This document shows, piece by piece, positions 1 to 64,000 of a stretch of DNA of 64,000 nt; within the stretch, counting starts at the first letter, position 1; each line of letters begins with the position of its first letter. The stretch spans positions 58,759 through 122,758 of the IMG/VR virus record IMGVR_UViG_3300029957_000007; one strand, given 5' to 3'. The notes beneath the pieces were generated by a model that worked only from the letters and a program-made list of their open reading frames with translations, was not told the origin of the DNA and did no database searches. The stretch comes from a virus. The position numbers were made by a program, and so were the translations under genes.

Positions 1-2
1 AG

Positions 3-1016
3 AATGGCAGCATTGCGTTGTACTACTACGCTTATGCTCAAGTGCTACAGCCTTCTGTTGAAACGGTGTTGGAGGTTCGAGGCGTTTCAGTTGGCAACAA
101 CCTGACACTGGTCTACAACTACAGTCAGAAGAACATGCGGATCTATTACAACGGCAAGCCAGGCGGTGCTGCTGTTTACATCGATTCGCCGTTGTTGAAT
201 ACGTCTACTTGGAACATCGTGCAGATCAATCACAACGAGAACGGCGTTGGGATCAGCATCAACGGAAGCCTCTACGCTACCAACTCAACAGTTTGGCAAA
301 CTGGAACTGTGAGCCAAGTGAACATCGGTGGTTCAGCTTCCTACTTCCCGATGACGTCAACCAACATCATCGACTCAGTGTTGTTCAGCAATGAGATCAA
401 TGAGGGTTACCCACCTACCCTTGCGACTCCGACGAACACACCAACAATCACAAAGACAAGTACACCAACAGCTACGAACACGTTCACGTTCAGCCCAACA
501 ACTACACCAACACCTACGATCAGCAATACGTTCACGATCTCACCGACGTTCTCTGCGACTTTGACGATCAGTCAAACGATCACGCCAACCAACACACCAA
601 CTGCGACACCGACGATCAGTCAGACAGCAACACCAACAGCGACGCCTTCTTCAACGCCAACAGCTACACCAACACAGATTCCGAGCTACAGCAGCCTTTC
701 GCTTGTGCAGGAATCTGCGATCTTGAACTTCCCAGGGACTGGGACGCAGTACAAGACGCACTTCTCACGTAACATCGTTCAAGTGATCAACGTGTACTTC
801 AGAGATACGACGGTGGCTGGCTATCCGAACATTGGTTCGGACTTGACAGTGGCTGGTCCAGTTGACTCGGTGGATGCATTCACCTACTCAACTCCACATC
901 AAGTCGTGTCATGGGATACCAACAAAAACATGATCTTCAGTTCGAGCGGTGGAAGCGTGATGAACTCATCACACACGTACATCGTCACATTGCAGTACTT
1001 GACTGATAACCGCTAG
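3..1016 (+). CDS. LamG-like surface/fibre protein, 5'-truncated by window edge
   Basis: The reading frame is open from the first bases, so the true start lies upstream and about 337 residues are visible. The first ~130 residues look like the second half of a concanavalin/LamG-type beta-sandwich ([10 protein letters not shown], a strand-rich run, then [14 protein letters not shown]). A Thr/Pro/Ser/Asn-rich linker follows (bases ~410-687), and then a ~105-residue C-terminal domain of unknown family. The same LamG + Thr-Pro linker + C-terminal domain design is seen in the 970-aa protein at 20864-23776, suggesting a paralogous pair of surface-exposed, probably sugar-binding proteins. No signal peptide can be judged because the N-terminus is missing. 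Function as an adhesin or fibre is inferred. Confidence 0.7.
410..687 (+). repeat. Thr-Pro-rich degenerate linker repeat inside CDS
   Basis: This is a run of short TPT, TIS and TAT units with NTPT and ATPT variants. At DNA level it is a degenerate repeat of acaccaac and gacgatcag units. It probably encodes an extended, possibly glycosylated, spacer between the LamG-like and C-terminal domains. Similar, longer blocks lie at 22235-22365 and 22876-23505. Confidence 0.85.
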
Positions 1017-1025
1017 GAGGCTGAC

Positions 1026-1196
1026 ATGACACTCGTTCGCTATGGCGTCAACAAAAGCGTGAAGAAGCCTGATCTTGCGTCAGATCTTCCTAGCACTGCT
1101 AAGAAGCACGTTGCTGAGGTCAAGCAAGCTGAACTGAAAGGAGATAAGCATGGCAAAGCCGCTGAACGACCTGCTGGCGAGCTTCGCAGAGGCTGA
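1026..1196 (+). CDS. Small basic protein, 56 aa, unknown
   Basis: The ATG at 1026 is preceded by a perfect AGGAGG ribosome-binding site 6 bases upstream, directly after the stop of the previous gene. The product is 56 aa, lysine-rich, with no recognisable domain. It overlaps the start of the 590-aa gene by 47 bases in another frame. The gene is supported by the strong ribosome-binding site and by filling the gap between two genes. It is not supported by homology, and it could instead be a leader that couples translation to the downstream gene. Confidence 0.5.
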   Translation: MTLVRYGVNKSVKKPDLASDLPSTAKKHVAEVKQAELKGDKHGKAAERPAGELRRG

Positions 1197-2922
1197 GCAA
1201 AAAGTCGCTGACATGGCTCCTTCGGTGAACATGCCTCAGAACGATTCGCTGCAGAACACGACTGGGATTGAGGATCATGACGATCAAGATCCCAATCACA
1301 AGATCGAAGAGTTCCGCGAGGATGCGCAGGACGAACCAACCAATCTTCGTCGTAACGACTTAGATGAAGAGATCAAGCTCCTCGAAGCAGCGATCAAGAA
1401 ACTCGCCGCGTACGTCCTGCAGACGAACGACCCGGACGCATTCATGATCTATAGGACAATCAAGCGATTGCTCACAGACATGAAGCTGAAAGAAAAAGCG
1501 GCAGCTGTTGATCTCGAGCAAGGTCGCTACGATCATGAATCACAAGAACGCTATGGCTCGAAGAAGTTTAAGCGAGTTGCTTTCTTCAAGCCTGGGACGA
1601 TGATCGACTTCAAGCACAACGATGAGATCTGGACTGGAACTGTCATTGGTAATGATGGCGTCATGTTGTTGGTTGATCATCCGCCGACAGATGCCGCTGG
1701 GCCAATGAAGGTCGATCCGTACTCAGTTGTCGATCATGGTGAAGAGGATGACGAAGCAGAAGAGGTTCTTGAGTACAACAAGAGGCAGGAACTTTTGGAT
1801 TGGCCTGACCGCGATCATTTGTACGTTGGGTCTCGTCACTTCAATGCTGAAGAACTGTCTGACCTCAATGGCGAAGCTCAAACAGATAAGACGAAGGCTC
1901 CACAGCCAGTTGATATGCGAGCCAACTCACAGCATACACCAACTGATTCGAATCCAAAGGCTTCAATCGGCATGAAGCGAAAAGCTGACATCACAGACAT
2001 GCAAGGACAAGACATCGATGTTCATGACGTTGTTGAGTGGGAAGGAAAACAAGTTGAAGTTGTTGATGTGATGGACAGTGGGAACATCATGATCTCATAC
2101 GACGACAAGCTTGTTGGTGTGCACCCTCAAGAGACAGTGAAAGTCGGCTTCTACAAGAAGTCAGAGAAATTCGTCAAAGCTTCATTGGCCAAGCGATTGG
2201 CCTATGATATTGGCGATGGTGCTGACATCAAAGATAAGGTAGATCAGTTCCGTAACAGCGAGAAGAACGGCTCAGTCAAGACGGCTGAAGAGACGTTCAA
2301 GCACGGTGAAGTCGTCACCGTCGATGGTGAGAAATTCAAGGTCGTTCAGCAAGATCAAAACGGCGATCTCGATCTCATGGCCATTGATGACGACACAGAC
2401 GTCATTACCGTCAATCCAAGTGAAGTCATCAGATCAGCATCAAAGAGGATTGCAATGAAGCGAACTGCGAACGACAAGCTGATGAAGCATGTCGACTTTG
2501 ACGACATTTCCTGCGGTGTGGAATGGCCGAAGGATACAATGCGTCAATACAGCGATGGCTTCAAACAGCACATGAAATGCGATTATGGCTACGTTCGCAA
2601 TTCGCTTGGCGATGATGGCGAAGATCTTGATTGCTACATCGGCGATCCGCAAACGCAGAAAGTACATCGCATCGATCAGTTGGTTCCAGAAACTGGAGAA
2701 CATGACGAGTACAAGTACATGCTTGGATTCCCAGACACCAAAGCTGCTGTCGGCATGTATCTGCAACACATGCCGCTCGAGCATTTTGGTGGGTGTGATG
2801 AACTGAGCATGGATCAATTCAGACACATCGCTCGAACTGGTGATGAGGAACTGCAACAGTACCAAGAACCAGTGAAGGAAGGCGCTGAAGACATTTCCCA
2901 CATGGAAGGCGAAGGAGCTTAG
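1150..2922 (+). CDS. Modular head-region protein with C-terminal inorganic-pyrophosphatase-like domain
   Basis: A 590-aa protein; start ATG 1150 has AAAGGAG 6 bases upstream. An acidic N-terminus is followed by small beta-barrel (KOW/SH3-like) modules. Each begins just after a basic motif: FKRVAF (K141), MKRKAD (K276), AKRLAY (K348) and SKRIAMKRTA (K432/K437). Residues ~450-560 (CDYGYVRNSLGDDGEDLDCYIG, then an MLGF segment and a YLQHM-HFGG tail) match the phage inorganic-pyrophosphatase-like domain known from polyvalent proteins. Proteins of that class are often carried in the virion. The repeated basic motif is shared with the capsid precursor and the protease-scaffold protein, so I infer processing during head maturation. 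The pyrophosphatase activity itself is not demonstrated by sequence alone. Confidence 0.75.
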   Translation: MAKPLNDLLASFAEAEQKVADMAPSVNMPQNDSLQNTTGIEDHDDQDPNHKIEEFREDAQDEPTNLRRNDLDEEIKLLEAAIKKLAAYVLQTNDPDAFMIYRTIKRLLTDMKLKEKAAAVDLEQGRYDHESQERYGSKKFKRVAFFKPGTMIDFKHNDEIWTGTVIGNDGVMLLVDHPPTDAAGPMKVDPYSVVDHGEEDDEAEEVLEYNKRQELLDWPDRDHLYVGSRHFNAEELSDLNGEAQTDKTKAPQPVDMRANSQHTPTDSNPKASIGMKRKADITDMQGQDIDVHDVVEWEGKQVEVVDVMDSGNIMISYDDKLVGVHPQETVKVGFYKKSEKFVKASLAKRLAYDIGDGADIKDKVDQFRNSEKNGSVKTAEETFKHGEVVTVDGEKFKVVQQDQNGDLDLMAIDDDTDVITVNPSEVIRSASKRIAMKRTANDKLMKHVDFDDISCGVEWPKDTMRQYSDGFKQHMKCDYGYVRNSLGDDGEDLDCYIGDPQTQKVHRIDQLVPETGEHDEYKYMLGFPDTKAAVGMYLQHMPLEHFGGCDELSMDQFRHIARTGDEELQQYQEPVKEGAEDISHMEGEGA

Positions 2923-2923
2923 C

Positions 2924-3895
2924 ATGAAGCGCATTGAAGGTGAAGGTGGTGAAGGACAGAGTTCTCAATCTGTTCCTTATTCTTCTGAACATTGGAAAGA
3001 GCTGAAGGATCGTGGTCTCACTACCTCCACACCTTCGCCTTCGATGCGTCAAACTGACTACAAGCAAGTGAATGCAGGGGATAAGTTCACCAGCTTAATT
3101 GCTGGTGAACTTACCGTTGCTTCAGTCACTGGTGAGATCACACACGTCGCTGACAAGAAAGGTCAGACGTTCATGGTCTCTACGGCGAGATTGAAAGAGC
3201 TCAAAGCCAAGCGTAGAAGCGTGAGCTTTAATATCGGTGTGAATCACGGTATGGTCATGATCTCATCTGAAGACGATCGTGACTCAGACCTGTGGAGATC
3301 AATGTGCGAGATATTCAAACGCAATGGCTACACACCTGACAGCGGCTATACGATGTTCCAGAAGCTTGACACGAACATTGAAGACGAAACTGCAAAGCTG
3401 ATCGCTGAGTTCGAGAAGGAAGGATACAAAGTTCATCAGGATTCTAGCGGTGGATTGAACAGCACTTTCTACATCTACTTCGATTCTGAAGATGCTGAGA
3501 GAGCCGCATCAAAAAGGAAGATCGTTGCAGTAATGAAAGAAAAGACGAAGACGCTGGTCTTCGATTTCGATGGCACTATCACATCGGAAAATACCTTCCC
3601 TGAGATCGCCGATCCTAATGAAGAGATCGTTGCGTACATGGAAGAAGCGAAACAGCTTGGGTTTGAGATCATCATCCATAGCTGCCGAACATCGTCTGAG
3701 CTGAATGATCAGAGCACTGCTGCTGAGCAACTCAAAGCGATGACTGACTACCTTGCACTGCACGATATTCCTTATGATGAGATCTGCACATCAGACAAGC
3801 CATTGGCCGTTGCTTACATCGACGACAAAGGCTGCAATGTGCTGGATGCGCAACGTCTTCGAAGCATCATTCATACTTCAAAGAGGATTCGATGA
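2924..3895 (+). CDS. Modular protein with C-terminal HAD-superfamily phosphatase domain
   Basis: A 323-aa protein starting one base after the previous stop. The N-terminal ~100 residues hold another small beta-barrel module (AGDKFTSLIAGELTVASVTG), ended by AKRRSVSF. A ~90-residue alpha/beta domain follows, ended by ASKRKIVAV. The C-terminal ~110 residues are a HAD domain: motif I LVFDFDGT (D214, D216), motif II HSCRTS, and the acidic motif AYIDDKGC after a DKP lysine. The last residues (SKRIR) again resemble the recurrent basic motif. HAD proteins of this shape hydrolyse small phosphorylated molecules or polynucleotide ends, and the substrate cannot be told. The gene overlaps the next by 4 bases (ATGA), so the three modular proteins form one translational unit. 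Confidence 0.8.
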   Translation: MKRIEGEGGEGQSSQSVPYSSEHWKELKDRGLTTSTPSPSMRQTDYKQVNAGDKFTSLIAGELTVASVTGEITHVADKKGQTFMVSTARLKELKAKRRSVSFNIGVNHGMVMISSEDDRDSDLWRSMCEIFKRNGYTPDSGYTMFQKLDTNIEDETAKLIAEFEKEGYKVHQDSSGGLNSTFYIYFDSEDAERAASKRKIVAVMKEKTKTLVFDFDGTITSENTFPEIADPNEEIVAYMEEAKQLGFEIIIHSCRTSSELNDQSTAAEQLKAMTDYLALHDIPYDEICTSDKPLAVAYIDDKGCNVLDAQRLRSIIHTSKRIR

Positions 3896-6642
3896 GCAAG
3901 ATCAAGACAACGGCTGATGCCGACAACTTCGATTTGACTGAAGGGATTTTGAACGACGCTCAAGTTGCTGCTTATGGCGAGCATGCGCCGAACAAGATCG
4001 ATCAGCCGAATGATTTTGCTTCGCCAGGAGAAAAAGCTCCTGATGGTTTCACAGCCTCAAGACGAGCTGCTGTGCGAACAAATGCCCCAGAAGAATTCAA
4101 CAATGAAGATGAGCTGATCGACTACTTCACTGATGTCAATCGCACTGGCGATGCGTACATGGTGAGAGCGATCATTGATGGTGCCACCACCTACGTCAAG
4201 TACCAGCGGGATGGCAACGTCATCAAGCGTCAAGCCTCAAAGCGAACTGCTGAGTCCTATCGTGTCACGGTGGAAACTGAGAGCGGCACCGAAGAGAAGA
4301 TCCGTATCCTCGATGCTACTTCAGAGGATGATGCGAAAGAAAAAGCAATGAAGCAATACAACAACTTAAAAGGTGTCATTAGCGTTGAGAAGGTAGCTTT
4401 TAAACGCACTGCTTCAGGCGACTACGAAGTTGGTGACATCTACACCGATGTCAATGGCAACAAGTATACGATCAAGTCTTCAACAGAGGAATCGTCAGTT
4501 GCAGATGAGTATGATGAAGCCTTCTTCAAGGTGGAAGTCAACCAAGCTGTTTTTTATGATGGTCCAAAAGTTGTTGACATGGAGATGAGTGAATCAGCGT
4601 TGGACGATCTTGGCTTGGTTCGAGTCGGTTCAAAGCGCACTGCTTCACGATACAAGGACTGGAATGGCAGAGAATTTGATGTGCTCAATGGCATCGAAGA
4701 TGACGACACAGTCACCGTCAAGTACGTTGATGACGGCAGTGAATCGAATGTCGATGCAAGGTCTCTCGCCAATTCGGTCAAAAAAGGAGACGTCGTGAAA
4801 GTCGCTTCAAAGCGCAAGGCTTCAATCGATAATGACGATGAGAGACAGAAATATCTTGCCTACATCAAGCATAACTTAGTCAGCTCACCGCCAAATGAGA
4901 TCAAGAATGATCTGCGCAAAGATGGCCTCTCAGAAGAAGAGATTAGCGGTCTCTTTGAAGAACTGAGAAACACTGTGACTGGTGCCAAAGGCATTCGTGT
5001 TGGCAAGCTTAAGCGCAAGGCGTCTTTTCAAGTTGGCGATCTTGTGAAGAACAAGATCGGTGAAGAAGGAAAAGTTGTTGAAGGTGATGAAGGCGATGGA
5101 ATGGTTGGTGTTGATTTTGGTGGGCCAATTGAGCTTATCGAAGTCACCGACCTACAGGCGTGGAATCCTTCAGGAACCGAGAACGACGTTGACAGCTTCA
5201 CGGAGAAGGGTACTTACGGTGTCAAGAGCAAGAACGCTCCAGATCCTGAGGACGCTGCTCACTCAACTGATGTGGACTACATCGCTTCAAAGAGAACCGC
5301 TTCAATGTCTGTTGGTGATAAAATCACTGATGGTAATGGAGAAACGTTCATTATCACCGGCTTTGCAGATAATGGTCGTGTGCTGGGTACGATTGATGGA
5401 GAAGAAACAGAATTTACTGAGAAAGAGCTTTATAACAAAGTTCAGAATGGTGAAGCCACTCGAGTTACTGGTTCAAAGCGAACCGCTGCTAAGATCGAAT
5501 GGAACAGTCAAACAATTTGGGCAACTCAAAACCCAGATGATGGCTCATATGAATTCGAATTTGGTGGTAAGGAGTTTTATCTGGAAGGTGACCAAGTCTA
5601 CAGGGCTATAGATGGTTCACCAATTGGCACTGGTAAAGTGATAGAAGCTTCAAAGCGAACAGCTTCATTCAAAGGTCAGCAAGTTGTTGTTGATGCTGAA
5701 GGTTTCAACTACGTCGAAGGTCTTGTTGCTGATGAAGGCACCATTGAAGAGTTGATGCAACGCAACGATGCAGCTGCTGCTCAAGGCGATTCGCTGATCG
5801 ATGATGGTATGGGCTTCGGTGCCGACACGCAAGCAGTGATCATCAACACGGAAGAAGGTGACGTGCTTGTGCCTTCAGAATTTGTGAGACAGCAAGTTGA
5901 ATCTGGCACAGTGGTCGGCCGTCTGTTCAAGAAAGCTGATGAACAACCACAAATTGGCGATACTCTTGTCGATGCTGAAGGTCGCAAAGCTCGTGTTATT
6001 GCATTTGGAGATGATGGGTCAGTGGAAGTTGAAGGGCCAGATGGCGAAACATATCACACTTGGCCAGATGGAGTGAAGATCATTAAACATAAAAATGTTG
6101 TTGATGCATCAACAAAACGCACCGCCAAAGGTTTCGGCATTGGTGACAAAGTGGAATGCGAGCAAGGCTTCGGTGTCGTGAAGGATATCGACTTCGATGG
6201 CGATGGCAATTCAATCTACACCATCTCGCTTGAAGGCGGCGGTGAAGATGATTACCAAGAAGGAATGCTTTCAAAAGCTGCTTTAAAACGTCTTGCTTCA
6301 GATGAATACGATTTTGAAGTCGGTGATCGATTCAGAGACAAAAACGATCTTGAATGGATTGTGATCGAGTCAACTGATAGCAACGATCCAAACGCTGACA
6401 ATCGCATCGGATTGATGGAGCCACTCACTGGCACGAAGATTTATCCTGATGCTGACAGCCTCGAAGCGAAGATCTCTTCTGGTGAGATGGTCAGAACATC
6501 AGCCAAACGTACAGCTGATGAAGCTCATGAAAAAGAAGAGATGGGTGAGGAACAACGCATCAAGAAAGATCTGGAAGAGATCGATGAGATCATCGATCAC
6601 ATGTTCGATGCTGACTCTAAGCAAGTGAAAGGAGTTGAGTGA
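3892..6642 (+). CDS. 916-aa polyprotein of tandem beta-barrel modules separated by SKRTAS-type motifs
   Basis: I recognise no enzyme domain. The protein is a string of ~55-95-residue modules. Several have the KOW/SH3-like pattern of VGD, a turn, a GxV strand, DGxV and G-E (for example after K374, K467, K742 and K799). Modules are separated by a basic motif, with its lysine at residues 117, 171, 248, 307, 374, 467, 529, 588, 742, 799 and 872 (forms SKRTAS, FKRTAS, SKRKAS, LKRKAS, LKRLAS). A degenerate FKKADE lies near 680, filling the one long gap. Composition is strongly acidic between motifs. The same motif lies in the capsid precursor and protease-scaffold protein, so I infer cleavage by the prohead protease into about a dozen small internal head proteins. 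Confidence 0.75.
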   Translation: MSKIKTTADADNFDLTEGILNDAQVAAYGEHAPNKIDQPNDFASPGEKAPDGFTASRRAAVRTNAPEEFNNEDELIDYFTDVNRTGDAYMVRAIIDGATTYVKYQRDGNVIKRQASKRTAESYRVTVETESGTEEKIRILDATSEDDAKEKAMKQYNNLKGVISVEKVAFKRTASGDYEVGDIYTDVNGNKYTIKSSTEESSVADEYDEAFFKVEVNQAVFYDGPKVVDMEMSESALDDLGLVRVGSKRTASRYKDWNGREFDVLNGIEDDDTVTVKYVDDGSESNVDARSLANSVKKGDVVKVASKRKASIDNDDERQKYLAYIKHNLVSSPPNEIKNDLRKDGLSEEEISGLFEELRNTVTGAKGIRVGKLKRKASFQVGDLVKNKIGEEGKVVEGDEGDGMVGVDFGGPIELIEVTDLQAWNPSGTENDVDSFTEKGTYGVKSKNAPDPEDAAHSTDVDYIASKRTASMSVGDKITDGNGETFIITGFADNGRVLGTIDGEETEFTEKELYNKVQNGEATRVTGSKRTAAKIEWNSQTIWATQNPDDGSYEFEFGGKEFYLEGDQVYRAIDGSPIGTGKVIEASKRTASFKGQQVVVDAEGFNYVEGLVADEGTIEELMQRNDAAAAQGDSLIDDGMGFGADTQAVIINTEEGDVLVPSEFVRQQVESGTVVGRLFKKADEQPQIGDTLVDAEGRKARVIAFGDDGSVEVEGPDGETYHTWPDGVKIIKHKNVVDASTKRTAKGFGIGDKVECEQGFGVVKDIDFDGDGNSIYTISLEGGGEDDYQEGMLSKAALKRLASDEYDFEVGDRFRDKNDLEWIVIESTDSNDPNADNRIGLMEPLTGTKIYPDADSLEAKISSGEMVRTSAKRTADEAHEKEEMGEEQRIKKDLEEIDEIIDHMFDADSKQVKGVE

Positions 6643-7019
6643 TGAGCTTCACACCATTGAACGTGAAGATCGATGCGACGGTGGTCGTCACACAGGCTAA
6701 CCCATTGAATCCAGCTGTTTCAAAGCCAGTGTACCAAGGTGTTGATTTCTCTGGGTTTGCTGATGCTCAAGCATCAAATGCAGATAACCAAGGGAATCTC
6801 AATATTCCGGCTAACACATCTGCGAATGTTCCACTTCCGGCAGGTACTACGAACTCCAAGTTCCTGTTCTATCGCTTCAACAACCCAGTGAATCTGTCTG
6901 GACTTGTGAGTGCGCAGAACACGAGATACGGGATTTTGGAGATCACATCGGCTGTTGCACTGACTGTTGCCGCAGGAATCAACGACACACAAGGCTTCGT
7001 GATGATCTTAGGAGCCTAA
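6642..7019 (+). CDS. Small virion protein, unknown
   Basis: A 125-aa protein; the ATG at 6642 overlaps the upstream stop (TGATG) with GGAG upstream. The predicted fold is all beta: polar strands with Asn, Thr and Ala, no cysteine, no charged helices. Position in the head block and composition suggest a structural or decoration protein. No family was recognised. Confidence 0.6.
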   Translation: MSFTPLNVKIDATVVVTQANPLNPAVSKPVYQGVDFSGFADAQASNADNQGNLNIPANTSANVPLPAGTTNSKFLFYRFNNPVNLSGLVSAQNTRYGILEITSAVALTVAAGINDTQGFVMILGA

Positions 7020-7709
7020 ATGAAAGTTCAGACAAAGAAAGCTTTTATGACGATCATCCTCGCTTTGGTGCTCATGAATCTCACAACAGTATGCGTTATA
7101 CTTGTTGTGCTTGATCGGAACACCAAAGCGCTGGAAGATGCAAAGGCTGAAGAAGTACTTGCACGAATTGGGGACAATAGGATGTTAAGGGCACGGAGTA
7201 ACTTTGAACTGCCGGGCTTTACACCTACCCACCTCGAACGTGTCACGAGGAACGCTGACACGATGGGAATACCGTGGTGGGTACCAGCCGGTATTGCAAA
7301 GCACGAAAATGGAGGTGACACGCTCGAGGTTGGGATGCAAATCATCCCAATGAACATCCGCATGAACACTCCAGTAATGGAGTGGCAGTACGTTGCACTC
7401 ATGCGAATGCTCAACCAACAGGCGTGGAGAGTGATACTCTCTGACCCTGAACTTCTGCCGAAGGTCCTCATACCTTTCGCTCAGAACTACAAATCGTCTG
7501 ACCCTCAACTGTGGCTGAAGCAAACCAACAATGCAATGATCGACTTCAGAAGCAGAGAGGAGATCTCGAAAGTAGCACATGACACGGTGGTGTCTGATCC
7601 ACCTTCACCTTCGAAGTTGAAGAAAAAGAAACCTTCGACTAAGAAGTTTCACAGGAAGTTTAGGATCAACCCTAAACTCAAACGAACACAAGGAGAAAAC
7701 AAACAATGA
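7020..7709 (+). CDS. Membrane-anchored lytic-transglycosylase-like protein
   Basis: A 229-aa protein whose ATG follows the previous stop directly. Residues 9-31 are one hydrophobic segment with a basic N-terminal flank, so an uncleaved signal anchor is likely. The region around 84-100 (IPWWVPAGIAKHENGG) resembles the start of an SLT/lysozyme-like domain with E96 as candidate catalytic acid. A later segment, EVGMQIIPMNI, corresponds to the usual GxMQ stretch. The C-terminus is a highly basic Lys/Pro tail. It may cleave peptidoglycan as an anchored (signal-arrest-release) lysin or act during DNA entry. The family match is partial, so the activity is tentative. It overlaps the next gene by 4 bases. 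Confidence 0.55.
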   Translation: MKVQTKKAFMTIILALVLMNLTTVCVILVVLDRNTKALEDAKAEEVLARIGDNRMLRARSNFELPGFTPTHLERVTRNADTMGIPWWVPAGIAKHENGGDTLEVGMQIIPMNIRMNTPVMEWQYVALMRMLNQQAWRVILSDPELLPKVLIPFAQNYKSSDPQLWLKQTNNAMIDFRSREEISKVAHDTVVSDPPSPSKLKKKKPSTKKFHRKFRINPKLKRTQGENKQ

Positions 7710-8263
7710 AGAAGATTCTGCTGGCTTTGCTGATCGCCGCTACCACAACCTTCGCTACCACCTCGTTGAAGGCCGATCAGGCCGTGACGACTGCCGCTGC
7801 CGTGGCTCCTGCCTCGGATCAGGTGCAGTTGGACGGCGCCAAGTTCGTCGATGGCAATTGGTTCCAGATCGCTGGGTTCACCGGCGATGTGTCGAACTAC
7901 GGTGGCCCTGGTGACAGCACCATCACCGACCTGAAGAAGCAGCTGGACGACTATGCTGCTGCCAAGGCCAAGGCCGAGGGTGACGACAGCGACATCGCGA
8001 GCCGTGAGGATTGCGAGAAGTTGGCTGTTCGCTCAGCTGTTCGTGGCCAGTACGCCCTGGAAGTCGGTCGACTGTACGCCAAGGCTGGTGACACCGTCAA
8101 GGCGAAGGCTGCTTGGCTGCGAGCCTTGGCCTGGGGCAAGACCGCAGTGAAGGCGACCTACGACACCGACAACGATGTGGAGAACGGCAAGATCGCTGAT
8201 AACCAGAAGACCGGCGAGTTCGTGGTGAACACCGCCAAGCGTTGGTTGAAGAAGATCAAGTAA
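7706..8263 (+). CDS. Exported protein with Sec signal peptide, unknown
   Basis: A 185-aa protein. The N-terminus is a clear Sec signal peptide (MKKILLALLIAATTTFA, small residues, then KADQ). The mature part is Ala/Lys/Asp-rich and probably helical; residues ~115-150 (LYAKAGDTVKAKAAWLRALAWG) resemble one TPR-like helical hairpin. Base composition and codon choice are noticeably more GC-rich (gcc, aag, gac, ctg) than the flanking genes and match the capsid genes, suggesting high expression or a separate origin. A hairpin region follows directly. A secreted protein between head genes is unusual for a phage. Confidence 0.75.
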   Translation: MKKILLALLIAATTTFATTSLKADQAVTTAAAVAPASDQVQLDGAKFVDGNWFQIAGFTGDVSNYGGPGDSTITDLKKQLDDYAAAKAKAEGDDSDIASREDCEKLAVRSAVRGQYALEVGRLYAKAGDTVKAKAAWLRALAWGKTAVKATYDTDNDVENGKIADNQKTGEFVVNTAKRWLKKIK

Positions 8264-8275
8264 AAGGGACCTAAA

Positions 8276-8339
8276 AGTCACCTCAGGGATCCATCTCGTA
8301 CCCCACAGGTTGGTCCCTGAGGCACCATTTAAGTGACTG
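8276..8339 (+). promoter_or_regulatory. Structured intergenic element with outer hairpin and CACAGGTTGGTC core
   Basis: The arms CCTCAGGGA (8281-8289) and TCCCTGAGG (8314-8322) pair, and AGTCAC (8276-8281) can pair with GTGACT downstream of 8333. The loop contains ACC-CCACA-GGT-TGGTC. The same 12-base core CACAGGTTGGTC (8304-8315) recurs at 55356-55367, also inside a paired outer stem. There is no T-run, so a simple terminator is less likely than a processing or regulatory RNA element. Confidence 0.5.
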
Positions 8340-8371
8340 TGCATAATCAAACGGACTGACCGAGGAGCATC

Positions 8372-8710
8372 ATGCCTGACATAGCGATCACATGTGATGG
8401 TGAAGAGGTAAACATCACTCGACTTGATAAAGCATTCGGCTTCAATACTCTCACTGATCTCGTGGAACATGCTTCTGGTGAGGAACTAAGCTACACTCCA
8501 GAACTTTACGAGAACGGTGAAAGGCTCACCATCAAATGCTTCACATTGGAAGATGCTCAAAGGTTAACGAAGCGAATCCAGTCGGAAGTGCCGAACCACA
8601 TCATTGGAAGTGCTGTTGAAAAGACAGAGATCAAGAAAGAGGATGCCAATCCTCCGGATGACGATGAAGGTCCGAAGGAAGAGCTTCCAAAGGACGAGAT
8701 CCAGTCCTAA
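8372..8710 (+). CDS. Small acidic head-region protein, unknown
   Basis: A 112-aa protein; ATG 8372 has GAGGAG 7 bases upstream. The first ~80 residues are a compact alpha/beta region. The last 30 are a charged Glu/Lys/Asp/Pro tail (KKEDANPPDDDEGPKEE). It lies directly before the protease-scaffold gene, so a head-assembly role is plausible. No family was recognised. Confidence 0.6.
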   Translation: MPDIAITCDGEEVNITRLDKAFGFNTLTDLVEHASGEELSYTPELYENGERLTIKCFTLEDAQRLTKRIQSEVPNHIIGSAVEKTEIKKEDANPPDDDEGPKEELPKDEIQS

Positions 8711-8724
8711 ACACGGAGGAAGGC

Positions 8725-11601
8725 GTGTTACTGAGATATGCGAAAGCCAAGATAACACGAATCGCCTCGTGGGATGAGATCTTTATCAGAGACAGAAAGG
8801 TCAGAACAGCTTCCATCCTGGAAGACAAAGCACTTGATCGTACCATTCAGATCAAGCCAATCGCATTGAACCCACAGAAGTATTTGTATGTTCAAGCGAG
8901 AGCAGTGAGTGGCGGTGAAGTACATGGTCCAAACGACAACGGCGACTACTTTCGTTGGGAGGAGCTGCAAGAACGGTACATGACGTTCATTGGAGCTGCT
9001 GTCAACATCGACCACAAGAACAACGCACCAGAATGGGCTTGTGGTATCATCATCGACGCACAACTCAATCCTGAACAATGGGTTGAGATCGTCATGGCTA
9101 TCGATAAAGCAAAAGCAGAGAAGTTGTACCCTGGAGTCATCAAGAAAATTGAGGCTGGAGCTATCACAGACGTCTCAATGGGCTGCTTGGTAGAATGGTC
9201 GATCTGCTCAACTTGCTTGAGAACGAAGGCCGATGGCGATGAATCGAAGCTTGTGCAGGGTCAAGGGCTTGCAATGGAGCCTGAAGATTATTGCGAGCAT
9301 GTCGATGAAGATTCGCCTGCATTCTGTAAAGGAATGCCTGATCCGGATGGAGAGATCTGCCATGAAGATAATCGTGGCGTGACCTTCTTTGAAGAGAGCA
9401 TCATCACAACTCAAGGCGCAGATCCAGACGCCAAACTCGGACAACGCTTTGCGTCTGTCAAGATCAACGAAAAAATTCGAATCGCTTCATTCGCTCCACC
9501 TCAGCACACACCTTCAGACAAGTCGGCATTAGCGCCGTACATCAACTTTCGGTCACTCGACAATGTGCGACTTGCACATTTGAAACGGATCTCAAAAGGA
9601 GAAGATAGCATGGGTGCTGAGAAGAAGCCAGTGGTTGCTGCTGGTCCGGGGAATCCAACGGATACAGAGCAGGACAGAGGCGATTACGGCAAAGCCAGCG
9701 AGAAGGACAAGGCTCTCTTCGATCAAAGCAAGCAGAAGAGCCAGAAGGAAGACGAGAAGCGAGGCAATGAGGTGGAGACCATGATCGACCGTGGCGACTA
9801 CACACTCGCTGCTTTGGCTGCAGTGCAAGTCCTTCGCAAAGCTGGTAAGGCCGATCCAAAGCTGATCGCTTCCCTGCTGCCACTCATCGCCTCGGAAGAG
9901 GAAGTTGAGAAGCCAGGCGAGAAGAAGGCTGATGAGGTCGACATGCACAAGGACAAGGCGAAGCCCGGTGAGGAAGAGGGCGTCGAGGAAGTCCCTGAGA
10001 AAAAGGAAGTCGGTGAGAAGCCAGGCATGGTTGAGAAGGGCGAAGAGGAATATGTCGAGCCAACAGCTGCCACTGCTGCTAAGAAAGATGTGAAGCTGAG
10101 CGGCAAGGATTCCAAGTTCGCTCAGGCCAAGGCTGTTTTGGCTGATGCAATGAGCAAAATTGGTGCCATCCTTGGCAATCCTTTAGAGACCGCAAAGGAT
10201 GCTGGCGATTACGATGCTGGCGATGTGAACAAAGAGACCAAGTCAGTGGCTGACAGCAATGCTGGTGCCACTGAGAAAGAGAAGAAGGCGCAAGATGCCG
10301 CTGGCAATTCGACCAAAGAGGATCGTGAGAAACAGGTCGAGCTGGCCAAGCGTGCTGCTGCCAAACAGCGCAAAGCTGATAACGAAGACAAGAAAGTGGA
10401 CTTCATCACGAGTGAGATGATGAAGGGCAAGAACTTCGACGACTCCAAGCAAGAAGCTGATGAGCGCTATAAAGAAGACGAGACTCGTCAAGCCGCTGCT
10501 GAGCCAGAGATGAAGGACGGCACAGACAAGACGCAGAAGTCACCAGCCACTGAAGACAAGGCTGAAGGCGAGAACAAGATGCAAGACAAAGAATTGGATC
10601 AAGAGAAAGCTGGTTCCTCAGTCGAGAAGCCTGAAGTCGAGCGAGAGATCGCTGCTGGCAAGAAGGTGAAAGCTGAGAGCACCGAAGAGGAAATGCAAAA
10701 AGGCACTGAAGAGACCAAGGACAGCAAGAAGGAAGCCGCTGCTGAAGAGGCTCCCGAGTCGAAGGAAGAGAAAGAGGTCGAAGGCGCCAAGGAAGAGAAA
10801 TCCGAGAAGCCAGAGGAAGTGGTTGGGAAGCTCGACACCGCTGCTGCCGCCTTTGAGGACGAGGAGAAGAAGCTGAAGGAAGAGGCCGCAAACCTCGCCT
10901 CCCTCGGCCTGAAGGAAGAGGCGAAGCTGATCGTCAAGCGGATCTCTTCACTTCAAGAGAAAGTCGCTGTGCTGAACAGCCTGGCGAACAAGATCGAGGA
11001 CAACGGCAAGCGCGTTGCTTCGGTTGCGAACATTGCTCAGCGGAAGAAAGCGCTGGGTCAGTTCTCCATCATGGTCAAGAAGGCCTCGGTGATCCTGGCT
11101 GAGGTCTGCAAGGGCGATGATGAGGAGAAGAAGACGGTCGAGTCTTCGATGCAGAAGTCGGCTTCGGCCAAGCGGCTTGCTTCAGAGAATGCTCAACTGA
11201 AGGCCTCCCAATTGAAGCAGCAAGCGGCTATCCAGCGCATTGCTCGCTCTCAAGCGGTCTCCAGCCTGATCAAGATGGCGAAGGAGAAGGGGCTGATCGA
11301 CGAGACACAGGTTGCGAGCACCATCGAACGCTGGTCTAAACTCTCGGATCCTGCTTTTGCCGAGATCAAGGCCCACTTCGCTGCTGCAAAGCCTGTTCGA
11401 GTGGCTGGTGTGCAGGGTCTGCGCAAGAATCTCCGTGAGGCTGCTGCGGGCTTGACCCGTGTCGCCAATGGAGAACTTGAAGGCGTGGAAGCTCCTGTGG
11501 CTGGCTTGATGAAGCAATCGGACCTTGACGAACAGCTGGCGGACATGTTCATGGACGATGCTCGTGCCATGGGCAGCAAAGGACCCCGCGGAAGCTTCTA
11601 A
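8725..11601 (+). CDS. Prohead protease-scaffold fusion protein
   Basis: A 958-aa protein starting at GTG 8725 with GGAGGAA upstream. Residues ~50-165 fit a herpesvirus-assemblin/phage prohead protease: a GPNDNGDYF-WEEL segment, H97 in VNIDHKN and S151 in TDVSMGC as the probable catalytic pair. Residues ~300-740 are a very long Glu/Lys/Ala-rich, mostly helical scaffold, followed by a coiled-coil tail. Motif R-x-A-S occurs at R12 (TRIAS), R27 (VRTAS), R252 (IRIAS), R763 (KRVAS) and R817 (KRLAS). Variants occur at R288, R739, R838, R892 and R912, consistent with self-cleavage and scaffold breakdown. Protease-scaffold fusion is known in phages, but this one is large. The cysteines at C154, C161 and C164 are also notable. 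Confidence 0.85.
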   Translation: MLLRYAKAKITRIASWDEIFIRDRKVRTASILEDKALDRTIQIKPIALNPQKYLYVQARAVSGGEVHGPNDNGDYFRWEELQERYMTFIGAAVNIDHKNNAPEWACGIIIDAQLNPEQWVEIVMAIDKAKAEKLYPGVIKKIEAGAITDVSMGCLVEWSICSTCLRTKADGDESKLVQGQGLAMEPEDYCEHVDEDSPAFCKGMPDPDGEICHEDNRGVTFFEESIITTQGADPDAKLGQRFASVKINEKIRIASFAPPQHTPSDKSALAPYINFRSLDNVRLAHLKRISKGEDSMGAEKKPVVAAGPGNPTDTEQDRGDYGKASEKDKALFDQSKQKSQKEDEKRGNEVETMIDRGDYTLAALAAVQVLRKAGKADPKLIASLLPLIASEEEVEKPGEKKADEVDMHKDKAKPGEEEGVEEVPEKKEVGEKPGMVEKGEEEYVEPTAATAAKKDVKLSGKDSKFAQAKAVLADAMSKIGAILGNPLETAKDAGDYDAGDVNKETKSVADSNAGATEKEKKAQDAAGNSTKEDREKQVELAKRAAAKQRKADNEDKKVDFITSEMMKGKNFDDSKQEADERYKEDETRQAAAEPEMKDGTDKTQKSPATEDKAEGENKMQDKELDQEKAGSSVEKPEVEREIAAGKKVKAESTEEEMQKGTEETKDSKKEAAAEEAPESKEEKEVEGAKEEKSEKPEEVVGKLDTAAAAFEDEEKKLKEEAANLASLGLKEEAKLIVKRISSLQEKVAVLNSLANKIEDNGKRVASVANIAQRKKALGQFSIMVKKASVILAEVCKGDDEEKKTVESSMQKSASAKRLASENAQLKASQLKQQAAIQRIARSQAVSSLIKMAKEKGLIDETQVASTIERWSKLSDPAFAEIKAHFAAAKPVRVAGVQGLRKNLREAAAGLTRVANGELEGVEAPVAGLMKQSDLDEQLADMFMDDARAMGSKGPRGSF

Positions 11602-11652
11602 CATTAGTGAGCGAAGCTCATTAGTGTCCTTGAGCTGGATGATCTAGCTCAA
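11601..11652 (+). terminator. Tandem hairpins between scaffold and decoration genes
   Basis: A 12-bp stem with two G-U pairs (11601-11612 with 11616-11627, loop GAA) starts at the last base of the stop codon. A second stem, TTGAGCT with AGCTCAA (11630-11636 with 11646-11652), follows. There is no U-tract. An attenuator or RNase-processing site that raises the level of the downstream capsid-gene transcript is the likely role. Confidence 0.5.
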
Positions 11653-11672
11653 ATGCAATGGAGGAAAGAACA

Positions 11673-12143
11673 ATGGGTATGCAGGTCCTGCAACTCAGCT
11701 TCAAGGATGGCAACATCCCGTTGGATCCCACCGTGGCTGCGAACGGCTACTTCGGTGGTCAGCCCGCTGCCATCAATTCGCTCGGTCAGGCCACGAAGGC
11801 TACCAGCGGTGGTGGTTCACCGGCTTACATCGGCATGTTCAAGAACTCACAGTACGAGGACGCTCAGAACGGCAACGTGACGATCGTCTTCGGCGCTAGC
11901 AAGGTGCAGTTCATGAACGGTTCGGACCAGGTGGAGAACACTGACCTGTCAGGCAATGTGATCGAAGGCGCTCCGTATGATACCACTCAGACGTACGCCA
12001 ACGCTCAGTACCTGTACATCGATCACGTGTCCGGCCTGTGGACCAACCAGAGCGCTGGCAACGGCACTGCGAAGGGCATCATCACCAAGGCCCCGACGTC
12101 GACAGACTCGACGCTGGAAGCCTACATGTTCGCCGTCGCCTAA
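11673..12143 (+). CDS. Probable head decoration/stabilising protein
   Basis: A 156-aa protein. I chose ATG 11673 because GGAGG at 11660-11664 is correctly spaced for it, while the in-frame ATG at 11658 lies on top of that site. The product is all-beta, Gly/Ala/Thr-rich, with strands such as GNVTIVFGASKVQF and ends with a YMFAVA strand. GC-rich, highly expressed-type codons and position between the scaffold and the major capsid gene are typical of a capsid decoration protein (lambda gpD-like position). The family is inferred from context. Confidence 0.65.
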   Translation: MGMQVLQLSFKDGNIPLDPTVAANGYFGGQPAAINSLGQATKATSGGGSPAYIGMFKNSQYEDAQNGNVTIVFGASKVQFMNGSDQVENTDLSGNVIEGAPYDTTQTYANAQYLYIDHVSGLWTNQSAGNGTAKGIITKAPTSTDSTLEAYMFAVA

Positions 12144-12185
12144 GCCAACTCAACCGACATAACTGTCACCGGAGGAATCACAACA

Positions 12186-13154
12186 ATGGATCCGAGAATG
12201 TCACGTGCCATGCAGGCTTTCGCTTCGGCTTACAACGGCGACCCTGCTACTGCCGGCAAGCACCCCGGCCAGGTGAGCTCTGAGAAGCGTGAGGCTGCCA
12301 AGCGCATGCATCTTCGTCGTGAGGCTGCTCTCACCCAGGCTCTGCAAACCGAGGCTGGTCTGAAGCGCATCGCCGCGAACATGTCGAACCCTGTCCGCTT
12401 CAAGTTGGACTACAAAGGGATCTTCCGCAAGTTCGTCATTGTGGAACAGATGCCCGATGGCGTCCCGCTGATCTGGGACAAGGATCAGCCGCTGGCTCCT
12501 GCCGTGAAGGTCGGCAAGGGCGGTTCACCTCGCATGATCGAGATGCGAGGCAAGCGTGTGGAGCTCCAGGCCTTTGAGATCGCCAGCCGTGTGAAGGTTC
12601 CTTACGAGGAGCTGTTCACTCGCCGGTACAGGGCCCTGGATCGTGCCAAGGATCGTCTGATCGAAGGCATGGAGCTGCGTGAGGATCTGATCGGCTTCTC
12701 GCTGATCGAGACCGCGAGCTCCCTGGTTAACACCCCGGTGGTGACGGCCGGTGCTTTCGACCGTGATCTGCTGGCCAAGATGTTCGTGCAAGTGGAAGCC
12801 AATCGCTTGCCTGTTGCGACGGTTCTGATGTCGCCATACGGCACGATGGGCATCCGTCGTCTGCAGTTCCAGAACCTGGACCAGGTCGGCATGCAGGAAG
12901 TCCGGGAGACCGGGTACCTCGGCAACATGTGGGGTGCTGACTTCTACGTGTCAGATCAGATCCCGGCTGGTACGGCTTACGCCTTCACCGGTCCAAAGTT
13001 CTTCGGCTGGATGCCGATCCGCAAAGACACCGACGTCATCCCTGCTGATGACCCGGACAATCTGCGCCTCGGCTTCGTCGGCTATGAGCTCCTGGCCATG
13101 ACGATCTTCAACGCCCTGGGCGTGGTGAAGGGCAGCTTCAACATCGCTGCCTAA
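12186..13154 (+). CDS. Major capsid protein precursor
   Basis: A 322-aa protein; ATG 12186 has CGGAGG 10 bases upstream. The first ~64 residues are helical and charged (a delta/pre-domain) and end in LKRIAAN (K60-N65), matching the recurrent basic motif. Cleavage there would leave a ~258-residue mature shell protein starting near SNPVRFKLDY. The body has an HK97-fold-like pattern: RFKLDYKGIFRKFVIVEQ, a long helix around the RALDRAKDRLIEGMELRED stretch, and the late NALGVVKG segment. Codon use is the most GC-rich of the window, consistent with the most abundant protein. It follows scaffold and decoration genes in the usual order. Confidence 0.85.
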   Translation: MDPRMSRAMQAFASAYNGDPATAGKHPGQVSSEKREAAKRMHLRREAALTQALQTEAGLKRIAANMSNPVRFKLDYKGIFRKFVIVEQMPDGVPLIWDKDQPLAPAVKVGKGGSPRMIEMRGKRVELQAFEIASRVKVPYEELFTRRYRALDRAKDRLIEGMELREDLIGFSLIETASSLVNTPVVTAGAFDRDLLAKMFVQVEANRLPVATVLMSPYGTMGIRRLQFQNLDQVGMQEVRETGYLGNMWGADFYVSDQIPAGTAYAFTGPKFFGWMPIRKDTDVIPADDPDNLRLGFVGYELLAMTIFNALGVVKGSFNIAA

Positions 13155-13177
13155 GATCGACTGACGCAATGTGGAAG

Positions 13178-13206
13178 GAGGAGGAGGAGCTATCAGCCTC
13201 CTCCTC
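13178..13206 (+). terminator. Hairpin after the major capsid gene
   Basis: GAGGAGGAGG (13178-13187) pairs with CCTCCTCCTC (13197-13206) across a 9-base loop, 23 bases after the capsid stop. No U-tract follows. It is probably a transcript 3' end, pause or stabilising structure for the capsid mRNA. The purine-rich arm could mimic a ribosome-binding site but no suitable gene starts from it. Confidence 0.6.
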
Positions 13207-13243
13207 TAACCATTATCCTCTGACTCAAACAAAAGGAACTACC

Positions 13244-13696
13244 ATGTCGAATGCTAAAGTCGTGACACGTGAGATGATCGAGAACATCCGCTTCGTTCAG
13301 AACACGTTGAACGCTCAGCTGATGATCCCTGACCTGGGCAAGAACGGCATCGTTCTGACGCCTTACGAGATCGTGGACTTCTCTCGCTTCTTCTCCAAGC
13401 GTGAGCTCGGTCAGTCATCGCACTTGGATTACTGCCTGAAGGAAGGGCATCTGAAAGTGCTGGAGACTCCTGCCAATGTTGCCGAGGCAACTGGCGAGAA
13501 TCTCAAGTTCAAGGACGCTGTGCAGGAAGAGGACAAAGAGAAGCTGCGTGGTGAAGAGCTCCCGAAGGACACGCCGGTCACTGATCGTGTTGAGACCAAG
13601 TTCGATGAGGGTCTGGACAAGGTTGAGGACAAGGAAGACCAGGAAGACGAAGAGACCAAGCTCAGCAAGAAGCGTCGCAAAGCCAGCCAGGAATAG
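13244..13696 (+). CDS. Acidic head accessory protein with C-terminal RKAS motif
   Basis: A 150-aa protein. ATG 13244 is preceded by AAAGGAA; an upstream in-frame ATG at 13169 would read through the capsid hairpin and is not used. The N-terminal ~85 residues form a compact domain (helix, then IVLTPYEIVDFSRFF). The rest is strongly acidic (EDKEDQEDEE). The last residues are KKRRKASQE, the same R-x-A-S motif found in the scaffold and polyproteins, so the protein may be trimmed by the prohead protease. The location just after the capsid gene suggests a head or head-neck accessory. Confidence 0.6.
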   Translation: MSNAKVVTREMIENIRFVQNTLNAQLMIPDLGKNGIVLTPYEIVDFSRFFSKRELGQSSHLDYCLKEGHLKVLETPANVAEATGENLKFKDAVQEEDKEKLRGEELPKDTPVTDRVETKFDEGLDKVEDKEDQEDEETKLSKKRRKASQE

Positions 13697-13711
13697 GTGG
13701 ACAGCGATTAA

Positions 13712-13739
13712 GGATCTCCCTCAGCAAAGAGGGAGATCC
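13712..13739 (+). terminator. Terminator of the head operon
   Basis: A perfect 11-bp stem, GGATCTCCCTC with GAGGGAGATCC, and loop AGCAAA are followed by CTTTG. It is the strongest candidate terminator of the left half and separates the head block from the surface-protein block. Confidence 0.8.
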
Positions 13740-13740
13740 C

Positions 13741-13774
13741 TTTGTGTTGTGAAACAGCGAATTCACAACACAAA
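13741..13774 (+). terminator. Second hairpin after the head operon
   Basis: The arms TTTGTGTTGTG (13741-13751) and CACAACACAAA (13764-13774) pair perfectly over 11 bp, immediately after the first stem. An eight-T run follows at 13788-13795. Together with the stem at 13712-13739 it makes a tandem terminator. Confidence 0.65.
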
Positions 13775-13817
13775 TGGATCTACCACGTTTTTTTTCCACC
13801 CACAAGGGAGACAAGCA

Positions 13818-16013
13818 ATGAAGAGAACAGCGCTGCTCATTGGCTTGCTGATGTGCACCATCAGCGCATGGGCCAATCCATCAACACCAACGGGACTTGC
13901 CGTTGTGACAAACACAGCGACAAGTGCTAATCTGACTTGGAATTCAGTCAGCGGCATTGGTATCAAGTACAACATCTATCAGAATGGAACATTACTCGGA
14001 AACAATGGCGGCACAAATGCTCAAGTGTCTGGCCTTGTAACTGGCGTGAGTTATGGATTCGGCGTTCAAGCTTTTGACATCAACAACCTCGCATCAGCGG
14101 TTTCGCCATATGTGACGATCACTGCTGGATCTGGTGTCACGCCAACTGGTCAAGTACAGAATGTCTATTGCGTGAATTGTTCCTCTGGGTCAGGTGGCGG
14201 AGGTGGTTCCGTCACACAGGGGACTTCACCATGGGTTACGAGCGGAACAATTACAGGATCTATTCCAACTGGTAACAATACAATAGGTGCCGTTGGTGTG
14301 ACAAGTATGCCAACTATTTCAATTAATCCGGCCAATGTCTACATCACTGGCACGGTGAATGCTAATGTCACCTCTTCTACTGCGCAACAGATTACGATTA
14401 CTGCTTCGAGTATCACGTTACCAGTTAGTGTGACGGCGGCATTACCAGCTGGAACAAACTACATTGGTGCAATAAATATTAGCAATACATCAGCAATTAG
14501 CATTAGCGCCACCGGCGGGGCATTTGGAGTGAACAACTTCCCAACCTCACTGACAAACGGCGATTGGGTCTCAGGTGATACGCCAGAAGCTCAACTTGCA
14601 TCAGTGGAAGCCTACTTGAAGATGTCGAACACGGCTGGTACTGCTGACAACGTAATGGGTGACACCACCAATGGTCTGTGGGTTAATCTGAAGAATGCAG
14701 TCGCTTTGACTGTGAATACCCATGCCGTTACGCAGTCTGGAGCATGGGCTGCATTCGTCACACCAAGCGTTGGTACGTCCAGTGGTTCTCCTGCTTTCAT
14801 CTCCGTGACAGGTCAGGTTCCAGTGACTTGCTCTAATTGTACTAGCGGAAGCAGTGGAGCTTCTTCTGGGCTGAGTCTGGGAGCGCAGACTACAACTGCC
14901 GTTGTCGGATGGTTTGGCGGCATCACGAGTTCGGTATCCGTAAATACACATGCAGTGACTCAAAGCGGAGCATGGGCTGCATTCGTCACACCAAGCGTTG
15001 GTGTTGTGGCTGCAACTCCAGTATTTGTTTCCATACCAGCGGGAACTTACCTGACAGCCAATCCGGTGGGAGGTGCATTCCTTGGTTCTGTTTCCTTCGT
15101 TGCAGGTGCGATTGGAACTTCTTCTGGCAATCCACAATATGTCAATCAAGCTGGACTCACTTACTACAACAGTGTGAGTAACAATAGTTCTGTTCAACTT
15201 GCTTCATCTGCTACATTCACTGGAGCTATCGAAGGAGCTTTTAACCAACCAGCTGCACAGGTTATGGTCTTCGGCGACCAACCCATGACCATCTATTGTG
15301 ACCAGTTTAACGCCCTAAACAACGTTGTGGAAACAGATACTTTTACTTATGTGACATTCACTACTGGCATCGCAAGTCAGGGATTCAATCGTAACATTAT
15401 GATTACTGGAGACGCCTTTAGGGTGCGGTGTCAGAATACGGGGGCAGGCACCACTACTACATTTAATTTAGAAACCACTTACGGTACCTTACCACCAGAA
15501 CCCAACGCCATCACGAGTTTAGGTAATAAAAAGATTGCTTTGATGGAATTAGGAGGCCTTCTCCTGAACGCTGCTGGAATTCCTATTTCAGGAACGGTCA
15601 ATTCAAATCTGTACGTCGCAGGTGCTGCCAATAATGCAACTAACGGCGCGTTCTTCAGCAACCTTGGCAACTACTCTACCGGGCGATACGTCACCACAGC
15701 CGCTGGGGCTACGAATGCAACTTCCATTAAAGCCAGCAGTGGCATGATTACTGGATTGTGGGCCAGCAACACCAATGGCAGTACACAATATATTAAACTT
15801 TATGACGTGTCATACACGCCACAAGTCGGTGTTACTGTACCGATGCTAACCATAGGCGTCCCAGCAAATGGTGGTTTTCTCAATCCAGTTGGAGCATCTG
15901 CCTGTCTGACATTTACATCTGGGATTGCAACCGCTACTACAGCTAACAGTGGTGATACAGACGCAACGAGCATTGCTGCTTCAACATTGAAATTTATCAT
16001 TAACTGGAAATAG
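13818..16013 (+). CDS. Exported fibronectin-type-III surface protein
   Basis: A 731-aa protein. ATG 13818 has GGGAG upstream; it begins with a Sec signal peptide (MKRTALLIGLLMCTISAWA, cleavage likely before NPSTP). Residues ~20-100 are an FN3 domain (PTGLAVVTNT, SANLTWNSV, KYNIYQNGTLL, VSYGFGVQAFD). The rest is a low-complexity beta-rich body with Gly/Ser linkers and repeated VNTHAVTQSGAWAAFVTPSVG units (~300-320 and ~375-395), one 36-base part of which is identical at DNA level. It looks like an adhesin or fibre. Whether it is secreted from the infected cell or assembled on the virion cannot be decided from sequence. Confidence 0.75.
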   Translation: MKRTALLIGLLMCTISAWANPSTPTGLAVVTNTATSANLTWNSVSGIGIKYNIYQNGTLLGNNGGTNAQVSGLVTGVSYGFGVQAFDINNLASAVSPYVTITAGSGVTPTGQVQNVYCVNCSSGSGGGGGSVTQGTSPWVTSGTITGSIPTGNNTIGAVGVTSMPTISINPANVYITGTVNANVTSSTAQQITITASSITLPVSVTAALPAGTNYIGAINISNTSAISISATGGAFGVNNFPTSLTNGDWVSGDTPEAQLASVEAYLKMSNTAGTADNVMGDTTNGLWVNLKNAVALTVNTHAVTQSGAWAAFVTPSVGTSSGSPAFISVTGQVPVTCSNCTSGSSGASSGLSLGAQTTTAVVGWFGGITSSVSVNTHAVTQSGAWAAFVTPSVGVVAATPVFVSIPAGTYLTANPVGGAFLGSVSFVAGAIGTSSGNPQYVNQAGLTYYNSVSNNSSVQLASSATFTGAIEGAFNQPAAQVMVFGDQPMTIYCDQFNALNNVVETDTFTYVTFTTGIASQGFNRNIMITGDAFRVRCQNTGAGTTTTFNLETTYGTLPPEPNAITSLGNKKIALMELGGLLLNAAGIPISGTVNSNLYVAGAANNATNGAFFSNLGNYSTGRYVTTAAGATNATSIKASSGMITGLWASNTNGSTQYIKLYDVSYTPQVGVTVPMLTIGVPANGGFLNPVGASACLTFTSGIATATTANSGDTDATSIAASTLKFIINWK
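14739..14774 (+). repeat. 36-bp exact direct repeat, copy 1
   Basis: Bases 14739-14774 are identical to 14967-15002, within two copies of the same protein repeat of the FN3 protein. Flanking codons have diverged at third positions while this core has not. Recombination between the copies would delete 228 bases in frame (76 codons). Confidence 0.9.
14967..15002 (+). repeat. 36-bp exact direct repeat, copy 2
   Basis: The second copy of the repeat at 14739-14774, in the same reading frame. Confidence 0.9.
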
Positions 16014-16023
16014 GGAGTCTATT

Positions 16024-16641
16024 ATGAAAAAAATCAGTCTTCTAGTTCTACTGCTCGGCTTGAGTTCTTTAAGCCTAGCTCAAATGCCAGTTAGCGTCAG
16101 TGCTACCGCTAATGCAACTTATGCTTGGACCACCAGCAATACCGGTTACAGTTTAGTGGTAGCTGGTTTGGGCATGGCAGATACAGGCCAAGGTGCATTG
16201 TCTGGTACTATTGGTTTTACAATGGTCTCCTTGGTGAACAACTCAGCTTCTACCAATCTTGTTTTGGATGAGTCGAATGTCTATGGCGGTTTGAATGGCA
16301 ATCCAGTTTCTGGCAGAGTGGATTTCTATTTGACCAATGCGGTAACGTTCCCAGCCAACGTTTCCAGTGCTGTGGTTCCAGTTGCCAATGATACTAAATT
16401 TACAAGTACACCAAGTACCATTACGGCGCAGGCCAACTTTATCGGGACTGGCGCTTTGGTGGTTTCTGGGTCAAAGGTCTGGATGGGAGTTTTTCAGCCA
16501 GGGCAGACAGCTTTTAAAAATTGGAATGAAAAACTTATTATCTCCCCTGGGTGGCGCCTTGACGTGCAGATCTATCCAATCAATGGAAACACCGGCCTGG
16601 TGACATACTTGAAGTGGTTTGAACAGCCAATAATTCCATAA
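16024..16641 (+). CDS. Exported beta-rich protein, unknown
   Basis: A 205-aa protein with a Sec signal peptide (MKKISLLVLLLGLSSLSLA, then QMPVS). The mature part is beta-rich, Asn/Thr/Ser/Val-rich, without cysteines, and ends in a hydrophobic strand (YLKWFEQPIIP). It lies 10 bases after the FN3 protein and 9 bases before the muralytic gene, so it is in the same operon. No family was recognised. It could be an accessory subunit of the FN3 surface protein. Confidence 0.7.
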   Translation: MKKISLLVLLLGLSSLSLAQMPVSVSATANATYAWTTSNTGYSLVVAGLGMADTGQGALSGTIGFTMVSLVNNSASTNLVLDESNVYGGLNGNPVSGRVDFYLTNAVTFPANVSSAVVPVANDTKFTSTPSTITAQANFIGTGALVVSGSKVWMGVFQPGQTAFKNWNEKLIISPGWRLDVQIYPINGNTGLVTYLKWFEQPIIP

Positions 16642-16650
16642 GGAGACGAC

Positions 16651-17403
16651 ATGACCAAAGACAAAGCCTTCGAGACGGCATTCAAAATTACATCATGGTT
16701 CGAAACTGGCGATCAACCATTTACACAAGCTAGTGGTAACTTTGATGGGCAAGGGTTGTCGTGGGGTCCTCGTCAGACTTGCATTGGACAAGGCTCCCTT
16801 CAACCGTTGCTGCAAAGAATGTCTGTCAGTTGCCAAGCAATATTGGTTGCTGAGCTCGGGAGCTTGAAGGCTTCCTTTGATCAAATGTTGGCGATCGGTG
16901 ATACGAAGAAACAGACAGCGTTTGTTGTCACAAACTGGAACTCAGCAACAAATAGATTGCTTCCACAATGGAATGTAGCTTTTGCTGCACTAGGAAAACA
17001 TCAAGAGATCCAAGACATTTTCATGGCAGAAGCAAAGAACGCGATCCTAGCTGTTGATGATCTCGCCAAATTCATCAATGGGTCAGGTCCAGTACCTTTC
17101 AGAACTTGGTGCTTGGCATTTGACATCAACACGCAAAATGGAGGCTTTGCTTCTTGGTTCAAAGCTGTGCTGACGGTCATCAAACCCATGCTTGCTCCAC
17201 TGAAGCAAGATGATAGGGATTGGATGAGAACTGTCGTTTGGCTTCGAGCTGCTCAAAGCTATATCAAAGGGAATCGACCCTTTGCATTAGATGTCTTGTC
17301 TCGAAAGCTTCTCATCGTGGAAGGACACGGCAAGTTCCGCGGTGGATATGTAGATCTTGACGCAACGTTGGGCGTCACTGATGAACCAGTCGAAGGCTTA
17401 TAG
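16651..17403 (+). CDS. Probable muralytic glycoside hydrolase (chitosanase/lysozyme-like)
   Basis: A 250-aa cytosolic-type protein with no signal peptide; AGGAGACG precedes the ATG. The N-terminus has the pattern F-E-TGDQPF then GNFDGQGLSWGPRQ, followed by GQGSLQPLLQRM. I associate this arrangement with phage and bacterial lysozyme-superfamily cell-wall enzymes, where a glutamate in the first helix is catalytic (here E18 of SWFETG). The rest is helical. It may be the endolysin or a virion-associated lysin; its position among fibre genes fits the latter. Exact family and bond specificity are uncertain. Confidence 0.6.
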   Translation: MTKDKAFETAFKITSWFETGDQPFTQASGNFDGQGLSWGPRQTCIGQGSLQPLLQRMSVSCQAILVAELGSLKASFDQMLAIGDTKKQTAFVVTNWNSATNRLLPQWNVAFAALGKHQEIQDIFMAEAKNAILAVDDLAKFINGSGPVPFRTWCLAFDINTQNGGFASWFKAVLTVIKPMLAPLKQDDRDWMRTVVWLRAAQSYIKGNRPFALDVLSRKLLIVEGHGKFRGGYVDLDATLGVTDEPVEGL

Positions 17404-17411
17404 GAGAAACC

Positions 17412-17864
17412 ATGTCGATCGCGGCTTCTGATCTACTCTACTACCAGTCGAACAATGCTGGAAGCACTGGCGGTACAATTTCAGCTCTTCAGATCGTTGA
17501 TGCAACACTCAACAATCTATTTCCTGACGTTTCTGGTGACGGCGCTGTGACTGGCCAAAAGGACTATCGCAAGGTCTTCGTCAAGAACAATCACTCAACT
17601 CTGACGTTGATGAATCCACTCCTGTGGTTGCTGCGTCAAGCTCAAGATGACGATGTATGTTCTATAGCTCTTGGGACAGTGAATGATAGCAATCCAACGA
17701 GCCTGAATTTCGTCTCGCCGCTGGACAAGACATCTGGACTTTCGTTCCCAGATCTAGCTCCAGGACAATCACAAGGCTTCTGGATCTTGAGAACAACGCC
17801 ACCAAATGCGAAAGCGTTTCCGGCGGCATCAATTCAAGTCGTCGTTGAAGGCGACACGCTTTAG
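17412..17864 (+). CDS. Small virion structural protein, unknown
   Basis: A 150-aa protein with GGAG upstream. It is beta-rich: KVFVKNNHSTLTLMN, then SIALGTVNDS, then a GQSQGFWILRTTPP strand and an IQVVVEG end. This looks like the beta-sandwich carrier proteins found near fibre genes in many phages, but I cannot name the family. Tight spacing (8 bases) on both sides places it in the same structural operon. Confidence 0.6.
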   Translation: MSIAASDLLYYQSNNAGSTGGTISALQIVDATLNNLFPDVSGDGAVTGQKDYRKVFVKNNHSTLTLMNPLLWLLRQAQDDDVCSIALGTVNDSNPTSLNFVSPLDKTSGLSFPDLAPGQSQGFWILRTTPPNAKAFPAASIQVVVEGDTL

Positions 17865-17872
17865 AGGAAACG

Positions 17873-19432
17873 ATGTCACTCACTGTTTATCCAGCAGCAT
17901 TTGATCAGTTTCCAGAACGTGTTGATGGGCCAGGTCAATGGATCATGGCTGAACACGTAAACTTCATTCAAGACGCTGTCACATCAATTGAACAGATCCT
18001 TGGTACCAATCCACAAGGATCCTATTCAACTGTGTCCGCAAGAATTGCTGCAGCTGGCGGTGGTGGTGAAGGAACTCGTTTAGTGAGAGAGAGCTTTTCA
18101 GTTGCTCATTCAAACAGCGAAGTTGCTTTGACGCTTCATTACACACCATTGGCCATCGAATCGTTCACTGCGTTCATGAACAATCTCTATGTTCAAGAGA
18201 CGTTCTTCCAATTGCTTGTAGGAAATAGCAGTGGATATATGTCATTTGACACGGTCACTGGAAACATTTTGTTGGTTCCAAACTACAATGGCGTCAATGA
18301 GATCAATCAGATTCTGCAAATAGAGCCAAGTGGAAAGATCTCGGCTCTTTGTGGCAATGGCACGACTGGGTTTTCAGGAGATGGTGGATTAGCAATCAAC
18401 GCTCAATTCAATAATCTTCAATGTGTGAAAGCGTATCCAACAGCGATATTCGTTCTTGATGCAGGAAATAATCGGATCAGAAAAATCGATAGATCAACTG
18501 GTATTGTGACAACTGTCGCTGGCAATGGATCTAACGGTACCACTGGTGATGGTGGACAAGCAACATCAGCTTCAATAAACCCAGGTGATTTAGCATGGGA
18601 CCCAGCCAGAAATTTTCTTTACATGGGTTCATATACGAACATGCGAAAAGTCGATCTAAACACAGGCGTCATAGATAGATTTGCTGGGATATACAATTCT
18701 TCTGGATATTCTGGTGATGGTGGCCAAGCGCTTTCTGCTACATTTACTTTTTGCAATAGCATAGCTATAGACAGCCATGGCAATGTTTATTTCAGCGATC
18801 TATCAAGCGCTGTGATAAGAAAGATCACACAAACTACCAACATCATAACTAAATATGCTGGTGGTAATGGCCAAGGCTACAATGGTGATGGTGTCGCTGT
18901 CAATGTCGAGATCAATACAGCATTTGCATTGACATTTTCAAGTGGTGATGTTTTGTACTTCGTCGATGAAGGTAACGACATCATCAGAAAAATAGATCCA
19001 GGCACTGGGCATATCATAACAATTACCGGTACTCCGTTACAATCTGCGGCTAACGGTTATGGCCCGTGGCCGATGCCAATTACGACACCACAAACAGTAG
19101 CTGGCATTGCATTTGATGAAACAAACAACAAGATTTACGTAAATGAAAACAACACTGGCTTCGGCATCTTCGATCTTACAGCTGGAACGTGGGATATTTT
19201 TGCAAAAGGCGCTACGATGTCTATCTCTACAAATAAAAAGACATCACAATGGCCAGTGCTTCCAGATGCAACTGAATATGCCAATGTCAAAGATGCACTT
19301 CAAAAGTACTCTCTACAAAATGGCGTGTTCTATCCAGGCGCTGGGAAGGTTGTGAATGCATTTTCAAAGATCGCTCCATTCTATTCAATTGACACGTACC
19401 ACGTTTCATACCTCACGAACGACGCTCCATAG
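17873..19432 (+). CDS. NHL-repeat beta-propeller virion protein
   Basis: A 519-aa protein. Residues 1-65 (ending in the SIEQILGTNPQGSYSTVSARI segment) form an N-terminal adaptor like those of tail-appendage proteins. From ~150 to ~480 there are NHL-type repeats: FVLDAGNNRIRKIDRSTG-VTTVAGNG, VYFSDLSSAVIRKI and YFVDEGNDIIRKIDPGTG, with GYSGDGGQA linkers, together enough blades for a six-bladed propeller. The C-terminus is a short separate domain. NHL propellers usually bind proteins, RNA or sugars, and are uncommon in phage particles. It is probably a receptor-binding or attachment protein. The repeat assignment is firm; the role is inferred. Confidence 0.8.
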   Translation: MSLTVYPAAFDQFPERVDGPGQWIMAEHVNFIQDAVTSIEQILGTNPQGSYSTVSARIAAAGGGGEGTRLVRESFSVAHSNSEVALTLHYTPLAIESFTAFMNNLYVQETFFQLLVGNSSGYMSFDTVTGNILLVPNYNGVNEINQILQIEPSGKISALCGNGTTGFSGDGGLAINAQFNNLQCVKAYPTAIFVLDAGNNRIRKIDRSTGIVTTVAGNGSNGTTGDGGQATSASINPGDLAWDPARNFLYMGSYTNMRKVDLNTGVIDRFAGIYNSSGYSGDGGQALSATFTFCNSIAIDSHGNVYFSDLSSAVIRKITQTTNIITKYAGGNGQGYNGDGVAVNVEINTAFALTFSSGDVLYFVDEGNDIIRKIDPGTGHIITITGTPLQSAANGYGPWPMPITTPQTVAGIAFDETNNKIYVNENNTGFGIFDLTAGTWDIFAKGATMSISTNKKTSQWPVLPDATEYANVKDALQKYSLQNGVFYPGAGKVVNAFSKIAPFYSIDTYHVSYLTNDAP

Positions 19433-19441
19433 GAGTTGAAA

Positions 19442-19642
19442 ATGGGAGCTTACGGTAAATCACCATATGGTGTGGCAGCGTATGGTGTTGACACAACGGC
19501 TGTCAAAAGAATTCTCACTTTAAGCTGGGATGTTAAAAGCTCCATACCAGCGACAACACCGAAGCTCCCAGTCGTGAGTGATATCCTTCAGCGACCCCAA
19601 ACACCAGAACTCACTGGTCTTGAGAAGAGAGGCGAACGATGA
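19442..19642 (+). CDS. Small protein, unknown
   Basis: A 66-aa protein. ATG 19442 is chosen because AGGAG at 19431-19435 fits it; a TTG six bases earlier is less likely. The N-terminus is GAYGKSPYGVAAYGVD, Gly/Tyr-rich as seen in some virion-associated short proteins. It overlaps the next gene by 4 bases. Confidence 0.6.
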   Translation: MGAYGKSPYGVAAYGVDTTAVKRILTLSWDVKSSIPATTPKLPVVSDILQRPQTPELTGLEKRGER

Positions 19643-20391
19643 GCGTCGTGGTTTCTTGGATTCCACCTGATCAGATCCTCGACATCGGTGAGAAGAACAC
19701 CGTTGTTAGAGTCATGATCAATCGTTCGCCTCTAGCTGGCGGACCATTCGCAAATATTGCGAACGTCGATGCCGTCGATCAGACCGGCTGCAAAGTCACG
19801 ATGTTTGAAGATCTTGACGGGACTCTTGACCATTGGTATACCATTCAATTCCAGAATCAAACTGGTCAAGTGAGTGCACCAACAGCACCAGGTCAAGCTG
19901 GTTACATAGATAAGAAATACGAGATGCTTCAAGATGTGAGATACCGATTGTTTGATTTTGATCCGACGAAATATCGTCTTGATGACGAGACTTTCATTTG
20001 GGTCACAGGACAATTGAACTCATTCCTGCAACAAGCTCTCAATCGCGTCAATCAAACGCCTCCTCGCTTAACCAATCTCAGTTTTGAAGATCAGGTGCTT
20101 CCAACTGAATTGGTCAAGGACTGGACAGTGTTTTACGCATTGAAGTCGAGAGCTATCTTGGAGAACTTCAATGCCTTCCAATTTAGCGATGGCGTCAGCT
20201 TGACATATGAACGTGCTTCGAAGCTTTTTCAAGCTTCTGATGGTACGTTCAGCAACATTGATACAGCTACTCAAAGATGGAAGAGAGCTTATCGCCCAAG
20301 AGCCATTGGCTTCGGTACGAGCAGACTTCCATTCCGTGTTCTTCGTCCGCTCAGCTTCCTGCCTAACATGAAGAATGTGTTCGGCATCTAG
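19639..20391 (+). CDS. Tail/neck structural protein with FN3-like N-terminal domain
   Basis: A 250-aa protein. Residues 1-95 read like a small beta-sandwich (VVVSWIPPDQ, TVVRVMINRSP, WYTIQFQNQTG), then a helical region (LNSFLQQALNRVNQTPPR, LVKDWTVFYALKSRAILENF), ending in a basic C-terminus (RRPLSF-type). Coupled translationally to the 66-aa gene. It is probably a virion connector or appendage base; no family was recognised. Confidence 0.6.
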   Translation: MSVVVSWIPPDQILDIGEKNTVVRVMINRSPLAGGPFANIANVDAVDQTGCKVTMFEDLDGTLDHWYTIQFQNQTGQVSAPTAPGQAGYIDKKYEMLQDVRYRLFDFDPTKYRLDDETFIWVTGQLNSFLQQALNRVNQTPPRLTNLSFEDQVLPTELVKDWTVFYALKSRAILENFNAFQFSDGVSLTYERASKLFQASDGTFSNIDTATQRWKRAYRPRAIGFGTSRLPFRVLRPLSFLPNMKNVFGI

Positions 20392-20399
20392 AGGTGAAC

Positions 20400-20867
20400 A
20401 TGTCTACAGCTTTCCCAAATGGCATCGACACCTTTAATGATAAGGTGGATGAAGATGTCCCACAAGAAGAAACACAATCCATTCCGGCGACCACACCATT
20501 CACAATCCAACTAGGTGAAAAGCCTAAGGGCCCATCACGTGGAACGAATGGTGTGATCAACTCTTCTACTGTCTTTGTCTTCGGATTCAAAGAGGTAGAA
20601 GGTACACCGCAGGTGAAAGGTCAATACAACGTCGACTACAATTCAGGCATTGTGACCTTTCATCCTGACAACAAGAGTCAAACGATCACAGTGCAGTATC
20701 TCACGGCTGGTGATCCAATCACTGCAGAGGACTTCAATACTGTTCAAGATGCGATAGTTGCTCTTGAACAGTTTTGCCTTGCTCCATATCTGAAAGACGT
20801 GAACAACGTCAAGTGGTACTTAAAGGTAGATGCAACTGGCGCTCTCTTCACGAGCAACCAACCATGA
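20400..20867 (+). CDS. Virion structural protein, unknown
   Basis: A 155-aa protein. ATG 20400 fits the GAGG at 20391-20394; the GTG six bases earlier does not. A beta-rich middle (SSTVFVFGFKEVEG, YNVDYNSGIVTFHPDN, TITVQYL) is followed by a helix (AEDFNTVQDAIVALEQF). The beta part resembles the small YxVDYxxGxVTF domains found in many phage appendage proteins. It overlaps the next start by 4 bases. Confidence 0.6.
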   Translation: MSTAFPNGIDTFNDKVDEDVPQEETQSIPATTPFTIQLGEKPKGPSRGTNGVINSSTVFVFGFKEVEGTPQVKGQYNVDYNSGIVTFHPDNKSQTITVQYLTAGDPITAEDFNTVQDAIVALEQFCLAPYLKDVNNVKWYLKVDATGALFTSNQP

Positions 20868-23776
20868 AGACGATCAAGATCTTGGCACTATTGTTGATGG
20901 CCGTTGTGTCTTCAGCAATAGCTATGCCAACACAAACATCTCCAGTAGCCACAGTCAACTTCACTGGTGATGGTACTGGCAACTACATCGACTTTATGAC
21001 TGGATCTGGTTCTAACAGAGTCCTGATCGTAACGTCAACACAGTACGATCCATCACTGACTACGCTGACCAGTGTAACTTGGAATGGCTTGCCATTGACA
21101 AAGTACATTGACAGACATCACACTGATGGAATCAGCTATGCAAATGTTGAGTTTTGGTATTTGCTGAATCCACCAGCGAATACTGATGCTCACGTGTTGT
21201 TTAACTACAGTAATAGCGCTGGTTCATATCTCATTGGAGCCATCGAATATTCTGGTTGCAATACTGGATCTCCATTCCTTCAAAACGCAAATGATGAAGG
21301 AGTAGGCACAAACAGCACTATCTCGATGTTTCCAGCATCTGGCGATAGCCTTATGTTGGATGCTGTTATATCGAATGGTGGACCAGGCTCGGTTTCTCCA
21401 GCTGGATTCCTTGGCACTATATACAACTCTTCATTTTTCTCGAATGCAGCTGCTGGCGCTTTGGAATGGTCAACGCCTTCAGGCTTTTCATACGCATCAA
21501 ATTTTGGTTCAAATTCAAACTATGAAAATGTGTTAGTAGAACTTGCTCCAGCACCAGCACCAATTGCTGGCATCAATGGTCTCTACTATGGTGATGCGTC
21601 TGGCGGTCAGATACATGACTACTCGAACAATGGCAATGATCTGACGATGTACGGGACTGTTGCTAACCCATCGTCACCAACACCTCCGCAAGGTGATCAT
21701 TGGCTTGGTGGTGACAATTGGTCTACAACAAACTACATGACGGTTCCAACTGTTGTGTACAACAACGGTCAAGGTTCAATTGGCTTCTGGTTTCGACAAA
21801 CGATTCCAGCGACAGGTCAAGTCAATAAGTTCATCATGAGAATTGGTGGAACAGATCTAAGCTCCAATCCAATTGAGATCATGAGGATCTCGTACATAAA
21901 CGATCAAACGTCACTGCATTATATTGAGATTCCAAGATACACAACGGGATCTTGTACTCTCAATGGTTACATAGCTGCGAATTTCAATTCAATAAATACC
22001 AATCACTACTTCAGATACGAATGGGGTTCATTCGGCGCAAGACTCCGAATGGATGGCGTTGTAGTAAGCTCAACTACTGTGCAGAATGGAGCTATTTCAA
22101 CTGTCACTGACATTGAGATTGGTGGTTATCCACCTGGTACTTTCCCAATGTGCTATGGCAGTACACCAATCGGTTGGATTGGATTGCTTGATGGTGTGAT
22201 GTTTAGCAGCGATCCAAATCAACTTGATCCTAGCGGTCCGACTGCTACACCAACGTATTCTGTGTCGCCTACAATTTCGGCGACACCATCGAATACACCT
22301 TCACCAACATCAACACCAACATCAACACCATCGAATACACCAACGATCACTCCAACTGCTCTTTATGCAGATGCTGATCAATACAATGTGAACACAGCGT
22401 TCATGTTGAATGGAAGTCTTGCAACTCAGCCATACAATATCTCTTTGGCTGTGAGCTTCTATCCAAATCAGATTGGGCCACAAAGTAAGGTGTGGCTCTA
22501 TCTGAAGAGGATAGGGATTGGAATGGCAATTGGGAATCTTCAATTGCGTATCCATCAGAATGATTCGAGTAGTGGAACAGATAAACCACTTGGACAAGGA
22601 ACTATCATCGGTGCAATTCCAGCATCATCTGTGCCAACGTCATATCAATACATGACATTCACGGTGATGACGAATTCTGTCTCCCTGATTCCAGGTCAGA
22701 AGTACTGGATGTCATTGTCCAAAGCAACACCTTCAATCGACGCATCTAATTACGTTCAATGGCGATTGAACAACGTGAACACATTCCCATCAGTTCAAGG
22801 GAATGGAACATACACAAATGCTGGTTGGATCTTGATCTCGCCGGATTTCATGTTCGTTGATTACTCGACGAATACATCTCCAACGATCACTCAGACATGG
22901 ACATCAACATCAACTGTGTCTCCAACACCAAGCATTACTCAAACGTTCACGTTCACGAATACGAAGACAGTGACACTCACTCGTTCACCAACGCCAACAT
23001 CAAGTCCAACAGCTACTAGCACGGTGACGCTCACTTCTTCACCAACGCCAACAAGCACGAAGTCGCCAACTATTACGAAGACAGCGACAGCGACACCAAC
23101 GCTTCCAGGAACATATACTGACACGCCGACATTGACAGTCACAAGAACCCTGGTAGCAACAAAGACCTGGACGATGTCGTCAACGCCAAGTTCGACGATC
23201 AGTCCAACATTCACATTGTCGTCTACACGTACCATCACAAAGACGAAGACTGTGACACCAACATATACAGCAACACCAACTGCAACGCCAACTGCAACGC
23301 CAACCAATTCACCGACAAGAACAATCACAGCCACATACACGTCGAGTCCGACAATTTCTCCGACATTCACAGCAAGTCCGAATTTGTCGAGTACTCAAAC
23401 GCAAACAGTTACACCGTCGGCAACGCCAACGATCACGGCAACATTTACGATCACGGCGACATTTACATCGTCACCAACTGCAACACCTTCATGCACACCA
23501 ATCATCAATCACGTCTATGTCAATCCAGCGAATTATCTCCTTGGTGTTGCTGCATTTAGCAATGTGTCGGTTGTGACACAAACATTGAGCGGATTGAACC
23601 GTTGGTTGCCATCAACGTACTTGGTGACAGTGACTGCTCAAACTTATGATGCATCAACGTTCTATCAGATCACAAATGGAACGAAGCAGTTCACAATCAC
23701 AGCAATCGATACAGGAACTTCACTACCAAAGACGGTGACAGCTAACGTCAATTGGACAGCGAGGATCTTGTACTAG
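20864..23776 (+). CDS. Exported LamG-domain protein with long Thr-Pro linkers
   Basis: A 970-aa protein. ATG 20864 overlaps the previous stop (ATGA). It starts with a Sec signal peptide (MKTIKILALLLMAVVSSAIA). Residues ~25-225 are a beta-rich domain and ~235-450 a LamG/concanavalin-like domain (INGLYYGDASGGQIHDYSNN, GSIGFWFRQ, LLDGVMFSSDPNQ). Next come Thr-Pro linker 1 (~460-500), a beta-domain (~505-670), a very long Thr-Pro-Ser linker (~672-880) and an ~85-residue C-terminal beta-domain. The architecture mirrors the truncated gene at the left edge. Such linkers are known from bacterial cell-surface proteins rather than phage fibres. Function as a secreted or displayed adhesin is inferred. 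Confidence 0.8.
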   Translation: MKTIKILALLLMAVVSSAIAMPTQTSPVATVNFTGDGTGNYIDFMTGSGSNRVLIVTSTQYDPSLTTLTSVTWNGLPLTKYIDRHHTDGISYANVEFWYLLNPPANTDAHVLFNYSNSAGSYLIGAIEYSGCNTGSPFLQNANDEGVGTNSTISMFPASGDSLMLDAVISNGGPGSVSPAGFLGTIYNSSFFSNAAAGALEWSTPSGFSYASNFGSNSNYENVLVELAPAPAPIAGINGLYYGDASGGQIHDYSNNGNDLTMYGTVANPSSPTPPQGDHWLGGDNWSTTNYMTVPTVVYNNGQGSIGFWFRQTIPATGQVNKFIMRIGGTDLSSNPIEIMRISYINDQTSLHYIEIPRYTTGSCTLNGYIAANFNSINTNHYFRYEWGSFGARLRMDGVVVSSTTVQNGAISTVTDIEIGGYPPGTFPMCYGSTPIGWIGLLDGVMFSSDPNQLDPSGPTATPTYSVSPTISATPSNTPSPTSTPTSTPSNTPTITPTALYADADQYNVNTAFMLNGSLATQPYNISLAVSFYPNQIGPQSKVWLYLKRIGIGMAIGNLQLRIHQNDSSSGTDKPLGQGTIIGAIPASSVPTSYQYMTFTVMTNSVSLIPGQKYWMSLSKATPSIDASNYVQWRLNNVNTFPSVQGNGTYTNAGWILISPDFMFVDYSTNTSPTITQTWTSTSTVSPTPSITQTFTFTNTKTVTLTRSPTPTSSPTATSTVTLTSSPTPTSTKSPTITKTATATPTLPGTYTDTPTLTVTRTLVATKTWTMSSTPSSTISPTFTLSSTRTITKTKTVTPTYTATPTATPTATPTNSPTRTITATYTSSPTISPTFTASPNLSSTQTQTVTPSATPTITATFTITATFTSSPTATPSCTPIINHVYVNPANYLLGVAAFSNVSVVTQTLSGLNRWLPSTYLVTVTAQTYDASTFYQITNGTKQFTITAIDTGTSLPKTVTANVNWTARILY
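22235..22365 (+). repeat. Thr-Pro linker repeat block 1
   Basis: About 44 codons of SPT, TPS and TPT units (STPTSTPSNTPTITPT) separating two beta-domains of the LamG protein. Confidence 0.85.
22876..23505 (+). repeat. Thr-Pro linker repeat block 2
   Basis: About 210 codons of TPT, SPT, TIT and TAT units, including the DNA run caactgcaacgccaactgca. This is the longest low-complexity stretch of the window and a likely site of length variation. Confidence 0.9.
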
Positions 23777-23796
23777 CCATTCGCTCTGGATCAGTG

Positions 23797-24684
23797 ATGT
23801 CTACCAAATTTGGGACCTCACGGTTCGGCACTTCTGTCTTTTCAGAGGTGCCGGACCAGAGCGGTGTAGTTGTACAACCAGAAAGCTACACCCCAAAGCA
23901 TTCAAAATTCTTCACGCCAAAAATGGCGAAAGAGATCAGGCGTCGCCACAACATGGCTGTGAAGAATTGGGGCACTGAATATGTGCTCTATTCTAGAAAG
24001 CTGAATGGTGAGCATCTGACCTTCAAGATCTCGGAGTTTGATACCACGAGTCCATACAGCAAGACCATTTGGACTCGTGGTGTTGGGCGCAATGCGAATT
24101 TCGGACATCCAAACACACAGAAACTTGTCGTGAAGGCCAATGGTCTTTTCTTATCTCAAGTGAATGATGAGAAAGCGCTGTTTGGGACCTTCTCATTCTA
24201 CATCAAAGTGATGCAGGACAAGTCGATCGTGTTGCTATTCAGTCCAAACTTCGATCCAACTGGCAAGTTGATCGTTGTAGAATATGATTCCATTTGCCAT
24301 TGTACAGACCCAGTCTCAATGCAGTCTTCAAATCCAAGATGTCCGCTCTGTTTTGGTACCACCTTTGAAGGTGGCTATGATCGTTACTACAATCCAGAAC
24401 ATCCATTTGGTTACGTGAGCATCAGAAAGCGCTTCAGTGCAAGAGCTCAACAGTTGAAGGAACAAGGCTTCGCTGTTTCTAACCAAGCAGAATTCTGGAC
24501 GATCCCAGAACCAGGCATGAAGGATAAGGACATCGTTGAGCAAGTGGATGGCAATGAAAAAAGCAAACGTTTCTTCATCACAAACTGGAATATGCATAAT
24601 GTTGGAGTGCATGATACATCGCAGGTTTTCCAAATGACTGAACTGACGTCAACGGATCCTGCCTATGCTATGTCATTCCTATGA
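23797..24684 (+). CDS. Neck/tail protein with zinc-ribbon-like cysteine cluster
   Basis: A 295-aa protein. ATG 23797 is the best start after the upstream stop; the ribosome-binding site is weak (GGATCAG). Four cysteines, C-H-C then C-P-L-C-F-G about 15 residues later (CHCTDPVSMQSSNPRCPLC, within residues ~165-190), form a probable zinc ribbon, followed by GTTFEGGYDRYYNP. The position just before the neck and sheath genes suggests a head-completion or tail-adaptor protein. The gene overlaps the next by 4 bases. Confidence 0.6.
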   Translation: MSTKFGTSRFGTSVFSEVPDQSGVVVQPESYTPKHSKFFTPKMAKEIRRRHNMAVKNWGTEYVLYSRKLNGEHLTFKISEFDTTSPYSKTIWTRGVGRNANFGHPNTQKLVVKANGLFLSQVNDEKALFGTFSFYIKVMQDKSIVLLFSPNFDPTGKLIVVEYDSICHCTDPVSMQSSNPRCPLCFGTTFEGGYDRYYNPEHPFGYVSIRKRFSARAQQLKEQGFAVSNQAEFWTIPEPGMKDKDIVEQVDGNEKSKRFFITNWNMHNVGVHDTSQVFQMTELTSTDPAYAMSFL

Positions 24685-25196
24685 TGGGATTCAAAGTTTC
24701 TTTGCAGATGAAAAAGAGCGCTATAGCAAAATTAGTAGTCGGTACAACACTCACTGAGGTTACGGAAAAAGCTCTTGATCTCATTAGACAAGATCTTATG
24801 CGCAACCTACAACTTGAAGCAGCTCAAGCCGACTTCAAACAGACCAGCGGCAAGTACGTTCAGTCGATCAAGGTAGAGAGAAGACGAGGCTACCTCAGGA
24901 TCTACTCAATACACCCAGCAGCGTCAGCTATTGAGTATGGCTTCAAAGAAGAGAGGCCAATGACGTGGTTGGTCACTGGTAACGCTATTGCATTCAAAAC
25001 GGAAGATGGAAAGACGATCATCAGGCACGTGACTGCTGAAATGATTGGTCGACCATCTGATCATTCTAAGTCTGGTAAGTCATGGACTTATCCGATCATG
25101 GAAGGCAAGTTCATCTTCACAAGAGCTTTGAAGAAGACAATGCCAGATGTCAGAAGACATCTTTCAAGGATCTATAAGATCATCGTAGAGGATTGA
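24681..25196 (+). CDS. Tail-completion/neck protein (HK97 gp10-like)
   Basis: A 171-aa protein. The central segment (SGKYVQSIKVERRRGYLRIY, then SIHPAASAIEYGFKEERPMTWL) has the typical layout of gp10-like neck proteins: a Y-x-x-S-I-x-V strand, then H-P-x-A-x-x-x-E-Y-G. The gene lies between the zinc-ribbon protein and the tail terminator-like gene. It is expected at the head-tail joint. Confidence 0.65.
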   Translation: MMGFKVSLQMKKSAIAKLVVGTTLTEVTEKALDLIRQDLMRNLQLEAAQADFKQTSGKYVQSIKVERRRGYLRIYSIHPAASAIEYGFKEERPMTWLVTGNAIAFKTEDGKTIIRHVTAEMIGRPSDHSKSGKSWTYPIMEGKFIFTRALKKTMPDVRRHLSRIYKIIVED

Positions 25197-25197
25197 C

Positions 25198-25908
25198 ATG
25201 GCCAACGATCAAGCAGCTTTCGTCTTCGGTGAGCAGTTGATCCTTACTGGTGTTTCGATTTTGCAAGATGCATTTAAGAATTCCGGCTTTGAGCCAAATG
25301 CATTTAGCAAGAACGATCCAAACTGCACTGGTGAAGACAAATCCTCAGCGACAGACGAGGATGATAGGCTTTTGACATGGAACAACAACAGAGAAGAGAC
25401 TGAAGGTCTCGTGATCACAGAGAAAGAGCCATTCGACATTCAAAGATTTCCAACCATCACAACTTCGATATCCAATGGTGACATGAAGAATCTCGACTTT
25501 GGTCAGTTCATGAGACCATATGTCAAAGATGGTGTTCATGTCGGTGACGTACTTGGAGGTGGAGGTGAGTTCGATATGGTCTTCAGATGCATGGCTGAGT
25601 CCACTGCCATGAGGAAGAAGATGACAGATCGAGTGATGGCAGTCCTCTTGATCAAACGAGAGGAATTCTGGAAATATGGTGTCACACTTCAAACTGTTCG
25701 ACTCGGCGGATACAACTCAATCCCCTACATCAATAACGATAAGAGCATCTATTACTCAGACATCGTTGCGCATTGCTGGGGAGAGTGGGAATTCCCGTTC
25801 GACAAACGCCTTCCGCTACTCAAACAGTTCAAATTGGCTTTTCAACTCGTCAGAGGCCAAGTTCAAAGCTCTACAAAACTTCTCTGGAACGTTGAGAACA
25901 ATCCATAA
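25198..25908 (+). CDS. Tail terminator-like neck protein
   Basis: A 236-aa protein starting one base after the previous stop. Mixed alpha/beta: an N-terminal helical segment, then VLGGGGEFDMVFRCMAESTAMRKKMTDRVMAVLL, a YYSDIVAHCWGEWEFP strand region and a basic C-terminal end. Position directly before the sheath, with the gp10-like gene before it, matches the tail-terminator slot of myoviruses. The assignment is by synteny. Confidence 0.55.
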   Translation: MANDQAAFVFGEQLILTGVSILQDAFKNSGFEPNAFSKNDPNCTGEDKSSATDEDDRLLTWNNNREETEGLVITEKEPFDIQRFPTITTSISNGDMKNLDFGQFMRPYVKDGVHVGDVLGGGGEFDMVFRCMAESTAMRKKMTDRVMAVLLIKREEFWKYGVTLQTVRLGGYNSIPYINNDKSIYYSDIVAHCWGEWEFPFDKRLPLLKQFKLAFQLVRGQVQSSTKLLWNVENNP

Positions 25909-25919
25909 AGGAGGATAGC

Positions 25920-27713
25920 ATGTCAAGTCCGATCTTCAGGGATCTTGGAGTGTTTTCCAAGACCATCATCAACACCGTGCCAGTGCAGCAAGGTGGTGTA
26001 CTGGTTCCTGGCGTCATTGGCTTTGGTCGTGACTGGTTCATCGTCACTTCAGAAGCTGTGACCAAGTCGCCGTCAAGCAACAATGACAACACAGCGAATC
26101 CGATCACGAAGGTGCTCAACCGAGTGGGTGACACACCGACCAGCAGCGATTATGTGATTGGCACTGACGTGTCGATCCAATCGCCTACGCCAACTGGAGT
26201 CGTGTGGAACAACACGGTGATCTTACCTCCGACGATCACTTCATCGACTGTGATCCCCAGTGGTGGAAGCTTTGCTTCTGGAACTTGGTTCTTCGTGATC
26301 ACATCGAAGAATGCATGGGGTGAGACTATCGCTTCGACTGAAGTTGAAGTTGATATTGCTGCTGGCATTACCAACTCGATCCAGTTGAACTGGAGCCTCG
26401 TTCCCAAGGCTTCTTCGTACACTGTGTATGGCACTTTGGTGAGTGGCACCTACGGTGCGACATCATTGATCGCCACCACAGCGAACACATCTATCACGAT
26501 CACGTCCTTTGCTCCGACCGCTGGGCAACCTCCAGTTTCGAGCACTGCGTACAACAAGCCGGCTGCCAACGCGACGTTCTATGTCACGTATGACCGCTTC
26601 AAGATCGCCACCGATTACGCTCCACAGTTCGTCACATCGTTCTCAGATGTTCAGACAAGCTATGGTGGTGACACAATCAACACTGGCACTTTCAGCTCAC
26701 CAGTGTACACGCTGAATCCTCTGGGCTTGGCTGCCGATCTGATCTTTGCCAACGGTGCACAGGGCATGTACATGGTTCAGCTGAACAACGTCACAGTGAA
26801 CAACCCAGTGAACACTCTCACTCCAGCTTCAGGTGACGGTGACATTCGGAATGCTTTCAAGAATGCGCTGGCTCAGCTTGAAGGCAAGAATGTGTACTAC
26901 ATCGTCGGACTCTCAACCAACGCCAACACGAGACAAGACATCTTCAATCACGTCACGAACATGTCGAGTGAACAGCGTCGTGCAGAGCGAGTCATGTTCT
27001 ACAGCTTCCCACAGGGTGAGATCATCGGCGATCCATCAACCGGTGGAACGATGACAGGCACTGCGAAGGCCTACTCACTTTTGGGTGGAGCTTTAGCTGG
27101 TCGCATCATCTTGATCGGCAACAATCAAGGCACCAAGCAGATCGCGAATGATGATGGCTCATCGCAGACACTCACTTTGACTGGTGAGTACTTTGCTGCT
27201 GCTTTGGCTGGCAAGCAGAGTGGCATGCAGCGCATCACTTTCCCGATCAATCGCAAGCCGATCAGCGGTATCGATACAATGGTGCCGTTCAGCGAAGAGA
27301 ACAGGTTGTTCCTGCAAAACAACGGCGTGTCAGTGCTCTACTACGTCGGTGAGACGATCATCTCGGTTTCACGTCTGTTGACGTGTGCCAATGATCTGAT
27401 CGAATACCAGGAGCTCACCACTCTGCAGCAGATCGATGTTGTTGGTTCGGACATGAGACAAACACTGGAGAATATCTTCATCGTCTCCGGTGATGCCATC
27501 ATTGATGAGACCACACCGATCCTGGTTCAGAACATGGTGAATGTGATCTTGAAACGTGACAAGCAGAACAAGCTGATCAGCGATTGGTTCCCTGACTCAA
27601 CGAAAGCGACTCAGGATCCAAACACGCCGACGCTCATCAACATCACCTACAAGATGAAGTTGGTGTATCCACTGCTGAACGCCGAGATCACCCAGGTTAT
27701 CTCACTGACATAG
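25920..27713 (+). CDS. Contractile tail sheath protein
   Basis: A 597-aa protein; AAAGGAGG precedes ATG 25920. The C-terminal half carries sheath features: the YYIVGLSTNANTRQDIFNHV stretch, then AERVMFYSFPQGE, GEYFAAALAGKQSGMQRITF, ENRLFLQNNGVSVLYYVG, SVSRLLT and a final strand, KMKLVYPLLNAEITQVISL. Residues ~90-200 hold an inserted FN3-like beta-sandwich (SGTWFFVITSKNAWGETIAS, IQLNWSLVPKASSYTVYG). The insertion probably decorates the tail exterior. It is expected to contract around the tube on infection. Confidence 0.9.
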   Translation: MSSPIFRDLGVFSKTIINTVPVQQGGVLVPGVIGFGRDWFIVTSEAVTKSPSSNNDNTANPITKVLNRVGDTPTSSDYVIGTDVSIQSPTPTGVVWNNTVILPPTITSSTVIPSGGSFASGTWFFVITSKNAWGETIASTEVEVDIAAGITNSIQLNWSLVPKASSYTVYGTLVSGTYGATSLIATTANTSITITSFAPTAGQPPVSSTAYNKPAANATFYVTYDRFKIATDYAPQFVTSFSDVQTSYGGDTINTGTFSSPVYTLNPLGLAADLIFANGAQGMYMVQLNNVTVNNPVNTLTPASGDGDIRNAFKNALAQLEGKNVYYIVGLSTNANTRQDIFNHVTNMSSEQRRAERVMFYSFPQGEIIGDPSTGGTMTGTAKAYSLLGGALAGRIILIGNNQGTKQIANDDGSSQTLTLTGEYFAAALAGKQSGMQRITFPINRKPISGIDTMVPFSEENRLFLQNNGVSVLYYVGETIISVSRLLTCANDLIEYQELTTLQQIDVVGSDMRQTLENIFIVSGDAIIDETTPILVQNMVNVILKRDKQNKLISDWFPDSTKATQDPNTPTLINITYKMKLVYPLLNAEITQVISLT

Positions 27714-27733
27714 TTCAACAGGTCGTGAAACAT

Positions 27734-27762
27734 GATCCACTCAGGAGTCACCTGGGTGGATC
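27734..27762 (+). promoter_or_regulatory. Hairpin between sheath and tube genes
   Basis: GATCCACTCAGG pairs with CCTGGGTGGATC over 12 positions (one G-U) with loop AGTCA. There is no U-tract. It probably sets the ratio of sheath to tube transcripts through attenuation or processing. Confidence 0.55.
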
Positions 27763-27798
27763 TGCACGGCCCCTAGAACCCACTTTTAGGAGCAAGAC

Positions 27799-28230
27799 AT
27801 GGCCAATCCGAACATGAACCATGTCGTTTCTCAGTCGGCGACATTCATCGCCTCTGGACGACGGGTCGGTTCAGTTCAATCGGTGAGCCCTTCAGAGAAT
27901 CTCACAACGATCCTCATCCGTGAATTGGATGCTGATATCGCTGGTGAGATCATCGAGATCGGCATCGGTGTTCCGAGCTTTAGCTTGGGGCTGACGAAGT
28001 TCATGCTTTACCAGCAGACCTTCTTCGCTGCCTTGGGCTACGTGGTTCGCAACATCGGCGACATCACTGATCCACTGGATCTGCAAGTCGCTTTCCGTTC
28101 TGCCAAGACTGGCAACACGGTTGCGAAGACATTCATCGATGGTGTGCTGAAGAGCCTGACTTCGTCAGTGAACATCGGCACCATCTTGATCACGGAAAAC
28201 GGCAACTTCGACGTGCGTTCCATTGTCTAA
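27799..28230 (+). CDS. Tail tube protein
   Basis: A 143-aa protein with AGGAG upstream. Size, position directly after the sheath and strand pattern (ATFIASGRRVGSVQSVSPSE, AGEIIEIGIGVPSFSLGLTKF, and a final TILITENGNFDVRSIV) fit the T4 gp19-like tube fold. Codon use is GC-rich like other abundant virion proteins. Confidence 0.8.
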   Translation: MANPNMNHVVSQSATFIASGRRVGSVQSVSPSENLTTILIRELDADIAGEIIEIGIGVPSFSLGLTKFMLYQQTFFAALGYVVRNIGDITDPLDLQVAFRSAKTGNTVAKTFIDGVLKSLTSSVNIGTILITENGNFDVRSIV

Positions 28231-28252
28231 CTAAAAGCTTGAGGACAAAGAA

Positions 28253-28690
28253 ATGATGGTCAAAAATGACTTGAAAAAGGCTTTGAGCCTTGACGACTTC
28301 ATCCTTTTTGGTTCAGTGAAAGATGAAGTCGAAGTGTTCGGACAGAAAGTGACGATGAAAACTCTTGAATCCGGTTTCCTGCGAAACTTAGCTGTTGAAA
28401 CTTCCGGACTCGATCTGCTAGCCAGGGATCGAGTCTGGAAGATCAACGTGCTTGCAAGAGCGATCAAATCATTGAATGGTAATTCATTGGTGCCAGAAGA
28501 TCCAGATGATGAATTGAAAGATCGATCAGATCGCACTGATGTGGTCAAAGAGGCGATCAAGAAGATCAGCAAATGGGAGCAGTTCGTTGTTGATGCTTTC
28601 TACAATGAGTACGCTAAACTCGAGAAGCAGCAAAGCGAATTCGCCGAGGAAATGAGAAAAAAATACGAGAAAAAGACGTCCCAATCCTGA
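28253..28690 (+). CDS. Tail assembly chaperone, short form
   Basis: A 145-aa protein; GAGGAC precedes the ATGATG (28253 or 28256). The pattern is VFGQKVTMKTLESGFLRNLA, a helical middle and a charged helical C-terminus (EEMRKKYEKKTSQS). It sits between the tube and tape-measure genes, the standard place of the chaperone that coats the tape measure during tail assembly. Close to its 3' end is an A7 run in the slip-prone register (28657-28663), which would fuse it to the downstream frame. Confidence 0.75.
   Translation: MMVKNDLKKALSLDDFILFGSVKDEVEVFGQKVTMKTLESGFLRNLAVETSGLDLLARDRVWKINVLARAIKSLNGNSLVPEDPDDELKDRSDRTDVVKEAIKKISKWEQFVVDAFYNEYAKLEKQQSEFAEEMRKKYEKKTSQS
28657..28663 (+). promoter_or_regulatory. 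Probable -1 ribosomal frameshift site A-AAA-AAA
   Basis: In the frame of the short chaperone the bases read AGA AAA AAA TAC, giving the heptamer A AAA AAA. Slippage by -1 enters a frame with no stop until 29142. The next open frame has no ATG near its beginning and is already open upstream of the stop of the short form, as in lambda G/GT and many myoviruses. A second, weaker candidate, G AAA AAG, lies at 28669-28675. Confidence 0.7.
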
Positions 28691-29142
28691 GATGGTGGAC
28701 GCTTCTTCGGCGCGAATTGCCGTTTCCCTGGGGAGTCAAAAGAGCTTCTCATCTACAAGCATGGCAAGTCGAGTATATGCAGTACGCTGAGTATCGCGAA
28801 AAGAAAAGCGATGATAAGCGATTCAAACAATTCCTCGACTACCTTGGATCTTACACGGACCCAAAACGTGCTAATGAGGAGCTGAAGGCTTCCTACGAAT
28901 CAGGGCCCGATGGGTCCGAAGAATCCTCAACACAAGTCGTTTATAGAAACGACAACTTCGGCAAGGAAGATCAACCAATTGTCAAGATGGAGAGTGAGGA
29001 AGCTAAAGTGAAGTTCCTCACAAACTTTGACAAAGCGATGCGTGAGAAATTCGGCGACACTTACGAGGAAGTTGAAGTCGTTACTCCAGCAAAGGTTGAA
29101 GATCCAGACGATAACGAGCCGGACGAGATCATCGTGAGGTAA
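28663..29142 (+). CDS. Tail assembly chaperone, -1 frameshift extension
   Basis: 159 codons, read after -1 slippage at 28657-28663. The fusion with residues 1-137 of the short form would be about 296 aa. The new part starts IREKDVPILRWWTLLRREL, continues with PFPWGVKRASHLQAWQVEYM and ends in a charged tail. An independent start would have to be TTG 28717 without a ribosome-binding site, which is unlikely. In related systems this extension recruits the tape measure or tube. Confidence 0.7.
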   Translation: MREKDVPILRWWTLLRRELPFPWGVKRASHLQAWQVEYMQYAEYREKKSDDKRFKQFLDYLGSYTDPKRANEELKASYESGPDGSEESSTQVVYRNDNFGKEDQPIVKMESEEAKVKFLTNFDKAMREKFGDTYEEVEVVTPAKVEDPDDNEPDEIIVR

Positions 29143-29143
29143 T

Positions 29144-30796
29144 ATGGCATCCCCAAATGAAAAGATCGTTCAGGAACTCGGCCTTGTCTTCACGACCGAT
29201 GAACAATCGAAAGAACAGGTGCTGAGATCTCTTGATGAGATCAACAGCAAAGCCAAGTCAGTCAACGACAATATGGCGGCTGGTAGTGAAGGTGCTTCTA
29301 AGCTCTCTGAGACATTGAGGAAAGATCTTGGTGGTGCTCTTGATAAGTTCTCGCCTGCTTTAGGTGAGATCGGCGGCTTGTTGAAAGCAGCTGGGCCAGT
29401 GACTGCACTGGTCACTGGTTTTATCTTGGTAGTCGATAAGATGGCTGACTTGAATAAAGAAGCTGTTGATGTCAATCGCCAATTCTCTTCGATGTACTCA
29501 ACGATCAAAGACATTGCTGATCTTCAGAATCATATGTCCATGATGGGCTATGATAAAGAGGAGACAAACAACATCACTAGCCGTTTGGCTAGGAATGGGG
29601 CAGCTTCGACAGCTGAACAGCTCACAGATGCTACTATCACGACTGGTGCCTTTGCAAAGATGACTGGCATGGAGACATCATCTGTCGCCAATATGATTGC
29701 GATGGCAGTTAAGAGCGGTGCTCTTGATGCCAACAATTTGCAAGGTGGCGTGTTTGGTGAAGGTGGAAAACCTGGTCTATTCCAGAACATGACTAAAGGC
29801 GCTGCAGAAGCTTCAATGTCGATGGAGCAATACTCCAAGTCTTTGTTTGATCTTTGGGGAACCACACGCAACTACAATATCAGTTTTGAAGATACACAAA
29901 AGCTGATGGGTCGTTGGGGTGATTCGCTGAACAAAGGCATTGTGTCGTTAAATGACATTGCCGCTTTGTCGACTGGCAGCAAGTTCAGCGATGGTCAGAA
30001 GATCTTCATGGCTCAACAAATGGGCATTGAAGGATCGCCACTTGAGATGATGACGAAGTTCGAAGCTAGCCTGAGTAAACCTGAATTCCAAGAACGACTT
30101 GGAACGAAGGTCTATGACATGGCTAAGCAAAGAGCTAAGAGCCCAACAGAGATGGTTGAATGGGTTCGAATGATGAATGATACGCTGACTGGTGGTTCAA
30201 TTCCCGGTCTAAACTCATTGGGTGGAGCTCTTTCATTTTTAGAGTCTCATGCATCTGATCAAGATCGTGGCAAGTATTTTGCTGCGTTCCCAGGCGTTGT
30301 TAACAACCAGAATGAAGAACAGCGCGTCATTGCTAGAATGCAAAATGAAAGTTTGGCTAATGATAGGGCAAAGCGTTTGAATAGTCCAGAAGCGATCAAA
30401 GATCAATTGGGCATCGATGTGATGAGCACTTCAGGCGTTTTGTCTCTGGCAAAACGAGCAGTTGGGCTTCTCTACAATGACATTGGTGCTGGAGCTGACC
30501 AAGAAGGAACGATGAGACATGCGATGGGATTTGATTCTCAACGCGGTTTGAAAGCGTTTCAAGGTCTTGATCCACATCAACAAGCTGAAGCATTGAGAGA
30601 AATGTCAAAGTTCACTGGTGCTACTCAATCGAAGCCAATTGAATTGAAACTTGACAATCACCAATCACTTGACATCAACATCAAGATGAATGGTCAGCAA
30701 GTCAGTACACAACGATTGAACAGCAAACCTGGAACCCAATCGTTCACGCTACCAGCTGGGATGGATATGGGTATCACAGTTGAAGGGCATAAGTGA
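29144..30796 (+). CDS. Tail tape-measure protein
   Basis: A 550-aa protein starting one base after the chaperone frame. Mostly helical, with an N-terminal coiled-coil-like region (NEKIVQELGLVF, LRSLDEINSKAKSVNDNM) and a hydrophobic helix at ~84-105 (AAGPVTALVTGFILVVDKMA). There are many Gly/Ala helices and a beta-rich end (QSFTLPAGMDMGITVEG). Location after the frameshifted chaperone and before baseplate genes defines it. Its length sets the tail length; 550 residues is short, implying a short contractile tail. It overlaps the next gene by one base. Confidence 0.8.
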   Translation: MASPNEKIVQELGLVFTTDEQSKEQVLRSLDEINSKAKSVNDNMAAGSEGASKLSETLRKDLGGALDKFSPALGEIGGLLKAAGPVTALVTGFILVVDKMADLNKEAVDVNRQFSSMYSTIKDIADLQNHMSMMGYDKEETNNITSRLARNGAASTAEQLTDATITTGAFAKMTGMETSSVANMIAMAVKSGALDANNLQGGVFGEGGKPGLFQNMTKGAAEASMSMEQYSKSLFDLWGTTRNYNISFEDTQKLMGRWGDSLNKGIVSLNDIAALSTGSKFSDGQKIFMAQQMGIEGSPLEMMTKFEASLSKPEFQERLGTKVYDMAKQRAKSPTEMVEWVRMMNDTLTGGSIPGLNSLGGALSFLESHASDQDRGKYFAAFPGVVNNQNEEQRVIARMQNESLANDRAKRLNSPEAIKDQLGIDVMSTSGVLSLAKRAVGLLYNDIGAGADQEGTMRHAMGFDSQRGLKAFQGLDPHQQAEALREMSKFTGATQSKPIELKLDNHQSLDINIKMNGQQVSTQRLNSKPGTQSFTLPAGMDMGITVEGHK

Positions 30797-31500
30797 TGGC
30801 ACGACACAGAGTGATCTTCGTCGCCGGTCTGGGCAACTACTTGCCAGGACAACTCTCAAGTCCAGCACAAGCTGCTTCATTTGTCGCTGGTGTAGCATCT
30901 CTTGGAAATCCTGTTTCAGCTGCTACTGTTGCACAGTCAGGATCTCTTATCAATCCAGCGGTTGGATTGGGATCTCAGATCGCAACAGCGGCTTTGTTGA
31001 AAAACGCTGGATCGCTTGGTATCCCACAGAATCTACAGAACTTCATCTCAGCGTCATTGAACACTGGCGGTCTATTTGTTGAACTGCTTTTGAATCCACA
31101 GCGGATCAAAGAAGAGCAACAGAAGATCATTACAAAGCAACCTACGGCGAATGGTTACGCCTACTTCCATTGGGGTCTCGAGCCTAAGAAAATAACGTTT
31201 GAGATCATCACCAAATCGCTGAGACCGAAGATCAGCGACAATGGAGTGAGTGCTTCAGATGCACAAAGCAATTTGGATCAGATGGAGAAGTTCTTTCAAG
31301 TCAACAACTTCAATGTGGGGCTGATCTACCAAAATAAGATCTACGTTGGACACTTTGAAGGCGTTTTCATGAAGACCAGAGATGTGAACAATCCGAACAT
31401 CACTAGCGCAAGTTTCACATTCATCGTGGATAAGATCCCGAGTGTGATGGTGCCTGGTTTTGGATCGTTCAACATCAACACCATCCCTTTCAATGTGTGA
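30796..31500 (+). CDS. Baseplate/tail-tube junction protein
   Basis: A 234-aa protein. ATG 30796 overlaps the previous stop; a GTG three bases earlier is also possible. The N-terminus is an Ala/Gly/Ser-rich segment (~10-85). The C-terminal ~140 residues hold GYAYFHWGLEPKKITFEIITKSLR and a hydrophobic beta-pattern ending VPGFGSFNINTIPFNV. The position fits the T4 gp48/gp54 or LysM-type hub-adaptor slot between the tape measure and the hub. The function is inferred by synteny. Confidence 0.55.
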   Translation: MARHRVIFVAGLGNYLPGQLSSPAQAASFVAGVASLGNPVSAATVAQSGSLINPAVGLGSQIATAALLKNAGSLGIPQNLQNFISASLNTGGLFVELLLNPQRIKEEQQKIITKQPTANGYAYFHWGLEPKKITFEIITKSLRPKISDNGVSASDAQSNLDQMEKFFQVNNFNVGLIYQNKIYVGHFEGVFMKTRDVNNPNITSASFTFIVDKIPSVMVPGFGSFNINTIPFNV

Positions 31501-31502
31501 TC

Positions 31503-33362
31503 ATGGTTGACTTCGCATCTATCGACCCAGGTTCTCAGCCATCTGCTAGAAAAGCACAAGCTGACGACGACGCAAGGACCGGCTTCATTAGGAATACTAT
31601 CCCAACCATTCTACACTATATTGCGAATATGGTGCAGAATGCGTTGCCAGTTCCTACCAGTGTTCATGTTGCACCTGACTTCTACATTCAAGTGTTCAAG
31701 CTTCGATTCAATTACGATGCAATAACGAATGCATTAGCTAGTGGATCAACATCAACAGACATTTCAGCTATCATTCAAGGCATTGACATCTTTCAATTGA
31801 ATGACTTGAGAAATGTCACATCAGCAATGAGCTGTGGTAAAAATCCAGGCTCTGCTGGATTCACATTGAACCAGCTGCTGATCAATGATAAACTTGTTGA
31901 GACGATCGATGTGCATGGTCAGAAGTTTCTCACGCCAAGAGAGACGCTGAAGAATGTGAAGAATCCAGATGTCACGATCGATTATATGGACATCGTCAAG
32001 GTTTTCATTCGTAATAGATTTCCGGATCCTACGAATGGAGCCAACAACTATTCGTGCACATTCACTGGTTTCATCACATCAGTCACGCACATTGATCAAC
32101 CAAAAGTAGACTTTGCTTATCAATATGGTGCTCACGATATCAGCACTGCACTGCGGTTAGCCCCGGTCCCATCACAGATCAATCTTCAACAGATGGTCAA
32201 TGGTGGCCCAGGTTATCAACAACTTCAGAAGAATATCTATTGGAATAATCCACTGGTCGTCAATCAATCGGCCATTGATACTATCAAGACGCTGATCGAT
32301 TCGAGTTGGTGGACATATCCAAACTCAGCTCAAGTGCTTACCAAAACACAACCGTCAGATAATGCAAAGGTATCAAGGGTTCAGATCTTGAATCCATCAA
32401 GTTTAGGTTTGTTGAATCTCAACATCTTCCCAGCTAACTTGCCAAACATCAGAGCGTACGGTTCAGTGTTCAATCGCAATATGAATCTTGCATTCTATCA
32501 ACAAAGCGACAAATTGCCATATGAGGTGTGTAAGGATCTTGCTGACGTCATCGGTCTCGAATTCTACGCTACACCCGAAGGCAATCTGTACTTTGGCATT
32601 CCAAAGTGGGATATCGATATTGACGGATCCTACTATGCCATAGAAAATAGCATCATCACGAGAACTGGTTTCTTTGATCTGAATGGAACGCTGTCTAGTA
32701 TCCCATCACAATCATACGTTTCTGAGATTGATGCTTACACCATCAATCAAGAAGACGTAATTGGCTATGAGGAAACTGGATCAGTAGAAAACATCTACAC
32801 AAGAGTCGATGTTGGTTTTGTCAGTTGGGATGAAGATCTTTTGGCAACACTCAACCCATCCGTTTCACAGAGCGTCTTCAAAGAGAAATTCTTCTTCTCA
32901 TTCCCAGACATCAAGTTCTGGGATCCATCGTCAATGGACAACAACTCTGAATTCCTCAGAGAGATGACGAGGTATGGAGTTCGTCCATTCCCAGTGAGTG
33001 GCAAAGCTTTTCTTCAGACGGATGAAGCTATCAAAGCTTATGCTCAATTTGTTTATGACAAATTGAAAGGTCAACGCACTCAAGCAAAATTGACGATTGT
33101 TCCACGACCAGAGATCAGAGCTGGTAGAACGATTCGTATACCATATAAGAACTTGATAGCCTATGTGACGAGTGCTACGAACTCAGTGGTACCAAAGAAG
33201 AGCGCTTCAACGACATTGCAATTATCGTTCATCCGCTCTGCTGAGTACGATCCAGAGAAAAGTCGTTTTTCATTTGATGGATTGACTAGCATCGTCGAAC
33301 AAAAGTACGGGTCGTTCATTCCGGCTGGAACTTTCGACTTCACTGCCCTTCAGGAGAACTAA
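31503..33362 (+). CDS. Baseplate hub protein
   Basis: A 619-aa protein. ATG 31503 overlaps the tail of the previous gene; the GTG at 31497 is an alternative. Beta-rich with hub-like segments: the GQKFLTPRETLKNVKNPDVT stretch, DIVKVFIRNRFPDP, then GFITSVTHIDQPKVDFAYQYG, KLPYEVCKDLADVIGLEFYATPEGNLYF and a C-terminal FVYDKLKGQRTQAKLTIVPRPEIRAGRTIRIP. The last pattern resembles the domain of gp27/gpD-type hubs that carries the spike. The next gene is the spike, which supports the assignment. Confidence 0.75.
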   Translation: MVDFASIDPGSQPSARKAQADDDARTGFIRNTIPTILHYIANMVQNALPVPTSVHVAPDFYIQVFKLRFNYDAITNALASGSTSTDISAIIQGIDIFQLNDLRNVTSAMSCGKNPGSAGFTLNQLLINDKLVETIDVHGQKFLTPRETLKNVKNPDVTIDYMDIVKVFIRNRFPDPTNGANNYSCTFTGFITSVTHIDQPKVDFAYQYGAHDISTALRLAPVPSQINLQQMVNGGPGYQQLQKNIYWNNPLVVNQSAIDTIKTLIDSSWWTYPNSAQVLTKTQPSDNAKVSRVQILNPSSLGLLNLNIFPANLPNIRAYGSVFNRNMNLAFYQQSDKLPYEVCKDLADVIGLEFYATPEGNLYFGIPKWDIDIDGSYYAIENSIITRTGFFDLNGTLSSIPSQSYVSEIDAYTINQEDVIGYEETGSVENIYTRVDVGFVSWDEDLLATLNPSVSQSVFKEKFFFSFPDIKFWDPSSMDNNSEFLREMTRYGVRPFPVSGKAFLQTDEAIKAYAQFVYDKLKGQRTQAKLTIVPRPEIRAGRTIRIPYKNLIAYVTSATNSVVPKKSASTTLQLSFIRSAEYDPEKSRFSFDGLTSIVEQKYGSFIPAGTFDFTALQEN

Positions 33363-34189
33363 TGCAGATCTTCGAAGGGGAAGAACTAGTTCAAGATATG
33401 AAAAAAGAGTTGAACAAAGGGGTACGTTATGCTATCATCGCAGCTGTTCATGATGATCTCATTCAGAACCCACAATCAGAGGTTGATGAACGCTTAAGAT
33501 ACATGACGGTTGATTTGACATTCATCGACTTTCCTGGTGTTCAAACTCGAGTTGCCATTACAGGCTTTGAAGCATCAAGTGGCGAGGTAACAGTTCCACA
33601 AGTCAATTCAATTTGCATGTGCATCTTCTTACCAAATAGAAAAGCCTTGCTCTTGACGCAAGTATCTGGTGGAGACGTTGGTGCCACCAGAACAATGAGA
33701 GATCTCGTCAAGAGTGGTGTTGTCCTTCCAATTCAACGTGGAGAACAGTTGAAGTGGAATGGAAGCACATATTGGTATTTAAGATCATGTGCTAAAAAGA
33801 TCGTTCATACGATCGGCACGGTTCTTGATGCCACGCTGGCTAAGGTGTTACTTGATGGCAAGGAAATTCACTACCAAGTTGAACATGAATCTGGGACTAA
33901 GATCTCGATCGATGCAAGTGGCAACATCATCTTGAGTCCAGGAAGCGGAGCAAAGATGTTTGAAGGATTGGTGCCATCAGGAGCTACTGATGAGAATGCA
34001 CTGGTCACTCGAAAGTTCTTGCTCGATTTCTACAATGACTTAGTGCAGAAATTCAATTTGCATACACATCCATATGTGAATGTGACAACGCCATCTACAA
34101 CTTCAGTTACTGCTACATTAGCAACAGAAGTTTCGCCGTCCCTTCCGGACACGGTGTCAACACCAGACATCAGAGCTAAGAGCGCATAA
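33362..34189 (+). CDS. Baseplate central spike (gp5/gpV-like)
   Basis: A 275-aa protein starting on the last base of the previous gene. The N-terminal half is an OB-like barrel (RYMTVDLTFIDFPGVQTRVAITGFEASSG, then LPNRKALLLTQVSGGD). Residues ~175-205 (GTKISIDASGNIILSPGSGAKMF) are typical of the spike beta-helix. HTHPY near 240 gives candidate metal-binding histidines. No lysozyme domain is present, unlike T4 gp5. The expected role is puncturing the host outer membrane. Confidence 0.75.
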   Translation: MQIFEGEELVQDMKKELNKGVRYAIIAAVHDDLIQNPQSEVDERLRYMTVDLTFIDFPGVQTRVAITGFEASSGEVTVPQVNSICMCIFLPNRKALLLTQVSGGDVGATRTMRDLVKSGVVLPIQRGEQLKWNGSTYWYLRSCAKKIVHTIGTVLDATLAKVLLDGKEIHYQVEHESGTKISIDASGNIILSPGSGAKMFEGLVPSGATDENALVTRKFLLDFYNDLVQKFNLHTHPYVNVTTPSTTSVTATLATEVSPSLPDTVSTPDIRAKSA

Positions 34190-34905
34190 TGGCCACTGTA
34201 GCGATCCAGCAAAAATTGCAGTGTGACCACTCGTTTATCATCGAGGGTCAAGCACAATCCTCAACTGCTAATTCTCTCACGGATCTCACGAAAAATTGGC
34301 CCTTGAACCTCCTAGTTGGTAAAACACTGATGATCTGGTATGGTACTGGGGCTGGACAGTCAGTGAATGTGAACGCAAATGCTCACAACCAACTTTGGAT
34401 CGATGGACAATGGGCCATTCAACCGGATAGGTCCTCACTCTATCGAATCCGAGTGAATTCAACTGAAGACTACTGTGCTAAATGCAATGGTTCAAATGCC
34501 TATCGTGATCTTCAATTTGCGAGCGGGAGACGTAAGACTTTGACTGGCATTCAAAAGCTTGCACAGTCAGTTGACACGGTTTTGCTCTCACCACATGGTG
34601 CTTCAATATTCAATCCTGACTTTGGGAGTGGTATTGAACTTGCACTCACAGCAGATATTGATGATGACGATGAGCTGTCGATGTATGTTGAGAACAACAC
34701 GGTATCTGCGTTGAATGTGCTGACAAATGCACAATCAGCTGCAGTACCGTTCTTGTCATTCGACAACTCAGAGCTACTGAACCAATTGGTGAGCGTCGAC
34801 GTCGCTAGAGATACGGTTGATCCAAGAGATCTTGAATTGACGGTCGATGTTAACTCCGCAAGTGGACAGCAAACCACTGTGACCGCCCCACTCAACACTA
34901 GGTGA
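34189..34905 (+). CDS. Baseplate wedge protein (gp25-like) with N-terminal accessory domain
   Basis: A 238-aa protein. Residues ~15-85 form a small beta-domain (SLTDLTKNWPLNLLVGKTLMIW, GAGQSVNVNANAHNQLWIDGQW) that recurs in the 446-aa protein at 36573-37913. A CAKC pair follows. The C-terminal part (GIQKLAQSVDTVLLSPHGASIFNPDFGSGIE) is the gp25/W-like wedge core. The order gp25-like then J-like is typical of myovirus baseplates. Confidence 0.75.
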   Translation: MATVAIQQKLQCDHSFIIEGQAQSSTANSLTDLTKNWPLNLLVGKTLMIWYGTGAGQSVNVNANAHNQLWIDGQWAIQPDRSSLYRIRVNSTEDYCAKCNGSNAYRDLQFASGRRKTLTGIQKLAQSVDTVLLSPHGASIFNPDFGSGIELALTADIDDDDELSMYVENNTVSALNVLTNAQSAAVPFLSFDNSELLNQLVSVDVARDTVDPRDLELTVDVNSASGQQTTVTAPLNTR

Positions 34906-34909
34906 TAGC

Positions 34910-36571
34910 ATGTCAATTGATACTTCCGGGATCAGAACACAAGCTCAAGTCCTTGGGAATGTCGATGGTAGTGGGGATGGCTTCAGAGAATTCATCCTTG
35001 CACTGAACATTACCACTGACGGGATCGATGGCAAAACCATCGACATCACTGACCCTGAGTTCTTGATCCAAGCTGAATTAGCGCCAGTGTCTCTTGAATT
35101 CGCGAATGTCTACATCATCGACGACTTCAAGAACAGAGCGATCGATATCAACAAGCTTCTTGAAGTTGACAACGATCCTTCATACAAATCGAATTTGCAA
35201 GCGGCGCTTCACATGACAGCCGTTCAAACACAAGCGCTCATCGACATGTTGTTTGATTATCACGGCTCAAATGTTGGGAAGCCAAGAAAAGGTACGACTC
35301 AAGCCATTGGCACACAGGTCTTTTCCTCAACATCAGCACCAACAGCCGATGCTGTCATTTTAGCTGGGACTCGTGTTTCAACTGAACCAACATCAACAAA
35401 CCCAGCAGTTGTATTCGCTACAACTTCGACTGTGACGATGTACGCCGCTTTAGCAGCAAGCTATTTGAATCCAGCTAATGGACTCTGGGAGATCCCAGCT
35501 AACATCAAAGCTGTTTCTCCTGGCGCTAATGGTAATCAGATCGCTGGTTCTGTTAAAGTCTTGGTCAATAGCGTCAATGGCATCTCTGCAACACGCAACA
35601 TTGCCAAGACTGAAGGCGGTCAAGATCAAGAATCGAATGCTGCATATGCGGCACGTATCAGTGCTGCTTACGCTGGTTCAAACATCTACACGCTGAGCGG
35701 TAGACAAGGCATTGTGCTCAATCAATCGAATGTGAGCGCTTGCGATGTAGTTGGCAGTGGTGATCCATTGATGCTTCGTGATCTTGGCAATGGTGGTAAA
35801 GTAGACATCTATGTTCAAACCAACAACAATGATGTTCAACAGGTGACTGATGAGCTCCAACCATATGTGAACACTCAAACGACATATGTGATGGAAAATC
35901 AGCCAGTCGAAGCGAATCCTGCCGTCAATCCAGTTGGCGTTGATGTCTACAACAATGGTGCTGTCGTTGGAACACTGACGATAGGCACGCACTTCAATTT
36001 TGTGAAGTCAAGAGATAACACTCCTCTGAATGTATATGTGGAGTGGTCGAGCTTTGCGAGTGATGCGATTGTCCTGACACCAGCTGGTGTCACATACATC
36101 TCTGGTCTTGGAACAGTCACTCACCTCGGCCTTTCATATTCATATGACAAGAGAATCGGTGCAATTCAAACAATCTTCAGTGCACCAGATGGACACGCTC
36201 TGACTGAAGACATTCAAGTCAGAAAGGCTAAGTACGCTGAATTGAATGTTGCTGTGACTGTGAAGCTGCTCACTGGCTACCAGCTCATTGATGTGCAGAA
36301 TTCAGTGGCAACACTGTTGTCTGATCTTTACGACATCAGTAAAGATATCCTTGGTCTTGGTGGCATTGAATCTATCATCACAACAACGATTCAGAATGGT
36401 GGATCCGCAATTGGCGTTTCACAAGTTGAGCTTGGCACATTGGTGATGACACTGTCGAATGGCAACGATCTTGTAGCGAATTATGCCTACACTGTCGATG
36501 TTTACGGCAACATCATCATCCCAACGAACGAGTTCCTTCAATTGGGAACCGTCACGCTAACGGCGGCGTAA
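34910..36571 (+). CDS. Baseplate J-like protein
   Basis: A 553-aa protein with a TGATAG spacer upstream. J-family features: the GNVDGSGDGFREFIL start, a long beta-middle with LAGTRVST, AVSPGANGNQIAGSVKVLV, then GGQDQESNAAYAARISAAYAG with GRQGIVLNQSNVSACDVVG (the conserved E-x-x-x-x-Y-x-x-R-I helix) and a C-terminal SVATLLSDLYDISKDILGLGGI-type segment. This wedge protein connects hub to fibres. Confidence 0.85.
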   Translation: MSIDTSGIRTQAQVLGNVDGSGDGFREFILALNITTDGIDGKTIDITDPEFLIQAELAPVSLEFANVYIIDDFKNRAIDINKLLEVDNDPSYKSNLQAALHMTAVQTQALIDMLFDYHGSNVGKPRKGTTQAIGTQVFSSTSAPTADAVILAGTRVSTEPTSTNPAVVFATTSTVTMYAALAASYLNPANGLWEIPANIKAVSPGANGNQIAGSVKVLVNSVNGISATRNIAKTEGGQDQESNAAYAARISAAYAGSNIYTLSGRQGIVLNQSNVSACDVVGSGDPLMLRDLGNGGKVDIYVQTNNNDVQQVTDELQPYVNTQTTYVMENQPVEANPAVNPVGVDVYNNGAVVGTLTIGTHFNFVKSRDNTPLNVYVEWSSFASDAIVLTPAGVTYISGLGTVTHLGLSYSYDKRIGAIQTIFSAPDGHALTEDIQVRKAKYAELNVAVTVKLLTGYQLIDVQNSVATLLSDLYDISKDILGLGGIESIITTTIQNGGSAIGVSQVELGTLVMTLSNGNDLVANYAYTVDVYGNIIIPTNEFLQLGTVTLTAA

Positions 36572-36572
36572 C

Positions 36573-37913
36573 ATGTCAAAAGTCCGATCATCCATCTCGA
36601 TTGAATGGAATACTCGCAATCTCGTTGATGCAGTCCTGACCTTGAGCTACAAGGTCTGCAATCAAAATATCCATTTAGCGAGATATGTCCAGGACTTATA
36701 TGGTGTTCTGAATCGCTTGCGATCTCAGAACATATACAACATCTACTACAGAATGGTCGGCAAAGAATTCTGTCGTGTGAATCAAGGACAGATGGCCGGC
36801 CTCTTCAACTTGTTCATGGACTCTGCTGACTTCGACACGATCAAAGGCAAATGGTCAGATCTTGTTGGATTCACATTCAGAGCCAATTTCACAGAGCCAG
36901 AATATCGACAGTTCATCTACAGCTTCAGAGCAATGATCTTTGGGAACTCCACACCTGCTGAACTTCAACTTGCGCTGCAACAGATGCTGCAGTTGGATAG
37001 CAACAAGGTGAAGATCTTAGAGTACTTCAAAGACTCTGCGATCATGACGTTCTTCACAAACGATTGGGCGATTCGAAACAACGCTCAATTGATCCATGCA
37101 GGAACAACTGACGGAAGCAACGTTACCAACTCACCAAATAAACTCGGTGATTCAACGTTCCTTGCTTCCGCAACACCAAATCAGTACATTGGAATGAAGA
37201 TCGTCATCACATCAGGAGCTGGTCAATCTCAAGTAGCGACTGTAGTTGGTAACGATACGTCGTTCTTCACATTAGATACGAATTGGACAACTGTGCCAAA
37301 CACAGGCGATGGATATGTGCTTAGCATCTTCCATTCAATGCGTGACGATCTTAGAAGTCTTCGTCCAAACTTGGTAGATTACACTAACTTTGGATTGTCG
37401 AATTATGGCTTCCAGGTTTGGGTATCTGTCGACAACTACCTTGGTGTTTTGGGATTCATCAGTGATTACTTGAGGATTGTGAAGTTGGACTACATCAAGT
37501 ATTCCATCGCTTACATTCTTCATCGTCATTTCGCTGGCTCCCTCACTGCGGCTTTATTGAATCCAGCAACTAATCCAACATACGTGGCTATTGGTACCGG
37601 TAATCCTGCATGGGATCCTTATAACCCACAACCAACTGGTACTGAAACATCACTGTATGCTGAATCGGCTAGAAGAGTTGCTTTGGTGAATTACATCGAT
37701 TCAAATGAGAATCCAACTCTCACACCAACGCAATTTCTTGAAGCGAATGGATTCTTTGAAACTGGAGTTTCCACTTCACCACGTGTCATGGAAGTAGGGT
37801 TGTACGCTGAAGATGGTACAACGCTTCTTGCATATCAAGCTTTCTCAGCAATCAAGAAAAACGCTGATGAAGCTTTCATTTGGAAGTGGAGACTAAACTA
37901 CGATTCCCTCTGA
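36573..37913 (+). CDS. Baseplate protein with shared beta-domain, unknown
   Basis: A 446-aa protein starting 1 base after the J-like gene. N-terminal helical region (NLVDAVLTLSYKVCNQNIHL), then an inserted beta-domain at ~175-255 (NSPNKLGDSTFLA, IGMKIVITSGAGQSQVATVVG) that is similar to the N-terminal domain of the gp25-like protein. The C-terminal part is an HxxF-type membrane-free globular domain ending in AFSAIKKNADEAFIWKWRLNY, which resembles fibre-attachment domains. Its slot matches gpI-type proteins. Confidence 0.6.
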   Translation: MSKVRSSISIEWNTRNLVDAVLTLSYKVCNQNIHLARYVQDLYGVLNRLRSQNIYNIYYRMVGKEFCRVNQGQMAGLFNLFMDSADFDTIKGKWSDLVGFTFRANFTEPEYRQFIYSFRAMIFGNSTPAELQLALQQMLQLDSNKVKILEYFKDSAIMTFFTNDWAIRNNAQLIHAGTTDGSNVTNSPNKLGDSTFLASATPNQYIGMKIVITSGAGQSQVATVVGNDTSFFTLDTNWTTVPNTGDGYVLSIFHSMRDDLRSLRPNLVDYTNFGLSNYGFQVWVSVDNYLGVLGFISDYLRIVKLDYIKYSIAYILHRHFAGSLTAALLNPATNPTYVAIGTGNPAWDPYNPQPTGTETSLYAESARRVALVNYIDSNENPTLTPTQFLEANGFFETGVSTSPRVMEVGLYAEDGTTLLAYQAFSAIKKNADEAFIWKWRLNYDSL

Positions 37914-37922
37914 GGGTGAACC

Positions 37923-39821
37923 ATGGGCATTCCGCAAACAGACACCATTCGCTCAGGATCCTTGATTGGCTGGGCATTTGGTGGACAGAACCACATCTCA
38001 ACTGGTGTTGTCAAACAGAATCTTCCAGTGGTTGACGCTGAAGATGGTCAACTATGGGATGTGCAGAAGTATGAGAGACAAGAACTGACGAAGTCTTTAG
38101 CGTTTGATGGTGTGCTCATTGGCAACATCTGGCGTGATGGGATCTCGAGAAATAGCTTCTTGACGACATACGCTGCAGGATCTTTGACAGTTGCCCCAGG
38201 TCGTGCGATTGTCGGTGGCAAACGTGTTGATCTTGGGCTTGGTGTCTCTTACGACGCCGGGCTTTCAGTTGCTACTCCAGTTCCAAGTGGCGGCAATGAG
38301 AAGATCATCTACCTCGATGTGTATGAGAGAAAGTACACACCACCACCGGCCTTTGCACCAGGCGGCGTTGGTATGGATCTTAGCATCTATGCTGATTTCT
38401 CAACGTACAACGTTTCAACATCGACGCTGAAAGAATACTCAGTTGCCATTGGTGGTTCACTGCCAGCCCCAGGTGCTGGGCACTTCTTCCTTGAGATTGG
38501 ACGTCTGCAAAATTCTGGGAGTGTGACAGACACTCGAGTGTCTGTTGCTATTTTCTTGAAGCAGACACCAAACTCAGGCGATTACACAGCTTTGACTATC
38601 GCTGCCAATGCTGTACAACTCACACAATGGGCTCACACATTCGCGGCTGGTGGAACGATCAACACGATCAATTCATCACCGACAATGAAGGCCGGAAGTA
38701 TTGTGTACTTCAAAGGAACGACTGGTCAGACTGTACAATTCACAGCTGGTTCTTCAATCGTTCCGAAGAACAATGCTAACGCCTATCTCAAGTACAATTT
38801 TGATGTTATTGCATTCCAATTGGGAACTGATGGCATTTATCGTGAGATCTACAGGTCAATGACTCAGAACAAACATGCGTACACAATGACAACTACGCCA
38901 GTGACAATTGGCGAAGACATCGCAAATGGTTACGATGCTGTTGTTGTTGCGTCTTCGTTGTCTGGTGCCGTGTCACTCACGCTTCCCGATGCAACTGGCT
39001 ACAACACTGGTCGTAAGATCGATATCAAACTTCTTGCATCAGCGGCAACATTGACCATCAACACGACTGGTGGGCAACTGATCAATGATAACGGCTCAAC
39101 TTCAATGCAATTGACGAAGCAAAATGATTTTGTTACGCTGTTAAGCGATGGTTCAAATTGGAATGTGATTGGTTCTTCTCTCCCAACGCAAACATATCCA
39201 ACTGGTATGTTTGCACCATTTGGTGGAACAGTTGCACCACTTGGCTTCTTGTTCTGCAATGGCACAGCCGTTTCACGTACTACTTATGCTGCTTTGTTTG
39301 GTGTGATTGGAACGAACTACGGAGTCGGTGACGGTAGCTCTACATTCAATCTGCCAAACATGCAGAACGTTTATCCACGTGGTGTGAATGGATTAACACC
39401 ATCCGTAAATACAAACGCTGGTGTCACTGGAGCTGGGACCGCACAAGCCGTTGCAATGCTCACCAATCCGATCACCGCTGGTTTCTGCACTGGCAAATAT
39501 GCTCTTGTTTCTGATGGAGCAAGTACAGAATCAGTTTTGATCACGGCTGTGTCAAGCACAACGATCACTGGTATCTTTGTGAACAATCACTCATCTGGTG
39601 TCAATGTCAGTCAAGCTCCGGATGTACCAGGTTTGTCGCTCACAGCGATATCAGATATAGAAACTGCACACGAACACGGCTATCCGACGCATCAGGAAGG
39701 ATCCGGTTCTAATACTAACGGCTGGAAAGTTGACTCACAAGTAACAACTAGCAACACTGGACATAAGCATTTGATCCTTCAACCCGCTAACGTTGGCGTG
39801 AATTGGGCCATTCATATCTAA
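37923..39821 (+). CDS. Tail fibre with phage tail-collar domain
   Basis: A 632-aa protein. N-terminal ~170 residues: an appendage-attachment region (QLWDVQKYERQELTKSLAFDG, IIYLDVYERKYTPPP). A beta-rich stem follows. Residues ~425-490 are the collar domain (PTGMFAPFGGTVAPLGFLFCNG, then YAALFGVIGTNYGVGDGSSTFNLPNM). C-terminal histidine motifs (AHEHGYPTHQ and GHKH) could bind iron or zinc as in T4 gp12. It is probably the receptor-binding short fibre. Confidence 0.85.
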   Translation: MGIPQTDTIRSGSLIGWAFGGQNHISTGVVKQNLPVVDAEDGQLWDVQKYERQELTKSLAFDGVLIGNIWRDGISRNSFLTTYAAGSLTVAPGRAIVGGKRVDLGLGVSYDAGLSVATPVPSGGNEKIIYLDVYERKYTPPPAFAPGGVGMDLSIYADFSTYNVSTSTLKEYSVAIGGSLPAPGAGHFFLEIGRLQNSGSVTDTRVSVAIFLKQTPNSGDYTALTIAANAVQLTQWAHTFAAGGTINTINSSPTMKAGSIVYFKGTTGQTVQFTAGSSIVPKNNANAYLKYNFDVIAFQLGTDGIYREIYRSMTQNKHAYTMTTTPVTIGEDIANGYDAVVVASSLSGAVSLTLPDATGYNTGRKIDIKLLASAATLTINTTGGQLINDNGSTSMQLTKQNDFVTLLSDGSNWNVIGSSLPTQTYPTGMFAPFGGTVAPLGFLFCNGTAVSRTTYAALFGVIGTNYGVGDGSSTFNLPNMQNVYPRGVNGLTPSVNTNAGVTGAGTAQAVAMLTNPITAGFCTGKYALVSDGASTESVLITAVSSTTITGIFVNNHSSGVNVSQAPDVPGLSLTAISDIETAHEHGYPTHQEGSGSNTNGWKVDSQVTTSNTGHKHLILQPANVGVNWAIHI

Positions 39822-39831
39822 AGGAATCTTC

Positions 39832-40251
39832 ATGAGCGATGAGCTGACGCCAGAAGATCGACGGTTGCTCTCAGAAGTCGGCTTTCAAGTTCAGGCTATG
39901 AACAAGCGCTTGGATGAAGTGAAGACGCTTCTGTTCGGAGATCATGCCGATGGGTTCATGTACAAATTCGCAAGAATGGAACCCGACATCGAAAGGATCC
40001 CAGAGATCAAGAAAGTGCTTGACGACATGGTGAGAGAAGCCGGCAATCTTTCAGATAAGATTGGTCCGCTTCTGACGATGGCCCAAAAGCATGACGATTA
40101 CATCAAGACACAGACAGTGTACAAAAATGTGATCGTCATCTTGATCTCGACAGCAACTTCTGCAGCTGTAGCTGTTTTGACAGCATGGACTCTTTACAAC
40201 CAGCTGTTAGAGCAACTTGCAAAACAAGCGGTGAAGGGTGGGACACCATGA
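39832..40251 (+). CDS. Single-span membrane protein, holin candidate
   Basis: A 139-aa protein. The first ~95 residues are charged and coiled-coil-like (EVGFQVQAMNKRLDEVKTLL). A transmembrane segment spans ~97-119 (YKNVIVILISTATSAAVAVLTAW), then a short tail. The position between the fibre and the patatin gene, next to a second membrane protein, is typical of a lysis or host-envelope module. The holin role is inferred only. Confidence 0.5.
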   Translation: MSDELTPEDRRLLSEVGFQVQAMNKRLDEVKTLLFGDHADGFMYKFARMEPDIERIPEIKKVLDDMVREAGNLSDKIGPLLTMAQKHDDYIKTQTVYKNVIVILISTATSAAVAVLTAWTLYNQLLEQLAKQAVKGGTP

Positions 40252-40811
40252 GTGATGAAAAGGGACCAACACAAACCACAGAAGATGGTCAAGAAGCACA
40301 TCACGCTGAGGAGCTGATAGAAAATCTTACACCAGAAGAAAAGAAGATCTGGACTGAGAAATTTTTGAAGCTTGAGTACTACAAAGCAATTTCTCAGACG
40401 ATCTTCCAGGTTGTAAAGGACTTCAGCAAATGGGCAGCTATGCTAGTTTCTGGTGTAGGTGCTTTGGTTGGCGGCTGGTTTTCCCTTCAGAAAATGGCTA
40501 AGAAGAACAAGGCTGAACTGACGCTAATGAAGGAACACCAGCTAGGCCGAGCGCGCCTCGACTCAGGAGATAGATCCGTCCAAGCGCCTGTTAACACTCT
40601 TGGTTTTAGTAATAAAGGAACCAAGGACTTGGCGGACGTCGTGCGTAAGGAACAAGTTAACGTTGAAAATCAGACATCGTCTTTTCTTCAATCGCCACTT
40701 GTTCTACCGGACACGACAATGCTGTTGACGATCATAAGCGTTATTGTGTTTCTCATGTTGACAGTCAAAACTCTGATCCTCGACAAACGCAAAAAGAAGG
40801 GAGTGTCATGA
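40248..40811 (+). CDS. Two-span membrane protein
   Basis: A 187-aa protein; ATG 40248 overlaps the previous stop by 4 bases. An acidic N-terminus (THHAEELIEN-type) is followed by a first hydrophobic segment at ~69-86 (WAAMLVSGVGALVGGWF) and a second at ~158-176 (TMLLTIISVIVFLMLTVKTLI), flanked by KRKKKG. No cysteine lipobox is seen. It could be a spanin-like or holin partner. It is coupled to the patatin gene by another 4-base overlap. Confidence 0.55.
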   Translation: MSDEKGPTQTTEDGQEAHHAEELIENLTPEEKKIWTEKFLKLEYYKAISQTIFQVVKDFSKWAAMLVSGVGALVGGWFSLQKMAKKNKAELTLMKEHQLGRARLDSGDRSVQAPVNTLGFSNKGTKDLADVVRKEQVNVENQTSSFLQSPLVLPDTTMLLTIISVIVFLMLTVKTLILDKRKKKGVS

Positions 40812-41773
40812 CAACTGCTCTACTGAAACTGCAACCAAAGATCCAAGTGGACGACATCCTTGCAGCCTTTGATGCAAAGGCTAAAGGTGGGAAAGAGAAA
40901 CTTGCTCTCACAATGGTTGGTGGTGGAGCAAAGGGTCGTTGGCAAGCTGGTTTCAACTACCGGCTTTATGAGCTTGGACTCCTTTCACGCATTCAACTGT
41001 TTGGTGGAACTTCGGTTGGTGGTCTGAATTCAGTGATCACATCGAAGTATCAAAACGATCCTGACAAGATCTTGGAAGTTTGGGACAGCATCGATTCCAA
41101 CGCCAAGATCTACAACGGCTCTTTGCCAAGTGGTGTGTGGGGAATCTCGAAGTTCATCCTCTCATTCCAATTCCTTCGTTCACGCAATTTGCTGACAGTT
41201 GAGCCGCTGACGGCCATCATCGAGAAGATTTTCGGTTCAACGATGAAGATGAAGGATTTTGCTACTCCAACTTACACTTGCACTGGCGACATTTACGTTG
41301 GTAGCCAAGTGGTGATGGATGATGAAGCCTTCGTCAAGGACGCAGCCTTGTCGACATGTGCCATTCCAATCGCATTCCCGATTTATGCAGATCGCTATGT
41401 TGATGGCGGTGTCTTCGACAATGAGCCATTCGACATCACAGTACAAAAAGGTGGAACAAAGATCATTGGTCTCTTCTGCGAACCAGAAAGCAGCAGCACA
41501 ACTGTGACACTGAAGAACATGATCGATGTTGCCATGCGCTGCTTCAACATGATCTACGCTACCAATGAACTGCGGATGTGGAACAAGGTCAAAGCTCAAC
41601 AGGACTTGAACAAAGCTACTGGCGGTGAACAAGTTGAGTTCGCATTGTTCTACCCACAGCAGTCAACTGGCGATGTGCTGAACTTCGCAAACAAGCCAGT
41701 CATGCAGCAAGGTTATGATGATGCATGCAAGTTCTTGACACGTGAGAAACTGCAGGAATTCCTGCTCTCATAA
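40808..41773 (+). CDS. Patatin-like phospholipase
   Basis: A 321-aa protein with the patatin signature in full: oxyanion-hole GGGAKG (~38-43), nucleophile S69 in GTSVGG and catalytic D199 in YVDGGVFDNEP. No signal peptide is present, so it acts from the cytoplasm or from the virion. Patatins hydrolyse phospholipid acyl chains. Here the gene ends a cassette with two membrane proteins, so a role in lysis or membrane damage is plausible. Two hairpins follow the stop. Confidence 0.85.
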   Translation: MTTALLKLQPKIQVDDILAAFDAKAKGGKEKLALTMVGGGAKGRWQAGFNYRLYELGLLSRIQLFGGTSVGGLNSVITSKYQNDPDKILEVWDSIDSNAKIYNGSLPSGVWGISKFILSFQFLRSRNLLTVEPLTAIIEKIFGSTMKMKDFATPTYTCTGDIYVGSQVVMDDEAFVKDAALSTCAIPIAFPIYADRYVDGGVFDNEPFDITVQKGGTKIIGLFCEPESSSTTVTLKNMIDVAMRCFNMIYATNELRMWNKVKAQQDLNKATGGEQVEFALFYPQQSTGDVLNFANKPVMQQGYDDACKFLTREKLQEFLLS

Positions 41774-41800
41774 CAAGCTGGTAACCCATGTCCCAGCTTG
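41774..41800 (+). terminator. Hairpin directly after the patatin gene
   Basis: CAAGCTGG (41774-41781) pairs with CCAGCTTG (41793-41800) starting on the base after the stop codon. It is the first of two tandem stems. Confidence 0.6.
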
Positions 41801-41822
41801 AGTCTGTGCCCAACAGACCGTT

Positions 41823-41852
41823 AAGGCCCAAGTCCGCAAGGACTTGGGCCTT
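41823..41852 (+). terminator. Strong terminator of the structural operon
   Basis: A perfect 13-bp stem, AAGGCCCAAGTCC with GGACTTGGGCCTT, with a stable GCAA tetraloop and a short T-stretch. It separates the late structural genes from the replication block. Confidence 0.85.
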
Positions 41853-41886
41853 TGGCGTTTGGTGTTGGTTTTAGGCAAAAACACAG

Positions 41887-41944
41887 TTAACAAATAGTTT
41901 CCAAACCACAGCCTAACCACCAACGAACCGGATACTATATAGTA
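41887..41944 (+). promoter_or_regulatory. Putative promoter/operator upstream of replication block
   Basis: The interval after the terminator holds TTAACA followed by AATAGTTTCC. The 13-mer ACAAATAGTTTCC (41890-41902) recurs with one change at 54081-54093, inside a sigma70-like promoter. A 12-base perfect palindrome, TACTATATAGTA, lies at 41933-41944. The -35/-10 spacing is not canonical, so a phage-specific promoter or operator is more likely than a plain sigma70 site. Confidence 0.4.
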
Positions 41945-41981
41945 CAGGATCAAATGGGACCAGGCTATCAAGGAGAATCAC

Positions 41982-42206
41982 ATGCACATCTCAGAATTTC
42001 GAACCTTCTTTCAAACCGCTGGGTTGGAGGTTCATGAGTTCCAACTCTCAGAACTTGAAGAAGAGGCAATGGTGTTCTATCCAACAACATCGCATACTGT
42101 GATTACAGCTGTTGGTACCAACTTCATCTTCACAGAAGCAGGCAATTTCATCGGTGCAATGTCAGACGAATCCGGCTACTTCTACCAAGTGAAACAGGAG
42201 GGCTGA
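41982..42206 (+). CDS. Small protein, unknown
   Basis: A 74-aa protein; AAGGAG 7 bases before the ATG. Compact alpha/beta (RTFFQTAGLEVHEFQLSELEEEA, AVGTNFIFTEAGNFIG). First gene of the replication block, overlapping the next by one base. No family was recognised. Confidence 0.65.
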   Translation: MHISEFRTFFQTAGLEVHEFQLSELEEEAMVFYPTTSHTVITAVGTNFIFTEAGNFIGAMSDESGYFYQVKQEG

Positions 42207-44536
42207 TGGGAAAGCAGAAGACATATCCACTCAAGCTCTCTGCATCGAGCATGGACTGCCTCGATGGTTGTGGCTTGAGATTCAGACTGAAGTTCATTGA
42301 AGGAATGCGTGAAGAAGGATTCAACGCTTCAGGGGCATTTGGTACCGCATTCCATAAAGTTGCTCAGATCATGTACGAGGTCCAGCAGTTCGATCGACGT
42401 TTTATGCTAGCACAATGGCCTGACGTCTTCAATGAGGTGTTCTCTAATCCGAACATTGAGAAGCAGACAAAAGAGCAATTGGATGGCTGGAAAAAAGCTG
42501 GGTATCCTCTACTCCAAACGTTCTACTCCCGTGAGGAGAAGGACGGCATGCTTAAGCCTGCGATTGCATTAGAAAAGCGGTTTGAGATACCGTACAAGCA
42601 ATTGGCAGATGGACGTGATGTTGTACTGGTTGGTTCAATCGATCGCATCATCAGAGCCAAGCCGCAACTTGTAGAGATCACAGACTACAAAACGACTGTG
42701 TCAAAGCCGATGACGCCAGAACAGTTGAAGGCTACAATTCAAATGCCTTTGTACTCGCTGGCATATCGCTACCTCAACAAAATGGGCGAACCAGGCTTTG
42801 AGATCGAAGAACACTACATCAACATGTTCTACAACCGTCACAATCAGAAAGTCATTGCAACTGTTGATAAAGACGATCGCATCAATCTAAAGCGTAAGAT
42901 CAATCGCTTCATTGAACGCATTGAAGATAAGGACTTCAAACCGACACCAGCGGATACTTGGGCTGCTTGCAAAGGGTGCACGTTTAAGGACATCTGCCCA
43001 GCGAAGGGTGGAAAGCTTCCTGACTTTGCAAAGATTCGAGCAGAACGTGAAGCTGAGCGGCTTAAGTACGAAAAAGCTGACATCAAGCTTGGTAGACTGC
43101 GTGAATGGGTAGATGAGAATAGCATGGTAAAGAAGATCAAACCAGAGCAGATCAAAGATGTTGCTCACATCTCTCGCAACAAAGTGGTCCTGAATGCCAA
43201 CGGCGTTGGTTCTGGTAAGACAGTAGAGTCCATTGCATTGGTGGAACATCTGCATCAAGAGCAAGGTTTGAAGAGGGTTTTGCTGCTGCTTCCTAAAGCG
43301 CTGCGAGGTCAATGGAGAGAACAGATCAAAAACTGGACTGGGACGAAGGGTCTCGTTCAGATCGTCAAAGATGTGAGTGTTAAAGAACGAGCTGAGATGT
43401 ATGGTAAGAAGTTGTGGACGATCTCCAATTACGACAAGGTGCTCACTGACTACGACGCAATGAGTGCTGTTGATTGGGATCTGATCATCTGCGATGAGTG
43501 TCAGAGACTTGCAGGAACAAGCAAGAGCAGTAAGGCGATCAAGTCTCTTCGTTCACCAAGACGACTTGCTCTTTCAGCTACGCCAATTGCTGCAAAGTTG
43601 GACAAGCTGTTTCGCATCATGGCGTTTGTGAAACCAGGGCATATGGGTCCATGGTCAGAGTTTCAGAAGCATCACTTCATCTTTGATGGTGGCGGCACAC
43701 TGACAGGATTCAAGAATCTCAATGAGATCAGAGAGAAGCTTGGGCCACATCTCATTCGCAGAAGTAGGAAGGACATCTTCCCTGATGCGAAGGATCCAGT
43801 GATCGAAGCAGTGTTACTGGACATGAGCAAACGTCAGAAGGCGTTGTATCAAGAGAACATTGAAGAGCTTGAAGAACTGCTGAAGAGCGATAAGCTGAAC
43901 GAGGAGAAAACAGTCTCATTCATCGACACGCCAGCTGGAGCCAAGTGGATCAAACTGCGTCGAATGCTCGACTTTACGCAATTGATCGATGGTGGCAAGT
44001 TCGATTCTCCTAAGTACGACTTCACGAAGGAGATCGTGCAAGAGGTCATTGAAGCTGAAGAGAAGATCATCATCTTCAGCCAGTACCTCACAGTGATCGA
44101 TGAGCTTAAGAAACAGCTCACAAAGGATGGGTACAAGAACATCCTTGAGATCAGTGGTCGTGATAAGCAGAACAGAGATGAAGTGCGCAACATCTTCAAC
44201 AAATCAAAGAAACACAGGATCTTGTTGATGACGGACTCAGGCAAGTTTGGTTTGAACTTGCAAGGTGCGAACAACATGATCAACTTCGAATTGCCAGAAG
44301 ATCCTGAAGTGATCACTCAACGCATTGGTCGTATCACTAGACCTGAGCAGATGAGAGACATGAGGGTCTGGAACTTGATGATGAAGAAATCCATCGAGGT
44401 CAAGATGCACAAGCGTCGTCACCTTCGAGCTCAAGTAAGTTCAGTGGTCATCGATCAATCACTGAAAAAGGATGTTGTGAACTTGAAGGATGCCAGCATC
44501 TTGACGGTGAGAGGTCTGAAGGAGATCCTGCTGTGA
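42206..44536 (+). CDS. PD-(D/E)XK nuclease fused to SNF2-type helicase
   Basis: A 776-aa fusion. The N-terminal ~270 residues are a Cas4/AddB-like PD-(D/E)XK domain: FGTAFHK, SIDRIIR, EITDYKT, then QMPLYSLAY. Cysteines C22 (or C18), C255, C258 and C264 are spaced as in the 4Fe-4S AddB/Cas4 cluster. The C-terminal part (~310-776) is a superfamily-2 SNF2 ATPase: GVGSGKT (K338), DECQ (D430), LSATP, and a late helicase domain with QRIGRITRPEQ. It probably acts in recombination, repair or replication-fork processing. I know the two halves as common separate phage genes; the single-chain form is notable. Confidence 0.85.
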   Translation: MGKQKTYPLKLSASSMDCLDGCGLRFRLKFIEGMREEGFNASGAFGTAFHKVAQIMYEVQQFDRRFMLAQWPDVFNEVFSNPNIEKQTKEQLDGWKKAGYPLLQTFYSREEKDGMLKPAIALEKRFEIPYKQLADGRDVVLVGSIDRIIRAKPQLVEITDYKTTVSKPMTPEQLKATIQMPLYSLAYRYLNKMGEPGFEIEEHYINMFYNRHNQKVIATVDKDDRINLKRKINRFIERIEDKDFKPTPADTWAACKGCTFKDICPAKGGKLPDFAKIRAEREAERLKYEKADIKLGRLREWVDENSMVKKIKPEQIKDVAHISRNKVVLNANGVGSGKTVESIALVEHLHQEQGLKRVLLLLPKALRGQWREQIKNWTGTKGLVQIVKDVSVKERAEMYGKKLWTISNYDKVLTDYDAMSAVDWDLIICDECQRLAGTSKSSKAIKSLRSPRRLALSATPIAAKLDKLFRIMAFVKPGHMGPWSEFQKHHFIFDGGGTLTGFKNLNEIREKLGPHLIRRSRKDIFPDAKDPVIEAVLLDMSKRQKALYQENIEELEELLKSDKLNEEKTVSFIDTPAGAKWIKLRRMLDFTQLIDGGKFDSPKYDFTKEIVQEVIEAEEKIIIFSQYLTVIDELKKQLTKDGYKNILEISGRDKQNRDEVRNIFNKSKKHRILLMTDSGKFGLNLQGANNMINFELPEDPEVITQRIGRITRPEQMRDMRVWNLMMKKSIEVKMHKRRHLRAQVSSVVIDQSLKKDVVNLKDASILTVRGLKEILL

Positions 44537-44928
44537 GCAAAGATCTAACTCCAAAACAGATCAAGGAGATTGAACAAAGGATCTTCGAGCAATCTAAGAT
44601 CATTAGCTGGATGTATGCCAAGTTCACAGATGTTGAAGACAACTCTGTAGTGAGGAAAATCCCATACAAAGTTGTGTATCGACAAGGTGATGGAGGCAAG
44701 ACAACGAAGATCACCGTCTTTGACACGAAGACTTTCAAGCTGAAAGGTGAGAGGGTTTTCCGTGGCAAAGATCCAATTGAACCTTGGAGTTTTTATGCAG
44801 TGATTGAGATCCAAGGCTTTCAAGAAGGCTGGTTTGATCCACGTAAGATCAAAGTGCATGTTGAACCAACTACCAAAGAGGATATCCTCGATAGGTACTT
44901 GCAATATAACGACTGGTTCGGCAAGTAA
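44533..44928 (+). CDS. Unknown replication-block protein
   Basis: A 131-aa protein starting at GTG 44533, overlapping the previous stop by 4 bases. N-terminal helix (KQIKEIEQRIFEQSKIISWMYA), then a beta-rich core (IPYKVVYRQGDGGKTTKITVFD) and a C-terminal helix. No family was recognised. Coupling to the helicase suggests a partner protein. Confidence 0.65.
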   Translation: MSKDLTPKQIKEIEQRIFEQSKIISWMYAKFTDVEDNSVVRKIPYKVVYRQGDGGKTTKITVFDTKTFKLKGERVFRGKDPIEPWSFYAVIEIQGFQEGWFDPRKIKVHVEPTTKEDILDRYLQYNDWFGK

Positions 44929-45474
44929 ATGGCCATCGTGCAAAAGCAAGAACGCATAGTGGTAGATCCATCAACTCCAATTTCTGCTAAGGATATTCAG
45001 CTGGCCATCAAAACACTTTGCTTAGACAAATACAGCAAGGTGTTTGTGCCAGAATTCACCTTTAAGAATTGGAGAGCAGACGCAATCATTGTCGACATAC
45101 AGAGACAATTGGTTGAAGGTTTTGAGATCAAGGTCAGAAGAACAGATTGGCTCAGAGATAAGAAGTACCATCACTACACGAGATTCTGCAGTTCAGTATT
45201 CATCGTTGCAGAAAAGAGTGTAGTGAAGAGAAGCGAAGTAAAGGAGCCGTTCGGCCTCATCAGACCAAGCAGAAATGAGCGCGGCGAGGTCGTGCTTGAG
45301 ATAAAAAAGAAACCATCTCAAATGAGCAACAGTGAATCGCTTGCTTGGACATGGATATATCTCGAAGTTTTAGAACTAGAGATAAGACGTCTAGCAGATG
45401 AAAATGAAAAGCTGACTCTCATCAAAGGACTACAACATGGCAACTCTAGTGCTGTTCCACCGTCATTGCATTGA
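44929..45474 (+). CDS. MmcB-like PD-(D/E)XK nuclease
   Basis: A 181-aa protein. Residues 38-80 (FVPEFTFKNWRADAII, EGFEIKVRRTDWLRDKKY) give candidate catalytic E42, D51, E66 and K68 and match the MmcB DNA-repair family pattern. A C-terminal helix (WIYLEVLELEIRRLADENEKLTL) may dimerise. MmcB proteins act in DNA damage processing. The gene overlaps the DHH gene by 38 bases. Confidence 0.75.
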   Translation: MAIVQKQERIVVDPSTPISAKDIQLAIKTLCLDKYSKVFVPEFTFKNWRADAIIVDIQRQLVEGFEIKVRRTDWLRDKKYHHYTRFCSSVFIVAEKSVVKRSEVKEPFGLIRPSRNERGEVVLEIKKKPSQMSNSESLAWTWIYLEVLELEIRRLADENEKLTLIKGLQHGNSSAVPPSLH

Positions 45475-46285
45475 TGGCTTTGCGTCTGCTCATGTGTGGT
45501 GGAAGAAACATGGCGACGAAGGCCATGTCTACCGTAACTATCAGAGCGGCGAGCAAGTGAACATTGAAGGTTTCGATCGCTTCGTTTTCTTAGATGTCTC
45601 TCCGAAAGCTCGAGACGTGAGAAACATCCTGGCGGCGAAAGGCAAAATCGTGATCATTGATCATCATCCAATGGCTGGCGAAACACTCAACAGACTCTAC
45701 AGCAATGAGCGTGAAGCTTTATCCTTTGTCAAGTTTGATGCGAACAGATCAGCTTGCACAATGGTAGCTGAGTATCTTGAAGTCACAGATGAAGTGTGGT
45801 TGAAGTTCTTGCAGTACATCGAGGATCGTGATCTTTCTCGTTTCGCACTTGAGAACACAAGAGAGATCAACATCGCCATCTCAAATCATGGTAAGGATTT
45901 CAAGCAATGGGACAAGTTGATCGAAGGATTGAAGGATGGCTACCATGATCTTCTGAACGCTGGAAAGACGTTGGTGGACTATCAAGACTCAATTGTCAAG
46001 ATCTTGGTGAAGAGAGATCACATCGTTTGGTTCAAGCATGACGAAGGCTTTGAGGTGCCATTGATCAACTCAAACCTTTACCAGTCAGAGATCGGTCATA
46101 CTCTCTGTCGATTACTTGACGTGAAACTTGCTGGTTGCTTTGCTATCAGAGGCAACATGGTGAATGTTCATGTTCGTGGTGAGAAGGCAGAAGACTTCGC
46201 ATGGTTGTACAAGGGCAGTGGGAACTTCCGCTATGCTACCTTCATGATCCCATTGAAGGATTTCTATGAGAAGCTGAAAAAATGA
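45437..46285 (+). CDS. DHH-family phosphoesterase
   Basis: A 282-aa protein; AAAGGAC precedes ATG 45437. Motifs: FHRHCIDGFASAH (motif I), VFLDVSP (motif II) and IIDHHPM (motif III, the DHH site). The C-terminal domain ends in GNMVNVHVRGEKAEDFAWLYKG, a DHHA1-like feature. Metal-dependent hydrolysis of small oligonucleotides or cyclic dinucleotides is the family activity. A second DHH gene starts at 63846. Confidence 0.85.
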   Translation: MATLVLFHRHCIDGFASAHVWWKKHGDEGHVYRNYQSGEQVNIEGFDRFVFLDVSPKARDVRNILAAKGKIVIIDHHPMAGETLNRLYSNEREALSFVKFDANRSACTMVAEYLEVTDEVWLKFLQYIEDRDLSRFALENTREINIAISNHGKDFKQWDKLIEGLKDGYHDLLNAGKTLVDYQDSIVKILVKRDHIVWFKHDEGFEVPLINSNLYQSEIGHTLCRLLDVKLAGCFAIRGNMVNVHVRGEKAEDFAWLYKGSGNFRYATFMIPLKDFYEKLKK

Positions 46286-46674
46286 GAAAGCTCTCTGACA
46301 TCAAACGAGAACGAGTTCAAGATGAGCAAGACAAGAAAGATAGAAAGCTTTATAGAGATCAAACTGGTGAGGTGCCAGTCAGGCTTTGGACAGCACCTCA
46401 GATGCTTGAATACTTCAACGAAGTGAAGAAAAAGCATGGACAGAAGATCCAAAAGGTCTTCGACAAGCGAACGATCTTCACTCAACTATCAGGCATTAAA
46501 CGACTCAGGATCAAAGGCGATGTGTTCGTTGAGTTCGTTCATTGGGCTGAACGGACAAACAAGACATTTCCAATAGACATCTACCATCTCATCAACCAGA
46601 TCGAGAAATTCAAAAAAGTCAGAAAGGATCTCTTCAATGAAGTTCATCTATCTGTGGAAGAACAAGATCAATAA
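46282..46674 (+). CDS. Unknown protein, replication block
   Basis: A 130-aa basic, helical protein (KLSDIKRERVQDEQDKKDRKLY; VRLWTAPQMLEYFNEVKKKHG). Overlaps the DHH stop by 4 bases. Its 3' end is overlapped by the homing endonuclease gene (38 bases). It may be a replication accessory factor; no family was recognised. Confidence 0.65.
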   Translation: MRKLSDIKRERVQDEQDKKDRKLYRDQTGEVPVRLWTAPQMLEYFNEVKKKHGQKIQKVFDKRTIFTQLSGIKRLRIKGDVFVEFVHWAERTNKTFPIDIYHLINQIEKFKKVRKDLFNEVHLSVEEQDQ

Positions 46675-47167
46675 GAAATTGTACATTGGTAGAAACAAGA
46701 CTAAGAAAGATCTTCAAGGCATTTTTGATCGATATAAAAGAGAAATGAAAAAAGGAAAACGTGTTATCAACATAGCAATGAGAAAATACGGGATAGAGAA
46801 TTTTGAACTGACAGCTATTCAAAGATGTTACACAGATAAATCTTTGGAAGCAGCAAAAAAGAAGCTTGCGAAAAAGTATAATTCCTATGTACCAAATGGA
46901 TACAATGTTTTTCCATGTGGCGCTTTAGGTGGTAGTCCAAAAGGCATTTACAATAAGAATTACAAGAGACCAAAAACAAAAGAACATCGCAATGCAATAA
47001 GAAATGGTTTAAAAGGCAAACCAAAGTCAGAGCAACATAGGAAAAATATTAGTAATGGAATGAAAGGCAAAAAAGGTAATCACACTGGCCACAAGCATAC
47101 TCCAGAAAGTTTAAAAAAGATGTCTGAATCTTTAAAAAGAGCTTTCAAAGCAAGGAGGATGAAGTGA
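46637..47167 (+). CDS. GIY-YIG homing endonuclease with NUMOD-type repeats
   Basis: A 176-aa protein. Residues 3-20 (FIYLWKNKINKKLYIGRN) are the GIY-YIG core, followed by R33, Y34 and E36 and a KYGIENFELT strand. The C-terminal ~70 residues hold NUMOD3-like DNA-binding units (KTKEHRNAI, KPKSEQHRKNISNGMKGKKG, HTPESLKKMSESLK). Base composition is distinctly more AT-rich than neighbours, and it overlaps the genes on both sides. This is consistent with a mobile gene inserted between a replication gene and the helicase loader. Confidence 0.85.
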   Translation: MKFIYLWKNKINKKLYIGRNKTKKDLQGIFDRYKREMKKGKRVINIAMRKYGIENFELTAIQRCYTDKSLEAAKKKLAKKYNSYVPNGYNVFPCGALGGSPKGIYNKNYKRPKTKEHRNAIRNGLKGKPKSEQHRKNISNGMKGKKGNHTGHKHTPESLKKMSESLKRAFKARRMK

Positions 47168-47967
47168 CCAATTCAACTCTCGATTATTTGTTAAAAGACG
47201 AAGACTGGAAGGTCTTAGAGGACATGAAGGAGAGGATGCTTGGTGAGTGCGATGAGTGTGATCACACCGGTCACCGCCTTGCGAAGGATCAATCACGAAA
47301 GGCAGCATGGACTAAGACTGAAGAGTGCTCTTGCCTCAAGCGATTCAAGAGGTACAAAGAGTACTACAAGTCTAGGATCCCAGAGATCTATTGGAAGTTG
47401 AATGATAAGAACTTTGAAGGTGACAAGTCCGCATTGAAGCTGGTGATGCGCTACAACGAGAAGATCCACAACGCTGTTGCTAAAGGCTTAGGCTTCTTGT
47501 TTTATGGCAATAATGGCAATGGTAAGACGACGTTGTCATGCATCATCGCAAAGCATGCCATCAAGAATGGTTACTCGGTTCTTTATGGGACTTTGCAATC
47601 GTATCTCAATATGGTCATGGACTCGTTTGGCTCTGATGCGCAGACAGAGAAGGTCCGCGATCTGATCAAGAATGTCGATGTGTTGATCATCGATGAACTC
47701 GGAAAAGAGCATGTAAAAAGGAACGAAGCCACTGGAACTGTGTTCGGCTTTTCTGAGTTTGAGCAGATCCTTCGTCATCGTGAAGGCAAGAATAAAGTCG
47801 TGATTGAGATCACGAACTTGCGTCCACAGCAATTAGAATCGCAATATGGCGCTAGCATTGCCTCGCTGTTTGAAGGTGCTCTGAAGAAAGTTGAAGTGAC
47901 AGGACCAGACATGAGAAGAACGTTGAAGAGCAAGAGTTGGGAAAAACGCTTGGAGGGCAAGGAATAA
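47164..47967 (+). CDS. DnaC-like helicase loader ATPase
   Basis: A 267-aa protein starting at GTG 47164 (4-base overlap). N-terminal zinc-finger-like cysteines (CDECDHTGH and ECSCLKRF). Walker A GNNGNGKT (K121), Walker B VLIIDELG (D177), sensor-like region IEITNLRP. Position directly before the replicative helicase gene supports loader function. It overlaps the helicase ATG by one base. Confidence 0.85.
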   Translation: MTNSTLDYLLKDEDWKVLEDMKERMLGECDECDHTGHRLAKDQSRKAAWTKTEECSCLKRFKRYKEYYKSRIPEIYWKLNDKNFEGDKSALKLVMRYNEKIHNAVAKGLGFLFYGNNGNGKTTLSCIIAKHAIKNGYSVLYGTLQSYLNMVMDSFGSDAQTEKVRDLIKNVDVLIIDELGKEHVKRNEATGTVFGFSEFEQILRHREGKNKVVIEITNLRPQQLESQYGASIASLFEGALKKVEVTGPDMRRTLKSKSWEKRLEGKE

Positions 47968-49310
47968 TGGACGCCTACAAGCACCCACTAACAGAGAGAA
48001 AGATCTTAGCTCTCCTTCTTCGTAGCAAAACAGCTTCGATCAGGATTCTACCTCGTCTGAGAAAAGAATTGTTCTCAGTCAAGGAGTATCGCAATCTTTT
48101 CCCTGCGATAGAGCAACATTGGAAGACGTACCAAACGTATCCTAAGAAGTCCGCTTGCATGACCGGACTCAGAACGCTTGGTGTCAAAGAAAAGGAACTT
48201 GAAAAGTACGAGCAAGTGATCGACAAGCTTTACGATACAGACATCGACAAGGGAGACGATCGATTCTATGTCGATAAGATCACTGAAGCTTGGAAGGCTC
48301 GTAGGATTCTGCGTTTAATTGAAACATCGATGGACTTGGTTGAACAGGGAAAGATCCCGAACTCGATCGAGCACATTCAAACTGAAATCGCAAAGCTGCA
48401 ATATAGAGCTGGCGACTCAGTTATTCAAGAAGGCGATTACCTTGACAGCTTCAGTGAGCGTTTGAAGTTGATCAAAGATCGTAGAGACAATCCTGAAAAA
48501 TACCGTGGTGTTCCAACTGGCATTCGTCAATTTGATGAATACTACGGTGGGTTGATGAACAGCGAACTTGGTATCATCGTTGGTGGTACCGGTCGTGGTA
48601 AATCAATCGCTTTGATGAACTTTGCAGTGGCGGCGTGGTTGAAGAACCATGATGCTATGATCTTTACGATCGAAATGAGCAAGAAGGAGTATGAGTACCG
48701 CATTGATTCTAGACTTGCTGGTATCATGCACCGGAAGTTCAGAACAGGTGAAGTTGATGAAGAGGAGTTGGCGAAGTGGAAGATGAAGATCGCCAACTTG
48801 AAAGAAAAGCGCAATAACAAGCTCATGATCATCGACACACCTGAAGGCTGCACTACTGACTTCATCGAAATGACATTGATGAAGCATCGTGATCAGTTCA
48901 AGCAGAAGCCAGTGGTCTTGGTCGACTACTTGAACATCATGTTCTCGAAGAATGCTAGCAAGTACGAAGCAGATCATGAGCAACAGGGCAAGATCGCTCG
49001 TGAGTTGAAGACGCTTGCTAGAGCTTGGGATATCCCTCTGTGGACTGCAGCACAGCCAAACAGAGGTGGACAGCGAAAGCGCAACATTGATGTTGAGGAC
49101 ATCGGTCGATCAATCGGCATCATTGAGAATGCTAACTTCGTTTTGGGTCTTGCTCAAACGAAGGACGAAGAACTGAATGGTACCATGCGACTGACGAGTG
49201 TCAAAGGTCGTGATGGTAAGATGCCAGACGTCATTTTGCATCCTGATCTTGCTCGCATGAAGCTCAATATTGCGTGGAGCAAAGATGACGAAAAAGAAAA
49301 GAAGAAGTAG
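47967..49310 (+). CDS. DnaB-like replicative DNA helicase
   Basis: A 447-aa protein; ATG 47967 overlaps the loader stop. The N-terminal domain is helical (ERKILALLLRSKTASIRILPRL). The C-terminal RecA fold contains LGIIVGGTGRGKSIALMNFA (Walker A, K212), a MIFTIEMSKKE strand and VVLVDYLNIM (Walker B), then LWTAAQPNRGG and LGLAQTKDEE motifs. It unwinds the replication fork with the primase and loader encoded next to it. Confidence 0.9.
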   Translation: MDAYKHPLTERKILALLLRSKTASIRILPRLRKELFSVKEYRNLFPAIEQHWKTYQTYPKKSACMTGLRTLGVKEKELEKYEQVIDKLYDTDIDKGDDRFYVDKITEAWKARRILRLIETSMDLVEQGKIPNSIEHIQTEIAKLQYRAGDSVIQEGDYLDSFSERLKLIKDRRDNPEKYRGVPTGIRQFDEYYGGLMNSELGIIVGGTGRGKSIALMNFAVAAWLKNHDAMIFTIEMSKKEYEYRIDSRLAGIMHRKFRTGEVDEEELAKWKMKIANLKEKRNNKLMIIDTPEGCTTDFIEMTLMKHRDQFKQKPVVLVDYLNIMFSKNASKYEADHEQQGKIARELKTLARAWDIPLWTAAQPNRGGQRKRNIDVEDIGRSIGIIENANFVLGLAQTKDEELNGTMRLTSVKGRDGKMPDVILHPDLARMKLNIAWSKDDEKEKKK

Positions 49311-49494
49311 CTACTGCAGATTGTGCAGAGACAAGATCAAAGGTCATGCCAATCGACACTACTGCGATAAAACGGAGTGTCAAACAAGATTCAAATCAAT
49401 TCGAAAGAAGCAAGTGAAGGCTGCAAAGAGAAAATTCCTGGAGAAATTGAAGAAAGAGAAACGGTCACTTCTACGAGCAACGGTGAAACAATGA
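49285..49494 (+). CDS. Small zinc-finger basic protein
   Basis: A 69-aa protein; ATG 49285 has GGAGC upstream. It overlaps the helicase 3' end by 26 bases in another frame. Cysteine pairs CRLC and CDKTEC with flanking lysine-rich helix suggest a zinc ribbon and nucleic-acid binding. It ends in a 4-base overlap with the primase gene. Confidence 0.65.
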   Translation: MTKKKRRSSYCRLCRDKIKGHANRHYCDKTECQTRFKSIRKKQVKAAKRKFLEKLKKEKRSLLRATVKQ

Positions 49495-50519
49495 GCACCA
49501 ATCAGCTGCTTTGGGAAAAGATCCTACGCAATATGAAGTGGGATCGATTCTTCAAGTTCGTCAAACTCGAGAATGGTGATGAAAGGAAGAATGGTGAGGT
49601 GTGGATGCCGTGTCCTTTCCATGGGGAAGACACTGCATCATTCTCTGTGTCTAAAGAGAAAGGCACCTACTATTGCTTTGGCTGTCAAGAGCGTGGCAAT
49701 CTCATCACGTTGATCTCCTCTCAAAGAGAGATGGACAACGATGAAGCTTTTGAGAAAGTCCTTAGTCTTGCTGGCATGTCTGACTATGAGATCAGCATGC
49801 AAGATCTGCGAGAGATGTTGAAACGCTTGCAGTTGCCAAAGTTCAAAAGGAAGGTAGAAGACATCGAACCAAACGACCTACCAGCGACATCACGTTTAGA
49901 TGAGAATGCGTTTGAGTACTTGAAAAAGCGGCACATCAGTCGAGCAACAGCGATCGAGTACAACATCAGACGTTGCAAGACTGGGTACTATAAAGACTAC
50001 ATCATCATTCCAATCTGCGATGAGAATGGAAGAGTGGTGACATTCGAAGCAAGGTACGTTGGTACAGAAAAGAAGAAGAAAGTGTTGTACCCAAAAGATT
50101 CTCCAGATAAGCTGTGCATCTTCAATCTGGAGAAGGCGAAGAAGTATGACTCAGTGGTAGACGTTGAAGGGATCATGGATTGTTTGTCAATGGTCTCGAG
50201 AGATATGGAGAACACTATCACGATGTTCGGTGTGTCTATGTCTTCTCACCAACGTGAATTGATCAAGAACAATTTTGAAGAAGTGATCTTGTTCTTGGAC
50301 CCAGATGAAGCTGGGAGGATTGGTTCTTCCAAACTGAAAGAAGATCTTGCTGCTTTGGTGAGCGTGAAGGTTGCGAAGTCCTATGTCAAAAAGGACGTCA
50401 AGTACCTAACTACCTCTGACATTAGAGATGCGCTCTCACAGGCGTCTGCGTACGAGTTAAAGAAAGCGCTTTGGCCTCTCAGACGGCGTTTGGCTACAAT
50501 GAAAGGAGTATTGGTATGA
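49491..50519 (+). CDS. DnaG-type primase
   Basis: A 342-aa protein. I chose ATG 49491, coupled to the upstream stop. CHC2-type zinc finger: C41 and H44 (CPFH), C62 and C65 (CFGC). The toprim domain holds E226 (VDVEGIMD) and D270/D272 (FLDPDEAG). Shorter than bacterial DnaG because the helicase-interaction domain is missing, as usual in phages. The set loader-helicase-primase is a complete fork module, although the DNA polymerase is not in this window. Confidence 0.9.
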   Translation: MSTNQLLWEKILRNMKWDRFFKFVKLENGDERKNGEVWMPCPFHGEDTASFSVSKEKGTYYCFGCQERGNLITLISSQREMDNDEAFEKVLSLAGMSDYEISMQDLREMLKRLQLPKFKRKVEDIEPNDLPATSRLDENAFEYLKKRHISRATAIEYNIRRCKTGYYKDYIIIPICDENGRVVTFEARYVGTEKKKKVLYPKDSPDKLCIFNLEKAKKYDSVVDVEGIMDCLSMVSRDMENTITMFGVSMSSHQRELIKNNFEEVILFLDPDEAGRIGSSKLKEDLAALVSVKVAKSYVKKDVKYLTTSDIRDALSQASAYELKKALWPLRRRLATMKGVLV

Positions 50520-50770
50520 GTGCGAAACAGGTGCTGGCTGAGGCTAGGAAAACAGCCAAGAAGGTTGGCGGTTATCCAGAAGCAATTGAAGTCGGTAAGT
50601 ACAGACTCGAAGGCTTCACACTTCAAGCAATAGCTGAACATAAAAAGCAATCCAAACCGTGGATCTACAAACTTGAGAATGCATTCAAATGTTTGCTTAG
50701 TGAAGATGCATGCAAAGAGTTTGAGCAGCTAGTAGAAGAAGCTAGAAAACAACGTGGATCAATCTCATAG
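50516..50770 (+). CDS. Small helix-turn-helix protein
   Basis: An 84-aa protein; ATG 50516 overlaps the primase stop, with AAAGGAG upstream. Residues ~30-55 (RLEGFTLQAIAEHKKQSKPWIYKLEN) look like a helix-turn-helix. It may be a regulator or replication accessory protein. Confidence 0.6.
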   Translation: MSAKQVLAEARKTAKKVGGYPEAIEVGKYRLEGFTLQAIAEHKKQSKPWIYKLENAFKCLLSEDACKEFEQLVEEARKQRGSIS

Positions 50771-50778
50771 AGGATACG

Positions 50779-51021
50779 ATGGCCGAATCAGTAAACCATC
50801 CGCAGCACTATGGCGGCGACACAACATACGAAACGATCAAAGTGATCGAAGCGTGGGAGCTCGACTTCTGTCTTGGCAACACTGTCAAGTACATAAGCAG
50901 AGCTGGAAAGAAGGATCCAAAGAAAGAGCTTGAAGATCTGAAGACGGCTGAGTGGTACCTACAACGACGCATCCATCAACTTGAATATGTTGCACCAGTC
51001 GATAAGGAGAAGAGATCATGA
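50779..51021 (+). CDS. DUF3310 family protein
   Basis: An 80-aa protein. NHPQHYGG, then YETIKVIEAWELDF, LGNTVKYISRAGKKD and WYLQRRI match the DUF3310 signature found widely in phages near nucleotide-metabolism genes. Function unknown. It overlaps the next gene by 4 bases. Confidence 0.85.
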   Translation: MAESVNHPQHYGGDTTYETIKVIEAWELDFCLGNTVKYISRAGKKDPKKELEDLKTAEWYLQRRIHQLEYVAPVDKEKRS

Positions 51022-51749
51022 AGAAGATCGCGAAGAAAGAAAAGCCGAATGTACTGACACGTAAACAACGTGAAGCACTTCGTGCTCAGATCAGAGAAGA
51101 CAACGCGCTTCTGAATGATGCTCAGTTCTTGGCACTGCGACAAGGTGCGGTTCCGATGAAGAAGCAGATGCAAGACATTCGTGAGTTCTACAAGATCACA
51201 GGCGCTGAGAGCCAATTCACAGCGCTTCCGACTGGCGAAGTGTCTGATCAACTCAAAAGCGTTAGACAGAACTTGATCTTAGAAGAAGTCGCTGAACTGT
51301 TCAGAGCAATGAACTCGAAGAATAAGATCGAGATCTTCGACGCATTACTAGACATCGAGTATGTCGTGCTTGGAACAGCGCTGACTTATGGCTTTGAGCA
51401 TCGTATGGCTGCTGGGTGGGATGAAGTGCATCGCAGCAACATGGCGAAAGTCGGCGAGGATGGCAAAGTGCATCTTCGTCCTGACGGTAAGATCTTGAAG
51501 CCCGCTGGTTGGCAGCCACCTGATCTGAGAAAGATCTTGGCAGGTGACATCCTAGAAGAGCTGGAACTGGACTACAACATCACAAAGCAAAGAGCCGACT
51601 CTGCTAGAGCGAGTTACTCAATGGCCGATCACCAAACATCTTCTGAACGTGATGGCGTTGAGTGGCTGGAAAGACTCGCAACAGAAAAGAAGAAGCGACT
51701 CGACACATTCAAGATCCGTTTGACTCAGCGCAAGGAGGACAAGAAATGA
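51018..51749 (+). CDS. MazG/PRA-PH-like all-alpha NTP pyrophosphohydrolase
   Basis: A 243-aa protein. Middle part: [13 protein letters not shown], then [19 protein letters not shown], the E-E-x-x-E and D-x-x-D metal-binding helices, followed by [14 protein letters not shown]- and C-terminal extensions are charged. The family removes pyrophosphate from nucleoside triphosphates, fitting its place beside thymidylate synthase. Confidence 0.8.
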
Positions 51750-52549
51750 AGAATTATCTCGAGACGCTGCAGTATATCATGGCCAATGGCGAAGATAGAA
51801 CAGATCGTACTGGTACCGGGACGCGATCTGTCTTTGGCTATCAGATGAAGTTCAATCTCAAAGAAGGGTTTCCTCTACTCACGACAAAGAAGATCCATTT
51901 GAGAAGCTTGATCATAGAACTGCTTTGGTTCTTGCGTGGTGACACAAATGTCAAGTTCCTCCAAGATCATGGTGTTACCATTTGGGATGAATGGGCTGAT
52001 GCTAAAGGAAATCTCGGTCCTGTGTACGGCAAGCAGTGGAGAGATTTTGGTGGTCTTGAAGGCTATCATAAAGGCATAGATCAGATAGCCAACGTGATAG
52101 AGATGATCAAGAATAGACCAGATGGTCGTCGCCACATCGTTAGCGCTTGGAATCCTGCTGAAGTCGATAAGATGGCGTTACCGCCGTGTCACACGCTCTT
52201 TCAATTCTATGTGCATACCGATGGGCGACTTGATTGCCATCTCTATGCTCGCAGCATCGATACGTTCCTAGGCTTGCCGTTCAATATCGCTTCTTACGCG
52301 CTGCTCACGCAGATCGTAGCGCAAGTGTGCGGTTTAACGCCTGGGACGCTCATTATCTCTTTCGGCGATATCCACATCTATAAGAACCACTTTGATCAAG
52401 TGGCTGAGCAACTCACCAGAACACCGAAGTCTCTGCCGAAGATGATCATCAATCCAGAAGTGAAAGACATCTTGGCATTCAAGTACGAGGATTTCAAATT
52501 GGAGGGGTATGATCCGGATCCCTCCATCAAAGCTCCAATCGCAGTGTGA
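51746..52549 (+). CDS. thyA: Thymidylate synthase
   Basis: A 267-aa protein; ATG 51746 overlaps the previous stop by 4 bases. Standard ThyA features: [16 protein letters not shown], catalytic C148 in [27 protein letters not shown] and the [10 protein letters not shown] motif. Makes dTMP from dUMP with methylene-tetrahydrofolate. Length matches bacterial ThyA (264 aa). Confidence 0.95.
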
Positions 52550-52550
52550 G

Positions 52551-52925
52551 ATGAGAATGCATACAATACAAGTGACATTCGACTGTGAAATAAAAGATCG
52601 ACCAGTGATCGTTTGTCTCTGTGGTAGTACAAGATTTATAGAGGCCTGGCAAAAGGCAAATCTTGAAGAGACCTTAGCTGGTAGAATTGTATTACAGATA
52701 GGGTGTAATACAAAAAGCGATGCTGATCTTCAAAGTATCGGCGTACTGACAGAAGAAACTAAAAAGGCTTTAGATGTTCTTCACAAAAGAAAAATTGATA
52801 TTGCTGATGAGATCCTCGTTTTGAATGTAAACGGATACATCGGCGATTCAACACGTTCAGAGATAGAATACGCTAAAGCTCATGGAAAGAAAGTTAGATG
52901 GCTTGAATCTGTGGAGAAACGATGA
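52551..52925 (+). CDS. Nucleoside 2-deoxyribosyltransferase-like protein
   Basis: A 124-aa protein; ATG 52551 follows the thyA stop by one base. VCLCGSTRFIEAW at the N-terminus and ILVLNVNGYIGDSTRSEIEYAKAHGKKVRWLE at the C-terminus are the hallmarks of the fold (STxF loop and DxTxxEIxYA helix). It could act on deoxynucleosides or bind a nucleotide ligand (SLOG-like). A 4-base overlap precedes the epimerase. Confidence 0.7.
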   Translation: MRMHTIQVTFDCEIKDRPVIVCLCGSTRFIEAWQKANLEETLAGRIVLQIGCNTKSDADLQSIGVLTEETKKALDVLHKRKIDIADEILVLNVNGYIGDSTRSEIEYAKAHGKKVRWLESVEKR

Positions 52926-54001
52926 AGATCATGATCGTGACAGGCAGCGGTGGATTGATCGGCGGCGAAGTAGTCGAGCACTTCATCAAGCTCGGTTGGA
53001 TGGTGCATGGCATTGACAACAATAACAGAAAGCGATTCTTCGGAGAAGCTGGTGACACAGCGTGGCGAGTGAATCAGCTTCTTGAGAAGTATCAAGGATC
53101 TTACTTCCACTATGATGCCGACATCAGCATGGCCACTGAGCTGGAAGAGGTATTCACAGTTGTCGATTCGCAAGACAAGATCTCAGCCATCGTTCACTGC
53201 GCTGCTCAACCATCTCATGATCTCGCAGCTCAGATCATGAGAAAGGACTTTGGTACCAATGTTGTTGGAACCTTCAACATGCTTTCTCTAGCCAAGAAGT
53301 ATTGTCCTGAGGCTCCTTTTGTTTTCACGAGCACAAACAAGGTCTACGGCGACAATCCGAACAAACTGAACTACTACGAGACAGAGACACGTTGGTCTCC
53401 ACTTGACAACTACGATCGAAAGATAGCTGAGTTTGGCTTCGATGAGACACTGAGCATTGACAACTGCAAGCACTCGCTCTTTGGAGCTGGGAAAGCAGCA
53501 GCTGATCTCTACGTTCAAGAGTTCGGTAGGTACTTCAACATGCCTACTGCTTGCTTGAGAGGTGGATGTCTCACAGGTCCCAATCACAGTGGTGTTGAGC
53601 TGCATGGATTCCTCAACTACTTGATCAAGTGCAATTTGGAAGGAAAGAAGTACACTGTGTTCGGCTACAAGGGTAAGCAAGTGAGAGACAACATCCATGC
53701 TTACGACGTGGCACGCTTCATTGAGGAGTTCATCGCTGCTCCGAAATGCGCTGAGATCTACAACATCGGAGGTGGGATGTCAAACTCCATCTCGATCTTG
53801 GAGAGCTTCAAGCTCATTGAGCAGATCACTAGTAAGCCAATGGAGTACGAGATCACAGATGCTGTGAGGAGTGGAGATCATCAGTGGTACGTCAGCGATC
53901 TGCACAAGATGCGAGTCCACTATCCGAAGTGGGAGATCACGAAGACGTTGAAGGACATCTTCAACGAGACAGTCGAGACGTGGCATCAACGTACTGCGTA
54001 G
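52922..54001 (+). CDS. NAD-dependent sugar-nucleotide epimerase/dehydratase
   Basis: A 359-aa protein. Rossmann motif TGSGGLIG near residue 7, IVHCAAQPSH and FTSTNKVYGDNP. The usual Y-x-x-x-K catalytic site reads SLFGAGK, as in the CDP-paratose 2-epimerase-like group. LRGGCLTGPNHSGVELHGFL and FGYKGKQVRDNIHAYDVARF are strong family motifs. It may make a modified sugar for DNA or cell-surface modification. No glycosyltransferase is seen nearby, so the acceptor is unknown. Followed at once by a 40-bp palindrome. Confidence 0.8.
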   Translation: MKIMIVTGSGGLIGGEVVEHFIKLGWMVHGIDNNNRKRFFGEAGDTAWRVNQLLEKYQGSYFHYDADISMATELEEVFTVVDSQDKISAIVHCAAQPSHDLAAQIMRKDFGTNVVGTFNMLSLAKKYCPEAPFVFTSTNKVYGDNPNKLNYYETETRWSPLDNYDRKIAEFGFDETLSIDNCKHSLFGAGKAAADLYVQEFGRYFNMPTACLRGGCLTGPNHSGVELHGFLNYLIKCNLEGKKYTVFGYKGKQVRDNIHAYDVARFIEEFIAAPKCAEIYNIGGGMSNSISILESFKLIEQITSKPMEYEITDAVRSGDHQWYVSDLHKMRVHYPKWEITKTLKDIFNETVETWHQRTA

Positions 54002-54005
54002 TGCA

Positions 54006-54045
54006 CAGCTGTGCTTGTGGCGGTTAACCGCCACAAGCACAGCTG
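54006..54045 (+). repeat. 40-bp perfect palindrome
   Basis: Every base from 54006 to 54045 pairs with its mirror; the centre is GGTT-AACC. It begins 5 bases after the epimerase stop. As RNA it forms an 18-bp stem with TTAA in the loop, and it could also form a DNA cruciform. No U-tract follows. Candidate roles are transcription end, replication/transcription barrier or protein-binding site. Confidence 0.9.
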
Positions 54046-54064
54046 CTTCGTATGGCGAAAAAAG

Positions 54065-54077
54065 CCCAACTTTTGGG
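54065..54077 (+). terminator. Small hairpin before the promoter
   Basis: CCCAA (54065-54069), loop CTT, TTGGG (54073-54077), preceded by GAAAAAAG. A weak stem, possibly a terminator in the reverse direction. Confidence 0.3.
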
Positions 54078-54106
54078 TGTACAAAAAGTTTCCCTATCAG
54101 TATAAT
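54078..54106 (+). promoter_or_regulatory. Sigma70-like promoter for non-coding region
   Basis: TGTACA (54078-54083), a 17-base spacer, then TATAAT (54101-54106), a consensus -10. Transcription would start near 54113 and run into the 540-base stretch without a gene and then into the small-gene region. Confidence 0.7.
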
Positions 54107-54542
54107 AGGTTCACATTAAACCACGGTCTTTGACAAGCGGCTACCAACAAACGCCTCACGGCAAACGATTCGACGAGTTGGCACCTTCAGTAGTTAAGCA
54201 TACCTGCAATCTATACTGCACAGTGAACTCACTCGAAACCTGACTCCATCGATACCTGGTTGAAAACCCAGTGGTAGAGCTAAACAGCTTCCAAACGGCC
54301 CATATGCCAAGCCAAGTAGGATGAGGGAACAACTCACCTCATGATAACACCCAAACGAGTAGCCATATGGCAAAACCGAGGCATCAACCAACCCGGACCA
54401 TATGCGAGGTTAAAGGACCTTCCGGAAGGAAATCCCTGAGATAACTGAACACCAGCTGACCCGATGTGAGATCGGTACTTGCAGACTGGAAGATCGAATG
54501 GATCGAGTAAGTGAATCTCAGAGAACGAGAAAAAACAGTGAG

Positions 54543-54584
54543 GACCGAAGGAGCGGCTTCGACGACATCGACGCTTCTTCGGTC
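54543..54584 (+). terminator. Hairpin with Shine-Dalgarno-like arm
   Basis: GACCGAAGGAGCG (54543-54555) pairs with CGCTTCTTCGGTC (54572-54584), 13 bp including one G-U, with a ~16-base loop. The arm contains AGGAG, so the stem could hide a ribosome-binding site, or it may be part of a structured RNA. Confidence 0.5.
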
Positions 54585-54589
54585 CCATT

Positions 54590-54622
54590 CAATGGAGTCG
54601 AGCATTGAGCTCGACTCCATTG
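54590..54622 (+). terminator. 14-bp perfect hairpin
   Basis: CAATGGAGTCGAGC and GCTCGACTCCATTG pair perfectly over 14 bp with loop ATTGA. The arm includes a GGAG sequence. No U-tract, so it may be a 3'-end stabiliser or processing site before the first small gene. Confidence 0.65.
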
Positions 54623-54651
54623 ATGCTTTGACTCACTCTCACGGAGCAACA

Positions 54652-54852
54652 ATGTTCAACAAATCATTGAGCACTCTCAGCCGCAAGGTCACCGTCCAAT
54701 CGATCAACAATAACATCGTTGCTGCTGAGATGCGAGATGGTACCAAGATCGAGTTCACCTTCAACGATGATCTGCAGAATCCTCCTTGCATCGGCGATCG
54801 AGTCGTCGTCGAGAAGACAGACAAGTGCAAGTGGATCCTGCCGCTCAAGTAG
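54652..54852 (+). CDS. Small beta-barrel-like protein, unknown
   Basis: A 66-aa protein. ATG 54652 is supported by CGGAGC and an ACTCACTCT element (54631-54639). Strand pattern KVTVQSINNNIVAAEMRDGTKIEFTF, then IGDRVVVEKTDKCKWILP, suggests an OB-like barrel. First of the small-gene series. Confidence 0.65.
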   Translation: MFNKSLSTLSRKVTVQSINNNIVAAEMRDGTKIEFTFNDDLQNPPCIGDRVVVEKTDKCKWILPLK

Positions 54853-54858
54853 CGCACC

Positions 54859-54867
54859 ACTCACTCA
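54859..54867 (+). promoter_or_regulatory. ACTCACTCA element upstream of ribosome-binding site
   Basis: One of at least seven near-identical copies in the small-gene region: 54631-54639 (ends in T), 54859, 55451, 56972, 57523, 60837 and 63660, with degenerate forms at 61339 and in the leader at 54227. Each lies 0-8 bases before the GGAG-type ribosome-binding site of a gene with its own intergenic gap. Possible operator in RNA for a translational regulator, or an RNA-processing site. Confidence 0.6.
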
Positions 54868-54884
54868 TTTAATGGAGCACTGCA

Positions 54885-55334
54885 ATGAAGAAAGTGTCAA
54901 TCACTTCCAAAAACGGAAAGCTTGGTGAAACTATCATCCATACAAAGAAGGATGAATTGAACATCATCATCAACGTGAAGATGAAGGTGATCGCCAGTCA
55001 CTTGATCGGTGCCTTCGAAGGTGGATCGAACTATTGGTACGAGATCAAGAGCTACGTGATGCCGAAGAGGATCACGTTCCGCATCGACAAAGCTCATGTG
55101 TACGAATACGTCGACTTCCCAATGAGCGAAGGTGGTGCTGTGGTGTTGACCAGCACCGAAGAGAAAAAGAGCAAGGAGTACCGTCTAGATCTGCCGTCGA
55201 TCAGACGTGGTATCGCCATCATGGCGAAGAAGTACCCAAAGCACTTTGCTGATCTGATGGTGGAAGACGGCGACGCCACTACCAGCGATGTGCTGCTGCA
55301 GTGCTGCGTTTTTGGTGATGCGATCTACGGCTGA
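54885..55334 (+). CDS. Conserved phage-type protein, unknown
   Basis: A 149-aa protein; ATG 54885 is preceded by TGGAGCAC. The middle segment (MKVIASHLIGAFEGGSNYWYEI) is a pattern I recognise from small proteins of many unrelated phages, function unknown. A hairpin and a two-copy intergenic element follow. Confidence 0.7.
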   Translation: MKKVSITSKNGKLGETIIHTKKDELNIIINVKMKVIASHLIGAFEGGSNYWYEIKSYVMPKRITFRIDKAHVYEYVDFPMSEGGAVVLTSTEEKKSKEYRLDLPSIRRGIAIMAKKYPKHFADLMVEDGDATTSDVLLQCCVFGDAIYG

Positions 55335-55372
55335 AACAGCAGCCGAGGGGAACCACACAGGTTGGTCGCTAC
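55335..55372 (+). promoter_or_regulatory. Intergenic element, second copy of CACAGGTTGGTC
   Basis: The core CACAGGTTGGTC (55356-55367) matches 8304-8315 exactly. The inner part can fold as AACC-ACACA-GGTT, and an outer stem GCAGCC/GGCTGC encloses it, comparable to the first copy. Confidence 0.45.
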
Positions 55373-55377
55373 GAGGC

Positions 55378-55417
55378 TGCCTGGCTGGACTGATTATCCA
55401 TATGGTCCAGCCAGGCA
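55378..55417 (+). terminator. 13-bp perfect hairpin
   Basis: TGCCTGGCTGGAC (55378-55390) pairs with GTCCAGCCAGGCA (55405-55417), loop of 14 bases. No T-run. It sits between two small genes and may separate their transcripts. Confidence 0.65.
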
Positions 55418-55470
55418 GTATCAACCTGCAGCCACCTACAAACCAGACGAACTCACTCAGGAGCACAGCC

Positions 55471-55833
55471 GTGGCACTCAACAAGACGATCATCCAGATC
55501 GGCACTATCCGCAAAGCAGTTGAGGATGGCGTTGCCAACATCCAACTGACTTTCGACTGCATGCCGCCTCATGATATGAATCATGAGATGTTGACCATCA
55601 TCAAGAAGCACTTCAGCACTGACAACATGAACGATGGTCTCTACCCGACTGGTGTTGCCATCTTCTACTTTGGTGCTTGGGCTGAGGTGGAAGGCGAGTT
55701 CGAGTCGAAGTACATTCCGCCATTGATGGCTGGGATGCTGTGCAACAACATCCTCGAAGAACTGAAGAAGATCCAGATGGTTGCTGATGTGATCAACAGC
55801 TTTGAGACTGAGCGGAAGATGGTGAAGTCATGA
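55471..55833 (+). CDS. Unknown protein
   Basis: A 120-aa protein starting at GTG 55471, with ACTCACTCAGGAG 10 bases upstream. Alpha/beta (NIQLTFDCMPPHDMNHEMLTII, a helix KYIPPLMAGMLCNNILEELKKI). No family was recognised. Coupled to the next gene by a 4-base overlap. Confidence 0.65.
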   Translation: MALNKTIIQIGTIRKAVEDGVANIQLTFDCMPPHDMNHEMLTIIKKHFSTDNMNDGLYPTGVAIFYFGAWAEVEGEFESKYIPPLMAGMLCNNILEELKKIQMVADVINSFETERKMVKS

Positions 55834-56042
55834 AGCGAATGCTCATCATCGCTGCTATCCTCAAGGTCTTTTGGGGATCAGCACCAGATCAGAATGGCGT
55901 CTACCTTGGCAGGAAGGAACTGATCGCTGGTGGTAGCGTGAAGATCAACTACTTCGTCGTCAGACTCAAAGACGGCACTGTTGCTTTCATCGAACCGGAG
56001 ATGATCGAAAAGGTGAAAGCTGTGGAGGAACGTCATGGCTAA
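55830..56042 (+). CDS. Small protein with hydrophobic N-terminus, unknown
   Basis: A 70-aa protein (ATG 55830). The N-terminal MKRMLIIAAILKVFWGSA is hydrophobic and could be a membrane anchor. The rest is a small beta-domain ending in a charged helix (MIEKVKAVEERHG). It overlaps the next gene by 8 bases. Confidence 0.6.
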   Translation: MKRMLIIAAILKVFWGSAPDQNGVYLGRKELIAGGSVKINYFVVRLKDGTVAFIEPEMIEKVKAVEERHG

Positions 56043-56682
56043 AGCGGTGAAGATGGAGAAGGACAACATCGTTGTCTGCCTCAATGATGCTCACAACGAT
56101 TTGAACAACACCAACGTCCGCTTGACAAATGGCAAGGTATACGTTGTTAAAGGCGTGACGGAAGCCAAGGAAGCTCCTGGAGACGAGACGGTCTTGGTCG
56201 TGTGTGATGACGGTGAAGAGCGATGGGTGTATGCTTCTCGCTTCAAGTTGAAGATCAACTTTCGAAAGTTGATGGCCAACAACATCGATGGCTCTTCTGA
56301 TGATGTGAACTTCTGCATCAAGTTCGCTGAAGAGCATCAGCTCAAAGGCGACATGGAAGATGATGAGATCATGGAGGGCCTCATCGGCATATTGGCGATG
56401 AACAGCAATCGCAACAAGTCACGTGAGATCATCCGCTTCAATGAGATGATTGTTGAAGGGATCCAAGGTCTCAGATTCATGGGACACTGGCCGAATCTCG
56501 GAAGAGCAGCGAAGCATGCTCTGTCAGAGGAGGTCAAGTGTCTTGAAGCCGAGCCTGATAAGCCGTTCATCAAACTGGTCGCCGGTCACAAGGTTCGACT
56601 CGCCGTGTTGGAAGCAGGAAGCAACGAGTTCAAGAACATCTTCAATGAGGAGTTTCTCCTCAAGCATGGTTTCACAGAATAG
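56035..56682 (+). CDS. Unknown protein, 215 aa
   Basis: GAGGAACG precedes ATG 56035. The N-terminal ~75 residues are a small beta-barrel (NVRLTNGKVYVVKGV, TVLVVCDDGEERWVYASRFKL, SH3/KOW-like). The remainder is helical. No cysteine cluster. A host-takeover or regulatory role is guessed from location only. Confidence 0.65.
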   Translation: MAKAVKMEKDNIVVCLNDAHNDLNNTNVRLTNGKVYVVKGVTEAKEAPGDETVLVVCDDGEERWVYASRFKLKINFRKLMANNIDGSSDDVNFCIKFAEEHQLKGDMEDDEIMEGLIGILAMNSNRNKSREIIRFNEMIVEGIQGLRFMGHWPNLGRAAKHALSEEVKCLEAEPDKPFIKLVAGHKVRLAVLEAGSNEFKNIFNEEFLLKHGFTE

Positions 56683-56691
56683 GAGATCCAC

Positions 56692-56964
56692 ATGGCTAAG
56701 AGCTATCTGTTCCACGATCTCAAAGCTGTCAAGACCTTTGTGAAGAAGAGCAAGGGCAAGACGCTAAGGGTATGGTTCATCAAAGATGATGAGACCATTC
56801 GTAAGATGAAGTGCAACGTCGATCTCGACTACAAGCCGAAGCCTAGAGCTGATGGTCAACCGAACAAGAAGTTGCCGGAGACTTCTGTCTTCATCTTCGA
56901 TCAGGAGAAGGAACAGTACCGCAGCTTTCGTGCAGATCGCGTCATTTACATGGCTCTGCTGTAG
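56692..56964 (+). CDS. Unknown protein, 90 aa
   Basis: AGGAGATC precedes the ATG. Basic N-terminus with KTFVKKSKGKTLRVWFIKDD, a Pro-rich middle (YKPKPRADGQPNKK), and a final strand (FRADRVIYMALL). Reminiscent of small DNA-mimic or beta-sheet phage proteins; unassigned. Confidence 0.65.
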   Translation: MAKSYLFHDLKAVKTFVKKSKGKTLRVWFIKDDETIRKMKCNVDLDYKPKPRADGQPNKKLPETSVFIFDQEKEQYRSFRADRVIYMALL

Positions 56965-56993
56965 ACACAACACTCACTCATTAGGATGGCAGC

Positions 56994-57521
56994 ATGGTTC
57001 AGATGATACAAGCAAGATCACACAGTGGTCGTCCTTTTGAGACCATGAACGATCGTAAGGTTCCACTCGCTAAAGCAATACAGTCAGTGATCGAGTTCGA
57101 GCTTGGCTTTGGTGGGAAGCTCATCAAAGTCGATGAGAAGGAAATGAGCGTCGTGACGGAGACCCTGCTCTTCGCTTGCAGAGACACGACGAAGGTTGTC
57201 TGTGAGAAGATGGATGAGTTCAAGCTTCTGTTGGAAGCGTGCTATGCTCATCATCAAGTCTTCGGCATCAAAGACGACAACGATCTGAGCAAGGTCGCCG
57301 AGCAGCTGATCGACATCACCGGCGGCAATGCGCTGATGCTCACCACGATGGCCGGCCCTTTCATTGGTGGAACGCTCACCAGGAAGAAGGGACTCAACAA
57401 GCTCATCGCATCGTACTCAATGGCTGCTGCTGGAATGAGCGAGCAAGACATTTTGACGATGTTGGAGATGGCAACAGACAATGAGATCAAGGAATGGATC
57501 GAAGCAGCTTGCGCTGCATAA
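56994..57521 (+). CDS. Unknown helical protein, 175 aa
   Basis: ACTCACTCATTAGGATGG precedes ATG 56994. The C-terminal half has helices with the NDLSKVAEQLIDITGGNALM and MSEQDILTMLEMATDNEI patterns. No family was recognised. Confidence 0.65.
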   Translation: MVQMIQARSHSGRPFETMNDRKVPLAKAIQSVIEFELGFGGKLIKVDEKEMSVVTETLLFACRDTTKVVCEKMDEFKLLLEACYAHHQVFGIKDDNDLSKVAEQLIDITGGNALMLTTMAGPFIGGTLTRKKGLNKLIASYSMAAAGMSEQDILTMLEMATDNEIKEWIEAACAA

Positions 57522-57543
57522 CACTCACTCACGGAGGTAGACA

Positions 57544-57861
57544 GTGGAAATCACAGCCACTGAAGAGCAGATTAAGAAGATCGCTGCTGCTGCAGCTCAA
57601 GCGTCGTCACCGGTAGGAATGGGCCTGCTTCATTTCAATCCGGACTTTAAGTTCCAACCAGAACAATTCAACTTCGTTCATCTCGACGGTAAAAAGTTCT
57701 TGGACTTGGATTACGTTCAAGGCCGTTGTGTGAAAATCACCATCAAGCAGGTCGATGGTGACCGATGGAACATCAGTGGTGACCAGCCACGTGCTGACTA
57801 TCAGACGTGGTGCACTACCTACAAGACGAACGCTGACTTGGTGGCATCCGTCATCAAGTAG
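57544..57861 (+). CDS. Unknown protein, 105 aa
   Basis: Start GTG 57544 with ACTCACTCACGGAGG upstream. An Ala-rich N-terminal helix is followed by a beta-domain (FNFVHLDGKKFLDLDYVQG, CVKITIKQVDGDRWNISG). The third gene in this region that uses GTG after a GGAGG site. Confidence 0.65.
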   Translation: MEITATEEQIKKIAAAAAQASSPVGMGLLHFNPDFKFQPEQFNFVHLDGKKFLDLDYVQGRCVKITIKQVDGDRWNISGDQPRADYQTWCTTYKTNADLVASVIK

Positions 57862-57891
57862 TTGTACCATCACCTCAATTCGGAGGCAGTC

Positions 57892-58176
57892 GTGGCAGAA
57901 GACAAGTTCGAACCGATCGAGAATGACGTCATCGTTCAGAAGAGCGCTGATCAGAAGCAGTGGGAAGCTCTCCACTACAGCAAGGGCACCAAGCCGAAAT
58001 TAGTCTACCGTGACACGAATCGTTCTTTGGTTCGTCGTAAGGGCAGTGAGTTCGCTGCTCAACACGGTACGAAGTGCTACATGAGGTTGCCGAGTGGCAG
58101 TATCATCCTCGAAGACAAAGACAACAAGCATCTCGTCGCTGCTGTTTCCGATGGTGGTGTCGAACAGGAGGCTTGA
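57892..58176 (+). CDS. Unknown protein, 94 aa
   Basis: GTG 57892 follows CGGAGGCAGTC. An upstream TTG at 57862 lacks a ribosome-binding site. The product has a KPKLVYRDTNRSLVRRKGSEFA core and ends CMYRLPSG-type strands with an EDKDNKHLV turn. It overlaps the next start by one base. Confidence 0.6.
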   Translation: MAEDKFEPIENDVIVQKSADQKQWEALHYSKGTKPKLVYRDTNRSLVRRKGSEFAAQHGTKCYMRLPSGSIILEDKDNKHLVAAVSDGGVEQEA

Positions 58177-58325
58177 TGTTCTCTAAGAAATGGGAACGTC
58201 GCATCAACAACGCGTTCTACATCGTCATTGGTGTTCTGCTGCTGATGAACACCATCGCACAAACAGTCATCTACTTCAAGTACAAAGGAGAAAAACATAG
58301 TGAATATCACTCAATGCAGCGGTAG
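58176..58325 (+). CDS. Small single-span membrane protein
   Basis: A 49-aa protein; ATG 58176 overlaps the previous stop, with AGGAGG upstream. One transmembrane segment (NAFYIVIGVLLLMNTIAQTV) between basic ends. It overlaps the next gene by 26 bases. Confidence 0.6.
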   Translation: MFSKKWERRINNAFYIVIGVLLLMNTIAQTVIYFKYKGEKHSEYHSMQR

Positions 58326-58680
58326 GATCAGCGGCGACAAAGTCTTCTTCACTCATCTGCTCCTGACCGGCGATGCGATGAGGAATGAAGGCTGGGCTGC
58401 TCAACAGCAATCGTTGGATGGCTACAAGCCGAAGTTCCATGGCTTCTTCGACTTCGGAGTCGTTGAGAAGAAGCCTTGGAGAGAGATCCAATGGTGGTGC
58501 TTCAAGGACAAGCAAGACGAAGAGGCATTGGCTCCTTTCCGAAAGATCGAGGAAGAGCGAGCTGCGAAGAAGGCCGAGGATCTGCGAAAGCAGTTGATCG
58601 ACGAGGAGAAACACAAGGAGCAAGCTTGGGCTGAAGGGAAGAAGCGAGTTGCCAAGCTGAAGGAACCTGCTCACGTCTAG
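58300..58680 (+). CDS. Unknown protein, 126 aa
   Basis: GTG 58300 with AAAGGAG upstream. The N-terminal half is a globular domain (GRISGDKVFFTHLLLTG, FGVVEKKPWREIQWWCF). The C-terminal ~50 residues form a highly charged helix (KIEEERAAKKAEDLRKQLIDE), probably coiled coil. Unassigned. Confidence 0.65.
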   Translation: MNITQCSGRISGDKVFFTHLLLTGDAMRNEGWAAQQQSLDGYKPKFHGFFDFGVVEKKPWREIQWWCFKDKQDEEALAPFRKIEEERAAKKAEDLRKQLIDEEKHKEQAWAEGKKRVAKLKEPAHV

Positions 58681-58686
58681 AAAAAT

Positions 58687-58702
58687 GGGAGCTTCGGCTC
58701 CC
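58687..58702 (+). terminator. UUCG hairpin before tRNA-Thr
   Basis: GGGAGC-TTCG-GCTCCC, a very stable tetraloop stem four bases before the tRNA gene. No U-tract; a processing site or terminator for the upstream mRNA. Confidence 0.6.
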
Positions 58703-58705
58703 TAT

Positions 58706-58780
58706 GCCCAGATAGTATAACGGTTATTACAGTGGATTTGTAATCCTCTAATCCGAGTTCGACTCTCGGTCTGGGCTCCA
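58706..58780 (+). tRNA. tRNA-Thr (UGU)
   Basis: Acceptor GCCCAGA pairs with TCTGGGC, T-arm CCGAG-TTCGACT-CTCGG, anticodon loop TTTGTAA (anticodon TGT), encoded CCA end. One T-T mismatch lies in the anticodon stem. Reads ACA codons. Confidence 0.85.
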
Positions 58781-58797
58781 ACTTTCTAGGTGATGTA

Positions 58798-59184
58798 ATG
58801 AGATCCACACACAAAAAAGGAATTATTGCAGAATTGAAAGTTCAAGAATATTGCATCAGACATGGATATGAAGTGTATACGCCTTTGTCTCCATTTTCAA
58901 GCGTAGACTTGATAGTTTTACGAAAATGTAAGCTTGAAAGGCTACAAGTAAAATATGTCAATCATGAAGAGAGAACAGCAGTCAAGTTCTTTTCTAATGG
59001 CAAAAAATACTCACATGAAATTTTTGATTGGATAGCCACATATAATCGAGCTACCGATCAATGCTATTTTGTTCATATATCTGAGATTCCAATTGGTGCC
59101 GCAGGGATAACATTGAGAATGACTAAAACAAAAAATGGACAAAAGAAACATGTGAGAAAGGCTAAGAACTACTTAGACTGGTAA
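58798..59184 (+). CDS. PD-(D/E)XK endonuclease, I-Ssp6803I-like, probable homing endonuclease
   Basis: A 128-aa protein. KGIIAELKVQEYCIRHGYEVYTPLS, then SSVDLIVLR and LQVKYVN supply the nuclease pattern (E12, D38, Q-V-K). It resembles the PD-(D/E)XK homing endonucleases first known from a cyanobacterial tRNA intron. AT-rich relative to neighbours. Its place directly after a tRNA gene, without an intron, suggests a free-standing mobile gene. Confidence 0.75.
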   Translation: MRSTHKKGIIAELKVQEYCIRHGYEVYTPLSPFSSVDLIVLRKCKLERLQVKYVNHEERTAVKFFSNGKKYSHEIFDWIATYNRATDQCYFVHISEIPIGAAGITLRMTKTKNGQKKHVRKAKNYLDW

Positions 59185-59205
59185 TCAATCACTAGAGGTC
59201 CCATC

Positions 59206-59580
59206 ATGAAAGCAAAGGACATGGCGAAGATCTTGTCGGAGGCTGGTGATGATCCTGACAAGCGGAAGGAAGCGATCAAGACAGTGTTCTTCCAGCATAA
59301 CAAAGACCTTCATGAACTCGTGAAGGTTAGGAATCCTCAGAGCATTGAGGCGATGGTGTCTATCGTTAAAGAGATCGACAACAAATGGCAAGCGATGTGT
59401 CGTATGGCTCCAGGATTTTGCAATCCTATGGGCTATCGTGAGGTGTTGAAGGCTGATCACAACCTTCTTTATGAAGTGGCATTCAACGATTACATCAAGA
59501 AGCACCAAGAACTTGAGAGCGCAATGAATGCACTAAGGATCTCCGCACTTCGTTCGATCTTTGGAGGACGCGGTGATTGA
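59206..59580 (+). CDS. Unknown helical protein, 124 aa
   Basis: ATG 59206 with AGAGGTCC upstream. Mostly helical: KDMAKILSEAGDDPDKRKEAI, then EIDNKWQAMCRMAPGFC, and a C-terminal helix (NALRISALRSIFGG). Overlaps the next gene by 8 bases. A related motif (DIDSKW) begins the next protein. Confidence 0.65.
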   Translation: MKAKDMAKILSEAGDDPDKRKEAIKTVFFQHNKDLHELVKVRNPQSIEAMVSIVKEIDNKWQAMCRMAPGFCNPMGYREVLKADHNLLYEVAFNDYIKKHQELESAMNALRISALRSIFGGRGD

Positions 59581-59821
59581 TGACATTGACAGTAAATGGA
59601 GAAGAACAGCAGACAATATCATAAGCGTTCGTCGATTGTATAGATTCGCAAAGCAAAGTGGTAAGCTTACAAAAGCTGAATTGAAAGATCTAGAACTTTG
59701 CGCTAACAATCACATGAATCTTTTGAAAGAACTTTTTGAGAGGATCGTAAAAAAACTTGGTGATGAGTGGGAAACTTGGGTGGATCCGCATCCAGCCAGA
59801 GATAAATTTAAGAAATACTAA
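59573..59821 (+). CDS. Unknown small helical protein, 82 aa
   Basis: GTG 59573 has GGAGG 6 bases upstream; a TTG at 59561 is discarded because it precedes that site. The start IDDIDSKWRRTADNIISV echoes the EIDNKWQAM helix of the previous protein, so the two may be related. Ends seven bases before tRNA-Arg. Confidence 0.6.
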   Translation: MIDDIDSKWRRTADNIISVRRLYRFAKQSGKLTKAELKDLELCANNHMNLLKELFERIVKKLGDEWETWVDPHPARDKFKKY

Positions 59822-59827
59822 CAACTT

Positions 59828-59904
59828 GACCACGTAGCTCAGTTGGATAGAGCAACAGATTTCTAATCTGTTGGCCACCGGTTCGAGTCCGGTCGTGGTC
59901 ACCA
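59828..59904 (+). tRNA. tRNA-Arg (UCU)
   Basis: Acceptor GACCACG/CGTGGTC, D-arm GCTCAGTTGGATAGAGC, anticodon loop TTTCTAA (TCT), T-arm ACCGG-TTCGAGT-CCGGT, encoded CCA. Reads AGA. Confidence 0.95.
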
Positions 59905-59907
59905 AAT

Positions 59908-59983
59908 GGTTCCATCGTCCAGCGGTCTAGGACACTGCCCTTTCACGGCAGGAACACGGGTTCAAATCCCGTTTGGACCTCCA
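59908..59983 (+). tRNA. tRNA-Glu (UUC)
   Basis: D-arm GTCCAGCGGTCTAGGAC, anticodon stem CTGCC/GGCAG with loop CTTTCAC (TTC), T-arm ACGGG-TTCAAAT-CCCGT, encoded CCA. The acceptor stem has one C-U mismatch and one G-U. Four bases after tRNA-Arg, so the two are probably processed from one transcript. Confidence 0.85.
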
Positions 59984-60002
59984 CTTATTAAAGGAGACGT
60001 GC

Positions 60003-60143
60003 GTGGGAACTTTAAAGATCAAGAAACAAGTACACAAAAGCAGAGGATCAGTTAAGAGGATCCATGGTAAAGTCACTGGTCATGTGAAGCTGTTGACTAG
60101 TGAAGATGCTAAGCAGAAGAAAGAATTGAATATCACTTTCTAA
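60003..60143 (+). CDS. Small basic protein, 46 aa
   Basis: GTG 60003 with AAAGGAG 9 bases upstream. The product is 46 aa with many Lys, Arg and His residues (KKQVHKSRGSVKRIHGKVTG); possibly nucleic-acid binding. Its TAA overlaps an ATG at 60143 by one base. Confidence 0.55.
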   Translation: MGTLKIKKQVHKSRGSVKRIHGKVTGHVKLLTSEDAKQKKELNITF

Positions 60144-60154
60144 TGGAGAAAAAC

Positions 60155-60535
60155 GTGGCTCATATCACTGAGGCAGTGCAGTTCATCAGAGACAAGCACA
60201 ACATCAAGCGAGGCGTGATGGTTGCTATCTTGCTTCCCGGAACGAATCAAGTTCGCTTTGGTTGGAGCTTGTGCAGTCGTCAAAAAGGTAGGGCTGACGT
60301 CTTCGACCCGGAGTTCGGCAAGCAGCTTGCCATCGGCCGTACCAAACGAGACAGTGAAGTGCCTAGGTCGATGATCAAAGACATGCGCAATTTCTATCAT
60401 CGCTGGTTGAAGTACTTCAAGGACAAAGAGATCGCTACGACGATCGTTGATGAGCACACAGCACACCACAACTTCGATGGTGAGCGTGACTATCCCACTG
60501 GCCTTCATATGAGGCTCATTCAAGGCGCTGAGTAA
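60155..60535 (+). CDS. Unknown protein, 126 aa
   Basis: I prefer GTG 60155, spaced 5 bases from GGAG (60146-60149). The ATG at 60143 overlaps the previous stop and is possible. Alpha/beta: EAVQFIRDKHNIKRGVMVAILLPG, VRFGWSLCSRQKGRADVFDPEFGK, with an FYHRWLKYFKDKE helix. No family was recognised. Confidence 0.65.
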   Translation: MAHITEAVQFIRDKHNIKRGVMVAILLPGTNQVRFGWSLCSRQKGRADVFDPEFGKQLAIGRTKRDSEVPRSMIKDMRNFYHRWLKYFKDKEIATTIVDEHTAHHNFDGERDYPTGLHMRLIQGAE

Positions 60536-60544
60536 TCAGCGTTC

Positions 60545-60617
60545 GGTTCGGTAGCTCAGTTGGTAGAGCAATTGGCTTTTAACCAATGGGTCGTGAGTTC
60601 GAACCTCACCCGAGCCA
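60545..60617 (+). tRNA. tRNA-Lys (UUU)
   Basis: Acceptor GGTTCGG/CCGAGCC, D-arm GCTCAGTTGGTAGAGC, anticodon loop CTTTTAA (TTT), T-arm GTGAG-TTCGAAC-CTCAC, discriminator A. No encoded CCA, unlike the other four. Reads AAA/AAG. Confidence 0.95.
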
Positions 60618-60640
60618 AAATCTTTAGAGCTTCCTGTGAA

Positions 60641-60715
60641 CTGATTGAGTGTAGTAGCTAACCCATGAAAATATCGAATTGTCGATGTCATCTCCATGGG
60701 TAGAAACTCAGTCAG
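60641..60715 (+). ncRNA. Structured spacer RNA between tRNA-Lys and tRNA-Gln
   Basis: CTGATTGAGT (60641-60650) pairs with ACTCAGTCAG (60706-60715) with one G-U. Inside, ACCCATG (60661-60667) pairs with CATGGGT (60695-60701), and the centre can form ATCGA-ATTG-TCGAT. A three-level nested stem with no coding content; it may be a decayed tRNA or a small phage RNA. Confidence 0.45.
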
Positions 60716-60724
60716 ATTGCAGGA

Positions 60725-60750
60725 CACCAGTCAGTGCAAACTGACTGGTG
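60725..60750 (+). terminator. GCAA-loop hairpin before tRNA-Gln
   Basis: CACCAGTCAGT (60725-60735), loop GCAA, ACTGACTGGTG (60740-60750): an 11-bp perfect stem, five bases before tRNA-Gln. Probable processing or terminator structure. Confidence 0.6.
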
Positions 60751-60755
60751 CACAT

Positions 60756-60829
60756 TGGGAGGTCGTTCAATGGTAGGACACTACACTTTGACTGTAGTAA
60801 TGTAGGTTCGATTCCTACTCTCCCAGCCA
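60756..60829 (+). tRNA. tRNA-Gln (UUG)
   Basis: Acceptor TGGGAGG/TCTCCCA, anticodon stem CTACA/TGTAG with loop CTTTGAC (TTG), T-arm GTAGG-TTCGATT-CCTAC, G discriminator and encoded CCA. Reads CAA/CAG. Confidence 0.95.
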
Positions 60830-60856
60830 ACTATCAACTCACTCATTGAGGTCAAC

Positions 60857-61351
60857 ATGGAAATCCTAAAAGAAGAAAAACCGAAGTTCGAGTTCAAGAC
60901 TCCATTTATGACTGGAGAAGGGCCGTGTCATTTGACATTCTTTGAAGATCATGTGAAGGTTTACGTCGACAGTCGAGATGCGACGGTCAAGATTGAGTAC
61001 GAACAAATTGCCCAGACCGCGATCAACTTCATCAAAAAACCATGGAAGCCTACCATCAAAGATCAGAATGAACCGAGAAAGAAAAGGCAGTTCACTGCTG
61101 AAGATCTCAAGTTCCACACATTCCTGACAATCGCCAAAGTATGTGATGTCTCTTATGAGACAATCAGGCGATTCATCAATGAAAATAAGAAAGACTACCC
61201 GATGCTCAGCACATCAAATCCTAAATCTTTCTCAATGGAGATCGGGAGGAAGATCATTGAGGATTATAGCATCCATCGAAGCTTGGTAAAGGAAGCCAAC
61301 GTTGAACGGATCAGCAAAGCCAGAGCCAAGAAAAAGAAACTCACTAACTGA
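60857..61351 (+). CDS. Helix-turn-helix-like protein
   Basis: A 164-aa protein. ATG 60857 with ACTCACTCATTGAGG upstream. The N-terminal ~60 residues are beta-rich. The segment HTFLTIAKVCDVSYETIRRF (~93-112) is a candidate helix-turn-helix. The C-terminus is very basic (SKARAKKKKLTN). May bind DNA. Confidence 0.6.
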   Translation: MEILKEEKPKFEFKTPFMTGEGPCHLTFFEDHVKVYVDSRDATVKIEYEQIAQTAINFIKKPWKPTIKDQNEPRKKRQFTAEDLKFHTFLTIAKVCDVSYETIRRFINENKKDYPMLSTSNPKSFSMEIGRKIIEDYSIHRSLVKEANVERISKARAKKKKLTN

Positions 61352-61359
61352 GGTGTGAG

Positions 61360-63168
61360 ATGGATATCCAACTTCATAGATTCGTCTGCAGAGCTCTTCC
61401 GAAGGAGATCTGTGAAAGCATAGGTATCAATCAAGACGACATGCGTTTCAGAGAAAGCACAGCTGTTGATCTTGATGATCTCACAATCAAAGTGATCGAA
61501 AAGTTGGCCGCTGCTTTGAAGCCGCTTGTGTACGAAAAAGGGTTGAAGGTCAAAGAAGCAAATCAGCCCTACAAGGACGTAACGACGTGGATCAGGATCT
61601 TGAAGAAAGGCACTGAGAAAGAGATCCTCATCAAAGATGCTAAGACATTCACGTCTATCCTTAAGGCGGCTCTGTCAAAGATGCAAGGTCATCGCATCTT
61701 TGTGAAGTCGAGATCAGATGATGAATGGCTGAGCTACTATGTTGGTAGTGTCGAATATGAGCCGATCAAGCATCATCGTGGTGGTGGTGTCACACCTGCT
61801 CACACGGTCATGAAGCTCTACCACTATGTTCTTGGTAAGCTGAGAGAGACAAGCATAAACATTTGGGAGAGTTCTTTCTATGGCAAAAATGTTTATGATG
61901 GTCTTCTAGCTAACAACATAGTTGTTGAAGATGAAGATCTGCGGAATGAGTACCTTGAAGAAAAGAAGTTGTTCATGGAAACATTTGAGAAGATCGGTCG
62001 CCAATACTTGGCAGAGGGTTCGGCGACTGACGATGTAGATGGCAATGATGATACCAACGATGAAGAAGACAGCTGGTGGAGAGGGTACAATGAGCACACT
62101 ATCTTTCTTTCTAAGGATGGTGAACCAGCTCATGTTGTCATTGATGTCTTCAATGAGAAGGACAGCGTCAAAACGAAATCGAAGTCTGATGATGAAGACG
62201 ACGATATCGATTGGTCATTTTGGGGTGACATGAACGAGAAAGGTGAAGCGAATGATGGTCCAGAATATGAAGATGAAGAAGAACGTGATGATGATGTGAA
62301 ACGTCGTAAGAAGAAGAACGCCGCTGATCGAACTGAAGTTGTCAAGATCGGTGAAGTGCCGATTCACCCTTACGTGGTTTGTTTTGATCTTCGTCGTCAG
62401 ATGCGATTGAAGATCCATGTCAATCAACTCACTAAGTATTCTTACGACACAACGCTTGGTGAAAGCTTAGAGCTGCCAAAGAATCAGAAAGATCTTATCG
62501 ATGCTCTTCTATCAGCGAAGAGCGGTTTCAAAGATGTGATCAAAGGCAAAGGTGGTGGAGCTATCATCTTAGGTGTTGGTGGCCCTGGTCTTGGCAAGAC
62601 TTTGACAGCTGAAGTCTACGCTGAAGTTGCAAAGCGTCCTCTCTACTCAGTTCAATGCTCACAATTAGGAACTGAGCCAGAAGAGCTTGAAAAGAACCTT
62701 CTGAAGACGTTTGCTAGAGCAATACGATGGAGAGCAATTCTGCTTCTTGATGAAGCTGATGTATACATTCACAAACGTGGCAATGATCTCAAGCAGAATG
62801 CTGTCGTTGGTGTATTCCTCAGAACGTTGGAGTACTATCGCGGCGTCATGTTCATGACCTCTAATCGTAAGGCATTGATCGATGATGCGATCGCTTCACG
62901 ATGCGTGGCGCTCATTGAATACAAGATCCCTGACAGGGATGGTCAACTTCGTCTTTGGGAGAAAATCTCTAAGAAAGCGGAGATTGAGTTAAGTGCTAAA
63001 GATATCGCCAAGATAGTTGATAAGTATCCATCACTCTCCGGTCGAGATGTGAAGAACCTTCTCAAACTAGCTTTGATGGTGTCTAGCTCTAAAGACGAGA
63101 AGATCACTCTCGCTACTATAGATGCAGTGAAACAGTTCAAACCGACTGCTGATCTGAAGGAGGACTGA
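61360..63168 (+). CDS. AAA+ ATPase with long acidic insert
   Basis: A 602-aa protein; GAGGTG upstream and a degenerate ACTCACTAA at 61339. The N-terminal ~225 residues have no recognised family. Residues ~226-325 are extremely acidic (DDVDGNDDTNDEED; DDEDDDIDW). The C-terminal ~230 residues are AAA+: VGGPGLGKTLTAEVYAE (Walker A ~406-413), ILLLDEAD (Walker B, D464/E465), MTSNRK (sensor 1), SRC arginine region and SGRDVKNLLKLA (sensor 2 lid). Closest in form to ClpX/Vps4/FtsH-type remodelers. A replication or proteolysis regulator is possible; no protease domain is seen. Confidence 0.75.
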   Translation: MDIQLHRFVCRALPKEICESIGINQDDMRFRESTAVDLDDLTIKVIEKLAAALKPLVYEKGLKVKEANQPYKDVTTWIRILKKGTEKEILIKDAKTFTSILKAALSKMQGHRIFVKSRSDDEWLSYYVGSVEYEPIKHHRGGGVTPAHTVMKLYHYVLGKLRETSINIWESSFYGKNVYDGLLANNIVVEDEDLRNEYLEEKKLFMETFEKIGRQYLAEGSATDDVDGNDDTNDEEDSWWRGYNEHTIFLSKDGEPAHVVIDVFNEKDSVKTKSKSDDEDDDIDWSFWGDMNEKGEANDGPEYEDEEERDDDVKRRKKKNAADRTEVVKIGEVPIHPYVVCFDLRRQMRLKIHVNQLTKYSYDTTLGESLELPKNQKDLIDALLSAKSGFKDVIKGKGGGAIILGVGGPGLGKTLTAEVYAEVAKRPLYSVQCSQLGTEPEELEKNLLKTFARAIRWRAILLLDEADVYIHKRGNDLKQNAVVGVFLRTLEYYRGVMFMTSNRKALIDDAIASRCVALIEYKIPDRDGQLRLWEKISKKAEIELSAKDIAKIVDKYPSLSGRDVKNLLKLALMVSSSKDEKITLATIDAVKQFKPTADLKED

Positions 63169-63254
63169 TGGGAGTTCCTGAAGGTTTCTTCCTCGTAGGG
63201 TTCGTGGTTGGATTGCTCGTTGGAATTGGGATCTGCATTGTATGGAGGCCATGA
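63168..63254 (+). CDS. 28-aa membrane peptide
   Basis: ATG 63168 overlaps the ATPase stop (TGATG) with AGGAGG upstream. The whole peptide is one hydrophobic helix (FFLVGFVVGLLVGIGICIVW). It overlaps the next gene by 4 bases. Supported by coupling and ribosome-binding site, not by homology. Confidence 0.55.
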   Translation: MGVPEGFFLVGFVVGLLVGIGICIVWRP

Positions 63255-63472
63255 TGAAGTTGTTCTTCGAGAAAACAGAGTACAAAGGCGAAGATGAAGT
63301 CAGGGTTTGTTTGGTCGCTGACAATGGCTGTGGTGTTGCTGAAGGTTATGGCACCACTAAGCAAGAGGCGAAGGACAACATGATCAAACAGATGAATGAT
63401 GAACTCAACACTGAAATAAGGAGAGTGACGCGAAGGATTCATACGGCTCTTAAATTGACGGTGCCGAAATGA
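63251..63472 (+). CDS. Unknown protein, 73 aa
   Basis: ATG 63251 (or 63254) follows GGAGG at 63244-63248. VRVCLVADNGCGVAEGYGTTKQEAKDNM resembles a small dsRNA-binding-like alpha/beta domain, but the match is weak. It overlaps the next start by 4 bases. Confidence 0.6.
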   Translation: MMKLFFEKTEYKGEDEVRVCLVADNGCGVAEGYGTTKQEAKDNMIKQMNDELNTEIRRVTRRIHTALKLTVPK

Positions 63473-63660
63473 TGGGCGGTAGACCAGCAGGGCGTTCTGA
63501 TCAAGAGGTTAGAGCCATCGCAGCAATGAGACGACAAGCGAAGGCATTGAAGAAAGCTGGTTTAATGCCTGACAAGGATGCTTTGAAGCTCATCAACGAA
63601 TTGGCAAAAGAAAAGCTGTTCTATCGGAAAGACGAAAGAGAAATGGCGTTGTTCGGATAA
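63469..63660 (+). CDS. Small basic helical protein, 63 aa
   Basis: ATG 63469 overlaps the upstream stop. Helical and charged (SDQEVRAIAAMRRQAKALKKAG; LKLINELAKEKLF). No family was recognised. Confidence 0.6.
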   Translation: MMGGRPAGRSDQEVRAIAAMRRQAKALKKAGLMPDKDALKLINELAKEKLFYRKDEREMALFG

Positions 63661-63678
63661 CTCACTCAAGGAGATCAG

Positions 63679-63846
63679 ATGGCTGCATTCACTCTGCAAG
63701 TCGATATTAGCATCGACATCGATGCCAAGAACAAGACGGAAGCTAAGAAGAAATTGGCTGCCTTCAATAAGTTCTTGAAAGCTCAAGCATTTGAGGGTTC
63801 TCGCATTGAGACCTTCTCTCCTCAAGTCTTCAAAGAGGAGAACTGA
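63679..63846 (+). CDS. Small protein, 55 aa
   Basis: ATG 63679 with ACTCACTCAAGGAG upstream. One beta strand (FTLQVDISIDID) and one helix (NKTEAKKKLAAFNKFLKA). Ends in a one-base overlap with the next gene. Confidence 0.65.
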   Translation: MAAFTLQVDISIDIDAKNKTEAKKKLAAFNKFLKAQAFEGSRIETFSPQVFKEEN

Positions 63847-64000
63847 TGAGACCACTTTGCATCTATCACAGCAGCTGCACTGATGGTTTTGGAAGCGCGT
63901 TGATCGTCCACAATCACTTCAAAGGTGATGTGGACATTTGGCGTGGTCGGTACCAAAGTGAGAAGCTGCCAAGCACCAAGGATCGCGATGTCTACATCGT
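63846..64000 (+). CDS. DHH-family phosphoesterase, 3'-truncated by window edge
   Basis: The first ~51 residues (PLCIYHSSCTDGFGSALIVH, then RDVYIV at the edge) match motif I of DHH phosphoesterases and parallel the gene at 45437. It continues beyond the window. Confidence 0.7.
   Translation, partial: MRPLCIYHSSCTDGFGSALIVHNHFKGDVDIWRGRYQSEKLPSTKDRDVYI

Follow-up and report, generated by a model that had tools for sequence, protein, structure and literature searches.

A recurrent K/R-R-x-A(-S) motif as the likely cleavage signal of a phage prohead protease

Head proteins of the phage represented by record IMGVR_UViG_3300029957_000007, of which we analysed a 64,000-nucleotide stretch (hereafter the window), share a short basic motif, K/R-R-x-A(-S). 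We consider it very probable (roughly 0.87), from sequence comparison, that the phage's prohead protease recognises this motif and cleaves at it, with the cut placed after alanine. Alanine would then probably occupy P1, with the basic residues acting as preferences at P3 and P4 and with serine the usual residue at P1'; the placement of the scissile bond is probable by analogy with Bacillus phage G. The first-pass annotation had proposed a role as prohead-protease cleavage signal, and this proposal is supported by alignment to the cut in the phage G capsid protein, by the motif's place near the N-termini of protease and portal, and by its enrichment relative to control patterns.

Form and enrichment of the motif

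Unbiased enumeration across eight head-region proteins ranked KR.A as the most over-represented pattern, with 26 occurrences versus 1.6 expected (z 20.9). All motif positions in the first-pass annotation were confirmed in the translated sequences. Its description of the motif as R-x-A-S held for the core, K/R-R-x-A, and not for serine as a fixed part, as the next residue is most often S and can also be D, N, A, K, E, or M. Across this phage's own R.A sites (n = 54), serine follows in 20 and alanine in 9, and sites without serine include KRTAE, KRTAD, KRTAK, and KRIAA; P3 is R or K and P4 is mostly K. The longer pattern [KR]R.AS occurs 12 times in the whole proteome of the 122.8-kb record, versus 1.0 expected, and all 12 matches are in head-region proteins. 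Shuffling of individual sequences gave 13 versus 0.40 expected occurrences of [KR]R.A in the 916-aa protein and 5 versus 0.18 in the 590-aa protein (p 0.0002 in each case, the floor of 5,000 shuffles), and reversed and substituted control patterns were at expectation in this phage. The features that carry the motif are listed in Table 1.

Table 1. Head-region features and predicted protease sites in the window (arrows mark the bond in question)
Feature	Coordinates	Strand	Basis or remarks
590-aa head-region protein	1150..2922	+	SH3-like modules, KRxA sites between; C-terminal inorganic-pyrophosphatase domain
323-aa protein	2924..3895	+	ERAA↓SKRK, then C-terminal HAD-phosphatase-like domain (residues 192-306)
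916-aa putative head polyprotein	3892..6642	+	about a dozen SH3-like modules, KRxA(S) linkers between
KRTAE site K117, 916-aa protein	4240..4254	+	
KRTAS site K171, 916-aa protein	4402..4416	+	
KRTAS site K248, 916-aa protein	4633..4647	+	
KRKAS site K307, 916-aa protein	4810..4824	+	
KRKAS site K374, 916-aa protein	5011..5025	+	
KRTAS site K467, 916-aa protein	5290..5304	+	
KRTAA site K529, 916-aa protein	5476..5490	+	
KRTAS site K588, 916-aa protein	5653..5667	+	
KRTAK site K742, 916-aa protein	6115..6129	+	
KRLAS site K799, 916-aa protein	6286..6300	+	
KRTAD site K872, 916-aa protein	6505..6519	+	
958-aa prohead protease with charged (E/D/K-rich) scaffold-like tail	8725..11601	+	PHROG 18299 (head maturation protease), E 9e-11; AF2 model, Foldseek
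RIAS at R12, protease N-terminal propeptide site	8758..8769	+	model segment 1-42 low-confidence
RTAS at R27, counterpart of VRxAS site in huge-phage proteases	8803..8814	+	
His97, invariant, predicted catalytic	9013..9015	+	alignment of 33 proteases
Ser151, invariant, predicted nucleophile (DVSMGC)	9175..9177	+	alignment of 33 proteases
RIAS at R252, right behind folded protease domain	9478..9489	+	model segment 243-263 low-confidence
RVAS at R763, scaffold part	11011..11022	+	
RLAS at R817, scaffold part	11173..11184	+	
161-aa head (decoration-like) protein	11658..12143	+	gene order; PHROG 1731 virion structural protein, weak
Major capsid protein (MCP) precursor, 322 aa	12186..13154	+	PHROG 2522, E 2e-44; PDB 6wkk gp27, E 2e-54
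KRIA (K60-A63), predicted maturation cut after Ala63	12363..12374	+	aligned to phage G gp27 mature N-terminus
175-aa acidic protein	13169..13696	+	C-terminus KKRRKA↓SQE, site 13673-13687

Capsid and portal proteins

The cleavage reading draws on the MCP because its Ala63 aligns with a sequenced mature N-terminus. The window's MCP is a homologue of phage G gp27 (36% identity), which N-terminal sequencing has shown to be made as a 282-aa precursor and matured to 255 aa (PMC5646251 Table 1). The loss of 27 residues places the phage G cut after Ala27, and residues 28-282 have a calculated mass of 28.17 kDa, compared with a published 28.2. Ala27 aligns exactly with Ala63 of the KRIA motif, which predicts a mature MCP of 259 aa (29.0 kDa) and a bond that is A↓A rather than one following Glu.

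The portal gene, which is outside the window, encodes GRRKA↓N at residues 43-46, near the N-terminus. Roughly the same N-terminal stretch carries QRKMA↓S in the phage G portal and PRVA↓S, TRQA↓S, or RKSG↓S in actinophage portals. We note that a basic P3 is not universal. The phage G MCP site, the one cut in this lineage that has been mapped by experiment, reads RVALA↓QA (P3 = Ala), actinophage MCPs read RLG↓QS (P1 Gly), and the PaBG MCP reads SALG↓AS; in PaBG, KxA is near absent from the head proteins checked.

Protease-scaffold fusion

In the protease-scaffold fusion, the previously listed motifs at R12, R27, R252, R763, and R817 are accompanied by further matches at R241 (RFAS) and R912 (RVAN). 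The AlphaFold2 (AF2) model has pLDDT >80 across most of residues 51-230, and its motif-bearing ends are low-confidence. According to this model, the protease shares its fold with T4 gp21 and herpesvirus proteases, which were the best PDB matches in Foldseek (T4 gp21 at the top with probability 1.00, then VZV, KSHV, and HCMV), at modest E-values of 4e-3 to 5e-2. Matches in BFVD were strong, the best being phage G gp19 (E 1e-21), and the protease profile found no matches when run against PDB sequences. The protease-scaffold, decoration-like, and MCP genes are consecutive, an order also found in phage G and E3, and the 161-aa protein has the place in this order of phage G gp26, annotated as a decoration protein.

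Modular and acidic head-region proteins

The 916-aa protein resembles a head polyprotein in which SH3-like modules are joined by cleavable linkers; its assignment to the head is putative, made by gene position and motif. Beyond the eleven sites already listed (Table 1), it has matches at K112 (KRQA) and R57 (RRAA). In the model of a linker module, the chain forms a small beta barrel, and the motif falls in the terminal parts, where confidence is low.

The 590-aa protein, which matches PHROG 4660 (minor head protein), contains FKRVA, MKRKA, AKRLA, IRSAS, SKRIA, and MKRTA, that is, five KRxA sites and an RSAS at R428. The run IRSA↓SKRIA↓MKRTA↓N immediately precedes the pyrophosphatase domain (residues 445-559; Pfam PF18823, E 2e-23), and no named domains other than this InPase domain and the SH3-like modules were found. 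With one motif, the 323-aa protein is a weaker candidate substrate. The C-terminal motif attributed to the acidic protein is present (KKRRKASQE); the earlier length of 150 aa was counted from a second ATG, and the open reading frame has 175 aa.

Distribution in related phages

Relatives were found with the MCPs of phage G and LR745208 as queries; searches of IMG/VR or GTDB genomes with the protease, the 916-aa protein, or the MCP alignment returned nothing usable. Across dozens of related phages, proteases and scaffold proteins were enriched for [KR].A[SAND] relative to controls. In 46 dereplicated huge-phage proteins encoded between protease and MCP, this pattern occurred 288 times versus 94.9 expected (z 22.5), and reversed and substituted patterns had z <=0.7, except for the overlapping [KR]A[SAND] (z 12.1). 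A point against the cleavage reading is that, in the phage G group, enrichment between protease and MCP (z 6.5) barely exceeds that in other ORFs of these loci (z 5.7). The motif also occurs in relatives whose scaffolds differ in sequence, and the site logo has K/R at P3, A at P1, and S at P1'. In the proteases, the motif takes the form VRxAS near residue 25 in huge phages and KTA[KSA] near residue 50 in the phage G type. These positions come from unanchored listings, used in place of a protease N-terminal conservation profile that was anchored on the motif and so circular at P3/P1.

By these sequence patterns, the looser K/R-x-A tag is a property of a large giant-phage lineage. The first-pass contrast with Glu-based motifs survives in the K/R-x-A enrichment, but not as a trait of this phage alone. 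PaBG was considered as an independent test case: its head maturation protease belongs to the wider fold family, but the PaBG MCP, portal, and protease have no K-x-A enrichment; therefore, the code stops short of PaBG. We found no published description of the K/R-x-A motif in the open-licence literature, and a literature search found no virion proteomics for Tunturi_5.

Alternative explanations

Since the 916- and 590-aa proteins consist of repeated similar modules, their motifs could mark a duplicated module boundary, the linker having been copied together with an SH3-like domain and kept by ancestry rather than as a signal. We regard this as very unlikely: the modules have diverged to just 19-40% mutual identity with the linker core still in place, and the eight KRTA copies are all encoded by different DNA, which together argue for selection on the peptide. 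Codon diversity and module divergence led us to reject a duplication relic, and the same motif recurs in the unrelated MCP, portal, protease N-terminus, and scaffold, as well as in relatives with other scaffold sequences. An uncut basic tag that docks head proteins onto scaffold or DNA is very unlikely too. Module pI is mostly 4.1-5.4, and a basic patch in such an acidic protein could attach it to acidic scaffold or to DNA. However, basic patterns show no enrichment when their third position is not alanine, the motif alanine falls exactly at the mature N-terminus sequenced for phage G, and the MCP, portal, and protease have their sites where propeptides would be expected to end.

Phosphorylation, the alternative raised in the first-pass annotation, has a superficial fit, as R/K-R-x-x-S spacing suits basophilic kinases and KRTAS resembles a protein-kinase-A site. 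It is weakened because the close relative L004 keeps the alanine and loses the serine (KRKAG, KKKAE, RRKAF, RKKAV), as do several of this phage's own sites. Moreover, [KR]R.S is not enriched (15 versus 14.5 expected), and no kinase was present among the proteins scanned, which are the annotated minority of the genome. With serine neither conserved nor enriched in this context, we rejected the kinase-site reading, whose probability we consider close to negligible.

Proposed processing pathway

Under the cleavage reading, the protease domain (residues ~43-240 of the 958-aa fusion, with His97 and Ser151) would be carried into the prohead within the scaffold and release itself at sites on either side of the folded domain (R12, R27, and R241/R252). 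N-terminal trimming of the MCP (after Ala63) and portal (after Ala46) would follow, together with fragmentation of the scaffold tail and cuts in the 916- and 590-aa proteins at linkers between SH3-like domains, releasing ~5-10 kDa modules and the C-terminal pyrophosphatase. What we observed is the motif with its enrichment and placement, the match in protease fold, and the alignment to the mature phage G N-terminus; that the protease acts at these sites in this phage, in what order it cuts, and what becomes of the fragments is what we infer. Some listed motifs may go unused, by analogy with SPN3US, in which several propeptide motif matches lack demonstrated cleavage. We give about even odds to a broader scheme in which a basic-x-Ala↓Ser code, similar to the herpesvirus A↓S code, operates in a large lineage of huge and giant phages (phage G-like, LR745208-like, and this one), the 916-aa chain yields around twelve small SH3-like proteins that are packed into the head, and the pyrophosphatase and HAD domains are freed from the proteins encoded next to it and perhaps injected.

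Comparison with known systems

Phage G (gp19 protease, gp27 MCP) is similar in its homologous MCP and protease, its protease-decoration-MCP gene order, its MCP cut after Ala at the aligned residue, and its K-x-A-S motifs in protease and portal. It differs in the Ala at P3 of its MCP site and in having separate protease and scaffold genes, which are fused here; for phage G cleavage sites other than that of the MCP, we found no mapping in the accessible literature. Actinophages of the Bxz1/Myrna/E3 type have a related MCP and a protease-scaffold fusion directly upstream of the decoration and MCP genes, with [KR].A[SAND] over-represented in the fusion protein. In contrast, their MCP site has P1 Gly, and an SH3-module polyprotein was not found in them.

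T4 gp21, phiKZ gp175, and SPN3US gp245 belong to the same protease superfamily by fold and likewise use a short motif common to MCP, portal, internal proteins, and the protease itself; SPN3US also prefers Ser at P1'. However, these proteases cut C-terminal to Glu (S/A/G-X-E in phiKZ, AXE in SPN3US), and the sites here, with the aligned A↓A bond and K/R-x-A enrichment, would have P1 Ala with basic P3/P4. The herpesvirus maturational protease cuts an A↓S bond with an aliphatic residue, not K/R, upstream. Herpesvirus assemblins match the modelled fold (VZV, KSHV, and HCMV) and are likewise fused to scaffold, and the P1 Ala and P1' Ser would be shared if the bond corresponds to that of phage G, but this phage has R/K at P3 and mostly K at P4; the invariant residues predicted to be catalytic in its protease are His97 and Ser151. 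Assemblin-like processing has been proposed for some polyvalent proteins (Iyer et al. 2017, PMC5512222), multi-domain phage proteins that share the InPase domain, whereas the domains here are mostly repeated SH3-like modules with explicit protease sites in their linkers.

Implications

Large-phage prohead-protease motifs in the accessible literature all end in Glu. The K/R-x-A↓S code was deduced from genomes and is anchored by one published N-terminus; if true, it would predict cleavage sites and mature head proteins across a very large set of uncultured huge phages and name candidate internal or injected head proteins. Cultured relatives, including phage G and Bxz1-like phages, gain a directly testable prediction. 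With such a code, the Ala↓Ser specificity of herpesvirus proteases would also occur among the tailed-phage members of their superfamily.

Enrichment of the motif in head-region proteins

The recurrent K/R-R-x-A-S motifs that the first-pass annotation listed and proposed as the prohead-protease cleavage signal were all found in place. We assign a probability of about 0.87 to K/R-x-A/S (a slash marks the predicted scissile bond) being the prohead-protease cleavage code of this phage. The IMG/VR virus record measures 122,758 bases, with the window at 58759-122758, and the 58 kb upstream of the window was examined too. Across the whole proteome, with composition-preserving shuffles as the expectation, [KR]R.A occurred 13 times in the 916-aa putative head polyprotein (0.40 expected), five times in the 590-aa protein (0.18) and four times in the 399-aa protein beside the portal (0.23). 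For [KR]R.AS, the record holds 12 copies where 1.0 would be expected, and all 12 lie in four head-region proteins. The reversed pattern and patterns with Ala replaced stayed at expectation in this proteome-wide test. Prior-free enumeration of every three-residue pattern in eight head-region proteins ranked KR.A first (26 observed, 1.6 expected, z 20.9) and R.AS second (19 observed, 1.0 expected); KR.A was absent from the leading patterns of the remaining proteome. The proteins where the motif was first noticed are among these eight, so the enumeration is not independent of the original observation. Outside the head proteins, TP patterns were the most over-represented, and low-complexity Thr/Pro repeats (TPTxTPT) dominate one protein near the head genes (see table).

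Locations of features in the record, the window and the relative L004
Feature	Record	Window	L004	Remark
Terminase large subunit	30784-32874			upstream of window
SH3-like module protein with KRxA sites, 296 aa	34771-35661			upstream of window, near portal gene
SH3-like module protein with KRxA sites, 399 aa	37083-38282			upstream of window, adjoins portal
Portal	38357-40057			upstream of window
Thr/Pro-repeat protein	58425-59774	~18-1016		directly ahead of head block
Inorganic-pyrophosphatase domain (PF18823)		2482-2826		C-terminal in 590-aa protein
Homing-endonuclease-like ORF			6230-7093	between two halves of MCP gene

The test in relatives is independent of the original observation. The major capsid protein (MCP) of LR745208, a 485-kb uncultured phage, recovered 445 relatives from IMG/VR, of which 80 were kept. 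Dereplicating the proteins whose genes lie between those for protease and MCP in these phages left 46, which contained [KR].A[SAND] 288 times against 94.9 +- 8.6 expected (z 22.5). Control patterns in the same proteins were not raised (reversed, z 0.7; [DE].A[SAND], z -5.4; [KR].G[SAND], z -0.5; [KR]..A[SAND], z -0.9), and [KR]A[SAND] was raised (z 12.1) because K-K-A-S fits both forms. The other ORFs of these loci were enriched less strongly (z 7.4), which would follow if further head proteins are among them. The phage G group gave a smaller signal (z 6.5) and its other ORFs a nearly equal one (z 5.7), so this group adds little to the enrichment test. Actinophage protease-scaffold proteins also showed a motif excess. 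The scaffold site logo has K/R at P3, A at P1 and S at P1', with the anchor fixing P3 and P1 and leaving P1' free.

Predicted position of the cut

The window MCP is homologous to gp27 of Bacillus phage G (36% identity; PDB 6wkk, E 2e-54), a 282-aa protein whose mature form is 255 aa by N-terminal sequencing (Hua et al. 2017, PMC5646251, Table 1). Removing 27 residues gives a computed 28,170 Da, in agreement with the published 28.2 kDa. The sequenced cut, ...EEGRVALA/QAMANPIR, aligns with ...EAGLKRIA/ANMSNPVR in the window MCP, which places the predicted scissile bond after Ala and K-R at P4-P3. Since the phage G site has Ala at P3, a basic P3 is a preference rather than a requirement. In an alignment of 100 related MCPs, the groups of phage G, the huge phages and the window share Ala at P1, whereas actinophages (RLG/QS) and Virus Rctr197k have Gly there.

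Portals carry similar sites. One is predicted at residues 43-46 of this phage's portal (HGLGRRKA/NFADV). The same N-terminal stretch, ahead of the point where the conserved portal fold starts, contains NIQRKMA/SPSVG in phage G and MPRVA/SNTQI, VTRQA/SSVQM and MRKSG/SNMQI in actinophages. In SPN3US, both portal and MCP are known to be cleaved.

The protease

The AlphaFold model of the protease places the folded domain between two motif pairs. RIAS at 12 and RTAS at 27 lie within low-confidence residues 1-42, and RFAS/RIAS at 241/252 lie at or inside the low-confidence C-terminal end (243-263). The protease N-terminus carries VR[VIT]A[SA] at about residue 25 in huge-phage relatives from IMG/VR, and phage G-type proteases have KTA[KSA] at about residue 50. 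His97 and Ser151 are invariant across 33 relatives. Mean pLDDT of the model was 75, and most of residues 51-230 exceeded 80. Its best PDB matches were T4 gp21 and herpesvirus proteases (VZV, KSHV, HCMV); E-values were modest (4e-3 to 6e-2), but the ten leading matches had probabilities of 0.66-1.00. In BFVD the best match was phage G gp19. The modelled fold thus supports membership in the prohead/herpesvirus protease superfamily. In eight huge-phage relatives from IMG/VR (L040, L048, L050, L056, L071, L082, L086 and L087), protease genes are enlarged to about 920-1370 aa by insertions that resemble inteins, located next to the catalytic Ser or another conserved motif and with ends such as HSYVANGVAVHN; activity of these enzymes may depend on protein splicing.

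The window phage protease is of the prohead-protease kind, with a predicted specificity unlike the Glu type. Prohead proteases of T4, phiKZ and SPN3US cleave after Glu, a P1 specificity that this code does not share, whereas its P1/P1' preference resembles that of herpesvirus assemblin. We found no description of a K/R-x-A/S prohead code in the open-access papers searched, and we offer it as a variant within a known kind, not as a first report.

Module proteins and proposed maturation

Cutting the 916-aa protein in silico after every motif Ala gave mostly 54-93-residue pieces of 6-10 kDa, with pI mostly 4.1-5.4 and only 19-40% identity to the reference module. A representative piece, modelled with the other pieces as alignment, formed a five-stranded small barrel with disordered motif-bearing ends (pLDDT 68); its PDB neighbours had SH3-like, PWWP, Tudor-type and FeoA folds, but no E-value reached significance. 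The eight KRTA copies all differ in DNA, indicating that the peptide rather than the DNA was kept. In the close relative L004, whose MCP is 87% identical to the window MCP over its second half, the homologue of the 916-aa protein retains the plan with KRKA/G, KKKA/E, RRKA/F and RKKA/V; conservation of the proposed motif thus extends to the basic residues and Ala, but the Ser is lost. The ORF that divides the L004 capsid gene suggests a group I intron. The 296-aa and 399-aa module proteins are probably further substrates of the protease.

In the mechanism judged most likely, the prohead core would be built with the protease-scaffold fusion and module proteins. Once the prohead is completed, the protease would free itself at the sites flanking its domain, cut its own scaffold tail, trim MCP and portal, and cut the module proteins apart. 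Afterwards, the small acidic modules would either exit the head, leaving room for DNA, or remain as internal proteins and be injected; the presence of separate mature modules in the head is about as probable as their absence.

Enzymatic domains also lie behind predicted sites. The pyrophosphatase domain of the 590-aa protein directly follows IRSA/SKRIA/MKRTA/N, and the 323-aa protein has a C-terminal HAD domain behind ERAA/SKRK. Such pyrophosphatase domains are known in phage polyvalent proteins, some of which have been proposed to be processed by assemblin-like peptidases (PMC5512222). Cleavage is predicted to release the pyrophosphatase domain of the 590-aa protein, and an enzyme of this kind inside the head could act while DNA entry proceeds or shortly afterwards.

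Follow-up and report, generated by a model that had tools for sequence, protein, structure and literature searches.

The virus record IMGVR_UViG_3300029957_000007 is a fragment of a phage-G-like virus, and the window analyzed here, 64,000 nucleotides of it, contains an open reading frame of 916 amino acids (P0001; 3892–6642, plus strand) in which short acidic stretches alternate with a basic motif. This layout raises the question of whether P0001 is a polyprotein that is cut into pieces inside the phage head, by which enzyme, and what such pieces could do.

Gene setting and segments of P0001

P0001 is borne out as a single ORF with an ATG start, and in the ORF list it overlaps each neighboring ORF by 4 bases in an operon-like manner. 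Because of these overlaps, and because the matching place in L004 holds a multi-module ORF with KRKA/KKKA linkers, we ruled out a frame artifact. P0001 lies among head genes, just before a gene for a prohead protease-scaffold fusion (958 residues; 8725–11601, plus strand). Two upstream ORFs on the same strand carry enzyme-like domains. The first (590 residues; 1150–2922) is a multi-module head protein in which KRxA separates barrel-like stretches and a polyvalent-type InPase domain forms the C-terminal part (∼2482–2826; phrog_4660, 1.6e-14; PF18823, E 2.2e-23, 83 versus 26.8 bits), and the second (323 residues; 2924–3895) has a HAD-like domain (∼3497–3841; phrog_1238, 1.8e-19). Downstream, also on the plus strand, we located a decoration-like virion protein (161 residues; 11658–12143; weak match to phrog_1731, E 0.0056) and the major capsid protein (12186–13154; 36% identity to phage G gp27).

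Cutting P0001 in silico after each [KR][KR]xA motif and after one weaker KKA site (residue 682) yields 14 segments of 41–93 residues and one 5-residue piece, joined by linkers of the (A)SKRTA|S type. Thirteen of the segments have a pI of 4.1–5.4; the exception comprises residues 311–377 (pI 8.0). The whole protein has a net charge of −76 and a pI of 4.5.

The sequence-only reading had proposed about a dozen small β-barrels. By eye, only about eight segments look barrel-like (VGD...G...V pattern), two α/β-like, one helical and the two ends unstructured or helical. Segment 1 (residues 1–60; 3892–4071) is a low-complexity N terminus that ends in ASRRAA and that we would guess to be a targeting part. 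Segments 2 (residues 61–115; 4072–4236) and 3 (residues 121–174; 4252–4413) look α/β-like, and segments 4–5 (residues 175–251 and 252–310; 4414–4821) look barrel-like and resemble segments 8 and 13. Segment 6, the non-acidic one (4822–5022), appears helical, and segment 7 (residues 378–470; 5023–5301) shows a KOW/SH3-like pattern followed by an acidic tail. Segments 8–9 (residues 471–532 and 533–591; 5302–5664) are modeled jointly below. Segments 10–13 (residues 592–682, 683–745, 746–802 and 803–875; 5665–6516) seem mostly barrel-like, and segment 14 (residues 876–916; 6517–6639) is an acidic, helical-looking C terminus; both ends of the protein may be unstructured or helical.

Self-BLAST returned no internal repeats in the polyproteins, and we therefore scored segment pairs against shuffles. 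The segments are weakly inter-related, the best 5 of 78 pairs scoring 45–50 compared with a maximum of 40 among 150 shuffled pairs. Segment 2 is in addition weakly related to the ORF G000:29002–29679 (z 7.2 in 143 tests). When single segments were used as HMM and phmmer queries against the ORFs compared, they recovered little beyond P0001 itself (best other match, E 0.009). Searches of Pfam, PHROGs and NCBIfam gave no convincing family match for any segment (best PHROG E 0.011; best Pfam E 0.032, below the cut-off).

We modeled one pair, segments 8–9 (residues 471–591), and obtained two β folds (mean pLDDT 84, pTM 0.50). Confidence drops at the KRTA linker and structural matches stop at residue 57 of 121, so that in the model of this one junction no single continuous fold spans the motif, as would have been expected if the sequence-only reading were wrong. 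The VIA-align matches cover residues 1–57 of the pair, i.e. the segment 8 side only, which resembles small barrels in TnsB (Z 7.5), TraI (6.3), Spindlin (5.6) and Spt5 (∼5). The segment 8 model thus looks like an SH3-like barrel, as in KOW, Tudor and SH3-like domains, that ends at the linker, but P0001 has no sequence match to them, and the best scores (Z 7.5; Foldseek E 0.023) are near the level, Z below 8, at which a match may mean only a common arrangement. No PDB sequence matched the segment alignment.

The linker motif and the prohead protease

The linker motif is strongly enriched in P0001. [KR][KR]xA occurs 13 times (shuffle mean 1.07, maximum 7), KRTA 8 times (0.016 expected) and SKRTA 5 times (0.001 expected), counts reached in none of 20,000 shuffles. 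A reversed motif proved unsuitable as a control, being itself raised because ASKR fits the reversed pattern; we therefore relied on shuffles and on contrasting the head ORFs with all others. RxAS is seen 19 times in 16 head ORFs (1.9 expected) and once in the 71 other ORFs of the record (4.1 expected), with the head blocks drawn after the data had been seen. Leaving out P0001, the remaining 15 head ORFs still hold 11 sites (1.6 expected; 0/1000 shuffles). The linker alanine is found in 24/24 cases in four ORFs of the record and in 23/23 in the related contig G001, and a serine follows in 9 of the 24; since A belongs to the search pattern, only the enrichment of this alanine counts, not its invariance.

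The best candidate for an enzyme acting on the linker is encoded by the ORF at 8725–11601. In its AlphaFold model (core pLDDT above 90) the protease domain (∼8875–9447) has an assemblin/T4 gp21-like fold: it superimposes on the varicella-zoster virus protease with Z 10.1 (r.m.s.d. is 2.8 over 118 residues) and on T4 gp21 with Z 9.5 (r.m.s.d. is 3.0 over 131 residues; Foldseek probability 1.00), and the best 38 structural matches are all herpesvirus or T4 proteases. A PDB sequence search with the protease alignment returned chance-level matches only. The putative catalytic residues His-97 and Ser-151 are invariant in 29/29 sequences, and the conserved Asp-111 and His-192 are candidates for the third catalytic residue. 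RxAS occurs six times in this ORF (0.32 expected; 0/10,000 shuffles): residues 12, 27, 241 and 252 flank the protease fold (residues 51–241), and 763 and 817 lie within the scaffold part.

Similar sites are found in two further head proteins. As judged from alignments, LKRIA|ANMSNP in the capsid protein (boundary after residue 63, ∼12374/12375) and RRKA|N in the portal each precede the conserved body and are presumed pro-peptide boundaries. Several relatives carry [KR]xA-type sites near the matching place of their portals. A point against a shared cut site is that many relatives have xALA or KLA, not KRxA, at the capsid position, and that in Stormageddon and LinStu this site ends in G. The phage G capsid chain 6wkk (280 residues) covers nearly the whole ORF and taken alone gives no sign of a cut.

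We infer the protease's site from sequence, and the linker motif, the candidate for it, is enriched only in head ORFs. Because the linker resembles the site at which the phage's prohead protease would cut, P0001 is probably chopped inside the head, as had been suggested before; the protease fold and its invariant His and Ser point the same way. Alternatively, P0001 could stay uncut as one long internal head protein, a string of beads whose basic linkers hold DNA or head proteins. Large internal virion proteins that escape cleavage are common, and basic linkers between acidic segments would suit such a role. The enriched alanine with its neighboring serine argues against it. So does the placement of the motif, which borders the protease domain and lies ahead of the capsid and portal bodies, as is more natural for a cleavage site than for a clamp on DNA, and we regard this alternative as quite improbable. 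Our preferred reading, which we consider probable, is a head polyprotein that the prohead protease cleaves and that varies a theme known from internal head proteins and from polyvalent proteins.

Related layouts in other phages

P0001 has no tblastn match among 50,697 phage records and no confirmed relative in viral_contigs, and a search of seven related records, run without a positive control, did not find its sequence. Its layout is more widespread. G001 encodes ORFs of 1097 and 1410 residues with (A)MK[KR]KA linkers, the former matching KOW4_SPT5 (PF23291; 36.7 bits versus a cut-off of 27) and recovering only its own contig when used as query. Rhodococcus phage Finch gp12 has SKKTA linkers, and Gordonia phage Stormageddon gp8 and gp9 have SRRTA linkers. 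E3 gp70, located before the portal like P0001, is annotated “structural protein.” As judged from these sequences, related phages keep the layout, their modules differ and their linkers are lineage-specific. The earlier claim that no described phage protein has such a design thus needs qualifying: similar layouts exist in Gordonia, Rhodococcus and Mycobacterium phages, but only as unremarked “hypothetical proteins,” and we found no paper on this design in the open PMC literature.

Lineage-specific linkers (SKRTA, MKRKA, SKKTA, SRRTA) and modules weakly related across ORFs would also be expected if recombination at short KRTAS-coding stretches had distributed the modules and if the linker itself were useless. 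That the motif also occurs in non-module proteins (protease-scaffold, capsid, portal), and that basic-x-Ala is kept across lineages despite different modules, makes this by-product of shuffling a very improbable account.

Proposed role and known systems

Under the cut-polyprotein reading, P0001 would be made as one chain, packed into the prohead with other head proteins and cut by the assemblin-like protease. The enzyme would act behind the alanine in [A/S]-S-K-R-x-A|S linkers and free a dozen or so folded domains, most of them acidic and 6–10 kDa in size. At least some modules would stay with the DNA in the head, enter the host at ejection and act there as small binding proteins. We infer cleavage, cut position, packaging and presence in the virion, ejection and effector action alike; delivery into the bacterium with the DNA may occur. 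Enzyme-like domains in neighboring and related head polyproteins (InPase, HAD-like, ferritin, ADP-ribosyltransferase, GNAT) make the suggested cargo of host-takeover effectors plausible, but no P0001 segment convincingly matches a family. Direct DNA condensing, another role put forward, is unlikely as the main one because 13 of 14 segments are acidic, and our results speak neither for nor against DNA mimicry, the third suggestion.

It is also conceivable, though unlikely, that P0001 has no host role and belongs to an acidic inner scaffold that is cut up, its pieces then quitting the prohead to free space for the DNA. Its strong acidity and the adjoining protease-scaffold gene would fit, as would SPN3US, whose pro-peptides are described as cut at several places and mostly absent from mature heads (PMC10052503). 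Disposable filler would, however, have no need of ferritin and enzyme-like domains such as those in related head polyproteins, and the P0001 segments differ in sequence and, as modeled, keep the character of folded domains.

The published neighbors of the design are polyvalent proteins and the cleaved head proteins of SPN3US and T4. The excerpts of PMC5512222 (Iyer et al. 2017) used here describe polyvalent proteins as big phage proteins of many domains that are believed to be carried in the head and injected. They count the InPase domain among those probably packaged in virions, emphasize that the proteins process themselves by means of zincin-like peptidases and place assemblin-like peptidases only at the C termini of some of these proteins. 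P0001 likewise joins several domains in one polypeptide (14 motif-delimited segments, two folds in the modeled pair) but is built of small segments held together by one kind of linker, and searches of PHROGs, Pfam and NCBIfam recognized no enzyme, effector or nucleic acid-binding domain and no peptidase of its own. SPN3US and T4 share with our proposal the cutting of head proteins at a short consensus by an assemblin-fold prohead protease. In SPN3US the consensus is AXE and cleavage at 13 of the 14 sites takes off an N-terminal pro-peptide (PMC10052503), whereas the proposed P0001 sites (basic-x-Ala|Ser) would split the chain into a dozen folded units.

Herpesvirus proteases cut between Ala and Ser; we know of none that processes a cargo polyprotein. 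The assemblin UL26 resembles the phage protease in its modeled fold and in its layout of protease domain, site at the domain's end, scaffold and site near the C terminus (PMC4498786), but the phage domain has conserved Cys residues. More tentatively, and at somewhat less than an even chance, large phages of the phage G-like and Bxz1-like capsid lineage may as a group rely on their herpesvirus-like prohead protease to process polyproteins, with cargo encoded as strings of exchangeable mini-domains joined by its site. Inserting one module would then add a new effector, and dozens of small proteins would be loaded per head from few genes. If the cut-polyprotein reading is right, many long “hypothetical” head-region proteins of Gordonia, Rhodococcus, Mycobacterium and phage-G-like phages would be cargo strings, their mature pieces could be listed from the predicted cut site, and phage and herpesvirus head proteases would have still more in common. 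The culturable relatives Stormageddon, Finch and the Mycobacterium phage LinStu make the idea testable by virion proteomics. Against this reading, two multi-enzyme proteins show no or weak motif excess: Tunturi_5 gp321, from a sister phage, contains ART-PolyVal three times and zero [KR][KR]xA (reached by 2000/2000 shuffles), and Rctr197k 045 contains seven (reached by 102/2000).

The linker motif and modules of P0001

The ORF at positions 3892–6642 (+) encodes a 916-residue predicted head polyprotein, P0001, and overlaps both neighboring ORFs by 4 bases. Its segments are joined by linkers with 13 [KR][KR]xA motifs (1.07 in same-composition shuffles), eight of which read KRTA (0.016 in shuffles), and none of 20,000 shuffles reaches either count. 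We found this to be the strongest motif excess among 75 scored ORFs (at least 150 residues and at least three motifs, from 1,344 ORFs of at least 100 residues in 87 sources). Alignment of 24 linkers from four multi-module ORFs of the record places Ala at P6 (14/24), Ser at P5 (8), Lys at P4 and Arg at P3 (22 each), Thr at P2 (10), and Ser at P1' (9), although the search pattern itself fixes or narrows P4, P3, and P1. In silico cleavage of P0001 after the motif yields 14 segments of 41–93 residues and one of 5 residues. As 13 of the 14 are acidic, DNA condensation, one function proposed by the sequence-only reading, is unlikely.

We modeled segments 8 and 9 (residues 471–532 and 533–591), which flank one KRTA linker, using 10 alignment rows. 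The model (mean pLDDT 84.4, pTM 0.50) contains two β folds, and its confidence drops around the linker. At this one modeled junction, the flanking segments are thus predicted to form two separate folds rather than one continuous fold. The earlier count of about a dozen barrels was overstated. Foldseek returned tandem agenet, Tudor, and KOW proteins as top matches (E just 0.02–0.05), and VIA aligned residues 1–57 of the model with SH3-like barrels at Z 5–7.5, scores too low to exclude a merely common arrangement. An SH3-like fold for these residues is likely but not proven. Likeness between segments of different ORFs is weak (z > 4.2 in 5 of 143 comparisons, best 7.2).

Distribution of the motif in the virus record

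P0001 is preceded by a multi-module ORF that includes an InPase domain (1150–2922; phrog_4660 minor head protein, PF18823) and by an ORF with a HAD-like domain (2924–3895). Downstream are a head maturation protease with a long tail fused to it (the protease-scaffold ORF, 8725–11601; phrog_18299), a decoration-like protein (11658–12143), and the major capsid protein (12186–13154; phrog_2522). The latter shares 36% identity with phage G gp27, matches 217 phage records, and has relatives in Tunturi_5, Rctr197k, and Gordonia, Rhodococcus, and Mycobacterium (Bxz1-type) phages. By our own reading, the ORF at 13476–16013 contains the signal-peptide-like MKRTALLIGLLMCTISAWA; its true start is probably later than listed, and the signal-peptide-like stretch would make the product a secreted or surface protein. 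The record is 122,758 bases long, has no end repeats, and contributes bases 58,759–122,758 to the window.

In this record, the excess of the linker motif is confined to head proteins. Sixteen ORFs of at least 150 residues in two head-gene blocks, whose limits were set post hoc with the data already seen, contain 19 RxAS (1.9 expected) and 38 [KR][KR]xA (10.0 expected). The excess persists when P0001 is omitted (11 versus 1.6 and 25 versus 8.8), and none of 1,000 shuffles reaches any of these counts. The remaining 71 ORFs contain 1 RxAS versus 4.1 expected and 25 [KR][KR]xA versus 24.7. The separate upstream block (seven ORFs, including the portal) shows a smaller excess, with three RxAS (0.57 expected; reached by 10 of 1,000 shuffles) and nine [KR][KR]xA (2.7 expected; 2 of 1,000). 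This block includes a 399-residue multi-module ORF directly before the portal gene (G000:37083–38282, equivalent to L002:17083–18282), which has five [KR][KR]xA (0 of 2,000 shuffles) and one stretch resembling P0001 segment 9 (z 4.9).

The protease and its candidate cut sites

The protease model, calculated from 29 aligned sequences, has a core pLDDT > 90 and an assemblin/T4 gp21 fold. Foldseek matched it to herpesvirus assemblins and T4 gp21 (probability 0.97–1.00, E about 0.01), and VIA to varicella-zoster protease (Z 10.1, r.m.s.d. 2.8 over 118) and T4 gp21 (Z 9.5, r.m.s.d. 3.0 over 131); rows 1–38 all share this fold, and the next row is unrelated (Z 6.3). His-97 and Ser-151 are invariant in all 29 sequences. 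So are Cys-161, Cys-164, and Cys-190, and His-192 is nearly so; this CxxC...CxH pattern inside an assemblin fold suggests a bound metal. The domain is interrupted by inserts of about 330–420 residues in protease ORFs of related loci L058, L065, L066, L074, and L040, and the portal domain by long inserts in L021, L052, L066, and L069, several of which end FSTHNC or GN-like at the junction. The inserts look like inteins.

RxAS occurs in the protease-scaffold ORF at residues 12, 27, 241, 252, 763, and 817 (0.32 expected; 0 of 10,000 shuffles), and four of these sites flank the folded domain (model residues 51–241). Immediately N-terminal of their conserved bodies, the capsid protein contains LKRIA↓ANMSNP and the portal RRKA↓NFADVTL (arrows, candidate cuts). 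Near the same place, portals of several relatives have RxA or KxA with A, S, D, or G as the next residue. At the capsid position, many relatives show RVALA↓Q or RAKLA↓A, and the site ends in Gly in LinStu and Stormageddon; because of this variation, the capsid sequence is only compatible with a protease cut site.

In the simplest account, P0001 would be a head polyprotein that the prohead protease cleaves, presumably directly after the linker Ala, with packing into the head and ejection of the products. Of these elements, the motif, its confinement to head proteins, and the protease fold are shown here; cleavage and its position, packing, and ejection are inferred. In SPN3US, gp245 is described as cleaving 14 sites in nine head proteins, each cut following AXE, with several cuts per long pro-peptide (PMC10052503).

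Related phages and possible cargo

In the related record G001, whose capsid reaches 78% identity over the best stretch, two ORFs of 1,097 and 1,410 residues carry 12 and 9 [KR][KR]xA, mostly (A)MK[KR]KA, and there is a KOW match above cut-off. At the place matching P0001, the L004 locus encodes a 297-residue ORF with four linkers of this kind. Finch gp12 has eight SKKTA-type sites (0.67 expected; 0 of 2,000 shuffles) separating modules that look mostly helical; two of these modules are clearly duplicated and fill the inter-motif stretch. Two module copies likewise fill adjacent inter-motif stretches in L033 (score 308 versus a shuffle maximum of 46). SRRTA-type linkers in Stormageddon gp8 and gp9 are reached by 14 and 0 of 2,000 shuffles. 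LinStu gp88 and L015 show weak or no [KR][KR]xA excess (82 and 497 of 2,000) and raised [KR]xA (44 and 0 of 2,000). Motif excess is absent from Tunturi_5 gp321 (2,000 of 2,000), which contains three ART-PolyVal stretches, a 2H phosphoesterase, and GNAT, and is slight in Rctr197k 045 (GNAT; 102 of 2,000). The motif string is thus not universal in head-region multidomain proteins of the capsid lineage.

A head-region multi-module ORF at L079:979–2760 contains a ferritin domain (PF00210, E 1.3e-24). With InPase and HAD-like domains next door to P0001, this ferritin, and the Tunturi_5 ADP-ribosyltransferases, effector action in the host is suggested by company only. The single hint of virion presence is the label "structural protein" on Rhodococcus phage E3 gp70, encoded at the corresponding position ahead of the portal. 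The sequence-only reading is partly right, its proposal of a polyprotein carrying cargo being plausible given the motif excess in head proteins, the protease fold, and the enzyme-like domains in company. Polyvalent proteins are described as multidomain and predicted to be injected, their InPase domains likely being packed into the virion (PMC5512222). P0001 is real and unusual; it is best seen as a variation on polyvalent proteins and on internal head proteins that undergo cleavage, not as a class of its own.

The L004 capsid gene (5613–7652) is in two pieces (5613–6182 and 7152–7652) with a separate ORF between them (6230–7093), an arrangement suggestive of an intron that carries a homing endonuclease gene. 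Locus L006 (LR745208) has two ORFs among its head genes (4118–5419 and 7587–8870) that we take, from their sequences, to be TnpB-like.
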